This document shows positions 1 to 40,228 of a stretch of 40,228 bases of DNA, piece by piece. How positions within the stretch are numbered: position 1 is the first letter of the stretch; each line of letters begins with the position of its first letter. The translations under genes were made by a program, and so were the position numbers. The notes beneath the pieces are model-generated. The model made no database searches, had not been told where the DNA came from, and saw only the letters and a program-made list of their open reading frames with translations. Origin of the DNA: Balneolaceae bacterium (lineage in GTDB: Bacteria; Bacteroidota; Rhodothermia; Balneolales; Balneolaceae); NCBI GenBank assembly GCA_007135335.1, contig SLJB01000073.1, positions 1-40,228 of the forward strand, in the 5' to 3' direction.

Positions 1-1
1 G

Positions 2-184
2 AATAACTCGGGCTATCCCAATGAAGAGGGATGCCGGCGCAATGAGTGTGCATTTGAACCCATTTCGGGCAGATCAAGTACACTTTCAGAGGCGTACGAT
101 GATGGCCTCGCGCCTGTGGCCGAACCGGGTAAGCCGTTTTCATGGGAAATAAGATGGAATTTAGAAATTAAACAGAAGGATTGA
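2..184 (+). CDS. C-terminal fragment, probable aldose 1-epimerase-like (galactose mutarotase fold) protein
   Basis: An open frame enters from the left edge and stops at 182-184, giving about 60 residues; it is absent from the ORF track because it has no start in the window. The tail reads like the end of a mutarotase/DUF4432-type beta-sandwich: a segment containing FEPISGRSSTLSEA is followed by a short loop and a final strand around PFSWEIRWNLEI, resembling the 'EP-x-tGrp..L.eA...pG....w' ending of aldose-epimerase-like proteins. The stop lies 7 bp before the aldolase start, so it is probably the first visible member of an operon with the aldolase and kinase. A sugar epimerase would suit that company. 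The family call rests on a short C-terminus and is tentative; that a coding sequence ends here is more secure. Confidence 0.5.
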   Translation, partial: NNSGYPNEEGCRRNECAFEPISGRSSTLSEAYDDGLAPVAEPGKPFSWEIRWNLEIKQKD

Positions 185-191
185 GGCGTTT

Positions 192-1199
192 ATGCCATTG
201 ATTTTAGACAGAAACGAAGTGTTGGAGATGTACGCTTTTGCCCGCGAAAAAAAGTGGGTTCTTCCAACATTCAATACAGAAAACCTAACTACTACTGAAG
301 CCATACTGAGTGCCGTATCCGATTATGGCAAAAAGATGGGGATTAATAACCTGCCCATTATTGTGGGAATCACCAATACGTATAAAGATCGGCCGCAATC
401 GGTTTACTACTCCCATACCAGAAACTGGGAGATCGGTCTTCGTCTCTTTTTGAAAGATCTTGATGTGCTCACTTCACCTGAATCCCCGTTCAGTAATCTG
501 AAGGTGATGATTCACCTCGATCACATCATCTGGGATGAAGATCTGGAACTGCTCAATTGGGATATGCGGCAATTCTCATCCATTATGTATGATGCATCCA
601 CACTTCCGTTTGAAGAGAATATCAAAAAAACAGCGCACTTTGTGGAAAAGAACAAAGATTTGGTTTTGATAGAAGGGGCGTGCGATGAAATTTCCAAAGC
701 AGAAACATCGGGCAATGCAGATGACCTGACAACCCCCGAAATGGCTGAAACTTTTTTTTCGGGTACCGGCGTAGATATTATTGTGCCCAATCTGGGAACC
801 GAACATCGGGCCACGGCATCGACCCTTAAATATCACGGTGATCTGGCTCGGGAGATTTCAGCCAAAACAGGTCCGTATTTATGCCTGCATGGAACCTCAT
901 CTGTTTCGCAAAACGAATTGACAAGCCTGTTTGATGACGGGGTTTGCAAGGTGAACCTCTGGACCGCCCTCGAGCGCGACAGCACCTACGCCCTCTTTTT
1001 GAACATGGTGAAGAATGCATCCAAACTGATAGGCCCGGCGAAAACGAAGGAGATGGTGGGTAAGGGTCTTCTCGGAATTATTGCGGATAGCGAGAGTGCA
1101 CCGTCACTCGATTTCTATACCACAACGTACCGGCAGGATCTGACCTTCCAGAGAATGAAGGAGATTATAAAGCAATATCTATCAATCTGGTACAGGTAG
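192..1199 (+). CDS. Divergent class II (zinc) ketose-(bis)phosphate aldolase
   Basis: 335 residues, near the usual class II fructose-bisphosphate/tagatose-bisphosphate aldolase length. Landmarks occur in family order: HLDH (about 108-111, catalytic Asp and zinc His), MYDAS (about 132-136), a Glu in LIEGACDE (about 160), a His in LGTEHR (about 205), HGTSS (about 233-237) and CKVNLWTAL (about 252-260). In the family these place a zinc ion and the DHAP phosphate. Several glycines are replaced: the usual MxDGS is MYDAS, the usual tHG is EHR, and the HGgSG loop is HGTSS, so this is a distant subfamily and the substrate may not be fructose bisphosphate. An AAGGA stretch lies about 12 nt before the ATG. 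It stands 26 bp upstream of an FGGY kinase, so it likely cleaves the phosphorylated ketose that kinase makes. Cytoplasmic; no signal peptide. Confidence 0.85.
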   Translation: MPLILDRNEVLEMYAFAREKKWVLPTFNTENLTTTEAILSAVSDYGKKMGINNLPIIVGITNTYKDRPQSVYYSHTRNWEIGLRLFLKDLDVLTSPESPFSNLKVMIHLDHIIWDEDLELLNWDMRQFSSIMYDASTLPFEENIKKTAHFVEKNKDLVLIEGACDEISKAETSGNADDLTTPEMAETFFSGTGVDIIVPNLGTEHRATASTLKYHGDLAREISAKTGPYLCLHGTSSVSQNELTSLFDDGVCKVNLWTALERDSTYALFLNMVKNASKLIGPAKTKEMVGKGLLGIIADSESAPSLDFYTTTYRQDLTFQRMKEIIKQYLSIWYR

Positions 1200-1225
1200 T
1201 GCCTCATAATATGGAGTAACCGGCT

Positions 1226-2728
1226 ATGAACTATTTGGGAATCGACATTGGAACAAGCGGCTGCAAAGCGGGAATTTTTGATGGAGACGGAAATCAAATA
1301 GCACTGGCTAAACGCAGTTACGACGTGATATTCTCGGATGGCGGCGGGGCTGAGCTCGATTCCGATGAGGTGATAAAAAAATGTTTTGAAGTGATTAAAG
1401 AGTGCACTGCACAGGCGCCGCCCGGTTCGGTTAAAGCACTCAGTATTTCCAGCCAGGGTGAGGCGTTCACGGCAATCGGTCCGGATAATGAGACATTGTG
1501 CAATGCAATGGTTTCATCCGACAGCCGATCTGAACCTTACATTAACGGGCTTCTTGAGATAATCGGAGAAGAGAAACTTTACAATATTACCGGACACACT
1601 GCATATCCCATATTTACGGTATTTAAACTACTGTGGCTGAAAGAGAACAGACCCGATGTTTGGGAGAAGGCCCGGTATTTTCTCTGTTTTGAAGATCTTC
1701 TTGTACTCAGGCTGGGTGCTGAACCCGCTATAAGCTGGTCTCTTGCCGGGCGTACCATGCTTTTTGATGTGCGCAAACACGAGTGGTGTGATGAAATTTT
1801 GAACGAAGTGGGTTTGTCAATATCGAAACTGGCAACCCCGCTGCCATCGGGCTCTTTAGCAGGCATGGTGAACAAATCCCTGGCTTATGAGCTGGGTCTG
1901 CCGGCTGATACACAAATTATAACCGGCGGACACGATCAAACCTGCAGCGCACTCGGGGCGGGGGTTACCGATCAAGGTGTTGCGATGCTTGCAACCGGCA
2001 CGGTGGAGTGTATTACAGCAGCGTTTAAAAAACCTGTATTCACAGAAAATCTCAGAAAGAATAATCTCTGTACGTACAACTATACTATTAAAGACACCTA
2101 CTCCAGTATTGCCTACAATCTAACCGGCGGCAATATTCTAAAATGGTTTGTGGAAGAATTCGGTCACAAAGAAACAGAAGATGCTAAACGTTCCGGCAGA
2201 GACCCGTATGAAATTGTACTGAATCAATTGAGTAAAGGTCCTACGCCGGTTTTGGTGCTGCCCTATTTTACGTCTTCAGGCACACCCTATTTCGACACAC
2301 AAACCATGGGTGCGGTGTATGGCTTGAGGCTCACGACGGGACGGGGAGAAGTCCTGAGGGCACTACTGGAAGGGGTTGCATTTGAAATGCGGTTGAATCT
2401 TGAGATCATGGAGGCGTCGGGCTACAACATTCATGAGTTACGCGCGGTTGGAGGTGGAGCAAAGTCGAATGTATGGACTCAACTCAAAGCCAATGTTCTC
2501 AATAAAAAAATTACCACACTTAACATCACAGAAACCGGATGTTATGGCGTGGCGATGCTTGCATGCTCAGCCGTAACAGGTGAAAATGTTTCTAATATTG
2601 CCGAGAGATGGGTAAACGCGGCTTCGTTTATTGAACCGGACAAACGCTACGCTGAGCTTTATGCCAAAAAGTTCGAAATGTATAAAAATCTATATAAAGC
2701 ATTAAAGCATATATCTTTCGTTTCCTGA
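1226..2728 (+). CDS. FGGY-family carbohydrate kinase (xylulokinase-like)
   Basis: 500 residues, the standard FGGY length. The N-terminal ATPase motif is YLGIDIGTSGCKAGIFD; the probable catalytic base is the Asp in GGHDQTCSALG (about 237); the C-terminal FGGY signature region is VGGGAKSNVWTQLKANV. The family phosphorylates a free sugar or polyol at the terminal hydroxyl using ATP. The sugar-contact region SSQGEA differs from the MHG-type sequence typical of xylulokinases, so the substrate (xylulose, fuculose, gluconate or another) cannot be assigned. A GGAG lies 10 nt before the ATG. The aldolase ends 26 bp upstream, and together they suggest kinase then retro-aldol cleavage to a triose phosphate and an aldehyde. 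It is followed by a 404-bp AT-rich gap before the first SusC. Soluble cytoplasmic enzyme. Confidence 0.88.
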   Translation: MNYLGIDIGTSGCKAGIFDGDGNQIALAKRSYDVIFSDGGGAELDSDEVIKKCFEVIKECTAQAPPGSVKALSISSQGEAFTAIGPDNETLCNAMVSSDSRSEPYINGLLEIIGEEKLYNITGHTAYPIFTVFKLLWLKENRPDVWEKARYFLCFEDLLVLRLGAEPAISWSLAGRTMLFDVRKHEWCDEILNEVGLSISKLATPLPSGSLAGMVNKSLAYELGLPADTQIITGGHDQTCSALGAGVTDQGVAMLATGTVECITAAFKKPVFTENLRKNNLCTYNYTIKDTYSSIAYNLTGGNILKWFVEEFGHKETEDAKRSGRDPYEIVLNQLSKGPTPVLVLPYFTSSGTPYFDTQTMGAVYGLRLTTGRGEVLRALLEGVAFEMRLNLEIMEASGYNIHELRAVGGGAKSNVWTQLKANVLNKKITTLNITETGCYGVAMLACSAVTGENVSNIAERWVNAASFIEPDKRYAELYAKKFEMYKNLYKALKHISFVS

Positions 2729-3132
2729 CGGAAATTTTAACGATTAAAACAACACCTCTTTAGTAGCTCTGATTAAATGATTTTGGATACTTGAGCTGTA
2801 TCGGTAAAGAATTTATGACGAAAAATTAAATTCTAGAGTTATTTTTCATGACTATTCTGTTTCTGTAAGTAAATATATCTAATTAGAAAGAGTATGAAGT
2901 TTTAAAAAAAAGCATTTGATTGGAGTTTTTACAACTTGCAATGAAATTTTAAAGAGCTGTAACTGCTTTATGCCTCATTAGTTCAAGAATAAATAACCAA
3001 AAGAATAAAAACGAAACAAAAAATAACTTTAATTTTTGCATTTTTCATTTTTTGTGGTTTAATTCCACTATGCCGAAAGGAAAGCGGTTTTCTTTTGCTT
3101 AAACTTATTAAAACTCTTAAAAGGTGTGAAAT
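2729..3132. promoter_or_regulatory. 404-bp AT-rich intergenic region upstream of the first SusC
   Basis: No gene is visible. The stretch is very AT-rich and is the likely site of the promoter and untranslated leader of the first SusC/SusD unit. I looked for the Bacteroidota -7 element TAnnTTTG with a -33 TTG and found no exact match. A possible hairpin lies at 3076-3095 (aaaggaaa / gcgg loop / ttttcttt, one G-U pair), 38 bp before the SusC start, and could act in the leader RNA. No clear terminator follows the kinase stop. Confidence 0.4.
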
Positions 3133-6099
3133 ATGGGAAAACAAATACATTCCTCACTATTAAAGTTGGGATTTAGTGTATTAATACTATTAGTGGCAGT
3201 TACTACTATTAATGCACAACAAATAACAGTAACAGGTACTGTTACCTCTGCTGCAACGGGCGAAACATTGCCGGGCGTGAATGTTACGATCGTTGGTACA
3301 GCAAGTGGTACAGTGACAAACCTTGACGGTGAATACTCACTAGCTGTAGCTTCCGACGCTACACTGAGATTCTCTTACATAGGGTTTCAGTCCAGAGATG
3401 TTGCAGTTGGCGGAAATTCGGTAATCAATGTTCAGCTTAATGAGAGTACTGCTACTCTTGATGAAGTTCTTGTACTTGGTTATGCTACAATTTCAAAACG
3501 TCAGGTAACCAGCTCGGTATCACAGATTTCAGGTGAAAATTTAAACGTGGTGGCTACACACGACCCGATTGATATGCTTCAGGGCCAGATGGCAGGTGTG
3601 GTTGTGAACCGATCATCCGGACAGCCGGGTGCAAACTCTTCGATTGAAATTCGTGGAAGGGGTTCTATTTCTGCTTCATCGTCTCCTCTCTATGTAATTG
3701 ATGGTGTTATTGCCGGTACAGGTTCACGCGATGCGGTCAGTCCTTCAGATATTGCTTCTATAACTGTGTTGAAAGATGCTGCTGCTACAGCGCTATACGG
3801 TTCCCGTGCATCAAATGGCGTTGTGGTTATTACCACTAAAAGAGGTCGTTCAGGTGCAACCCAGGTGAATGTTCGTTCGTCCGTTGGTTTTAGTCAGGTA
3901 CTTCAGGGTAATGAGGAGTTTATGAATGCTCAGGAATTGTATGACTGGCACCAGAATTTGGTAAATGCTCCATCAGGGCCATTCTACAACAGACAAGAGG
4001 TATTGGCACACGATACCAACTGGTTTGATGTTGGTTTTGACGGCGGCGGAACACAGAATTTTGAAGCCTCAGTTTCAGGTGGTGACGACCGGACTCGTTT
4101 CTATCTTTCCGGTGGTTATTATAATGAAACCGGAACCGGTATTGGTACCAACTTCGATCGTCTTTCAGGGCGTGTGAATGTTCAGCATAATCTAACGGAT
4201 CGTATCGAAATTGCAGCACAGGTATCAGGTACCTACTCAAGTCGGTTTGATGTGGTATCCGGTAACCCTTACAATATGCTGCGGTTTGCAGTAAGTAATG
4301 TACCGTGGGATACCCCTTACAATGCCGATGGTACTGTGCGAACCGGTAGAGAAGCTGACTGGTACTCTCGTGATTCGGAAAACCCTCTTCATGGTATGCA
4401 GTGGAATTCAGACGCGAACGATGTGACCTACTTCTCCGGAGATTTAAATCTTCGCTATAATATTGCCGACTGGGTTTCTTTCAGAACCAACAATCGTTTC
4501 TCTTTGAGAAATGGTGTTCGCGAGATTTTCCAGGATTCACGTTCTGCAGCCGGTGCAACAAGAAACGGTACAATTGAAAACAGAAATGATCAGTCACACT
4601 CTGTGATTACTTCTAACCTGTTCAATTTTAATAAAGGCTGGGCACGTCAATCACTGAGTGGTCTTGCAGGTTTTGAATTTCAGGATAACAGAAGTGAAAA
4701 TGCATGGGTAACCGGTATTGGTTTAGCTCCCGGAATGCAGATCTTAAGTTCTGCAGCTACTGCCTTTTCAACTGCAGGTAACATCAATGAAAGCGCATTT
4801 TCCTCTTTCCTTGCTCAGGCTGAGTATGAGTGGGCCGAAACCTACATTGCAACCCTCTCTTTCCGTCGCGATGGTTCTTCCCGATTTGGCGCCAACAACC
4901 GCTGGGGTAACTTCTGGTCGCTGTCCGGTTCATGGATTATCAGTAATGAAACATTCATGCAGGATGTTGACTTTCTGGATCAGTTAGCACTTCGGGCAAG
5001 TTACGGTACCACAGGTAATGCGGAGATCAGCAACTACGGTGCCTACGGTCTTTACGCATTTACACGTTCTTACTTCGGTGTTCCTGCCAGCTGGCCTGCA
5101 CGTACGCCTAATCCGGATCTTACATGGGAAGTTGCAAAAACGATCAATGTTGGTATTGATGTTGATGTAATGGACCGCGTAAACTTCTCTGTTGATGTGT
5201 ATCGAAGAGACAATGAAGATCTTCTTCAGAATGTAACGCTTCCGGGTACAAGTGGTATCAGCAGCCAGCTTCAAAACGTAGGAAGTGTGCGTAACCATGG
5301 TATTGAATTCCAGATTACCACTCGTAACGTTCAGTCAACCAGTTTTAACTGGAACACAACACTTACCCTTAGCAGCAACAGAAACGAAGTGATTGCTTTG
5401 AGTAATGGAGATGCCATTAACTACGGTGGTATATACAGAATTGAAGAAGGCTACGATATCAACTCCGTATATATGAGAAAATGGCACGGTGTGAATCCGC
5501 AAACGGGTGCTCCTCAGTGGGAAGTAGTTACACGTAACGATGATGGTGATATTATTGCCAGAGACATCACCGAAGATTACGGTACAGCCAATCCGCAAAT
5601 TGTTGGATCAACCACACCTAAATTTCAGGGTGGTATTAACAACTCATTCCAGTATGGCAACTTCTCGTTCAATGCATTTTTTACATTCGAGCAGGGCAGT
5701 CAGCGCTATTTGGGCGGATCAGGTCTTGATCATGGTGCTTACATGACCACGAACAAGCGTAAACTGCAGCCGGGCGAAAGCTACTGGAGACAGCCGGGTG
5801 ACAATGCAACATTTCCTGCGCAAATTGTAAATGGTAACAACAGTGCTCAGTTAGAATCTTCTCTCTATCTGTACGACAGTTCGTACCTGCGCTTAAGAAA
5901 TGCAAGAATTGCGTATGACCTGCCACAAGACAGCGGCATCATGCAGACACTCGGTATGAGAAGCCTGCGTGTATATGCAAGTGGAGACAACCTGCTCACT
6001 TTCACCAGCTATCCGGGTAAAGATCCCGCATCAGGTGTAGGTGGTGGCGGATACCCGATTGCCAAGACATACCTTTTTGGTATTGAATTAGGCTTTTAA
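3133..6099 (+). CDS. SusC-like TonB-linked outer-membrane transporter (first pair)
   Basis: 988 residues, typical of SusC/RagA. In order: signal peptide ending near NAQQ (about 29), a carboxypeptidase-regulatory-like beta-sandwich (about 32-110, with GETLPGVNVTIVGT), a TonB-box-like segment DEVLVLGYAT, a plug domain (about 120-235), the SusC signature region around SITVLKDAAATALYGSRAS, and a long barrel ending in an aromatic residue (IELGF). With its SusD partner 31 bp downstream it should import oligosaccharides or glycosides across the outer membrane using TonB energy. The ATG at 3133 is chosen because it gives a complete signal peptide. The ligand cannot be read from the sequence. The plug is distinct from that of the second SusC, suggesting different ligands. 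Confidence 0.96.
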   Translation: MGKQIHSSLLKLGFSVLILLVAVTTINAQQITVTGTVTSAATGETLPGVNVTIVGTASGTVTNLDGEYSLAVASDATLRFSYIGFQSRDVAVGGNSVINVQLNESTATLDEVLVLGYATISKRQVTSSVSQISGENLNVVATHDPIDMLQGQMAGVVVNRSSGQPGANSSIEIRGRGSISASSSPLYVIDGVIAGTGSRDAVSPSDIASITVLKDAAATALYGSRASNGVVVITTKRGRSGATQVNVRSSVGFSQVLQGNEEFMNAQELYDWHQNLVNAPSGPFYNRQEVLAHDTNWFDVGFDGGGTQNFEASVSGGDDRTRFYLSGGYYNETGTGIGTNFDRLSGRVNVQHNLTDRIEIAAQVSGTYSSRFDVVSGNPYNMLRFAVSNVPWDTPYNADGTVRTGREADWYSRDSENPLHGMQWNSDANDVTYFSGDLNLRYNIADWVSFRTNNRFSLRNGVREIFQDSRSAAGATRNGTIENRNDQSHSVITSNLFNFNKGWARQSLSGLAGFEFQDNRSENAWVTGIGLAPGMQILSSAATAFSTAGNINESAFSSFLAQAEYEWAETYIATLSFRRDGSSRFGANNRWGNFWSLSGSWIISNETFMQDVDFLDQLALRASYGTTGNAEISNYGAYGLYAFTRSYFGVPASWPARTPNPDLTWEVAKTINVGIDVDVMDRVNFSVDVYRRDNEDLLQNVTLPGTSGISSQLQNVGSVRNHGIEFQITTRNVQSTSFNWNTTLTLSSNRNEVIALSNGDAINYGGIYRIEEGYDINSVYMRKWHGVNPQTGAPQWEVVTRNDDGDIIARDITEDYGTANPQIVGSTTPKFQGGINNSFQYGNFSFNAFFTFEQGSQRYLGGSGLDHGAYMTTNKRKLQPGESYWRQPGDNATFPAQIVNGNNSAQLESSLYLYDSSYLRLRNARIAYDLPQDSGIMQTLGMRSLRVYASGDNLLTFTSYPGKDPASGVGGGGYPIAKTYLFGIELGF

Positions 6100-6130
6100 A
6101 CAGAATATTGAAAGATAAAAACGGATAATT

Positions 6131-7693
6131 ATGAAACATATATATTTAAAAGCTGCTGTGGTATTCTTTCTCATCATGCTTTTAGCAGCATGCGACATTA
6201 CAAGAGCCCCTTATGACGGCATACCGCCGGATCAGGCACTTGCAAATGTGGAAGGAATAGAGAATGTTACGCGGGGGAATTACGCACATCTGAAAAATCT
6301 TACCGCAGGAACGAACAACCTCGTAATGATGATGTTCCAGTCCGGTGATTACCGAAGTGACGACCTGATGATTAGTGGTACCACGTCCAATCGGATGATG
6401 CTTACCTACAACTATCTTCACAATCCGGATATGCCAAATACTCTGAACCTTTGGAGACAAGGATATCAGATGATATACAATACCAATACGGTAATTGATG
6501 CGGTTACCCCGGGGACGTCACCTCAGATAGATCAGCTGTTAGGTGAAAACTATTTCCTGCGTGGAATGATGCATCTTTACATTGCAAAAGGATTTGCCAG
6601 GCCATACTCACATGGTACAAACAACCTTGGAATCCCGTATATGCGGGAACCCGATGTAAATGCGCGTCCTGCACGAGAATCTGTAGGTGATACTTACAAT
6701 TTTATTGTTCAGGACCTAACTCAGTCATATCAGCTGATGAACCAGCGAAAATCAAGTTCATTTGCTTCATCTGAAGCGGCCATGGCACTGCTTTCCAGAG
6801 TATATCTCTACATGGAAAACAATCAGGCAGCTCTTGAGTATGCTGACAGAGTGATTAACTCCGGGCGTTACCAGCTGATTGGCACGAATGACTATCCTCA
6901 ATACTTCACCATGAACAACGAAACGCGAAGTGAGTCGATCTTTGCGATCCATCACACTCCGGCTGATGACCATGGACGTAGTCATGGAATAGGTTCGATG
7001 TTCTATGAAAAATCCGGTTCGGGATGGGGAGAGAATTATGCCTCCGGTGCATTACGTGAGCTGTTAGATAAATGGCCTACGGATGTGCGTCGTGATTTCA
7101 TCGAGCCACAATATATCCTGGATGATGATGGAAACATTCAGTACCACCCAGACGGCAGACCGGTACTGCGAGAGCGTAACGGTTTCCCGAGATACTATGT
7201 CACCAAATTCGTAGGTCCTCCAACAGCACTTACTCTTTCACATCCTGAGCTTATTCGTTACACTGAGATTTATCTCAACAAAGCGGAAGCTCTTGCCAAA
7301 CTTGGAAGAGAGCAGGAAGCCCTGGATATTGTGAACCAGCTGAGAACCCGGGCAGGTATACCTGCCGAAGGCCTCTACTCACTAGGTAACCTTGGTACAC
7401 ACAGTACTGTACTTGACGTGGTAATCGAAGAGAGAAGGCTGGAGCTGTTCTTCGAGGGGCACAGAGCACACGATCTGTTCAGAAACAAGAAAACCATGTT
7501 CAGAAACTATCGCGGAACGCACCTCGCACCGGGCAACCCCGGCGTGGAATTCAGAGATAATCTTCCTGCAATTGCTAATGATCTCCCGCCGCTCGGTACT
7601 CAAACCATTGGCCCGGATCATCCGCGAATTGTATGGTATATTCCTGAAAGTGAACTCGATATCAACCCGAACTTAGTTCAGAATCCGAATTAA
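6131..7693 (+). CDS. SusD/RagB-like outer-membrane glycan-binding lipoprotein (first pair)
   Basis: 520 residues. The N-terminus has a lipoprotein signal peptide with lipobox LLAAC, so the mature protein starts at Cys21 and is probably surface-exposed on the outer membrane. Family hallmarks are seen: the TPR-like segment EIYLNKAEALAKLG, the VIEERRLELFFEGHRAHDLFR region near the C-terminus, and a final NPN-rich tail (NPNLVQNPN). SusD proteins form the lid over the SusC barrel and capture the ligand. It lies 31 bp after SusC and is followed by a strong terminator 17 bp past its stop, so the pair looks like a self-contained transcription unit with limited read-through into the GH109-like cassette. 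The ligand is unknown. Confidence 0.96.
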   Translation: MKHIYLKAAVVFFLIMLLAACDITRAPYDGIPPDQALANVEGIENVTRGNYAHLKNLTAGTNNLVMMMFQSGDYRSDDLMISGTTSNRMMLTYNYLHNPDMPNTLNLWRQGYQMIYNTNTVIDAVTPGTSPQIDQLLGENYFLRGMMHLYIAKGFARPYSHGTNNLGIPYMREPDVNARPARESVGDTYNFIVQDLTQSYQLMNQRKSSSFASSEAAMALLSRVYLYMENNQAALEYADRVINSGRYQLIGTNDYPQYFTMNNETRSESIFAIHHTPADDHGRSHGIGSMFYEKSGSGWGENYASGALRELLDKWPTDVRRDFIEPQYILDDDGNIQYHPDGRPVLRERNGFPRYYVTKFVGPPTALTLSHPELIRYTEIYLNKAEALAKLGREQEALDIVNQLRTRAGIPAEGLYSLGNLGTHSTVLDVVIEERRLELFFEGHRAHDLFRNKKTMFRNYRGTHLAPGNPGVEFRDNLPAIANDLPPLGTQTIGPDHPRIVWYIPESELDINPNLVQNPN

Positions 7694-7709
7694 GTTTCAT
7701 ATTACCCCA

Positions 7710-7753
7710 AAAAAGGTGCCCTCTTCAGAGGGTGCCTTTTTCCTATTTTTTTT
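7710..7753 (+). terminator. Rho-independent terminator after the first SusC/SusD pair
   Basis: Arms at 7710-7723 and 7728-7741 form a 14-bp stem (AAAAAGGTGCCCTC / GAGGGTGCCTTTTT, two adjacent wobble pairs) with a TTCA loop, followed by further T runs to 7753. It starts 17 bp after the SusD stop. Confidence 0.88.
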
Positions 7754-7832
7754 GTAACTCATATTATCAGCTCTTTCTGAGGGCTGACAACATCAGTTAT
7801 TTAAACACATTATTAATCTTACCCTACTTCAT

Positions 7833-9245
7833 ATGAAAAATAACCGTCGTGAATTCCTGAAAAAAAGCGGCCTGGCCGGTCTTGGTTTAATGGGGGCCGG
7901 TCTTTCCGGTTCAGCAAAAGATAATGCGCCATTTAAGCTGAATAACAGAAATAGTTTTAACATGCATGGTTATAAAGCTCCTGCAATAGATACTGTTGGT
8001 GTGGCTATCATCGGTCTTGGGAATCGGGGAACGGGAACCACGAGAAGGCTGGCAAGCATTGAGGGTGTAGAAATTAAAGCCATCTGTGATTTAGAGCCGG
8101 ATCGCGTTGAGCGGGCAAAAGGAATTCTGGAAACAACACATCACCGCCCGGATGGCTATTCCGGTGGAGAAGATGAGTGGAAAAAAGTATGTGAGCGAGA
8201 TGATATTGATCTTGTTGCTGTTGTAACCCCGTGGCACCTTCATACTGTACAGTGTGTGTATGCCATGGAAAACGGCAAACACGCCTATACCGAACTTCCT
8301 GCCGCAAACACGATAGATGAATGCTGGGAACTTGTGGAAACATCAGAGCGTACTAAAATGCACTGTGTTCAAATGTCCAGTTCTTGCCACGGCGGCAGGC
8401 AGGCTGTACTGCTCAATATGATTCGTCATGGTGTTTTCGGTGAATTGATTCATGCTGAGGGTGCTTATGTACACGATCTCCTTAATGATTACAATTTTAC
8501 AAAGCATATGTACCACAACATGTGGCGCCTGAATGAAAATATTGGCCGGCACGGAAGTTTGTACCCGCAGCACGGATTTATTCCCATTTCACAAATGATG
8601 GACCTTAACTACGGCGACACAGTTGAGCATCTCGTGTCAGTTTCGAGCAACGATTTTATGATGGGTGAAACTGCCAAAAAGCTGGCGGCTGAAGATTCCT
8701 ACTGGGAGCAGTATGTAGGTAAAGATTATCGCGGCAACATGAACGTAACCACCATGAAGACCGCAAAAGGCAAAACCATTGTGATTCAGCATGACGTGAC
8801 ATCGCCGCGCCCTCGTCCGCAGCAACCACTTCTCAGCGGTACCAAAGGATTTTATGCAAACGGCCGCTTTGCAACCGATCACAGCAGATATTTTACGGAT
8901 GAAGAGTTTCAGGAACTGGTAGATCAGTACACTCCGCAAATTACCAAAGTATTTCGTGAAGCTGTTGAACAGGCAAGCAATACAGAGCGTGGCAGACATT
9001 CCTATTTTAATGTGAATGAAACTGACTGGCGATTAATCGACAGCCTTCGGAATGGCCTGCCTGTTGAAATTGATGTTTATGATGCCGCACTTTCAAGTGC
9101 AATTACACCGCTGAGTGAATGGTCCGTGGCAAACAGATTCAATTCAGTTCGTGTACCCGATTTTACCTCCGGCGCTTGGAAAACAAACAGCCGGGGTATG
9201 GATATTAACCTCGAGAATGGCGGTGGTACAACAGGTATTCTATAG
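7833..9245 (+). CDS. Tat-exported GH109-like Gfo/Idh/MocA-family protein, paralogue A
   Basis: 470 residues. A Tat signal (NRREFLKKSG then a hydrophobic stretch) has no lipobox Cys, so the mature protein should be soluble in the periplasm. A Rossmann NAD-binding domain follows (IIGLGNRGTG, about 59-68), then the Gfo/Idh catalytic domain. The stretches EDEWKKVCERDDIDLV, TPWHLH, HAEGAYVHDL, NMWRLNEN and LYPQHGF match the pattern of GH109, a family of NAD-dependent alpha-N-acetylgalactosaminidases acting by transient oxidation. The Glu of ELP (154) and the His of PQHG (247) are kept, but the position where GH109 normally has Tyr in a CYG-type motif is His186 (SSSCHGG). It starts 80 bp after a terminator. 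It may be a glycosidase or a glycoside dehydrogenase on an altered substrate; Gfo/Idh membership is certain, the reaction is not. Confidence 0.88.
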   Translation: MKNNRREFLKKSGLAGLGLMGAGLSGSAKDNAPFKLNNRNSFNMHGYKAPAIDTVGVAIIGLGNRGTGTTRRLASIEGVEIKAICDLEPDRVERAKGILETTHHRPDGYSGGEDEWKKVCERDDIDLVAVVTPWHLHTVQCVYAMENGKHAYTELPAANTIDECWELVETSERTKMHCVQMSSSCHGGRQAVLLNMIRHGVFGELIHAEGAYVHDLLNDYNFTKHMYHNMWRLNENIGRHGSLYPQHGFIPISQMMDLNYGDTVEHLVSVSSNDFMMGETAKKLAAEDSYWEQYVGKDYRGNMNVTTMKTAKGKTIVIQHDVTSPRPRPQQPLLSGTKGFYANGRFATDHSRYFTDEEFQELVDQYTPQITKVFREAVEQASNTERGRHSYFNVNETDWRLIDSLRNGLPVEIDVYDAALSSAITPLSEWSVANRFNSVRVPDFTSGAWKTNSRGMDINLENGGGTTGIL

Positions 9246-9267
9246 TACAGCTCTTAATTAGCACTCA

Positions 9268-9304
9268 ATGTCTCCCGGGAAGATCAGCTCAACCCGGGAG
9301 ACAT
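9268..9304. repeat. Perfect 12-bp inverted repeat (intercistronic hairpin)
   Basis: ATGTCTCCCGGG at 9268-9279 and CCCGGGAGACAT at 9293-9304 are perfect complements around a 13-nt loop, between paralogue A and the first amidohydrolase. No T tract follows, so it is not a standard intrinsic terminator. A role in RNA stability, processing or partial attenuation is inferred. Confidence 0.75.
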
Positions 9305-9337
9305 ATCTATTAAACCGGAACATTTTTAAAAAATAAC

Positions 9338-10483
9338 ATGGAAAACAACCGACGTACTTTTCTGAAAAAAAGCGGATTGGCCGGCCTTGGTTTGGCTGGT
9401 TTGGGATTTATGGGTTCAGCCCCGGCTAAAGAAGAAAATCAATCCACAAATTTTGATGTTGAAAATGGCAACCTTCGTCTCATTGATTGGGAACCGATAT
9501 CACAAATGGTGGTAAAGGAGACCGAAGTTCTCAAACCAAAATATCCCGCCATTGATATCCACAATCACCTGCGCGATCTGGACAGCCTGCCCGACTATCT
9601 GAAAGCAATGGATGAAGCCGGAGTGTGGAAGGTTGTAAGTCTGGATGGCCGTTCGGCAGATAATTTTTACATTGAGCATATCAGGGCTTGTCAGCGGGTT
9701 AGCAGAAACCGCTTTGTTGTTTTCTTTACTCCCGATTTAACCAAAATTGATGAGCCCAACTACGGGCAGCGTGAAGCCGACAAACTGGAACATGCTGTTG
9801 AATTAGGCGCCCGTGGTGTGAAGATTTTCAAATCGCTTGGACTTACCGCTAAAGACAGAAACGGTAATATTGTACCGGTTGATGATCCGCGATTAGATCC
9901 CTTCTGGGCTAAATGCGGTGAACTGGGTATTCCCTGCTTAATGCATGTTTCTGATCCTAAGGCTTTCTTTACACCGGTTGATCGCTATAACGAACGGTAT
10001 GACGAACTGGGTGAGCGTCCGCACTGGGCATTCTTTGGTGATGAATTCCCGGACAAAGAAGACATACTGGATCAGCGTAATCGTGTCTTTGAACGCCATC
10101 CAGATACTACATTTATAGCCACACACATGGCCAATCTGCCCGAAGAACTTGGGCGAGTATCTATGTGGCTGGAAAAATATCCCAATATGTATGTGGATAT
10201 TAATGCAAGGATCAGTGAACTGGGCCGCCAGCCATACACATGCAGAAAGTTCATGATTAAATACCAGGACAGGATCCTGTTCGGCACCGATACGCGTCCC
10301 AACGTGGAAGCTTTCAGAATCTATTATCGTTTTCTGGAAACGGATGATGAATATATAAATGCCGATGCAAGTCACCATCGCCAGGGAAGATGGCATATTT
10401 ACGGTGTTCACCTGCCTGATGAAGTTCTTGAAAAAATCTACAACAAGAATGCCGTTAAAATATTCAATCAGTTTAAAGGATAA
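9338..10483 (+). CDS. Tat-exported amidohydrolase-2 family TIM-barrel metal hydrolase
   Basis: 381 residues. The N-terminal Tat signal NNRRTFLKKSGLAGLGL is nearly the same as that of the upstream GH109-like gene, although the mature domains are unrelated; no lipobox Cys, so soluble periplasmic. The amidohydrolase metal-site pattern is intact: HNH (His75/His77) in strand 1, Lys162 region (VKIFKSLG), His203 (CLMHVSD), His263 (IATHMANL) and Asp318 (LFGTDTR). The family includes sugar lactonases and decarboxylases as well as amide hydrolases. Between redox-type glycosidase genes, hydrolysis of a lactone or an acyl/amide substituent is reasonable, but the substrate is not readable. It lies 92 bp after paralogue A (with a hairpin between) and 61 bp before paralogue B, probably in the same operon. 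Confidence 0.88.
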   Translation: MENNRRTFLKKSGLAGLGLAGLGFMGSAPAKEENQSTNFDVENGNLRLIDWEPISQMVVKETEVLKPKYPAIDIHNHLRDLDSLPDYLKAMDEAGVWKVVSLDGRSADNFYIEHIRACQRVSRNRFVVFFTPDLTKIDEPNYGQREADKLEHAVELGARGVKIFKSLGLTAKDRNGNIVPVDDPRLDPFWAKCGELGIPCLMHVSDPKAFFTPVDRYNERYDELGERPHWAFFGDEFPDKEDILDQRNRVFERHPDTTFIATHMANLPEELGRVSMWLEKYPNMYVDINARISELGRQPYTCRKFMIKYQDRILFGTDTRPNVEAFRIYYRFLETDDEYINADASHHRQGRWHIYGVHLPDEVLEKIYNKNAVKIFNQFKG

Positions 10484-10544
10484 ACACCATATGCTGATCT
10501 CAGGACTCAACAATCAACTAAAGCTCAACTAAATCTTCATAACC

Positions 10545-11981
10545 ATGAAAAGCAATCGCAGAGATTTTCTAAAAATATCGGGAATAGGCACATTAGGTAT
10601 TTTAGCAGGCTGTACTTCCAGTCGCGAAATAGAAAGCAAATTAAGTGAAATCAGAGAACAGGCTGAACGCACCCGAACGCAGCATTTTAATATGCACGGC
10701 TATGCCGCACCTGCAATGGATGTGGTTCGCGTTGGCGTTACCGGTTTGGGTAATCGTGGTTCAGGTACTGCGCGCCGTTTTGCAAGTATCGCAAATGTAG
10801 AGGTTGTAGCCCTGAACGATGTTCGCCCTGAAATGGTAGAGCGCTCGAAACAAGCAATTTCAGCATCGCATGACCCTGTGGGCTACTCAGATGGCCCCGA
10901 AGACTGGAAACGAATGTGCGAACGCGATGACATAGACCTGATCTGCATTGCCACCCCATGGGAACTGCACGCACCGCAGGCTATTTACGCTATGGAGCAT
11001 GGCAAGCATGTGTATGTGGAATTACCTGCTGCCAATACATTGGAAGAGTGCTGGCAGCTTGTGGAAACATCAGAACGAACACAAAAACACCTTGTTCAGA
11101 TGTCAAGCTCGTGCCATTATGGAGATGCTTCATTCGTGCTTAATATGATTCGCCAGGGACTTTTTGGTGAAGTTTTGCATGCAGAGGGTGGTTACATTCA
11201 TGATTTGATGAACTCACACAACTTCTCTAAAACTATGTATTATGAGATGTGGAGGCTGAACGAAAATATCGATCGTGACGGAAATCTCTATCCTCAGCAC
11301 GCTTTAACTCCAATGGCACAGATGATGGATATTAATTACGGCGATCAGTTTGATCACCTGGTTTCTATGCAGACAAACGATTTCATGATGGGTAAAAAAG
11401 CTGAAGAGCTTGCCGCTGAAGACAGTTTCTGGGAGCCGTATGTTGGCCGCAATTACAGCGGAAATATGAACACTACTCTTGTACGAACAGCCAATGGAAA
11501 AACAATCGTTATTCAGCATGATGTAACCACACCCCGTCCGGGTATTCGATTCCATATGATTAATGGAACCAAAGGTTCATATCTGGCACGTCCGGGTAGA
11601 ATAGGTTTCAGTTACCGGGATGGATGGATTCCGCAAGCAGATTATGATGCGCTGGTAGAAGAGTACACACCAAGAATTACCAAAGTTTTTAATGAGATGA
11701 TTCGACAGGCTGAGCAAACCGGCAGGCCGGAACACTCCTATGCGCGAGTAAATGCCATGGACTGGCGTTTGATTGACTGTCTCAGAAATGGTCTTCCCGT
11801 AGAGGTTGACGTTTACGATTCAGTAGCTACTACATCTATAACTCCGTTAAGTGAGTGGTCTGTGGCCAATGGATCCATGCCGGTTAAGGTGCCGGATTTC
11901 ACCGGTGGTTCATGGAGAACCAATGAGCGAGGAATGAACGTAAACCTGGAAACAGGTGGCGGAAATACCCGCATCAGATAG
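10545..11981 (+). CDS. Tat-exported GH109-like Gfo/Idh/MocA-family lipoprotein, paralogue B
   Basis: 478 residues. The Tat signal SNRRDFLKISG is followed by a lipobox (ILAGC, Cys23), so it is a likely Tat lipoprotein tethered in the periplasm, unlike paralogue A. A short charged helix (about 26-45) precedes a shared FNMHGYAAPAMD linker. The NAD-binding loop is GLGNRGSG (about 67-74). GH109-like blocks include CERDDIDLICIATPWE, AMEHGKHVYVELPAA, HAEGGYIHDLM and LYPQHALTP. Glu159 and the PQH His are retained; the GH109 Tyr position carries His191 in SSCHYG, with a Tyr one residue later. Paralogue A is its closest relative in the window by eye. A terminator-like hairpin follows. Expected to be NAD-dependent, working on a glycoside; hydrolysis versus net oxidation is undecided. 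Confidence 0.88.
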   Translation: MKSNRRDFLKISGIGTLGILAGCTSSREIESKLSEIREQAERTRTQHFNMHGYAAPAMDVVRVGVTGLGNRGSGTARRFASIANVEVVALNDVRPEMVERSKQAISASHDPVGYSDGPEDWKRMCERDDIDLICIATPWELHAPQAIYAMEHGKHVYVELPAANTLEECWQLVETSERTQKHLVQMSSSCHYGDASFVLNMIRQGLFGEVLHAEGGYIHDLMNSHNFSKTMYYEMWRLNENIDRDGNLYPQHALTPMAQMMDINYGDQFDHLVSMQTNDFMMGKKAEELAAEDSFWEPYVGRNYSGNMNTTLVRTANGKTIVIQHDVTTPRPGIRFHMINGTKGSYLARPGRIGFSYRDGWIPQADYDALVEEYTPRITKVFNEMIRQAEQTGRPEHSYARVNAMDWRLIDCLRNGLPVEVDVYDSVATTSITPLSEWSVANGSMPVKVPDFTGGSWRTNERGMNVNLETGGGNTRIR

Positions 11982-12005
11982 GTTGCAATTACAGTAGAAA
12001 CTTCA

Positions 12006-12060
12006 GGGCAATACATGCAGAAGCTCAGGATTGAAAAGCTGCTTGTATTGCCCTTTTTTT
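12006..12060 (+). terminator. Rho-independent terminator after paralogue B
   Basis: GGGCAATACA (12006-12015) pairs perfectly with TGTATTGCCC (12044-12053), with an inner GCAG/CTGC stem, and is followed directly by seven T residues (12054-12060). It starts 25 bp after the stop and should separate paralogue B from paralogue C. Confidence 0.88.
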
Positions 12061-12124
12061 GATCTCAACTTCTTGTAAAATCACCGATCGGCAGATTGTT
12101 TTAGCCGTTCTTATCAAATAATCA

Positions 12125-12151
12125 GGGATTAGTCACACAGGATATAATCCC
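12125..12151. promoter_or_regulatory. Inverted repeat upstream of paralogue C
   Basis: GGGATTA (12125-12131) and TAATCCC (12145-12151) are 7-bp complementary arms with a 13-nt spacer, between the terminator and the start of paralogue C. An operator or leader hairpin is possible. No promoter match was found. Confidence 0.35.
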
Positions 12152-12173
12152 ACAGTAAAAAGGGAATAAATAG

Positions 12174-13607
12174 ATGGAAAGCAATCGCAGAGATTTTCTG
12201 AAAGCAGCAGGTGTAGGTTCGTTAGGTTTGATGGGTGCAGGTTTACTAAGCAGTTGTTCAAACAAAGCAGAAGCCCAAAGCCATTTAAACCATATAGAAG
12301 AGCAGGCCAACAGGCAATACACACCACAATTCAACATGCATGGTTTTGCTGCTCCGGCATTGGATGTTGTTCGTATCGGGGCTACGGGTCTGGGTGGCAG
12401 GGGTTCCGGAAATATGCGAAGATTGGCACAGATTGAAGGTGTGGAGATCAGAGCTCTGAACGATTTGGACCCCGGGAGAACACAGGCCGCTGCAGAATCC
12501 ATCAGTCATTTTGGGTTCAATCCTGAACTCTATTCCGGCCATGAAGATGATTGGAAAAAAATGTGTGAACAAGACGACCTCGATCTGATTATCGTCGGCA
12601 CGCCGTGGCATCTGCATGCACCGCAGGCTATTTATGCGATGGAGCAGGGCAAGCACGTGGCTGTTGAAGTGCCCATTGGCGTAACTGTTGAAGAGTGCTG
12701 GAAACTGGTTGAAACATCGGAGCGAACCCGTAAGCACTGCATGATGATGTCGAACCCGAATTACGGCGATTTTAACATGATGGTACTCGGAATGGCGCGC
12801 GATGGGTTCCTCGGAGAAATTATACATGGCGAAGGTGCCTACATCCACGACCTGATGCGATCACACAATTTCACGCAGAGATACCACAACATGTGGCGGC
12901 TGAAAGAGAATGCAACCCGCGATGGAAACCTCTATCCAACACACGGACTCGGTTCACTATGCCAGGCAATGGATATAAACAACGGTGACCAGATGGACTT
13001 TATAGTATCGGTTTCTTCGAACGATTTTATGATGGGTGAAACAGCCAAAGAGTTAGCCGCTGCCGACCCGGCTTTCGAACCATTTGTGGGGATGAATTTT
13101 CGAGGAAATATGAACACGAGTATCATCAAAACGAAAAAAGGTCGCACAATTATGCTCCAGCACGATGTTACTTCGCCGCGACCCGGTGTTCGCTTTGATC
13201 TGCTGAGCGGAACAAAAGGCATTGTTCAAAACAGGCCTCCACGATTTGCTCATGATCACGACGGCTGGGTGAGTGATACTGAATTTGCCGAAATTCAGGA
13301 GAAGTACAGACCTGAAATCAGTAAACGTGTAGGTGATATCTCAAGGCAAATTGGAGGCCATGGCGGCATTGACACCATGATGAGCTGGCGCCTTGTGGAC
13401 TGCCTCCGTAACGGAATTCCGCTGGATATGTCGGTTTATGACGGCGTATTGTGGAGTGTTATTGCTCCCTTAAGTGAGTGGTCGGTTGCTAACAACGGAA
13501 GGCCAATCAACGTGCCTGATTTTACAGCAGGCAACTGGCAGACCAACGACCGCTTGATGGATATTGAACTTGTTCATGGCGGCAATACAGGTATTAAACC
13601 GATTTAG
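12174..13607 (+). CDS. Tat-exported GH109-like NAD-dependent glycosidase-family lipoprotein, paralogue C
   Basis: 477 residues. The Tat signal SNRRDFLKAAG ends in a lipobox-like LLSSC (Cys28), so probably a periplasmic lipoprotein. NAD loop GLGGRGSG (about 72-79). Of the three paralogues this is closest to canonical GH109: VEVPIGVTVEECW (Glu165), Tyr197 in NPNYGD where EmNagA-type enzymes have their Tyr, and His257 in LYPTHG, plus GEGAYIHDLMRSHNF and NMWRLKENATRDGNLYPTHGLG. A GH109 alpha-N-acetylgalactosaminidase-like retaining reaction through NAD-mediated oxidation at C3 is therefore plausible, though not proved. It starts 113 bp after a terminator and is followed at 31 bp by a lipoprotein amidohydrolase, suggesting a second unit (C, amidohydrolase, GMC). 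Alternative: a glycoside 3-dehydrogenase. Confidence 0.9.
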   Translation: MESNRRDFLKAAGVGSLGLMGAGLLSSCSNKAEAQSHLNHIEEQANRQYTPQFNMHGFAAPALDVVRIGATGLGGRGSGNMRRLAQIEGVEIRALNDLDPGRTQAAAESISHFGFNPELYSGHEDDWKKMCEQDDLDLIIVGTPWHLHAPQAIYAMEQGKHVAVEVPIGVTVEECWKLVETSERTRKHCMMMSNPNYGDFNMMVLGMARDGFLGEIIHGEGAYIHDLMRSHNFTQRYHNMWRLKENATRDGNLYPTHGLGSLCQAMDINNGDQMDFIVSVSSNDFMMGETAKELAAADPAFEPFVGMNFRGNMNTSIIKTKKGRTIMLQHDVTSPRPGVRFDLLSGTKGIVQNRPPRFAHDHDGWVSDTEFAEIQEKYRPEISKRVGDISRQIGGHGGIDTMMSWRLVDCLRNGIPLDMSVYDGVLWSVIAPLSEWSVANNGRPINVPDFTAGNWQTNDRLMDIELVHGGNTGIKPI

Positions 13608-13638
13608 CCTGAATGTTCACAAAATCAGAAATGGAATA

Positions 13639-14811
13639 ATGAAAAAATCAAAACGGAACAGGTCATTGATGGCCGGCAGAATGCTCAGTTTATTTATAAG
13701 TCTGCTAATACTTCAGGGCTGTTCAAACACAGATAATCCAGGGAGCGAATATTACTCGCCGGATGATTACACCTCGGTGCCAAAATTTAATTCCCATGTG
13801 CACCTGCATGGCGATAATACCACCTATATCGATCAATCGGTTGATGACAATTTTAAACTGCTTTCGTTTGTCTCCTCTTCTCCAAACAGAACCAGACAAA
13901 TCTCCATTATAGACCAGGAAAAACATACCCTGCAACTCATGGAGAGTTATCCCGAAGATTTGTTCTTAACAACAACTCTGTTAAATCCTTACGGATTTAA
14001 TGAAGAGGGATGGGTGGAAGAAGCGATAGCTCATATGGATCAATCTTTCAAAAACGGAGCGGTGGCCATAAAAATAAGAAAAAGCATTGGGATGGAAGTG
14101 CGAAAACCCAATGGTGATTTTGTCCGGATTGACGACCCGAAATTTGATCCGATCATTCAGTTTATCGCAGATAACAACATCACGCTGATTGGCCATATCG
14201 GCGAGCCGAAAAATTGCTGGCTGCCACTTGAGGAGATGACAGTTGGAGGCGATAGGCAGTATTACAGTGAAAATCCACAATATCATATGTACCTGCATCC
14301 CGAATTTTTATCGCACGAGGATCACATCAGCGCGGTCGAAAATATGCTTGAGAAGCATCCGGATGTACGCTATGTTGGGGCGCATCTTGCAAGCCTTGAG
14401 TATGATGTGGATGAACTCGCAAAACGGCTCGACAGGTTTCCGAACCTGGCTGTTGATATGGCCGAACGCATTTCACATTTTCAATATCAGGCTGTAACCG
14501 ACTGGCAAAAAGTCCGCGATTTTTTTATCAAGTACCAGGACCGGCTGATCTATGCCACGGATGATTCGAACTATGGCCCAAAACCCTACTTTGGAGCTGA
14601 ACTTACAGATCAAACACTGAGAACAGATCAGCAAATTCGCGATGCCACAACCGAAAATTATCAGCGGCATTGGAAGTTTTTCACTTATGATGGCGTGATG
14701 ACCGCCCCAAAATTACCGGACATGGAGTTTCGTGCATTGAATCTTCCCAAAGAAGTGGTAGATAAGATCTACCTGGAAAATGCACAAATATGGTTTCCCG
14801 GAATATTATAG
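13639..14811 (+). CDS. Amidohydrolase-2 family lipoprotein
   Basis: The ORF track starts at 13564, inside paralogue C; I choose the ATG at 13639 because it gives 390 residues beginning MKKSKRNRS, a basic n-region, a hydrophobic stretch and a lipobox ILQGC (Cys28), and removes the overlap. TIM-barrel metal ligands are seen: SHVH (His53/His55), a Lys in AIKIRKSIG, His in IGHIGEP, His in GAHLAS and Asp in YATDDS. It shares long blocks (GHIGEP, NCWLPLEEMTV, a LPKEVVDKIY ending) with the - strand amidohydrolase at the right end of the window but is only distantly related to the one at 9338. Likely a periplasmic hydrolase of a glycan-derived amide or lactone; the substrate is unknown. It lies 31 bp after paralogue C and 115 bp before the GMC gene. 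Confidence 0.87.
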   Translation: MKKSKRNRSLMAGRMLSLFISLLILQGCSNTDNPGSEYYSPDDYTSVPKFNSHVHLHGDNTTYIDQSVDDNFKLLSFVSSSPNRTRQISIIDQEKHTLQLMESYPEDLFLTTTLLNPYGFNEEGWVEEAIAHMDQSFKNGAVAIKIRKSIGMEVRKPNGDFVRIDDPKFDPIIQFIADNNITLIGHIGEPKNCWLPLEEMTVGGDRQYYSENPQYHMYLHPEFLSHEDHISAVENMLEKHPDVRYVGAHLASLEYDVDELAKRLDRFPNLAVDMAERISHFQYQAVTDWQKVRDFFIKYQDRLIYATDDSNYGPKPYFGAELTDQTLRTDQQIRDATTENYQRHWKFFTYDGVMTAPKLPDMEFRALNLPKEVVDKIYLENAQIWFPGIL

Positions 14812-14926
14812 AACGGAAAAAACAGTTAAGTGCTGAGTTTATTTTTTTGACTCGAGTATTTGAATTATTTTAGTCGGTCAGGCATACGCCGGGATTATTG
14901 TTAAACATTGAGCAAACACAGATTTC

Positions 14927-16642
14927 ATGAATTTTATTGGTAAAACCACAGAAGAGCGAACATTTGATGCTATTGTAATAGGCTCCGGGATGAGCGGCGG
15001 ATATGCTGCCAAGGAGCTATGTGACAGGGGGGTAAAGACCCTTGTTCTTGAAAGAGGACGCCCGCTCAAACATGGCGATTATCCCACAGCAACTCTCGAC
15101 CCCTGGGAGATAGACAATGCCGGGCGTCTGTCACGCGAAATGCTTCAGCGAAATCCGATTATAGCCCGCTGTTACGCGTACGATAAAACAACGGAGCATC
15201 TCTTTGTGAAGGATGAGGAGCAGCCTTATATACAGGAAAAACCGTTTGACTGGATCCGCAGTTACCAGGAAGGTGGAAAATCCCTGGTATGGGCTCGTGG
15301 CTGCCAGCGATGGAGCAAGTACGATTTTGAAGCCCCGGGCCGTGATGGTTACGGTATCGAGTGGCCTATTACCTATGATGATCTTGCACCCTGGTATTCA
15401 GATGTGGAACGGTTTGTAGGCTGGAGCGGAAATAAGGATGGCCTGGAGCATTTTCCTGATGGTGAGTTCCTGCCCCCGTATGAGTTTAACTGTGTTGAAA
15501 AACACATGAAAGAGAAAGTAGAAAGCACATTTAAAGATAGGTTTTTTATCCAGGGACGATGCGCCCATCTTACTGAAGTTAAAGAAATTCACCGGCAGCA
15601 GGGCAGGGGGCTGTGCCTCTCCAGAACATTATGCCAGCGCGGCTGTCCGTATGGCGCTTATTTCAGCTCAAATTCCTCTACACTACCCTGGGCAGAGCGA
15701 ACAGGGAATCTTACCATCCGTACCCATTCTGTGGTGCACTCCATCATCTATGATGAAGACCTGGGTAAGGCAACAGGTGTGCGGGTAGTGGATGCTAATA
15801 CCCTCGAGATGACTGAATTTTATGCACGGATTGTGTTTGTGAACGCAGCCTGCATCAATTCGAATATGATATTGCTGAATAGTACGTCAGATCGATTTCC
15901 AAACGGACTGGGCAATGACAGCGGTGTACTTGGTCACTACATCGGTTTTCATAACTATCGCGGACGAATGAGCGCCACGATTGATGGTTTTGACGATAGT
16001 TATTTTTACGGCAGGAGACCGACCGGCCCTATCATCCCCCCATTTCGAAATGTTTTCGGTCAGGAGAGTGATGCAGATTTTCAGGGTCGATATCATATCT
16101 CAATGAATGCAAGCCGTCCCGGGTGGAACCGTGGTGTGCGATCAGATAAGATCGGAAAAGAGTTGATTGAAGAACTTCAGACTCCCGGAAGCTGGAGAAT
16201 CGGCGGGCGGATGTCAGGTGAAGTGGTGCCGAAGTTCGAAAATCATGTTCGCCTCAGTGAAACAGAGACCGATAAATGGGGTTTCCCGCAGCTAGTTATT
16301 TCCATTGATTACGCTGAAAATGATGTAAAAATGATGCACGATTTTCTGGAAAAGGGAGCTGAGATTCTGGAAGCTGTGGGAGGGAAAAACATCACAGTGA
16401 GTGATAATAACCAGGCTCCCGGACTTGACATCCACGAGATGGGAGGTGTGCGGATGGGTAAAGATCCCAAAACATCCATCCTGAACAAATGGAACCAGGT
16501 GCACAGTTGCAAAAATGTATTTGTGACCGATGGTGCTTGCATGACCACCGTTTCTACTCAAAATCCTTCGTTAACATTTATGGCTTTGACTGCAAGAGCA
16601 GCAAATTACGCCGTAGAACAGATACGAAAAGGTGATTTGTGA
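14927..16642 (+). CDS. GMC-family flavoprotein oxidoreductase
   Basis: 571 residues. FAD-binding Rossmann motif near the N-terminus (IVIGSGMSGGYAAKEL, then TLVLERGR), the flavin-contact segment GGKSLVWARGCQRW, and a C-terminal GMC domain with HEMGGVRMG (His about 503) and TQNPSLTFMALTARAA (Asn about 546), the His/Asn pair of the pyranose-2-oxidase and glucoside-3-dehydrogenase branch. It should oxidise a sugar hydroxyl to a ketone. No signal peptide precedes the Rossmann fold and no small Tat-bearing 'subunit 3' partner is nearby, so it looks cytoplasmic or dependent on an unlinked partner. It ends the + strand cassette, 92 bp from a convergent PIG-L gene. Production of a 3-keto sugar is inferred from the DUF1080 and Gfo/Idh genes in the locus. 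Confidence 0.92.
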   Translation: MNFIGKTTEERTFDAIVIGSGMSGGYAAKELCDRGVKTLVLERGRPLKHGDYPTATLDPWEIDNAGRLSREMLQRNPIIARCYAYDKTTEHLFVKDEEQPYIQEKPFDWIRSYQEGGKSLVWARGCQRWSKYDFEAPGRDGYGIEWPITYDDLAPWYSDVERFVGWSGNKDGLEHFPDGEFLPPYEFNCVEKHMKEKVESTFKDRFFIQGRCAHLTEVKEIHRQQGRGLCLSRTLCQRGCPYGAYFSSNSSTLPWAERTGNLTIRTHSVVHSIIYDEDLGKATGVRVVDANTLEMTEFYARIVFVNAACINSNMILLNSTSDRFPNGLGNDSGVLGHYIGFHNYRGRMSATIDGFDDSYFYGRRPTGPIIPPFRNVFGQESDADFQGRYHISMNASRPGWNRGVRSDKIGKELIEELQTPGSWRIGGRMSGEVVPKFENHVRLSETETDKWGFPQLVISIDYAENDVKMMHDFLEKGAEILEAVGGKNITVSDNNQAPGLDIHEMGGVRMGKDPKTSILNKWNQVHSCKNVFVTDGACMTTVSTQNPSLTFMALTARAANYAVEQIRKGDL

Positions 16643-16734
16643 TCCATTCTTTACTACTAAGATAAACTCAGAAATTAATACTTATAGAGCCCGATGTAAT
16701 AGATTCAGCAGATAAGCAAAATATTACAATTGCA

Positions 16735-17607
16735 TCATGTAACATGCGGATAGTTTAACATGGGAAAAAGTTCGAGAATCTCCTTATCCGTAGGTTGATA
16801 TCCATACTCTGCAATTTCAAAAGATTCAACCCTGTCTATGCGCCGGGCGTTTTCAGCGCCATACCATTTTACCACCGATTTTTTGACATTATCGGACAGA
16901 TGGTCCATTTGGCTATTCCAGTTATCGAGCCATTTAACCAGCCACTCTTTTCTTTTGACGGGATTTTTTGGAACATCTTCATCGATACCCATAACCCTCG
17001 GCAGCCATTCATAAAATTGAGAAACATGCGCATCCAGGCCGTCAATTTTTGTTGAAAATGTATCGTCTACGGCTACGGTAATATCAGGAGTAAATGGATT
17101 TGGTCTTTTGAAACCATCCTCCATATAGAGAAAAACCGGATTTTTCTTCAATGCAGGAGTATCTGAAACAACATTTGGTACAACAACCAAAAAAGCGGCG
17201 TCCATAACCAATGTGCCGGCATAGCGATGATCGGGGTGATAGTCATTTGGCCGTAACCCGATCACTATATCAGCATTCCATTTTCGAATTTCCCTTATGA
17301 TATCATGCCGGATATGTAGATTCGGCATAAGTTCAGCATCGTGATTATCAAAAATCACATATTCGTCTATTCCGAGAATTTCAGCTGCTTTTTTTGCTTC
17401 ATCTGCTCTTCGTTTGGCTAAGGGTCCTCCCCCTTCTTCATGATGTCCGGCATCTCCGTTGGTCAGAGATAAAAACTTTACAGCATGTCCCATTTTGGCA
17501 AATTTAGCAGCTGTGCCGCCCATTTTAACTTCTGCATCATCCGGATGGGCAAATATCGCTATGATTCGAAGCTTGCGTTCAATCTGAGTGCTTTTTTCTT
17601 TTTCCAA
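16735..17607 (-). CDS. Cytosolic PIG-L family deacetylase
   Basis: 290 residues with the LmbE/PIG-L zinc motifs AHPDDAE (about 20-26) and DYHPDHR, plus SLTNGDAGHH. These enzymes remove acyl (usually N-acetyl) groups from amino sugars, as in GlcNAc-inositol or bacillithiol/mycothiol precursors. No signal peptide, so cytoplasmic, in contrast with its exported homologue at 30081. The start codon is TTG at 17607; no in-frame ATG or GTG lies between it and the upstream stop, and the core motif begins soon after, so TTG is the best start. The gene follows the - strand TIM-barrel gene by 86 bp that contain a long hairpin. It is convergent with the GMC gene. The substrate is unknown; an N-acetylated hexosamine product of the periplasmic enzymes is a fair guess. 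Confidence 0.9.
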   Translation of the reverse strand: MEKEKSTQIERKLRIIAIFAHPDDAEVKMGGTAAKFAKMGHAVKFLSLTNGDAGHHEEGGGPLAKRRADEAKKAAEILGIDEYVIFDNHDAELMPNLHIRHDIIREIRKWNADIVIGLRPNDYHPDHRYAGTLVMDAAFLVVVPNVVSDTPALKKNPVFLYMEDGFKRPNPFTPDITVAVDDTFSTKIDGLDAHVSQFYEWLPRVMGIDEDVPKNPVKRKEWLVKWLDNWNSQMDHLSDNVKKSVVKWYGAENARRIDRVESFEIAEYGYQPTDKEILELFPMLNYPHVT

Positions 17608-17645
17608 ATTATTCAGGTAAGATATTTTTATTCTGTTTTATGCTC

Positions 17646-17696
17646 TAACAATAATATTGATATCCGGCAGAATACTGTTTTCTGCGATTATTGTTA
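17646..17696 (-). repeat. Two-part intercistronic hairpin
   Basis: TAACAATAAT (17646-17655) and ATTATTGTTA (17687-17696) form a perfect 10-bp outer stem whose right arm contains the stop codon of the TIM-barrel gene. Inside, GCAGAA (17667-17672) pairs with TTCTGC (17680-17685) around a 7-nt loop. No T tract follows on the - strand, so RNA processing or stability is more likely than termination. Confidence 0.65.
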
Positions 17697-18707
17697 TTCA
17701 GAAATAACGGCTTGTAAACCTCCAATAACATTTTCCATGTAAAGTTTTGAATGCATGGCCAATTGATCGATCTCTTCCGGCGTTGAAGGCTGCCCCAGGT
17801 ACGAAGGGTAGATGTTTTCATACGTTAAGGTGATTGTGTGGCCTGTAAATGCTACGGGGGCTAAAAGCTGGTAGTGATCAATTTCTCCATAACCGGGCCC
17901 TGAAGTTGTTTTTTGGGGCCATGTTCGGCAGTCTTTTAAACAAAATCCCCGGATTAATTCGGCGCAGGTCCGGATGTCGCTAATAGGATCTACATCCAAA
18001 TACCATAAAACGTTACCGGCATCATAACTCATCCATACATTGGGATGATCTACTTCCAGGATGATTTTTTTAAGAGCCTGGCCGGTACCCGTTGTTACCC
18101 CGCCATGCTGTTTCATCACCAATGTTACATTATAATCGGCTGCAATGGGTGCAAGTTGTTTAAATCGCGTTGTCCATAACTCCGGATCACCTCCGTCGGT
18201 TGCCCCAAATATCAGTACATACTCTATTCCTGCAGCCGCTGCCTGTTTAATACGATTGGTGAGTATTTCAACCGCATTATCATGGTCGGGGTACACAGTA
18301 GAAAACATTTGAACGGGTTCAAGCCCAAGATCCCGGCAACGCCTTCCTAGTTCAGCAGCCCGGTCTGGATGAGCGTCTTCAGGCATTACAGGATAATTAT
18401 TACCATCTTCATCACGATGCTGAGTGCCCCAGGCTACATGATCGTAACCTGCACTTTTCAAACCCTTCAGTGCTCTTTCAAACGGATAGTTTCGATAGGG
18501 CAGTGTCATACAGGCATGAATGAATTGAGTTGGTTTCCCTGTCTTAATTTCCCGGTGCCGGGTTAAATCTAATTTTTTCGCAGATACGGATTCTGACAGA
18601 ACCGTATTGCTAATCGTACCGGTAGCCATTGCTCCTAAAGCTAAAGCACTGCTTTTGATAAATGAACGACGATCCGGCTGGTTTTTGGGAGTAGTTTTAC
18701 GGGACAT
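17694..18707 (-). CDS. Tat-exported sugar phosphate isomerase/epimerase-like TIM-barrel protein
   Basis: The ORF track starts at 18761; the ATG at 18707 is preferred because it starts a normal Tat signal (MSRKTTPKNQPDRRSFIKSS, then a hydrophobic stretch), giving 337 residues. The mature domain is a xylose-isomerase-like/AP-endonuclease-2 TIM barrel: candidate metal or sugar ligands lie in LVMKQHGG, WMSYDAGNVLW and LTYENIYPSY. Members related to IolE isomerise or dehydrate keto-sugars; Tat-exported versions are frequent in loci with Gfo/Idh and DUF1080 proteins, where they are thought to act on keto-sugars. First gene of a - strand pair with PIG-L; divergent from another family member at 18977. 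The two share only the fold-level pattern and are not close copies. The substrate is unassigned. Confidence 0.85.
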   Translation of the reverse strand: MSRKTTPKNQPDRRSFIKSSALALGAMATGTISNTVLSESVSAKKLDLTRHREIKTGKPTQFIHACMTLPYRNYPFERALKGLKSAGYDHVAWGTQHRDEDGNNYPVMPEDAHPDRAAELGRRCRDLGLEPVQMFSTVYPDHDNAVEILTNRIKQAAAAGIEYVLIFGATDGGDPELWTTRFKQLAPIAADYNVTLVMKQHGGVTTGTGQALKKIILEVDHPNVWMSYDAGNVLWYLDVDPISDIRTCAELIRGFCLKDCRTWPQKTTSGPGYGEIDHYQLLAPVAFTGHTITLTYENIYPSYLGQPSTPEEIDQLAMHSKLYMENVIGGLQAVISE

Positions 18708-18785
18708 ATTTTTCTTTATTTTTTGTGCATTTGTTATAAAGTAAATGTGGACGATGCTCAAAGAAAGAAAGCTAATTTCAATGTT

Positions 18786-18835
18786 TTAAAAAAATAAATA
18801 TTTCAAAAGTAAAGGATTAAAAAAATAAATATTTC
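18786..18835. repeat. Perfect 19-bp direct repeat in the divergent promoter region
   Basis: TTAAAAAAATAAATATTTC occurs at 18786-18804 and again at 18817-18835, separated by 12 nt. The pair lies between the two divergent TIM-barrel genes (18708-18976). The start-to-start distance is 31 bp, about three helical turns, which would suit two proteins on one DNA face. The low complexity leaves chance possible. Confidence 0.6.
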
Positions 18836-18976
18836 TTTTCATTATTTTTAGTTTACTTATTAACTGAGGTTATTGGGAGGTTGTTTACTTAGAACCCATG
18901 CATTTCGTTAGCAACCGATTTAATGAGTGAGCCCAACTCTTTTGAAAAACTTATGAATTAATGTGACTCAGATAAT

Positions 18977-19888
18977 ATGATGAAAACATATACCAGGAAC
19001 GAGTTTTTAAAAACCGGTGCATTGGCTGCGGCCGGTCTCACAATATTACCGGGATGTTACGGCAGAAAGCCCCTTAAAGATGTTCAGATTGGTGTAATTG
19101 ATATTAACGGGCGTACCGGCGTGCAATTTGGCGGACTGGGCAGGACAGCTGAAATCAGTGCGGTTGAAAAAGCGGCAAGAATCGGGTTTGAAGGGGTTGA
19201 AATTACTTTTGGCGGACCTGATGAAGAGGGCGTTTTACATTTGGCCCGCAATGAGCGGCAGCAGGAGTATCTTAAAGAGTTTGATGCGCACGGTATTAAA
19301 CCTGCGGGCACGCATTTGATGGTTCTGCATGAAAACTTCCTGAAAAATCCCGATGATCCTCTGGCAGTGCAGTGGGTAGAACAAGCTATACCGGCCACCC
19401 GAAATCTGGGTACAGAAGTAATACTGTTACCGTTTTTCTTTGATGGTGCTATTGAAGAACGGCATGAGCAAGAATATGTGGCCGATATATTGAGAGAACT
19501 GGCTCCTGAAGCGGAAGCAAATGGTGTTATTCTCGGTTTAGAAAATACACTGTCTGCTGAAGAGAACATGTTTATTTTAGAAAGAGTGAATTCACCAGCC
19601 GTGAAAGTATATTACGATGTGGGGAATTCCACCCATTTTGGCCATGACATCTATTCCGAAATTCCATTTCTTGGAAATAATATCTGCCAATTCCATATTA
19701 AAGATAATCCACACTATATGGGGCAGGGTGAAATTGATTTTGAGCGTGTATTCCGTGCCATCGATGAAATTGGCTTTAAGGGATGGCTGAATATAGAAAC
19801 GGTACCCGTCTCGGGCAATATTGCCGACAGAGAACAGGATTTGCGCATCAATCTTGAATTTACCCGGAATATGATTGCAGGAATGTAG
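18977..19888 (+). CDS. Exported sugar phosphate isomerase/epimerase family TIM-barrel lipoprotein
   Basis: 303 residues. N-terminus TRNEFLKTGALAAAG is Tat-like but has RN instead of RR, and ends in a lipobox (ILPGC, Cys26), so a lipoprotein is likely and the export route uncertain. The AP-endonuclease-2/IolE barrel is clear, with a convincing metal-site set: Glu in GLENTL, Asp and His in YYDVGNSTHFG, His in CQFHIKD and Glu in NIETVP. Such enzymes epimerise or dehydrate sugars through metal-bound enediolates. The gene is monocistronic, divergent from the other TIM-barrel gene and convergent with the DUF3472 gene. Two adjacent ATG codons (18977, 18980) make the exact start uncertain by one residue. 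A keto-sugar substrate is inferred from the context. Confidence 0.87.
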   Translation: MMKTYTRNEFLKTGALAAAGLTILPGCYGRKPLKDVQIGVIDINGRTGVQFGGLGRTAEISAVEKAARIGFEGVEITFGGPDEEGVLHLARNERQQEYLKEFDAHGIKPAGTHLMVLHENFLKNPDDPLAVQWVEQAIPATRNLGTEVILLPFFFDGAIEERHEQEYVADILRELAPEAEANGVILGLENTLSAEENMFILERVNSPAVKVYYDVGNSTHFGHDIYSEIPFLGNNICQFHIKDNPHYMGQGEIDFERVFRAIDEIGFKGWLNIETVPVSGNIADREQDLRINLEFTRNMIAGM

Positions 19889-20022
19889 GTGATGATTTGT
19901 TTACCGGGAGGTTGAGATAACACCTGCCTGACCCACAGTGTTTGAGAATTTTTTAAGAAGGCCGATTTTTCATTTGTTTTTTTGCTAGCGGTCTTAAATT
20001 AAAAGGGCGCAATCATCAGAAT

Positions 20023-21330
20023 TCAAGGCAAACCGTTAAAATCCACATTCGGCCCCCGTTCAGATTCTGACCGTTCAAATGTTGACCTAAGAGGTGTTCT
20101 GCCCACAAAAAATCCACCGTTTTCCAAGAAGAAAACTCCATTCTCATCACCCCCGTCAAAATCAAGCCGGTAGCCGGTTTGGGCGATGTCGTCTCCCGTG
20201 AAAGTGGCATGGGTCAGTTCATGCCAGTTGCCTTCGGCATCCGCAGCCCATTGATTGTGATAAAACCCTTTGCGTCCCATAAAGCCATTTTGAGGCAAAA
20301 AGCTTTCGAGGAATGAGTGAGGACGCGTGTACCAGGTATTGGTTTTTGGTCGCAGAAACTGAGCGATTAACTTCCATTTCTGTTGGTTGGGTGAATAAAA
20401 GTACGCTGTGTATATTGTGTTACCGTTCCCGTCAGGTTCCACACTATTCAGAAACCGGTAGGTATTTTCTGCCGACCAGTTGTATCTGAGAAAGCTCTGT
20501 CCGCCCGATCCCTCATTGCCGAATTCGCCGGTTTGTACATCTTCTCCATAATTGAGCAGCTGAATTCGTTGATCTTCCGGGATCTCCTCGGGGTTATCGG
20601 TTTGATACGGACTCCACACTGAAAAAAGTACCCGGCGTTCCGTTTCGGAGTTGACCTGAATACCGAAATATCCTTCGCCAAAACCGTTGGCCATATAAAA
20701 AGATCCTGCCGGATCTTTACCCTCCGGAACGGTCAATTCACTGTAAAACCACTTCAGATCGGTCTGTTCAGGTGTTTCATAACTCAGGTGAACCGAGGGA
20801 CCGCGCCTGCCCCAGTAGTAGCGGCCGTTCGTATTGTCTTTCACATAAGAGAGTGTTGCATCTGCAGGAATTTCAAGAATCAGATCTGATACATCAGCAA
20901 AATCTGGTCCGTTTTTTGTAACCCCCCGAAGCTTTATTTGAATGTACTGATTGCCCGGAAGTTCAAAATCGCCAAACGAAACAAGTTCAAATGATTGAGA
21001 ATTGATTTCAGATGTTCTTGTTTCACCGTTTATGTGAATCGATATCGCACTGTTGCCCGTTTCTGTTTTTGCACGCAATTTAACTTCAGCCGTTACAGGT
21101 TGATGAAGTTTCACAAAGACGCTGAATACACCGGTTGAGTCATGCCACTCTGTTATACCATTTTGGTTGATAAAGCCGGCGTTACCCTTCGTTAAAAAAG
21201 CATTTCCGGCAAGAGCTATCGTTTCCGTCTTGGTTTGGAGGTTGTTTTCCCGGGTTGTGGACTCCGTACAGGAGAGAAATAGCAGAAGTGGCAAAAGCAT
21301 GATAGAAAGTAGATCAGACATGTATTTCAT
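20023..21330 (-). CDS. DUF5077/DUF3472 domain lipoprotein
   Basis: 435 residues. Signal peptide with lipobox (LLLFLSC) makes it a lipoprotein. The N-terminal part (about 35-155) looks like the DUF5077 carbohydrate-binding-module-like beta-sandwich; the middle and C-terminal part matches DUF3472, with YYWGRRGPSVHLSY, FYMANGFGEGYFGIQVNS and RRVLFSVWSPY. Neither domain has a well-established reaction that I know of; DUF3472 proteins recur in polysaccharide-utilisation loci, and a binding or auxiliary role is plausible. It follows the cytosolic Gfo/Idh gene by 42 bp on the same strand, so the two are probably co-transcribed although they act in different compartments. The start at 21330 is followed by another ATG three codons later; either keeps the signal peptide. 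Confidence 0.87.
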   Translation of the reverse strand: MKYMSDLLSIMLLPLLLFLSCTESTTRENNLQTKTETIALAGNAFLTKGNAGFINQNGITEWHDSTGVFSVFVKLHQPVTAEVKLRAKTETGNSAISIHINGETRTSEINSQSFELVSFGDFELPGNQYIQIKLRGVTKNGPDFADVSDLILEIPADATLSYVKDNTNGRYYWGRRGPSVHLSYETPEQTDLKWFYSELTVPEGKDPAGSFYMANGFGEGYFGIQVNSETERRVLFSVWSPYQTDNPEEIPEDQRIQLLNYGEDVQTGEFGNEGSGGQSFLRYNWSAENTYRFLNSVEPDGNGNTIYTAYFYSPNQQKWKLIAQFLRPKTNTWYTRPHSFLESFLPQNGFMGRKGFYHNQWAADAEGNWHELTHATFTGDDIAQTGYRLDFDGGDENGVFFLENGGFFVGRTPLRSTFERSESERGPNVDFNGLP

Positions 21331-21372
21331 GATAAAAAACCAGGGTTATGTACAGGTACCGTTCCTACTCAA

Positions 21373-22461
21373 TCAGGTTAGGGATACAATTTTTTTGGTT
21401 CTTACTGATTCATCACAGGCGAGCACAATCTGAAGTGTCTGTAGTGCAACTTTCAGGTGGTCGCTCATATCAATGTCTTCTTTAATCACTTTTAAAAAAT
21501 ACTCCTGCTCAATTTGGCAAAGTTCATCGTGGCCGGGTTCATTCTCTATTTCAATAATCTCATCCTCTTTCACGAGATTATCATTTTCGTCTGTATCGGC
21601 ATGGTGGAGTCGTAATGTATTCACGATACCATGATCTTCAATATCTGCTGATTTACCCTGGGGTTGGCCGTACGTATTTTTTTCGATGGTTATGCTTCCT
21701 TTCGGGCCAATACAATCTTTAATGAAGTAGGCGCTTTCGCTCATCATAGGCCCCCAACCGGATTCATACCATCCAACTGAACCGTCATCAAATACAACCT
21801 GAAGCTGTCCGTAATTGTACATACCGGGTTTCAGATCTGCGTGTAGCCTCGCCCCGATTGCATGCACCTGAACGGGATTTGCTTGGGTCATTTGGCACAT
21901 CATATCTACATAGTGAACGCCACAATCCACAATTGGCGACATTACATCCATCAGGTTTTTATGGACTCTCCACTCTTTACCGGTACTTTGTTGATTCAGG
22001 TTCATACGCATAACGAGTGGTTTCCCGAGGTTTTTGCCTTCATTAACAAATCGCTGCCAACCCGGATGATGACGTGCAATATAGCCTACCAGCACTTTTT
22101 TATTCGCCTTTCGAGCTGCATCGACAACAGCCTGTGCATCAACAATATTTTCTGCTAGAGGCTTTTCAACAAATACATGACAACCTGCTTCAAGTGCTTT
22201 GATGGTGTATTCAGCATGAGTTCCGGGATAGGTGTTAATGGAAACTGCATCGGGCCTTGTTTTCTCTAGAGCCTCTTCATAATTGCTAAATGTTGGAACT
22301 CCACCGAGTTCTTTAGAAAGACGCTCTCTGGATTCCGGCCCTCGGCTCACGAGTCCAGCAATATTAAAATCTTCAATGTTATTGTAAGCTCTTGAGTGAG
22401 ATGTGCCCATATTGCCACAGCCTACCACAAGAATATTGATCTTCTTATTAATGTTATTCAT
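21373..22461 (-). CDS. Cytosolic Gfo/Idh/MocA-family NAD(P)-dependent sugar dehydrogenase
   Basis: 362 residues, the ordinary length of inositol/glucose-fructose-type dehydrogenases, and without a signal peptide. NAD-binding loop VVGCGNMGTSHSRAY, the family EKP motif (VFVEKPLAEN), and the catalytic-region pattern DCGVHYVDMM containing the Asp/His pair typical of Gfo/Idh enzymes. It should oxidise or reduce a sugar or cyclitol ring hydroxyl using NAD(P), and could reduce keto-sugars after import. It is distinct from the five exported Gfo/Idh-fold proteins in the window. It heads a - strand pair with the DUF3472 lipoprotein and is divergent from the second SusC across a 510-bp region with inverted repeats. 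Confidence 0.92.
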   Translation of the reverse strand: MNNINKKINILVVGCGNMGTSHSRAYNNIEDFNIAGLVSRGPESRERLSKELGGVPTFSNYEEALEKTRPDAVSINTYPGTHAEYTIKALEAGCHVFVEKPLAENIVDAQAVVDAARKANKKVLVGYIARHHPGWQRFVNEGKNLGKPLVMRMNLNQQSTGKEWRVHKNLMDVMSPIVDCGVHYVDMMCQMTQANPVQVHAIGARLHADLKPGMYNYGQLQVVFDDGSVGWYESGWGPMMSESAYFIKDCIGPKGSITIEKNTYGQPQGKSADIEDHGIVNTLRLHHADTDENDNLVKEDEIIEIENEPGHDELCQIEQEYFLKVIKEDIDMSDHLKVALQTLQIVLACDESVRTKKIVSLT

Positions 22462-22971
22462 TTCAATTATAAATTTAGATTAATTATGTTAGATTTTAAG
22501 CAAATCAAAACAGTAATTCATACTGTATATCTACTGATTTATAAACTGCAGTTTCAGACTTTAACAAATCATTTAAGTCCTACTTCTAAATCAAACGCTT
22601 CTCTATCATCTGAATTAGTGAGCAATTGATACTTGGTTAAGTTCATTTAAGGCAAAAGATTATTAAAGAAAGATTTTGAAATGTTTCATCTTTTGTTTGA
22701 AGATCTAATCGAAATCCTCACACTCTTTCATAGTGAACAAGTGTAAGTATTTTTTTGCAAATGTGATTCATCAGATAGAAAAAGAAAGAAAAATATACGA
22801 TCAAAGAAAAATAATGAAGAGCAGAAAAGTTCTTTATTTTTTCTATTGACAATACACTTTTTTTTGTTTTTGTTTCAGATGCATGGGATTTAGTCCTTTA
22901 CAAATAATGAAAGTTACTTGTAAAAATCGTGTTAAGTCTCTATTTAAATAATAATTTAGTTATTAAAACTT
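22462..22971. promoter_or_regulatory. 510-bp divergent intergenic region (Gfo/Idh and second SusC)
   Basis: AT-rich, no supported gene. It must hold promoters for the - strand Gfo/Idh unit and the + strand SusC/SusD unit. It contains the inverted repeats listed separately and a TGAAATGTTTCA dyad at 22677-22688. A TTGACA at 22846-22851 has no convincing -10 partner, and no exact TAnnTTTG element was found. Confidence 0.45.
22510..22554. promoter_or_regulatory. Candidate operators: two adjacent inverted repeats
   Basis: ACAGTA-ATTCA-TACTGT at 22510-22526 (6-bp arms, 5-nt spacer) and the perfect 12-bp palindrome AAACTGCAGTTT at 22543-22554 lie 49-93 bp upstream of the - strand Gfo/Idh start. 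Dimeric repressor or activator sites are possible; no regulator gene in the window can be paired with them. Confidence 0.4.
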
Positions 22972-25900
22972 ATGAAATATAGATTACTATTAATTGTTTG
23001 TATGATGTTTGGGATAACCTCAACTGTCATCGCACAATCAGTTGAAGGAACTGTGACCGACGCAGCTACAGGTGAGTATCTTCCTGGTGTGAACATTGTG
23101 ATTGATGGAACAACTACCGGTACAACTACCGACAGGGAAGGATCATATAGTATCTCGGTAGACGGGCCGGGTGTTATATTAAACTTTACATATATAGGCT
23201 ATCGGTCTATTTCGGTAACAGTAACGCCAGAGCATCTCGCTGATGGTTTAAATATTCAGATGACAGATGATGTGGCACTACTCGAAGAGATGGTGGTTGT
23301 CGGGTTCGGAACGCAGCGTAGAGCAGATATTACCGGTGCAGTGAGCACCGTAAATGCTGAACAAATCGAAAGAAGATCGGTCGGTAATACAGCGCTTGCC
23401 TTACAGGGACAATCTCCGGGACTTACAGTCCAGTACCAGGGTGGGCAACCGGGTGAAGAGACTGCAAATATCCGAATTCGTGGTACAGGAACATTAAATA
23501 ATCCGAATCCTCTGGTTTTAGTTGATGGAGTGGAGCAATCACTGGCATCTGTGGAATCGTCAAATATTGCTGATATTACAATTCTTAAAGATGCTGCTTC
23601 AGCTGCAATTTATGGGTCACGTGCGGCAAATGGTGTGATTCTTATCACAACCAAACGAGGAACAGAATCAGGAGTTGTAATTAACTACAATACATATGGA
23701 TCCATACAAAATATGCTTGGCTGGCCGGAACCAGCCAGTGATGAAGATTGGATGCGTTTAAGAAATGAAGCGGATGTTGCGGCCGGTGGCCAACCATTCT
23801 TTTCTGAGGAATATATTTCCAATGTTCTTGCCGGCACAAATCCAATGCAATACCCCTGGGCTGATTGGGCAGCTGGAGCTTTTCGTGATAATGCATTTGA
23901 ACAGAGTCACGAATTAACCGTTTCAACCGGCGGGTCAAATGCAAGAGTTTTTGCGGCTATAAGTCATTTAGGCCAGGAAGGTGTCATACAAAACTTTGAT
24001 AACCAGCGTACTTCATTCAGAGTTAACAGTGATATTTTTCTGAGTGATAACTTAACCTTGCAGGCAAATCTTTTGTACAGAGACAGGAAGACAACAGGTC
24101 CCGGTTTCACAGGACAAAGAATAACTCAGGCAATACTGCACATGAACCGCGATGCTGTAATGAGTTATCCTGACGGGCAAAATGCTACCGGTGATTTACT
24201 CTTTGGATCCTGGAACGCACATATAATGGCTAACAGCGGAGAAACGATCAGAGATAGTGATGATATTGTAGGGACGGTTGGGTTGAAATACGATATTAAT
24301 GATAATCTGTCTATTGAGGGAGATTTCACTGTTAATAATACAACGACCAACGAGTCAGTATTCCGCGAATCACGAAATGGAATGATAGATTACAGAACCG
24401 GGCAGCCGGTTGCTGCTTCAGGATGGTTTGCGACGAATACACTTCAAGAAGGCAGTTATGCGCGGAATGAGTTAAGTCAGCGTGCCTTTTTAAACTATAC
24501 AGAATCATTTGGCGCAAGCAATGTGAGTGCTTTGGTTGGTTATGAAGAGATCTATACCAGTGCAGAACAATCCTCTGCAGCAAGAGCCGGCTTTTTTAAT
24601 AACGATTTACGATTGTTATCAGCTGGCGATGCAGGAAATCAGCGAACGTGCCAGTCATACAACGACTCCGGTAACTTTACGGGCTCATGCTTTAAGTCTG
24701 AATGGAGAAACCGATCCTTTTTTGGCCGTGTAAATTACTCTTATGATAACCGATACTCTGTACAGGCAAATGTTAGGTATGATGGTTCATCCCGCTTTGC
24801 TGAAGGAAACAGATGGGGATTCTTTCCGTCGTTTTCAGCCGGTTGGAGAATTTCGAGTGAGTCATTTATGGATGAAATAGACTTATTCAGTAACCTTAGA
24901 GTAAGGGCATCATGGGGACAGTTAGGGAATGAGCGTGTAAGCGCTAATGAAAGAGCCGGACTTCATAACTTTCTAAATAATTATAATTTAGGTTTGTCAT
25001 ATCAATTTGGAGGAAATGTTGTGCCGGCAGCGGCTGTAACTGCAGCAGGAAATCCGAATTTCAGCTGGGAAACAACAACCATGACCAATATTGGTTTGGA
25101 TATGGGGTTCCTGGATGATAGAATTGAAGTTGTTGCTGAGTATTTCTGGAATTATACAAGTGATATACTTCTGGCTTTACCGGTGCCATCAAGTGTTGGA
25201 GTGAGCCCCCCTACTCAAAATGCGGGAGAAGTTTCAAACATTGGATGGGAAGTGGGCGTGAACTTAAGAAGTTCACCAAGATCTGATAGCAACTTTCAGT
25301 ACTCTGCAGGTCTTACACTTTCAGATGCAGTGAATAAAATTGAAAGTTTAAGTGGTGAAGGGCCGTTTTATCCGGATAAATTCTCTGTATGGGTAGAAGG
25401 ACATTCTATAAATTCACTGCGCGGATATAAATCCCCCGGAATTTACAGAACACAAGCAGATTTAGATCGATATACTGCCCGTATTAGCCCGAACGCTACT
25501 ATCGGAGATATTATCTATGAAGACCTTACGGGTGACGGAGCTCTTACAGCCCGGTTGTTCCCTGATGGAGATCACGTAATTCTTGGAAACGAAGATCCAA
25601 GGTATGAGATTGGTTTCAATTTCAGTGCATCATACAAAGGGCTTGATTTTGGGATGTTTTGGCAGGGAGTTCTACAGCAATATCGCCTGCTTGATGGTGC
25701 TCTTAATGAAGGACCAAACTGGCAAAACTATATTCCTGCAATTATGGCTCGCGAACGCTTTCACCCGGTAAACAATCCTGATGGTACATGGCCACGGGTT
25801 ATTACCGGAAATACATGGAATTTGGAAGAGACCGAGTTTTGGTTTTTGGACTCTAAGTATATGAGGCTGAAACACATTCAGGTTGGTTATACTATTCCTT

Positions 25901-26058
25901 TCCAGCAGGCCGTGCAGAATTTGAGGATATATGTTTCAGGTGAAAACTTGTTGACGTTTACAGCAAATGAACTCTACGATCCGGAAACACCACGGGGTAG
26001 AAGTCAATTTTTCCCACATGCCAAAAAGGTTAGCCTTGGCTTAAATGTCACATTTTAA
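22972..26058 (+). CDS. SusC-like TonB-linked outer-membrane transporter (second pair)
   Basis: 1028 residues. Signal peptide ending near VIAQS, a carboxypeptidase-regulatory-like domain (GEYLPGVNIVIDGT, about 24-100), TonB-box-like EEMVVVGFGTQ, plug with the SusC signature around TILKDAASAAIYGSRAA, and a barrel ending LGLNVTF with a terminal aromatic residue. It starts a long + strand array: SusD follows after 14 bp, then dehydrogenases, DUF1080, PIG-L and others. The fuller set of enzyme genes behind this pair suggests it imports the main substrate of the right half. It is clearly diverged from the first SusC, so the two pairs are not a recent duplication. The ligand is unknown. Confidence 0.96.
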   Translation: MKYRLLLIVCMMFGITSTVIAQSVEGTVTDAATGEYLPGVNIVIDGTTTGTTTDREGSYSISVDGPGVILNFTYIGYRSISVTVTPEHLADGLNIQMTDDVALLEEMVVVGFGTQRRADITGAVSTVNAEQIERRSVGNTALALQGQSPGLTVQYQGGQPGEETANIRIRGTGTLNNPNPLVLVDGVEQSLASVESSNIADITILKDAASAAIYGSRAANGVILITTKRGTESGVVINYNTYGSIQNMLGWPEPASDEDWMRLRNEADVAAGGQPFFSEEYISNVLAGTNPMQYPWADWAAGAFRDNAFEQSHELTVSTGGSNARVFAAISHLGQEGVIQNFDNQRTSFRVNSDIFLSDNLTLQANLLYRDRKTTGPGFTGQRITQAILHMNRDAVMSYPDGQNATGDLLFGSWNAHIMANSGETIRDSDDIVGTVGLKYDINDNLSIEGDFTVNNTTTNESVFRESRNGMIDYRTGQPVAASGWFATNTLQEGSYARNELSQRAFLNYTESFGASNVSALVGYEEIYTSAEQSSAARAGFFNNDLRLLSAGDAGNQRTCQSYNDSGNFTGSCFKSEWRNRSFFGRVNYSYDNRYSVQANVRYDGSSRFAEGNRWGFFPSFSAGWRISSESFMDEIDLFSNLRVRASWGQLGNERVSANERAGLHNFLNNYNLGLSYQFGGNVVPAAAVTAAGNPNFSWETTTMTNIGLDMGFLDDRIEVVAEYFWNYTSDILLALPVPSSVGVSPPTQNAGEVSNIGWEVGVNLRSSPRSDSNFQYSAGLTLSDAVNKIESLSGEGPFYPDKFSVWVEGHSINSLRGYKSPGIYRTQADLDRYTARISPNATIGDIIYEDLTGDGALTARLFPDGDHVILGNEDPRYEIGFNFSASYKGLDFGMFWQGVLQQYRLLDGALNEGPNWQNYIPAIMARERFHPVNNPDGTWPRVITGNTWNLEETEFWFLDSKYMRLKHIQVGYTIPFQQAVQNLRIYVSGENLLTFTANELYDPETPRGRSQFFPHAKKVSLGLNVTF

Positions 26059-26072
26059 ACATTTATAATATT

Positions 26073-27650
26073 ATGAGATTACATATTAAAAACATTTTAT
26101 TAAGCAAGTTAAGCATAGTGTTGATTGTCGCTTTATTTGTTGGGTGTGATCAAGGTCTTGAATTTGCACCCACAGGTTCAGTAACAGAGGAGATATACTG
26201 GCAGCGTGCCAGTGATGCAGTAACAGCTGTAAATGCTGCTTACGCCAGCTTAGATGATCTTACTATGGTACTTCAGCTGGATGGAGTTACGGATATATCT
26301 TACAGGGCCGGTTCAGGTCCGGGGACTCTTCATGATGTAACTGCCGGAAATATTGTGGCTTCTAATGCTGCAATAACAGCTATCTGGAACAGATATTATG
26401 TAGGCCTGCGAAGAGCCAACGATGTTATTGCTAACATCGGTAAGGTGGAATTCGGTGATCAGGAACTACTAAATCGTGTAGAGGCTGAAGCAAGGTTCTT
26501 GAGGGCATACTACTATACCCAGTTAACCACACTGTGGGGTGATGTGCCATTTCCATTAGAACCAACAACTATAGCCGATAATATTCCAAGATCCCCTAAA
26601 GATGAAATCGTTACATTCATAATCAGTGAACTTAACGATATTATTAATTCAAATGCATTACCCTTAAGCTATAGCGGGAGTAACGTAGGGCGTGCAACTC
26701 ATGGAGCTGCTCTTGCACTTAAAGCCAGGGTTGCTTTAAGAAATAGCATGTGGACTGTTGCGAAGGATGCTGCACAAGCTGTAATGAATCTTGGTGTGTA
26801 TGAATTATATCCTGACTACCAGGAGTTGTTTCAGCGAGACGGTCAAAATTCATCGGAAGTTATTTTTGATCGGCAGTATACAGAAGGCGGTAATACGTAT
26901 AATGCATTTGCTTATTCAGCCTCCTCACTGGGGGGGAACTCCATAGTTGAGCCCATTCACAAATTTTATCAGAAATTTGAGTTTAAAGGGCCACGAAACC
27001 CCGATAATCCCTATGAAAACATAGATCCTCGCTGGGATCATACTGTTTACTACACAGGGCAGCCAAGATTTGATGGAGATCCAAGGGGCTATGATTCAAC
27101 ACCCACAAGCAATACTGCCGACAGGGTTAACTCAACGGAAGCATCCACCCAGCACGGCTATAATTTGAAAAAATGGGTAGATCATGCGGCTTACAGTGCA
27201 AATGCGAGTAACGGATCAACAAATATGATCTTGATTCGATATGCAGATGTATTACTAATGTATGCAGAGGCAAAAATCGAATTGGGTGAAATTGATCAAT
27301 CCGTTTATGATGCCATTAATCAGATCCGCCAGCGGCCTACTGTTGAGATGCCTCCCGTGGAAGGCCCGCACTCACAAAATGAATTACGAGAGATCCTTCG
27401 TAATGAACGTGTTGTAGAACTTGGGTTTGAAGGTTTACGTCTTTATGATATGAATCGATGGCGAATTGGTGAAGAGAAGCAAGGTGAAGTCTTCGGAGCA
27501 CACTTTCAAAGGCCAAATGGTGAGTGGTATTTACAAACCATTGGTTTTACCCGCCAGTTTAATCCTAACAGGGACTATTTGTGGCCAATACCGAGCCAGG
27601 AAATAAATAATAATGATGCTATTACACAAAATAATCCGGGCTATAATTAA
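26073..27650 (+). CDS. SusD/RagB-like outer-membrane glycan-binding lipoprotein (second pair)
   Basis: 525 residues. Lipoprotein signal with LFVGC, placing the mature protein on the outer membrane. SusD landmarks: ARFLRAYYYTQLTTLWGDVPF in the TPR region, MILIRYADVLLMYAEAKIELGE, the ILRNERVVELGFEGLRLYDMNRW segment and the NPGYN C-terminus that closes many SusD proteins. It should bind the glycan and hand it to the SusC barrel 14 bp upstream. A hairpin with a short T run lies 53 bp after the stop and probably reduces, without abolishing, transcription of the enzyme genes downstream. Ligand not readable. Confidence 0.96.
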   Translation: MRLHIKNILLSKLSIVLIVALFVGCDQGLEFAPTGSVTEEIYWQRASDAVTAVNAAYASLDDLTMVLQLDGVTDISYRAGSGPGTLHDVTAGNIVASNAAITAIWNRYYVGLRRANDVIANIGKVEFGDQELLNRVEAEARFLRAYYYTQLTTLWGDVPFPLEPTTIADNIPRSPKDEIVTFIISELNDIINSNALPLSYSGSNVGRATHGAALALKARVALRNSMWTVAKDAAQAVMNLGVYELYPDYQELFQRDGQNSSEVIFDRQYTEGGNTYNAFAYSASSLGGNSIVEPIHKFYQKFEFKGPRNPDNPYENIDPRWDHTVYYTGQPRFDGDPRGYDSTPTSNTADRVNSTEASTQHGYNLKKWVDHAAYSANASNGSTNMILIRYADVLLMYAEAKIELGEIDQSVYDAINQIRQRPTVEMPPVEGPHSQNELREILRNERVVELGFEGLRLYDMNRWRIGEEKQGEVFGAHFQRPNGEWYLQTIGFTRQFNPNRDYLWPIPSQEINNNDAITQNNPGYN

Positions 27651-27702
27651 TGTGCCTGGACTTATTTGAGATAATATATTCAGGTTGATTATTATTTACA
27701 TT

Positions 27703-27742
27703 ACACCTGCAGGCCGCAATAATGCGGCTTACAGGTGTTTTA
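27703..27742 (+). terminator. Terminator-like hairpin after the second SusC/SusD pair
   Basis: ACACCTGCAGGCCGCA (27703-27718) pairs with TGCGGCTTACAGGTGT (27723-27738) apart from one wobble and one mismatch, around a 4-nt loop, followed by a short TTTTA run. It may act as a partial terminator giving more SusC/SusD than enzyme. Confidence 0.75.
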
Positions 27743-27767
27743 TAATTTAATTCTATAATAATTTATT

Positions 27768-29135
27768 ATGAAGAAAACAGAACAGAGTCGCCGTAAATTT
27801 CTATCAACAATGGCACTGGGTGCGGCAGGAAGTTTTGGAGCCGGAAGTTTGCTGGCCGGCTGCGCGGGTACAAATGCGGTGAGCCTGCCTTCGTCATATC
27901 AGGATTTAAGTATGCGTAAACAAGCACCGGATGGCCCTGTTTTAAGAGCGGGTGTTATTGGATGTGGGGGACGCGGAACCGGTGCAGCGATAAATTTTGT
28001 GGATGCCGGCCCAAATCTTGAGATTGTGGCATTAGGTGATATATTCCCCGACCAGTTACAGAAGAGCCGGGATGCAATTAAACTGGCAAGAGGGATTGAG
28101 GTTGCCGACGAGAATTGTTTTACAGGTTTTGATAATTATCAAAAAGTTATTGATGCCGGTGTTGATGTTGTAATTGTAGCTACTCCCCCTTTCTTTCGCC
28201 CTCAGCATGTAAAAGCTGCTATTGATGCGGGTAAGCATGTATTCCAGGAAAAACCTATAGCTGTAGATCCTTACGGTGCCCGAATTATGGATGAAGTGAC
28301 TGCAAAGGCGAAGGAGAATAACCTTTGCATAGTCAGTGGCACAATTCGCCGGTATCAAAAAGATTACATTGAAACCCACCGACAGGTAGCAAATGGAGAA
28401 ATTGGTGAGGTGATTGGTGCACATATTATCCGAAACGGTGGGGCTCTCTGGTGGATTGAGCGTAAACCCGAATGGTCTGATATGGAATATATGATTCGCA
28501 ACTGGGGCAACTTTTCTTGGCTGTCCGGTGATCATATAGTGGAAATGTTTATCCATGAAGTGGATGTAATGAGTTGGTACGTTGGGTCTAACCCATTAAA
28601 AGCCATAGGATATGGAGGTCGCCAGCAACGAATTTCGGGTGATCAGTTTGATCAGTTTAGCATTGTCTATGATTATGGAAATGGCAAAAAAGTACATTGC
28701 GCTACCCGCCAGATTAATGGTTGTGCTAATGGCAGATCACAAATTATAACCGGAACGAAAGGTTATGCTGATGCGAGCGGTTCATTGTACAATTATAATG
28801 ATGAACTTATCTGGGAATATCCACACCCCGGTGATGATGACCCCGATAACAAATGGTTTGTAAATAATCCACTGATTCAGGAACATGTAGAACTTATTAC
28901 TGCAATAAGAACCGGGAATTATATCAATGATTCACCCGAACAAATAAAATCTACGCGCATATCTATTATGGGAAGAATGGCCGCCTACACAGGGCGCGAA
29001 ATCAGCTGGGATGAGGTATTAAATTCAGATTTACGCCTTGGACCGGAGAAGCTGGAATTTGGACCTGTAAAGGAGATGTCTGAAGTACCACCTGTAGTCG
29101 GTAGAGCTCCGGCACCAACAGATCGTTACTCCTGA
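27768..29135 (+). CDS. Tat-exported Gfo/Idh/MocA-family lipoprotein, candidate glycoside 3-dehydrogenase
   Basis: 455 residues. Tat signal SRRKFLSTMALGAAG with a lipobox (LLAGC, Cys32). NAD loop GVIGCGGRGTG, EKP motif in VFQEKPIAV, and the signature WGNFSWLSGDHIVEMFIHEVDVMSW, where GDHIVE and the HEVDV His/Asp are typical of the Gfo/Idh subfamily found with DUF1080 genes. In Bacteroides thetaiotaomicron, as I recall, a comparable cluster (BT2157-BT2160) converts glucosides to 3-keto forms and cleaves them, so a glycoside C3 dehydrogenase is the best guess. It lies next to an exported DUF1080 protein, with a terminator-like hairpin between. It differs from the GH109-like trio in length and motifs. 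Confidence 0.9.
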   Translation: MKKTEQSRRKFLSTMALGAAGSFGAGSLLAGCAGTNAVSLPSSYQDLSMRKQAPDGPVLRAGVIGCGGRGTGAAINFVDAGPNLEIVALGDIFPDQLQKSRDAIKLARGIEVADENCFTGFDNYQKVIDAGVDVVIVATPPFFRPQHVKAAIDAGKHVFQEKPIAVDPYGARIMDEVTAKAKENNLCIVSGTIRRYQKDYIETHRQVANGEIGEVIGAHIIRNGGALWWIERKPEWSDMEYMIRNWGNFSWLSGDHIVEMFIHEVDVMSWYVGSNPLKAIGYGGRQQRISGDQFDQFSIVYDYGNGKKVHCATRQINGCANGRSQIITGTKGYADASGSLYNYNDELIWEYPHPGDDDPDNKWFVNNPLIQEHVELITAIRTGNYINDSPEQIKSTRISIMGRMAAYTGREISWDEVLNSDLRLGPEKLEFGPVKEMSEVPPVVGRAPAPTDRYS

Positions 29136-29163
29136 AATCAGCCAAGTACAAAGAAAATAGAAC

Positions 29164-29213
29164 AAGAATGGTAGTTTTGGGTTCGATTTACAAAGAACCC
29201 AAACATTCTTTTC
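29164..29213 (+). terminator. Terminator-like bipartite hairpin
   Basis: The inner stem TTTGGGTTC/GAACCCAAA (29176-29184 / 29195-29203) is extended by an outer stem AAGAATG/CATTCTT (29164-29170 / 29204-29210) across a 5-nt bulge, then TT-C-T. It lies 28 bp after the Gfo/Idh stop and 72 bp before the DUF1080 start. The weak T tail suggests attenuation or RNA processing. Confidence 0.65.
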
Positions 29214-29284
29214 TATAAGTACGCCACGCCAGAGTACTGCCTGCACACTATAAACCGGTAATCTAAATTATTGAATCATATATT

Positions 29285-30037
29285 ATGAACAGAAGAGAAT
29301 TTGCAAAGAATGCACTAATGGCCTCCACAATGTTGGGTACGGCATCCGGTATTAACAAACTTGCACAAAACAGCCTTTCATTATCGGATGGAGATATACC
29401 CGCTTTTAAAAAACTGTTCAACGGGAGAGATCTTACAAATTTTGTGGATGTGAATACTTCCGATGATACCTGGAAGGTTGAAGATGGCATTTTAAAATGT
29501 ACAGGCTGGCCAATTGGTGTAATGCGCACAGAAAAACAGTATGAAAATTTTATCCTTGATGTAGAGTGGAGATTTTTGGAGGAAGGCGGGAATTCGGGGA
29601 TGTTTGTCTGGGCTGATGGTGAGCCATTTGAAGACAGACCATTTCCTACGGGTATGGAAGTACAAATGCTCGATCCTGAATGGGCTGTGATTAATGAACG
29701 GCCTGTAGAATACGTTCACGGACACTTGTTTCCCGTAATGGGTCTGGAGGGAACCATTCCGGATAACCCTTCTGAAATCAGAGGACGAAGTAAAGCTCTT
29801 GAAAACAGAATGAATAATACCTTTCAGTGGAACAGGTACATTCTTGTTGCTGTAGATGGTACGCTGAAACTATCGGTAAATGGGAAATTTGTAAACGGAA
29901 TACGTTCACCAAAACGGAAAAAAGGGTATATATGTCCCGAAGCAGAAGGTGCTGAAATTCATTTCAGAAAAATTGATATTATGGAACTGCCCGGTAGTGT
30001 TATAACCGAAGATCAGATAGCACCGAAAGTGGGCTGA
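29285..30037 (+). CDS. Exported DUF1080 (3-keto-disaccharide hydrolase family) protein
   Basis: 250 residues, single-domain size. An N-terminal Tat-like leader (NRREFAKNALMASTM) without a lipobox Cys suggests a soluble periplasmic protein. The DUF1080/PF06439 jelly-roll is clear from LFNGRDLTNF (about 41-50), TWKVEDGILKC, EWRFLEEGGNSGMFVW and MEVQMLD. Family members act on 3-keto-glycosides, cleaving the glycosidic bond after a dehydrogenase has introduced the ketone. The upstream Gfo/Idh is the natural partner and the PIG-L gene follows at 43 bp. I would expect hydrolysis or 1,2-elimination of a 3-keto-glycoside; which of the two, and on which sugar, cannot be read from the sequence. Confidence 0.92.
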   Translation: MNRREFAKNALMASTMLGTASGINKLAQNSLSLSDGDIPAFKKLFNGRDLTNFVDVNTSDDTWKVEDGILKCTGWPIGVMRTEKQYENFILDVEWRFLEEGGNSGMFVWADGEPFEDRPFPTGMEVQMLDPEWAVINERPVEYVHGHLFPVMGLEGTIPDNPSEIRGRSKALENRMNNTFQWNRYILVAVDGTLKLSVNGKFVNGIRSPKRKKGYICPEAEGAEIHFRKIDIMELPGSVITEDQIAPKVG

Positions 30038-30080
30038 TACTTTTTATTACTGTTTAGAGTAACCTTCAAATCAATAAAAA

Positions 30081-30986
30081 ATGATAAAGAATATAATCAC
30101 CCTTTTAGTATTAATATCCACAGTATTCTTATTGGCAAATAACAATGCTTTTGCCCAAACTGAGAATGAAGACAAGCTCAGAATCATTGCATTCGGTGCT
30201 CATCCGGACGATTGTGAAATCCGTGCGGGTGGCGTCGCTGCCCTTTGGGCTGAGCAGGGGCATGCTTTCAGGTGCGTTTCTTTAACAAATGGAGATATCG
30301 GCCATTTTGGAATGTCGGGTGGTGAACTTGCACTTCGGCGAGTGAAGGAGGTAGAAGCGGCAGCCGAAATCCTGGGAATTTCAACAAGAGTGTTTGACAT
30401 CCATGATGGTGAATTGATGCCTACCCTTGAAAACAGAAGAGAAGTAGCCAGGGAAATCCGGAACTGGCAGGCCGATATTGTCATGGTTCATCGCCGTTAT
30501 GACTATCATGCAGATCATCGCTATAGTGGTATTTTGGTTGATGATGCCATTATACTGGTTGAGGCTAAGTTTTTTGCCGTTGATACTCCCCCTCTTCCCC
30601 GTAATCCGGTTTATCTCTATTACGATGACCGTTTCGAAAGACCTCTGCCATTTGTACCGGATATTGTTATTGGGATTGATAACGTAGTAGATAAAAAAAG
30701 AGCTGCACTTGAACAGATGCCTTCACAATTTTCAGATAAAGATTCATGGACTTATGGGCGTGCTGAAAACGTGCCGGAAGATGAGGAAACACGTATGCGA
30801 TTGCGTATAGATAACCTGATGAACAGGAATGTAAATATCGCAAATATGTACCGTGAAAACCTGATTGAGTTATATGGTGAAGAAATCGGGAATAGTATTA
30901 CATATGCAGAGGCATTTCAACTATCAGAGTTTGGCAGGCAGGTATCTTTTGAAGAACTTAAGAGACTCTTTCCTATTATCGATTGA
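30081..30986 (+). CDS. Exported PIG-L family deacetylase
   Basis: 301 residues. A Sec signal peptide (hydrophobic stretch ending at NNAFAQ) exports it to the periplasm. Zinc motifs are AHPDDCE (about 39-45) and DYHADHR, with SLTNGDIGH as in the - strand homologue at 16735. PIG-L enzymes remove N-acyl groups from amino sugars. The two copies share the same core but sit in different compartments, suggesting deacetylation of substrate both before and after inner-membrane passage, or of two different compounds. Located 43 bp after DUF1080, so in the same operon. Deacetylation of an N-acetyl-hexosamine glycoside is the most likely role, not demonstrated. Confidence 0.92.
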   Translation: MIKNIITLLVLISTVFLLANNNAFAQTENEDKLRIIAFGAHPDDCEIRAGGVAALWAEQGHAFRCVSLTNGDIGHFGMSGGELALRRVKEVEAAAEILGISTRVFDIHDGELMPTLENRREVAREIRNWQADIVMVHRRYDYHADHRYSGILVDDAIILVEAKFFAVDTPPLPRNPVYLYYDDRFERPLPFVPDIVIGIDNVVDKKRAALEQMPSQFSDKDSWTYGRAENVPEDEETRMRLRIDNLMNRNVNIANMYRENLIELYGEEIGNSITYAEAFQLSEFGRQVSFEELKRLFPIID

Positions 30987-31346
30987 TATAATAAATGTAA
31001 TTGAGGTAAACTTTTCCCGAACCATCTAATTTAAATCTGGAATTATTCCAATTGAAAAAAGGATTAATGGGATCTGAACCACAAATAGTTACGGCTATTT
31101 GATTGAAAGGCAAATAGCGTGTGTGGTCAGCGCCCACTGTTCTGCAGGCCCCATTTTTAGAATATATTATTCATAGCAAATTGTAATGTTTTCATTAAAA
31201 GCCGGGATGAGGTGTACCGGAAGTACAGATACTTTCGTGTGCTTTCATTGTCACTTCTCAATAGGGATTTTTTAGCAGTAATTCTGAATAGCTTCAATCC
31301 AAATAAGTCGCATGTGTCTTGCGTGTAAATCATAACGTATAATAAT
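30987..31346. other. 360-bp non-coding gap with a structured segment, between PIG-L and Gfo/Idh
   Basis: No supported gene; the - strand ORF overlapping it starts inside the next gene and has no recognisable features. At 31075-31130 a foldable segment is seen: CTATTTG (31095-31101) can pair either with the preceding CAAATAG (31082-31088) or the following CAAATAG (31111-31117), and ACCACA (31078-31083) can pair with TGTGGT (31122-31127). The rest probably holds a promoter for the Gfo/Idh, HEAT-DUF1080 and phosphatase-fold genes. Confidence 0.4.
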
Positions 31347-32600
31347 ATGGAACGCAGAAAATTTTTAAAAAAATCACTCCTCTCATTAGGTGCTTTTACC
31401 ATTGTTCCACGGCATGTTCTGGGTGGAAATGGTTTTACAGCCCCGAGTGATCAGCTAACAAAAGCAGTTATTGGTGTGGGAGGAATGGGAAGGGGGCATT
31501 TGAATTATTCCGGTTCCAGGTTAGTTGCGGTTTGTGATGTGGATTCGAACCATCTAAACAGAGCGCTTTCTCTTGCAGGAAACGGTGTGCGTGGTTATCA
31601 CGACTATCGCGAAGTTCTCGAACAGGATGATGTGGATATCGTGCATATTGTTACACCACCGCACTGGCATGGTAAAATGGCTGTTGATGCAGCAAATGCC
31701 GGTAAAGATATTTGGTGTGAAAAACCAATGACGCGGACGATTGGAGAGGGGCGGCAGGTGGTAAATGCTGTAAAAAATAATGGGACAATTTTTCGTTTAA
31801 ATACCTGGTTTCGGTTTCGCGGTAACTTCTACGGAATGGGGACTACGGTAAACCCAATTAAAAAACTGGTAGAAAACGATGTATTCGGCTGGCCTTTAAA
31901 AGTAACTCTCAGTGAAACCACAGGATTTAACTGGAAATTTGACTGGCACGGAAGAACAGACCTGACTCCCCAATGGATTCCGGAATCTCTTGATTATAAT
32001 TTGTGGCTGGGACCGGCACCCTATAAACCCTATCATGAACACAGAGTTCATAGTAATTTTCGGGGATATTGGGATTATGACGGGGGTGGCCTTGGTGATA
32101 TGGGGCAGCATTACATTGACCCGGTTCAGTATATCCTGGATAAAGATCATACAAATCCTATCTATGTGGATGTTGACGCACCACAACAACATCCGGATGC
32201 TGCATCTACATGGAGAAGAATAGAATATACCTACAGTGATGGATGTAAGATTGTACTGGATGGTGAGAACCGTGATAAAGATGCGGCATTTATAGAAGGC
32301 CCCAAAGGAAAACTATATCGAAATTTCCGGTCTGATATTCCCGATATCAGGAAGATTGCGGATTCATTACCTGAACCCAAAACTCAACTCACTGATTTCA
32401 GCAAAGCTGTAAAAGAAAGGAGATCATTTGCTCTGAATGAAATTAACGGCCATAAATCTTGCAATATCGTAAATCTTGGAATCATAGCCGTACGGCTTGG
32501 TCGGCCTCTTGAATTTGACCCTGAAACAGAACTTTTTGTGAATGATGAAGAAGCAAACAGGCTGATCAATCAACCCATGCGTTCCCCCTGGCAGATGTAA
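31347..32600 (+). CDS. Tat-exported Gfo/Idh/MocA-family oxidoreductase
   Basis: 417 residues. The N-terminus MERRKFLKKSLLSLGAF is a minimal Tat signal running into IVPRHVLGG, the usual ending of this exported Gfo/Idh subfamily; no lipobox Cys, so soluble periplasmic. NAD loop VIGVGGMGRGH, EKP motif in WCEKPMTR, and GGGLGDMGQHYIDPVQYILD with the His/Asp pair. The long central insertion with many aromatic residues (WFRFRGNFYGMG) is characteristic. Members usually sit beside DUF1080 genes, as here, with the HEAT-DUF1080 protein 48 bp downstream. It probably oxidises or reduces a glycoside ring hydroxyl as part of a 3-keto route. A 360-bp gap upstream suggests its own promoter. Confidence 0.91.
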   Translation: MERRKFLKKSLLSLGAFTIVPRHVLGGNGFTAPSDQLTKAVIGVGGMGRGHLNYSGSRLVAVCDVDSNHLNRALSLAGNGVRGYHDYREVLEQDDVDIVHIVTPPHWHGKMAVDAANAGKDIWCEKPMTRTIGEGRQVVNAVKNNGTIFRLNTWFRFRGNFYGMGTTVNPIKKLVENDVFGWPLKVTLSETTGFNWKFDWHGRTDLTPQWIPESLDYNLWLGPAPYKPYHEHRVHSNFRGYWDYDGGGLGDMGQHYIDPVQYILDKDHTNPIYVDVDAPQQHPDAASTWRRIEYTYSDGCKIVLDGENRDKDAAFIEGPKGKLYRNFRSDIPDIRKIADSLPEPKTQLTDFSKAVKERRSFALNEINGHKSCNIVNLGIIAVRLGRPLEFDPETELFVNDEEANRLINQPMRSPWQM

Positions 32601-32648
32601 TAATCTGTGGTTACGGCATTATGAATTCACTTTAAATGAACTATTGAT

Positions 32649-35441
32649 ATGAAAAAATTACGCTCAAAATTGTACCTGGGGTTGATCGTTTCCCTTCTTA
32701 TTGTCTCCGGCAAATCTGCTGAAAAAGCTACCGCTCAAACTACACAGCCAGATTATCAAAACGTAATTTATGATGAGGTTACAAGACTCATTGTAAATAT
32801 GCCGGCAGACCAACAGGAAGAGGAGAATTGGGTAAACGAGCAACTTTCTGCATTTGGGGGAGATGCTGTCCGGGCTTTGTCGTCAATGCTGACGGACCCG
32901 ATGGTTGGCAGTGATCTTAAAGCAAGATATGCTCTGAGTAGTTTGGCCAATTTTACAGCCGGTTCTGCATCAAAAAAACAGGCGTTTGAAACGGCTATTT
33001 TGGATGAAATAAAAAAAGACCGCCCAATGGAAGTAAAAAGGTTTCTATTGGAGCAGTTGATATTAACCGGCAGCGAACAATCTGTACCTGCTCTTGAAAC
33101 ATATTTAACTCATGAGAAACTTTATAACAATACATTAAGAGTTTTTCAGACTCTGGGTACATCATCAGCTGCAACTGCCGTAAGAAATACACTGCCTTCT
33201 GTTGAGGGTGAACAAAAAGTTGCAATGATTAAAGCATTGGGCGAGTTCAAAGACAAAGCAGCAACAGAGCAACTGATGGAATTTGCAGCTTCTGATCAGT
33301 GGCCGCTAAAGCGTGTGTCTCTCAATGCACTAGCGAATATAGGGGAACCGGGTTCGTCAGGACATTTTGAAAATGCAATTCAACAGTATGAACAGTTCAG
33401 AGAGTCTGAAATTATCTCTTACTATCTGCATTATGCAAACAGGCTTGCCGATAACGGGTATAAGACTGAAAGCAGCTCAATTACAGATTATTTTTTGGGA
33501 AATGATTTTCCCGGCCACATCAAAAATTCTGCTCTCCATACACGTTTTCAACTTTATGGAGCTGATATCTTAGATGAACTTTTCGAAACTGCCCGGTCAG
33601 CTGATATACTTCGCGCCAAATCCGCCCTGGCGATGATAAATTCTCTGGAAGAATCAGGTGTAACAGAAAGCATAGCGGCTGCACTTGGGTCGGCACCGGA
33701 ATTAAACAAAGTTTATTTCTTAGAAGCGCTGGGTGAGCGCGGCGACAGATCAGCAGCACCCACACTTAGAAATTATATCGATGATGCAAATAACGAAATA
33801 CGAATTGAGGCACTTTATGCACTGTACCAACTGGAGGGGCAAATTGAGCCGGAGCTCGTTATCAGTGTTTTAAATGTGATCGATACAGATAGCGAAGTCC
33901 GGAAAGTGGAAGAACTTCTTCTTCAAATGGACTCTGAATATATTATAACAACCGCTGCAAATGCCCTGCCGGATGCAAACGTACACGCCAAACCTGTTCT
34001 TATTCAATTGCTTACCGTCCGGTTTGCAAACGAACATCGGGAGCTTGTTCGGAATGAGCTGGATGCAGATGACGAAATGGTGCGAATAGCTGCATATCAA
34101 TACATTGCCGGGATGGGAGATGAACAGGATGTGGGTACAATGGCAGATCGGATGGGTCAAAATATCTCTGATGTAGAACGAAATGCATTGCTGGATTCAT
34201 TTGCTGATCTGGTAAACCGTTCAGTACCGGAAACCAACAGGAATGATCTGATCAGCCAATATTACTCTTCAGGTACAACAGATCAGAAAATTCTGATCAT
34301 TCAGACAGTCCCAAAGCTTGAAGGCATCGACAAAGCCGGGATTATAAATAGCGGACTGAATCATGAAAACCGTGAAGTTCAATCTGCTTCTATACGATCA
34401 CTCAGAGAATGGAATAGTGCAGATGCGCTTCCTTTATTGATTCAGGCAGTTTCCATGAGAACGGGTGAGGAACAATTTGCAGTTATCTCGCGCTATGTGC
34501 AACTGGTAAACTCTTTGGACGAGCCTGTTAACCAAAAAGAACAACATCTGCATGAATTATATAATAGCATGCAATCAGAAGAGAGCAGAATAGCTGTTTT
34601 GGAACAATTTGTGCTGGCTGATGATCTTCCGGCACTACAGGCAGTAAGCGTTTACTTTACAAATAGTAGTGAGAATATCCGCAACGTTGCTTATCAAACG
34701 GCATCTGCCCTTTTAATGCCATATTATACAGAAAGTCCTCAGGTATTTAACGGTATAGAAGCAGTTCTTGCTGTTTTACATGAGGATTCAAGAGAGAGCA
34801 TTAGATCAATTATGGCAGAAAAAAGAGAACGCGCCAAAGAAGATTCAGGTGAAGGAGAAAAAGATACAGAGCCGGTATTCGGTTCCTTATTTAATGGTGA
34901 AAATCTTGATGGATGGCAGGTAATAGGAGATCACCAGGATTCGTGGGGTGTGGAAGATGGCCTTTTATATACCGATGGAGTAGGGAGTGGCTGGATATCT
35001 ACTGCAAGCCGATACGATGATTTCATTATTGAATTGGAATACCGGGTGCCCGAAGCAGGTAATAGTGGTTTATTTATCAGGGCACCGCACGAAGGAAGTC
35101 CTGCATATCAGGGTATTGAAATTCAAATTTTGGATGATTATGCAGATCGGTATGCGAATCTGAGGCCGTGGCAATTTACCGGGAGTATCTATTTCCAGCA
35201 GGCACCGTCTAAAAGAGTAACAAAACCTGCAGGTGAATGGCAAACCATGAAAGTACGTGCAGAAGGCCCCAAAATTCAGGTTACTCTCAACGGCGAGCTA
35301 ATCATAAATGCCAATCTTATCAACTATATGGAAAATGTTGATAGCCATCCGGGCCTGGTTAGAAGATCCGGATTTATAGGGCTGCAAAATCATGGAGACA
35401 GGGTGGACTTTCGAAATATTACTATTCGGCCAATAAAGTAA
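32649..35441 (+). CDS. HEAT-repeat protein fused to a C-terminal DUF1080 domain
   Basis: 930 residues, exported by a Sec signal (about 1-29, ending near ATAQ). Residues about 45-740 are all-alpha repeats of HEAT/armadillo type, with recurrent units such as ALGEFKDKAATEQLMEFA and EALGERGDRSAAPTLRNYI. A short charged linker (EKRERAKEDSGEGEKDTE) leads into a C-terminal DUF1080 domain (about 750-930: LFNGENLDGWQV, SWGVEDGLL, EAGNSGLFIR, IEIQILDD). The DUF1080 part should act on 3-keto-glycosides, while the HEAT solenoid may bind the substrate or partner enzymes. It follows an exported Gfo/Idh by 48 bp, its likely keto-forming partner. The fusion type is known from Planctomycetota and Bacteroidota genomes; its function is not established to my knowledge. 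Confidence 0.92.
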   Translation: MKKLRSKLYLGLIVSLLIVSGKSAEKATAQTTQPDYQNVIYDEVTRLIVNMPADQQEEENWVNEQLSAFGGDAVRALSSMLTDPMVGSDLKARYALSSLANFTAGSASKKQAFETAILDEIKKDRPMEVKRFLLEQLILTGSEQSVPALETYLTHEKLYNNTLRVFQTLGTSSAATAVRNTLPSVEGEQKVAMIKALGEFKDKAATEQLMEFAASDQWPLKRVSLNALANIGEPGSSGHFENAIQQYEQFRESEIISYYLHYANRLADNGYKTESSSITDYFLGNDFPGHIKNSALHTRFQLYGADILDELFETARSADILRAKSALAMINSLEESGVTESIAAALGSAPELNKVYFLEALGERGDRSAAPTLRNYIDDANNEIRIEALYALYQLEGQIEPELVISVLNVIDTDSEVRKVEELLLQMDSEYIITTAANALPDANVHAKPVLIQLLTVRFANEHRELVRNELDADDEMVRIAAYQYIAGMGDEQDVGTMADRMGQNISDVERNALLDSFADLVNRSVPETNRNDLISQYYSSGTTDQKILIIQTVPKLEGIDKAGIINSGLNHENREVQSASIRSLREWNSADALPLLIQAVSMRTGEEQFAVISRYVQLVNSLDEPVNQKEQHLHELYNSMQSEESRIAVLEQFVLADDLPALQAVSVYFTNSSENIRNVAYQTASALLMPYYTESPQVFNGIEAVLAVLHEDSRESIRSIMAEKRERAKEDSGEGEKDTEPVFGSLFNGENLDGWQVIGDHQDSWGVEDGLLYTDGVGSGWISTASRYDDFIIELEYRVPEAGNSGLFIRAPHEGSPAYQGIEIQILDDYADRYANLRPWQFTGSIYFQQAPSKRVTKPAGEWQTMKVRAEGPKIQVTLNGELIINANLINYMENVDSHPGLVRRSGFIGLQNHGDRVDFRNITIRPIK

Positions 35442-35616
35442 TTTGTGGTGTATAGTTCAGATGATTTTTGCTCATCAGAGCGTGATTTTACTAAAAATGG
35501 AGCAGACCATCATGCTAATTTACGCTGGCAAAATTGGTAGTTCACGTAAGACAATCAGCCTGTATGTTCAATCAACTTTTATCATTTTGAATACAGAACC
35601 CCTCATTTCTTCTATT

Positions 35617-36498
35617 ATGATGAATTCAAAGCTAATTAGAATCCCAAAGTTTGTGCCGGTACTAATAGTGATTTTTGGTTTTCTGTCAGTAAATCAGAAA
35701 CTGTATGCAGAAGCTGACATTATATGGATACCAGCGATAAACGAAGAATATTCCGATACAGAAACGGATACAATTCGAGTTTTAAATTATAATATTCGCT
35801 TTGGTATGGGAATGGATCATGAGGTTGATATCCATAGGATTGCCAGGGTTATACTGGATGCAAATGCAGATATAGTGGCACTGCAGGAGGTGGATGCAGG
35901 TGTTGAGCGGTCATTCAGGTTTGATATCATGAAAATTCTTGAGGGCTATACAGGCCTTGAGGCGATATTCTACAAAAATATTCATCATCAGGGTGGGGAA
36001 TATGGAAACGGCATACTATCCCGATATCCGGTCCAATCAAGCCGAAACTATCATTATGTTGTGGAAGGCAGTAGCGAACAAAGAGGGTTGTTACAAACGG
36101 AGCTATTGATAAACGGTCAAAAAATTGCATTTATGAATACTCATCTGGATCACGGACCCAATGAAATGCTGCGCCTGATGAGTGCAGATCAGATTATAGA
36201 AACAAAAAAAGCCTATCGCGGAATGCCGGTATTGTTAGCCGGAGATATAAATGATATTCCCGGAAGTGAAACTCATTTGAAATTAAGTCAATATTTTGAG
36301 GATGTATGGGATGTGATTGGTGAAGGAGACGGATTTACATTCCGATCGGATGATCCAGACAGGCGAATCGATTACATCTTTTATTCCAATAATTTGGCGG
36401 GAGAAAATACGCGGATCTTAAGACCGGTATCCGTTGACGTGTTAGACACCCAAGCTTCTGATCACCGGCCTGTATTAGCAGTTTTTGTATTAGAGTAA
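35617..36498 (+). CDS. Exported endonuclease/exonuclease/phosphatase-fold hydrolase
   Basis: The ORF track starts at 35443, but the ATG at 35617 gives a proper signal peptide (hydrophobic stretch VPVLIVIFGFLSV ending near LYAEA) and 293 residues, so I prefer it. All EEP-superfamily motifs are present: LNYNIRFG, the metal Glu in ALQEVDAG, GNGILSRYP, NTHLDHG, LLAGDIND, RIDYIFYS and the catalytic His in SDHRPVLAV. The fold hydrolyses phosphodiesters or phosphomonoesters (nucleases, sphingomyelinases, inositol phosphatases). In this locus an exported phosphodiesterase acting on a phosphate-bearing glycoside or glycolipid is more likely than a nuclease, but that is context only. It ends the long + strand array, 175 bp after HEAT-DUF1080, and is convergent with the PHP gene. 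Confidence 0.9.
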   Translation: MMNSKLIRIPKFVPVLIVIFGFLSVNQKLYAEADIIWIPAINEEYSDTETDTIRVLNYNIRFGMGMDHEVDIHRIARVILDANADIVALQEVDAGVERSFRFDIMKILEGYTGLEAIFYKNIHHQGGEYGNGILSRYPVQSSRNYHYVVEGSSEQRGLLQTELLINGQKIAFMNTHLDHGPNEMLRLMSADQIIETKKAYRGMPVLLAGDINDIPGSETHLKLSQYFEDVWDVIGEGDGFTFRSDDPDRRIDYIFYSNNLAGENTRILRPVSVDVLDTQASDHRPVLAVFVLE

Positions 36499-36615
36499 TT
36501 GTAGTCTGAACTCAGGTTATAAAAAATAAGCTTCAGATACGCCTGACAGATTCATTCGTTTCGATGAAAGCATCGGTGTGAAAATCTCCCTGCACTTTCG
36601 ATTGGTTTGGTCGAT

Positions 36616-38682
36616 TCAATCAGCGTTTTCAGTTAAATAGCCGATCACTTTTTCGAATCCGCTTCTCACATGAGGTGCGGATTCATCCATGAGCCTTCTG
36701 ATCTCATCTGAACCGGCTTCTTCATCAGATTGAGAAAAAAGAATACCGGCTGCCTGAATGGCAACTGCCTCATCAAATTCTGAGAGCTTTCTAAACAGAC
36801 CGGAACGATCGCTTCCGGTTTCGGTTACTAATTCATTTGCATAATCGTACGCGGAACGTTTTGCTCCGCTTCCCTCTTCATCAAGCCAAACGGCACCGGT
36901 TGCTCCGATAACGAGGGGTGTCCACTCGGGTGTATCGGGTTGCCAGGGGCGGCCAATTGGCCAGTACAGTTCTTCAACTCCGGGGCCTGTTGCAATGGCA
37001 ACCAGCCATGAGTTATGCCCGAGGGGATCAAGAGTCCAGCCGCCTGTCCATTTCACTCCGGCCACACCATCATCAGAAATCCGTTCCTCTCTTATTTTGA
37101 TACCGTTTCTGTACAATTCTACGGTTTCGAGTGTGGTCCAGTCAGGTCCCTGAATGGTTACCTCCACACGGATAGAATCCGACGCTGGTGCAACGGTTCC
37201 GGGGCCATAATAACCGTTAACCGAGATCTCCGTAAAAAGTCCCATCCCAATGGTAACTTCTCCATTTACCACGGCCGCCGCGGCGTTGTCGATATCAATA
37301 TTTGCAGGATTGGTTTCATTTGTGCGGATGTAGGTTCTGGATTGCCCGAGAATATAGCGGGTTACATCGTGAGCATCACTGCCGGCAACCGGAGTGATCT
37401 GATAACCCCGGTTGAGCATGGCAAACCAGTCGCGGAAAAGCTGCATCAAATCGGTTTGATGCGCACCTGAATTAATCACCTCCATGGCGTTGAACCGCGG
37501 ATTGAAACGATCACGAAATTGACCTGTGAAGGGGTTGAAATTTTCAGGGCCGAGCGGTCTGAACCCGCGATGAAGATCCCGGCCGTGATTCAAAATCACC
37601 ACGCGAATTCCGGGTGTGGCGTAGATGCTATCAAAAATTTCATCCCAGTTGTCTGCCTGATAGTTAGGGACAGGTGCTTCAGCCGTGGTTGGAAATATGT
37701 TAAAATGGCCGATCCCTGTGGTCACTTCATTACCAACGGCAGGCGTGAAATAGTGCCTGAGGCCCAACTCTGTGGCCACAGGTTCATAATCGATGTGGAT
37801 GTTATGATCGGTTGCGATAGGAAAATCTATTCCTTCACCCGCAATCGTTATCATCCGCTCTTCTACTGAGGCATCCCCGTGCCCTGAATGGGTAAACGTG
37901 TGGGTGTGTGTATCGCTGCTGATGAAACCCGCGGGATGAACCTGCCTGATGATCGCAAGATCGGCACGGATATCAAAATCTTTTTCAATGGTAACAATGG
38001 TGGAATCCACACTGAATTCCATGCCCCGGTTAGCGTAGATCGTATAGATACCCTCGGGCAGCCCAAATTCTGCAAGACCGGATCCCGTATAAACTACCCC
38101 CGGACGAACGGCCATGTAACTGTTGGATGAAGCCCCAACTGTTTGCAGCGATTTTTGTTGATTTACAATGGTGATTCTTGCGGGAGTCAGATCACCGGTG
38201 TCCTGATCAAATACCTGAAGAGAAAGACGGCCTTCATATAAAATTTCATCAGCAGGGCGGTTGATGATAGATACGTCTCCAAGCTGAATGTCATCGGGAG
38301 TAGTATTAACCTGCTGAATCATCAGCCGGTTAATTCCATTCCGAAGAGTGTTTTCAGGAATGGTGAAATAGGCAGTAATGAGGCTCTCATTAGCATGGAG
38401 ATTGCCAAGTGGCACATCATTAAGGGTGATTGCCCAGCGCTGTTTTACATCATTTTGGCGCAGTTTCAGGGTAACGGGTGATGCATTGGCTTCACTGTTG
38501 AAATCAAGAATCAGCCGGTCGCGATTGGCAACCTCGGGATAAAACGACCACTCGCGTTCTGCAGTCGAGCGAATGTGATGAACGTCTCGTTCCAGAATCT
38601 GTACCTGGGCTGATAGCAGTTCCGGCATCAGAAAGCCGGCCATAAAAATGCATAGTAAAATGTTGATTCTTAATGCCGGCAT
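36616..38682 (-). CDS. Exported CehA/McbA-like PHP-domain metallohydrolase
   Basis: 688 residues. Signal peptide (ILLCIFMAGFLMPELLSAQ). The N-terminal half (about 30-250) is beta-rich, with a lyase-like sandwich then a carboxypeptidase-regulatory-like region. The PHP catalytic core starts at about 255: SSDTHTHTF (metal His pair), IATDHNIH, GNEVTT, ILNHGRDLHRG and VAGSDAHD, the pattern of CehA/McbA-type phosphoesterase-fold hydrolases. A beta domain (about 500-600) and a helical C-terminal segment follow. Characterised relatives hydrolyse aryl carbamate or related esters; most are uncharacterised. It lies 18 bp downstream of the amidohydrolase on the same strand, so both are likely co-transcribed and both periplasmic. 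The substrate is unknown. Confidence 0.87.
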   Translation of the reverse strand: MPALRINILLCIFMAGFLMPELLSAQVQILERDVHHIRSTAEREWSFYPEVANRDRLILDFNSEANASPVTLKLRQNDVKQRWAITLNDVPLGNLHANESLITAYFTIPENTLRNGINRLMIQQVNTTPDDIQLGDVSIINRPADEILYEGRLSLQVFDQDTGDLTPARITIVNQQKSLQTVGASSNSYMAVRPGVVYTGSGLAEFGLPEGIYTIYANRGMEFSVDSTIVTIEKDFDIRADLAIIRQVHPAGFISSDTHTHTFTHSGHGDASVEERMITIAGEGIDFPIATDHNIHIDYEPVATELGLRHYFTPAVGNEVTTGIGHFNIFPTTAEAPVPNYQADNWDEIFDSIYATPGIRVVILNHGRDLHRGFRPLGPENFNPFTGQFRDRFNPRFNAMEVINSGAHQTDLMQLFRDWFAMLNRGYQITPVAGSDAHDVTRYILGQSRTYIRTNETNPANIDIDNAAAAVVNGEVTIGMGLFTEISVNGYYGPGTVAPASDSIRVEVTIQGPDWTTLETVELYRNGIKIREERISDDGVAGVKWTGGWTLDPLGHNSWLVAIATGPGVEELYWPIGRPWQPDTPEWTPLVIGATGAVWLDEEGSGAKRSAYDYANELVTETGSDRSGLFRKLSEFDEAVAIQAAGILFSQSDEEAGSDEIRRLMDESAPHVRSGFEKVIGYLTENAD

Positions 38683-38700
38683 TTGGTTGTCTCCGTTATA

Positions 38701-39798
38701 TCAGATCCCGATACCCGGCATCCACCGGCGGGCATTTTCATGGTAAATCTTGTTCACTACCTCCTTCGGTAATTTCAGTCCTTTGAATGAGCCCTCTACC
38801 TGCCACACTTCAAGCTCATTATCGGTCACGAAAAATTCCCAGTCTTCTCTCCAGGTGTCTTCGGCAAGCTGACGAACTTCTTCAGCAACAGACTCCTCAT
38901 AATGCATCAAATCAGTTGAGTAAACAAACCGATCCTGATATGTAATAAAGAAATCGCGGAGTTTATCGTAATCTTCCTGGGCGAGATACTGGAGATGGGG
39001 AATTCGATGTGCCATGCCTAAAATCATGTTTGGGTAGCGATCCAAATGCTCGCTCATCATCTCAATGCTCCACTCCATACTGCCAAGATGCGCAGCAAAA
39101 AAAGTGAGATCCGGATTTTTATCAAGCATATTATTTCGTGCTTCAATAATCTCCTCGTACGACGGATAATCAGGATTGAGGTACATGTGATATTGCGGAT
39201 GATTTTCGAAATAATCTCTGTCGTTATTGACAGTCATCTCTTCGAGTGGCAGCCAGCAGTTTCTCGGTTCACCGATGTGTCCGTATAGCACATAACCGCC
39301 ATCAGAAAGGTATTCGAAAATCGGATCGAACTGAGGATCGTCGATCATCACAAATTCACCATCTTCATTAATCAGTTCCATGCCGATGTTCTTCCAAACT
39401 TTTACACCAAATGCGCCTCTTTCAAAAGACTCTTGCAGATAATCGAGAGCTTGCTGCTGCCAGGCTTCAGAGTCGTCCCAGTTTTCCAGAGAGAAAGCAG
39501 TGGTGTATGCAAGCTGATCAGGGAACTGTGCTTTTAATTGCGTGGCCACATCCTGTTGATGCGTGACAGGAACTCTGCCGGAGTTTACGTTGAGGGTAAT
39601 CAGCTTCATATTGTCGTTGATTGCCTGCTCGATAACAACGGGATCCATCACATTCAGGTGAACGTGAGTATCAATTTTTTCTACGGAGTAAAAATCGTCA
39701 ACCGAATAGTAGTTGTTATTATCAGCGGAACAGCCTGTAAACAGATATAGAAGAGCAAAAAGGGTTGAGCTTATGAGAAAGCTTTTAAAGAAATTCAT
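38701..39798 (-). CDS. Amidohydrolase-2 family lipoprotein (paralogue of the 13639 gene)
   Basis: 365 residues. Lipoprotein signal with lipobox LFTGC (Cys23). Amidohydrolase metal ligands: THVH (His45/His47), a Lys in GVKVWKNIG, His in YGHIGEP, His in AAHLGS and Asp in YSTDLM. It shares GHIGEP, NCWLPLEEMTV, QYHMYL and the LPKEVV-x-KIY ending with the + strand amidohydrolase at 13639, so the two are true paralogues. First gene of a - strand pair with the PHP hydrolase. The repeat of this unusual subfamily at both ends of the island ties the two halves together functionally. Reaction unknown; hydrolysis of a lactone, amide or ester from the shared substrate is inferred. Confidence 0.88.
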   Translation of the reverse strand: MNFFKSFLISSTLFALLYLFTGCSADNNNYYSVDDFYSVEKIDTHVHLNVMDPVVIEQAINDNMKLITLNVNSGRVPVTHQQDVATQLKAQFPDQLAYTTAFSLENWDDSEAWQQQALDYLQESFERGAFGVKVWKNIGMELINEDGEFVMIDDPQFDPIFEYLSDGGYVLYGHIGEPRNCWLPLEEMTVNNDRDYFENHPQYHMYLNPDYPSYEEIIEARNNMLDKNPDLTFFAAHLGSMEWSIEMMSEHLDRYPNMILGMAHRIPHLQYLAQEDYDKLRDFFITYQDRFVYSTDLMHYEESVAEEVRQLAEDTWREDWEFFVTDNELEVWQVEGSFKGLKLPKEVVNKIYHENARRWMPGIGI

Positions 39799-40228
39799 AT
39801 TGATGGGTGTTAGATGGTTTAAATAAATTGAGTTTGTGCAAAAACCGAAATTTACAAAATGTAGTATACATTAAATGTAGTGCAATCGGGTTATTTTTGA
39901 AAGAAATTTAGTTTTTATTTCATTCTTTTCAAGACTACAATCCCCTCTATTTGGTTTCGTTTTATTATTTTATTCTTAAGAATGAGAGTCGCGCTGATAT
40001 GAACGGACTATATTCATGATGCAATGAAAGGCGGTTTGCAATGAATGAAGAGGAATAGCTGCAGAAAGTTTAGGTTTGATATTGCATTGGAGGCCAGTGG
40101 TTAGGATGGTTTCCCGTACTATTTACAAAAAGTGAATCGAAAAAATAACAGGATTTTAAAGAGCCGCCGGAAGTGGAGAATGAGTATATCCTTTATAAGG
40201 TTATATATATACTGTTATTTTAAATATA
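39799..40228. promoter_or_regulatory. 430-bp AT-rich right-end region upstream of the amidohydrolase/PHP pair
   Basis: No gene seen to the window edge. Likely promoter region of the - strand pair. Candidate sites: an odd palindrome ATGTA-GTA-TACAT at 39859-39871 overlapping a direct repeat AAATGTAGT (39857-39865 and 39873-39881), and a perfect 12-bp palindrome ATTCTTAAGAAT at 39972-39983. No exact TAnnTTTG promoter was found. Confidence 0.4.

What the first reader, a model, noticed from the sequence alone, without database searches (positions are those of the whole stretch)
7833..14811. Alternating tandem array of GH109-like paralogues and amidohydrolases
The order is A, amidohydrolase, B, C, amidohydrolase on one strand. 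All are predicted to be exported. Repeated pairing of a redox glycosidase-like protein with a TIM-barrel metal hydrolase suggests a two-step module, for example oxidation or cleavage giving a lactone or exposing an amide that the hydrolase then opens. I know of no described pathway with this pairing.
Basis: partly seen in the sequence, partly recalled or inferred. Interest (0 to 1): 0.75.

Follow-up and report, generated by a model that had tools for sequence, protein, structure and literature searches.

The report
Predicted amino-sugar deacetylase paired with GH109
In this relative of Rhodohalobacter, sugar-cleaving GH109-like enzymes sit beside metal hydrolases that, judged by their gene neighbours across many genomes, probably clip the acetyl group off the amino sugar GalNAc, a job normally done by an enzyme of another family; this is a prediction that a simple enzyme assay could test.

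Summary
In detail: on the + strand, SusC-SusD-[GH109-like A]-[AH1]-[B]-[C]-[AH2]-GMC oxidoreductase, with export signals on all five. It is not a duplicated pair: A, B, C are paralogues (55-59% to A), but AH1 and AH2 are about 25% identical and belong to different subfamilies. The pairing is conserved: in 393 Bacteroidota genomes this AH family lies within 10 kb of a GH109 in 10 of 15 genomes outside the genus, against 1 of 53 for a sister AH subfamily. Its strongest link is to the GalNAc (aga) operon: AgaS occurs in 22 genomes, the AH in 21, both in 19, under 5 kb apart in 18. The operon AgaS-(AgaZ or LacC-like)-PfkB-aldolase-AH has every GalNAc step except deacetylation, and 17 of 24 genomes lack NagA/AgaA. 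Best reading: the AH is a non-orthologous GalNAc deacetylase, with exported copies beside exported GH109-likes. C keeps the published GH109 catalytic triad; A and B lack the GGHGG acid/base loop. Substrate and activity remain untested.

The parts
192..1199 (+). class II aldolase (335 aa); with the FGGY kinase it precedes the array in three Rhodohalobacter genomes
   Evidence: PF01116 E 1.5e-37; contiguous order in L045, L048
1226..2728 (+). FGGY sugar kinase (xylulokinase-like)
   Evidence: PF00370/PF02782; TIGR01312 302 bits, below cut-off 380
3133..6099 (+). SusC-like outer-membrane transporter
   Evidence: sequence features; conserved next to the array
6131..7693 (+). SusD-like lipoprotein
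   Evidence: sequence features; conserved next to the array
7833..9245 (+). GH109-like A, Tat signal; keeps Tyr226/His259 equivalents, lacks the GGHGG loop (His404); E149->S, Y307->R (2IXA numbering)
9338..10483 (+). AH1: Amidohydro_2, Tat signal, own subfamily
   Evidence: AlphaFold2 pLDDT 85.7
10545..11981 (+). GH109-like B, Tat + lipobox; lacks the GGHGG loop; E149->S, Y307->G
12174..13607 (+). GH109-like C, Tat + lipobox; keeps the catalytic triad and GGHGG; E149->S, Y307->G
13639..14811 (+). AH2: lipoprotein Amidohydro_2 of the family that also occupies aga operons
   Evidence: AlphaFold2 pLDDT 90.7
14927..16642 (+). GMC-type FAD oxidoreductase, conserved at the end of the array
   Evidence: PF05199/PF00732; in 7 of 42 paired loci
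38701..39798 (-). AH3: lipoprotein, same family as AH2

Best explanation
The array is the exported part of a PUL for an N-acetylhexosamine-containing glycan (most likely GalNAc). GH109-like proteins process the glycosidic bond in the periplasm; the AH2-type amidohydrolase family removes the N-acetyl group of GalNAc (or of a GalNAc residue), giving galactosamine and acetate. A cytosolic copy of the same family (own genome, contig C67) stands in the aga operon where the deacetylase AgaA/NagA would stand: GalNAc -> GalN by AH, GalN -> GalN-6-P by the ribokinase-like PfkB, -> tagatose-6-P by AgaS, -> tagatose-1,6-bisphosphate by AgaZ or the LacC-like kinase, -> triose phosphates by the class II aldolase. 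Because the operon-borne AH is cytosolic in Balneolaceae but exported in Chitinophagaceae, it probably acts on unphosphorylated GalNAc, so deacetylation would come first. Shown: gene order, conservation, co-occurrence, metal-site motifs, residue losses. Inferred: the deacetylase activity, the substrate, the order of steps, and that AH1 and AH2 do the same chemistry outside the cell.
For: AgaS in 22 of 393 Bacteroidota genomes, AH2-type in 21, both in 19 (Fisher p 3e-27 by genome, 4e-9 by genus; kinship not removed), under 5 kb apart in 18 of 19. Operon order AgaS-(GatZ or LacC-like kinase)-PfkB-aldolase-AH with AgaR (over the NCBIfam cut-off) and GH109 or SusCD alongside; 24 fetched AgaS loci carry the AH. 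Every step but deacetylation has a gene; nothing above 37 bits to NagA (TIGR00221) in 17 of 24 such genomes. Gammaproteobacterial aga loci: three have a NagA-type gene and no AH, the one with an AH (AgaR-AgaZ-AgaS-NagK-like-AH) has no NagA. Exported AHs next to NagX-family N-acetyltransferase homologues (5 loci), GH20 and PIG-L; one pta-ackA-AH cluster. Complete amidohydrolase site invariant: HxH, H186, H249, D308, with K145/K148. Cytosolic aga AHs are nested in the AH2 family.
Against: No activity or structure: nearest folds are decarboxylases and LigY/LigJ/ACMSD at TM about 0.5 and 9-14% identity, so other chemistry is possible. Most AHs found outside Balneolaceae have no GH109 nearby (61 of 80 loci). 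G015 has a NagA-like gene 10 kb from its AgaS, and G000, G019, G196, G227 have NagA elsewhere. G049 has an aga operon with neither enzyme in the fetched stretch. The array's own upstream genes (SftI/fucose-isomerase-like isomerase, FGGY kinase, two aldolases) are not an amino-sugar pathway. AH1 is a separate subfamily, so its role rests on weaker evidence.
Confidence: 0.52

Rival explanations
1. The window array serves a different sugar than the aga operon: an aldose that is isomerised (SftI/fucose-isomerase-like), phosphorylated (FGGY kinase) and split by an aldolase, with A, B, C as altered Gfo/Idh/MocA glycosidases or dehydrogenases and AH1/AH2 as de-acylases of that sugar.
For: Isomerase, DhnA-type aldolase, class II aldolase and FGGY kinase lie directly upstream of the array in G015 and G007; all three paralogues have lost the substrate-site residues E149 and Y307.
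Against: AH2 belongs to the same family as the aga-operon AHs (41% to the own cytosolic copy); the SftI match is 76 bits against a cut-off of 700, so the sugar is not identified.
Confidence: 0.2
2. The amidohydrolases are sugar lactonases: A-C oxidise a sugar at C1 to a lactone that AH1/AH2 open.
For: Amidohydro_2 and its neighbours include known sugar lactonases (established knowledge); a GMC oxidoreductase ends the array.
Against: No lactonase family match (one search lists none); conserved partners are amino-sugar genes; the cytosolic AH sits in an operon with no sugar dehydrogenase.
Confidence: 0.1
3. The amidohydrolases are hydratases or C-C/carboxyl lyases (LigJ/ACMSD-like) acting on keto- or unsaturated sugars made by the redox partners.
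For: Closest folds are decarboxylases, LigY and LigJ; the window holds other 3-keto-sugar genes.
Against: The fold match is generic for the superfamily (TM about 0.5); it does not explain the presence in aga operons that lack a deacetylase.
Confidence: 0.13
4. Coincidental neighbours in a gene-rich PUL, with no shared pathway.
For: Most AHs of this family in other Bacteroidota lack GH109 neighbours.
Against: 10 of 15 genomes against 1 of 53 for the control subfamily; immediate AH-GH109 adjacency in Sphingobacteriaceae, Cyclobacterium and Cerina.
Confidence: 0.05

Closest known systems
E. coli aga (GalNAc) pathway with AgaA/NagA deacetylase (PMC3668189, PMC12118421)
   Same: AgaR, AgaS, AgaZ/KbaZ-like and KbaY-like proteins; GalNAc to tagatose-6-P logic
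   Different: No PTS uptake genes; the deacetylase slot holds an Amidohydro_2 protein that does not match the NagA family; probably deacetylates before phosphorylation
GH109 N-acetylgalactosaminidases (AmGH109A 6T2B, E. meningoseptica 2IXA)
   Same: C: whole domain and the triad Tyr226/His259/His404 in GGHGG; best PDB match
   Different: A and B lack the GGHGG loop; all three lack E149 and Y307
Flavonifractor plautii FpGalNAcDeAc + FpGalNase (PMC11762096)
   Same: works like it: a GalNAc deacetylase paired with a glycosidase
   Different: other families (FpGalNase is GH36; that its deacetylase is not an Amidohydro_2 protein is from memory)
OngB, amidohydrolase-superfamily deacetylase of GlcNAc1A (PMC12017989)
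   Same: same superfamily, N-acetyl amino-sugar substrate
   Different: OngB is a subtype V, D-aminoacylase-like enzyme with a Cys metal ligand; the AH family here is Amidohydro_2
Shewanella AgaA-II of the Aga pathway (PMC2996990; Leyn 2012 not held)
   Same: a named variant deacetylase of the same pathway
   Different: its sequence could not be compared here; if it belongs to this family the activity is already known

Membership tests
GH109 (CAZy) | Glyco_hydro_109_C domain plus Rossmann NAD domain | tested here: met
   A, B, C over Pfam cut-offs
GH109 (CAZy) | Tyr226 and His259 of AmGH109A (roles as stated in PMC10755693) | tested here: met
   present in A, B, C
GH109 (CAZy) | catalytic His404 in the GGHGG loop | tested here: not met
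   Not met by A and B, nor by their orthologues in G007, G015, G016, G019; met by C. So C may be filed as GH109, A and B only as GH109-like
GH109 (CAZy) | NAD-dependent hydrolysis of GalNAc glycosides | not testable with these tools
   needs an assay
Amidohydro_2 / amidohydrolase superfamily | TIM barrel with HxH, two further His and a beta-8 Asp | tested here: met
   invariant in 50 sequences and 30; confident models
AgaA/NagA GalNAc-6-P deacetylases | membership in TIGR00221 | tested here: not met
   AH1-AH3 match no NCBIfam family; the genome's only NagA over cut-off is on C154. 'Works like AgaA' rests on operon position
aga pathway | AgaS, tagatose-6-P kinase, tagatose-bisphosphate aldolase and AgaR in one locus | tested here: met
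   own C67 and most of the other fetched AgaS loci; the Bacteroidota AgaS matches are below the TIGR02815 cut-off
aga pathway | the AH deacetylates GalNAc or GalNAc-6-P | not testable with these tools
   enzyme assay required

The most novel reading that the evidence does not exclude
A new family of amino-sugar de-N-acetylases within Amidohydro_2 replaces AgaA in Bacteroidota and works before phosphorylation, inside or outside the cell; the exported copies deacetylate GalNAc residues first, and the GH109-like partners lacking E149/Y307 (and in A and B the GGHGG loop) have been re-tuned for the deacetylated or another altered sugar.
Probability: 0.17. Interest if true: 0.75.

Novelty: new variant of a known kind. 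Interest (0 to 1): 0.57.

Why it matters
The deacetylase of the GalNAc pathway is missing from most of these Bacteroidota genomes although the rest of the operon is there; this names a specific, assayable candidate for the gap. If right, it adds an unrecognised deacetylase family to glycan degradation, suggests a deacetylate-first GalNAc route, and gives a gene pairing useful for predicting PUL substrates. It also warns that Pfam 'GH109' genes in such arrays include members without the catalytic loop.

Tried and rejected
Lactonase reading: no family support. Origin by pair duplication: rejected on 25% identity and separate clades. Sulfoquinovose pathway: only a distant SftI match far below cut-off; not claimed. 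PDB sequence search for AH2 found nothing, AH1 only decarboxylase-type entries near E 3e-4. Literature on GH109 plus amidohydrolase: four papers hold both words, none titled on this pairing, not read further. Leyn 2012 on Shewanella AgaA-II not held; a search of 321 gammaproteobacterial genomes gave four AgaS genomes, with no way to tell whether one is Shewanella. score only four or five candidates per genome, so absence of a partner there is not proof of absence.

Full report
The observation. The window is a whole contig (G000:C30) of a 3.4 Mb draft genome; its closest named relatives are Balneolaceae MAGs, and Rhodohalobacter sulfatireducens WB101 carries the orthologous array (its contig has the same length as G015:C61). 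Pfam confirms GFO_IDH_MocA + Glyco_hydro_109_C for A, B, C and Amidohydro_2 for AH1, AH2. Twin-arginine and lipobox motifs are visible in the translations. AH2 most likely starts at 13639.

What kind of array it is. B and C are 59% and 55% identical to A; in a tree of 69 GH109s A and B belong together with orthologues in sister genomes, and C has its own orthologue. AH1 and AH2 are about 25% identical and sit in different clades with full support. So this is an assembled module, not a repeated duplication.

GH109 residues. PMC10755693 gives, for AmGH109A, His404 as base/acid at C3, Tyr226 at C2 and His259 at the glycosidic bond; the cited Teze 2020 title places the acid-base in a GGHGG loop. 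Numbering these on the 6T2B sequence printed gives Tyr, His and the GGHGG His with one offset. C keeps all three. A and B keep Tyr226 and His259 but not the GGHGG loop, and several orthologues of A and B lack even the nearby His. All three have lost E149 and Y307 of 2IXA, both of which are kept in 28 of the 69 proteins. C can be called GH109; A and B are GH109-like.

Conserved pairing. One scan of 85,462 species genomes returned 80 AH-family loci, 19 with a GH109 within the fetched stretch, including immediate AH-GH109 neighbours in Sphingobacteriaceae, Cyclobacterium and Cerina. In 393 Bacteroidota genomes the AH family (at least 255 bits) lies within 10 kb of a GH109 in all 6 genus members that have it and in 10 of 15 other genomes; a sister AH subfamily (170-255 bits), scored in the same search, does so in 1 of 53. 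In the own genome 6 of 7 Amidohydro_2 genes are on GH109 contigs.

The aga link. Clustering the neighbours of 42 paired loci showed an aldolase, a PfkB kinase, a SIS isomerase and a DeoR-type regulator as the commonest partners besides SusC. These are AgaS (TIGR02815, below cut-off), AgaR (over cut-off), GatZ/KbaZ or a LacC-like kinase, and a GatY-like aldolase. The own copy is on C67 (L017): AgaS-GatZ-PfkB-aldolase-transporter-AH-SSS, with AgaR and GH109 beside it. GatZ and the LacC-like kinase replace one another in the Bacteroidota loci, as expected if either serves as tagatose-6-P kinase (a proposal for AgaZ quoted in PMC12118421). AgaS occurs in 22 of 393 genomes and the AH in 21, with 19 shared; in 18 of 19 they are under 5 kb apart. 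Relatedness inflates the p values, but seven genera in several families share the pair. NagA (TIGR00221) is over cut-off in 4 of 24 genomes and above 37 bits in 7; only G015 has a NagA-like gene near its aga operon. In Gammaproteobacteria three aga loci carry NagA-type genes and no AH, and one carries the AH and no NagA, there with a NagK-like kinase.

From position to function. Uptake, kinase, deaminase/isomerase, tagatose-6-P kinase and aldolase each have a gene; deacetylation does not, unless the AH does it. PMC5583593 notes that agaA marks GalNAc users. The cytosolic operon AHs of Balneolaceae and the exported operon AHs of Chitinophagaceae (L079, L090, L115) are neighbours in the tree, which is easier to understand if the substrate is unphosphorylated. 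Other context agrees: NagX-family homologues next to AHs in five loci, GH20 and PIG-L neighbours, a pta-ackA-AH cluster in L069. Models of AH2 and AH1 are confident and show the superfamily fold, with no close solved relative.

Limits. The array itself is preceded in sister genomes by an isomerase, an FGGY kinase and two aldolases, so its sugar may differ from that of the aga operon. Many exported AHs have no GH109 or AgaS neighbour. Shewanella has a named AgaA-II that I could not compare. No activity was measured.

Verdict. Observation confirmed; interpretation partly supported; a testable non-orthologous deacetylase is the best reading, at about even odds for the whole model.

Noticed in passing
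window 16735-36498: Second half holds PIG-L deacetylases, two AP_endonuc_2 isomerase-like proteins, DUF3472, two 3-keto-disaccharide hydrolase proteins and several Gfo/Idh genes: a 3-keto-sugar type locus with its own SusC/SusD.
   Followed up: partly
window 36616-38682: CehA/McbA metallohydrolase (NF038032 over cut-off) beside AH3, conserved in four paired loci.
   Followed up: no
L019 (G000:C274): SftI/fucose-isomerase-like isomerase, DhnA-type aldolase, Gfo/Idh and a GH109-like gene; order in G015 and G007 suggests this contig adjoins the window's left end.
   Followed up: partly
L018 (G000:C154): Another GH109 with the canonical residues lies with NagA and a NagB-like gene, a possible amino-sugar salvage locus.
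   Followed up: partly
G004:C9:178202-179339 (L054): The AH1 orthologue is interrupted by a TGA there, so it may be broken or a sequencing error.
   Followed up: no
L069:4391-8810: pta, ackA and an exported AH run in one direction with gaps of about 9 and 37 bases, as if acetate from the AH were recaptured; a single MAG.
   Followed up: no
L042:15869-19061, L108:6720-11092: A 693-699 aa Melibiase/GH31-like protein lies directly beside AH1-like amidohydrolases.
   Followed up: no

Follow-up and report, generated by a model that had tools for sequence, protein, structure and literature searches.

A GH109-related lineage in a Balneolaceae locus lacks the GGHGG acid/base loop and may comprise exported NAD-dependent sugar oxidoreductases

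GH109 alpha-N-acetylgalactosaminidases, represented by the solved enzymes AmGH109A (6T2B) and EmNagA (2IXA), achieve hydrolysis by way of an initial oxidation of the sugar. The proposed catalytic set of AmGH109A comprises Tyr226, His259 and His404 (PMC10755693); published residue numbers equal those of the 6T2B chain plus 25, so that these residues are Tyr201, His234 and His379 in the chain. By the title of Teze 2020, as quoted in PMC10755693, the acid/base lies in the GGHGG loop, to which His404 belongs. In the text of PMC10755693, His404 is given the C3 chemistry and His259 the leaving group, an assignment that appears reversed relative both to that title and to the paper's own contacts for the NAD-dependent sulfoquinovosidase SqgA, in which His321 (the His404 equivalent) meets the C1-OH and His193 (the His259 equivalent) meets the C3-OH. 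Based on the quoted title and these contacts, we read His404 as the leaving-group acid/base and His259 as the C3 residue. In the Spirosoma enzyme, mutation of the His259 equivalent (H225A) abolishes activity (PMC6521355). The residues listed as contacting GalNAc are Glu240, Arg244, Tyr256 and Tyr339 (PMC13335675).

We analysed a window of 40,228 nucleotides from a Balneolaceae metagenome-assembled genome (MAG) whose closest relatives are other Balneolaceae MAGs (L009, L012); the CSSed isolate labels suggest a soda-lake sediment habitat. The window encodes three paralogues, here called A, B and C, that share a Tat signal, a Gfo/Idh/MocA NAD-binding domain and the GH109 C-terminal domain PF21252 (Table 1). 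Taking a PF21252 match above the gathering score together with a NAD-binding Rossmann domain as the mark of a GH109-like protein, all three qualify, each scoring above the cut-off of 27 bits. The paralogues are 53–59% identical to one another (A and B, 59%) and 30–41% identical to 6T2B and 2IXA (A and 6T2B, 33%). AlphaFold2 models of A and C (pLDDT 87.3 and 89.5) both have 6T2B as their best PDB match, with query/target-normalised TM scores to chain A of 0.81/0.86 for A and 0.83/0.90 for C; target-normalised values for C span 0.90–0.92.

Table 1. Features of the A/B/C locus, in positions of the window; AmGH109A residues carry published numbers
Feature	Position	Strand	Remarks
Gene A	7833..9245	+	470 aa; PF21252 125 bits, PF01408; RREFLK signal; His-type
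A Glu154 (GAA)	8292-8294	+	E-x-P Glu
A His186 (CAC)	8388..8390	+	replaces AmGH109A Tyr200 / EmNagA Tyr153
A Tyr212	8466..8468	+	AmGH109A Tyr226 (proposed C2 base), kept
A His247	8571..8573	+	AmGH109A His259, kept
A GRHSY (387-391)	8991..9005	+	replaces GGHGG; Tyr391 clade-invariant, His389 not invariant
Amidohydro_2 (PF04909) protein between A and B	9338..10483	+	Tat-like signal
Gene B	10545..11981	+	478 aa; PF21252 130 bits; His-type
B Glu159	11019-11021	+	E-x-P Glu
B His191 (CAT)	11115..11117	+	replaces AmGH109A Tyr200
B PEHSY (395-399)	11727..11741	+	replaces GGHGG; Tyr399 clade-invariant
Gene C	12174..13607	+	477 aa; PF21252 124 bits; Tyr-type
C Glu165	12666-12668	+	E-x-P Glu
C Tyr197 (TAC)	12762..12764	+	AmGH109A Tyr200
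C GGHGG (394-398)	13353..13367	+	His396 = AmGH109A His404 acid/base
Second Amidohydro_2 protein	13564..14811	+	start overlaps 3' end of C
GMC oxidoreductase	14927..16642	+	related to fructose dehydrogenase large subunit; adjoins Tyr-type gene in relatives

The first-pass annotation of this DNA had pointed to a single position, 32 residues past a conserved Glu, at which a GH109 Tyr is kept in C and replaced by His in A and B. The translated coordinates bear this out, the spacing being 32 residues in each protein, and in MAFFT and HMMER alignments to GH109 structures the three residues share a column with 2IXA Tyr153 and 6T2B chain Tyr175, that is, AmGH109A Tyr200. The range given for the comparison, 8380-11130, leaves C outside. 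What the position means had also been misread: the catalytic Tyr of characterised GH109 enzymes is AmGH109A Tyr226, which A, B and C all retain, and the literature searched assigns Tyr200 or EmNagA Tyr153 no role in the GH109 mechanism. Nor are the flanking anchors, the Glu and a downstream His (His247 in A, His252 in B, His257 in C), peculiar to GH109. They are the E-x-P Glu and catalytic His of Gfo/Idh/MocA proteins at large, so their retention cannot separate a hydrolase from a dehydrogenase.

The Tyr200 site may nevertheless line the sugar pocket. Judged by spacing, it could correspond to SqgA Tyr136, which contacts the C2-OH (PMC10755693). In an alignment to 4H3V, A His186 pairs with the Tyr within an F-T-Y-R-R motif; the inositol-dehydrogenase-like structure 3EC7 has Arg at the site, and a residue other than Tyr is thus not odd within the superfamily.

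The decisive change in A and B, as we read the alignments, is one that the earlier annotation missed: the GGHGG acid/base loop, retained in C, is gone from both. Equivalents of Tyr226, Arg244, Tyr256 and His259 are retained in all three proteins, as is PF21252, and the models of A and C share the GH109 fold, whereas A and B differ from AmGH109A and EmNagA in lacking both Tyr200 and GGHGG with its His404. None of the three paralogues has equivalents of Glu196, Glu240 and Tyr339, and the GalNAc-contact set is therefore incomplete in each, with Arg244 and Tyr256 kept and Glu240 and Tyr339 lost. The E-K-P catalytic Lys of canonical Gfo/Idh/MocA dehydrogenases is also absent, the motif reading ELP in A and B and EVP in C.

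A survey of 159 distinct homologues showed that the two changes travel together. At the Tyr200 site 29 homologues had His, two had Ser and one had Ala, and GGHGG was absent from all 32; it was present in 124 of the 125 with Tyr or Phe, the remaining one (L140) having QGHGG. After reduction to 80% non-redundancy the loop occurred in 0 of 19 His/Ser/Ala-types and 67 of 68 Tyr/Phe-types. These counts (32 vs 125) are not independent observations, as both changes trace to about one event. With His in 29 of the 32 relatives in the A/B clade and Tyr in 124 of the 125 Tyr/Phe-type relatives, the difference between A/B and C is not noise. Coupling of Tyr and loop is not absolute, since a divergent GH109-like lineage (L014_2, L014_4, L180_1, L180_3) lacks Tyr200 and keeps the loop His.

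Within the His/Ser/Ala group, equivalents of A His247, Tyr212, Arg232 and Tyr244 are kept in 32 of 32, and the NAD-binding glycines are invariant in His-types. The replacement loop is mostly of the form [H/R][S/G]Y, with DW at its end; its Tyr (A Tyr391) is invariant in 32 of 32, and it has no conserved His. Where A and B have His in the loop, most others have Arg, the nearest non-orthologue relatives of B (L014, L015) among them.

The replacement is old. In a tree built without the trait columns, 23 His-types and one Tyr-type row formed a clade (SH-aLRT 97), and a tree holding all His-types together had the higher likelihood and was not rejected (AU p 0.577). A and B lie far apart inside the His-type clade, C falls in a separate Tyr-type group, and the clade has members in Balneolota, Cyclobacteriaceae and Bacteroidales MAGs. 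So wide a clade implies that the change predates any local duplication of A, B and C, which rules out the origin by duplication within the locus that had been suggested. The invariant core and purifying selection, with dN/dS of 0.02–0.04, argue against decay of A and B into pseudogenes: values against orthologues were 0.022–0.027 for A and 0.031–0.039 for B, with 0.037 for C, at dS near or above saturation.

Combining these observations, we propose, with about even confidence, that A and B are exported, NAD-dependent oxidoreductases of sugars or glycosides, acting by C3 oxidation or epimerisation without the GH109 leaving-group acid/base, and that C is a NAD-dependent glycosidase for a sugar other than GalNAc. 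Export of A and B is suggested by their Tat signals. On this proposal, the A/B lineage would have lost the GGHGG loop and swapped a neighbouring active-site Tyr for His, while retaining the C3-step His259 and C2-step Tyr226 equivalents. A and B would then oxidise, reduce or epimerise a sugar at C3 to give a 3-keto glycoside or sugar product, stopping short of the four steps (oxidation, elimination, hydration, reduction) through which GH109 enzymes achieve hydrolysis. C, with the full catalytic set, would probably be a glycosidase. The first-pass idea of altered chemistry in A and B is plausible, on the basis of the lost loop rather than of a catalytic Tyr. Its suggestion that C keeps glycosidase activity fits the retained catalytic residues; GalNAc hydrolysis by C is doubtful, because the Glu196, Glu240 and Tyr339 equivalents are gone.

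Known dehydrogenases and SqgA offer partial parallels. SqgA has a Gfo/Idh/MocA-type fold and a His at the C3-OH as in A and B, for which the same oxidoreductive chemistry is proposed, but the similarity is distant, and in SqgA the His321 acid/base is still present and Lys107 also meets the C3-OH. The NAD-binding domains of A and B match the glycoside 3-dehydrogenase models NF058561 (BT_2158_fam) and NF058563 (BT_2159_fam) and the levoglucosan dehydrogenase model NF052479 at 1e-6 to 1e-16; scores of 28–60 bits, or 20.7–50.5 bits when judged against the two BT families, nevertheless fall far below the curated cut-offs of 650–750, and the E-K-P Lys is missing. This ELP without the dehydrogenase Lys, as in both solved GH109 enzymes, counts against our proposal, and implies that A and B are no simple reversion to an ordinary dehydrogenase.

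Could another residue have taken over the acid/base work in A and B? Candidates are the loop His, at 389 in A and 397 in B, and the invariant Tyr391 and Tyr399. A and B might accordingly still be NAD-dependent glycosidases, with His186/His191 and the loop Tyr replacing Tyr200 and His404, that cut another substrate or anomer. The occurrence of both changes on the same clade and the invariance of the new loop Tyr in 32 of 32 speak for such an exchange, and if Tyr200 corresponds to ArSqgA Tyr136 both sites would lie near C1 and C2 of the sugar. We consider it unlikely, given that the A/B loop is one residue longer than that of C between His and Trp, that loop 387-391 of A is modelled at pLDDT below 50 (about 94 for the GGHGG region of C), and that the literature search turned up no GH109 enzyme with such an exchange.

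The genes beside A and B raise a different reading. PF04909 includes sugar lactonases, and A and B might convert a free sugar, by oxidation at C1, into a lactone whose ring is then opened by the neighbouring Amidohydro_2 protein. The superfamily of A and B includes C1 oxidisers, such as the glucose-fructose oxidoreductase among the PDB matches, and 14 of 20 His-type genes have a same-strand amidohydrolase gene no more than 2.5 kb away. Such a gene is also found near 19 of 50 Tyr-types that lack a His-type neighbour (p 0.019, kinship of genomes ignored), an excess too weak to make the amidohydrolase a diagnostic His-type partner. With that link not specific to His-types, with the closest solved Amidohydro_2 relatives being weak matches to benzoate decarboxylase (E about 3e-4), and with C3 rather than C1 facing NAD in the closest enzymes, we regard C1 oxidation as improbable. 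Similarly improbable is a hetero-oligomer in which A and B serve tandem Tyr-type paralogues such as C as non-catalytic or regulatory subunits: 10 of the 20 His-type genes with enough flank have a Tyr-type paralogue within 4 kb, yet half do not, and the NAD-binding glycines and the Tyr226, Arg244, Tyr256 and His259 equivalents are invariant.

Returning to C3 oxidoreduction as the favoured reading, we tentatively suggest, at somewhat less than even confidence, that A and B belong to a GH109-derived subfamily. Its members would have exchanged GGHGG and a Tyr of the pocket for a His in the pocket and an invariant Tyr in the loop, so that a redox-assisted hydrolase became an exported oxidoreductase or epimerase of sugars, NAD-dependent and acting in sequence with neighbouring GH109-like enzymes that are intact. 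If true, the branch would reveal which part makes the GH109 family a hydrolase: the family hydrolyses through initial oxidation, so a lineage with the oxidation residues and without the leaving-group acid/base is informative. In practical terms, presence or absence of GGHGG offers a simple motif test for sorting PF21252 proteins, and caution is advisable in naming them alpha-N-acetylgalactosaminidases. In this genome the catalytic loop is missing from at least three such genes (A, B and one on contig C274), and the database name for A and B probably misdescribes their chemistry; loss of GalNAc-site residues counts against the name for C as well.

The source genome (G000) holds eight PF21252 genes, with further copies on contigs C149, C154, C274 and C67, the C274 copy being a third His-type. 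These short contigs may belong beside the window (contig C30), since in the relative G007 the contig with A, B and C also carries a His-type/Tyr-type pair and canonical GH109 genes. The orthologous cluster in G007 further includes fucose-isomerase-like and DeoC-type genes. The divergent lineage without Tyr200 is represented in L014 by genes at 4062-5408 and 6611-7957 (also found in L180), with TVLG-GF at the Tyr200 site and the loops RGHGGSN and EGHGRRM; this pair flanks an amidohydrolase gene near a B relative in Rhodohalobacter.

Elsewhere in the window lie two SusC/SusD pairs and other Gfo/Idh/MocA genes, as well as genes for a class II aldolase and an FGGY kinase. Two PF06439 (3-keto-disaccharide hydrolase) genes, at 29285-30037 and 32649-35441, one of them fused to HEAT repeats, adjoin further Gfo/Idh/MocA genes and the second SusC/SusD pair. 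Members of PF06439 have 3-keto sugars as substrates (PMC9007349); together with the other Gfo/Idh/MocA genes and the FDH-like GMC enzyme, their presence speaks for our proposal, and a 3-keto-glycoside pathway in the same window is possible. A PIG-L deacetylase at 16735-17607 matches the bacillithiol BshB1 model at 118.7 bits, below the cut-off of 182.5. On the minus strand, 36616-38682 encodes a 688-aa protein without a Pfam match that is conserved in G007, there beside an amidohydrolase gene.
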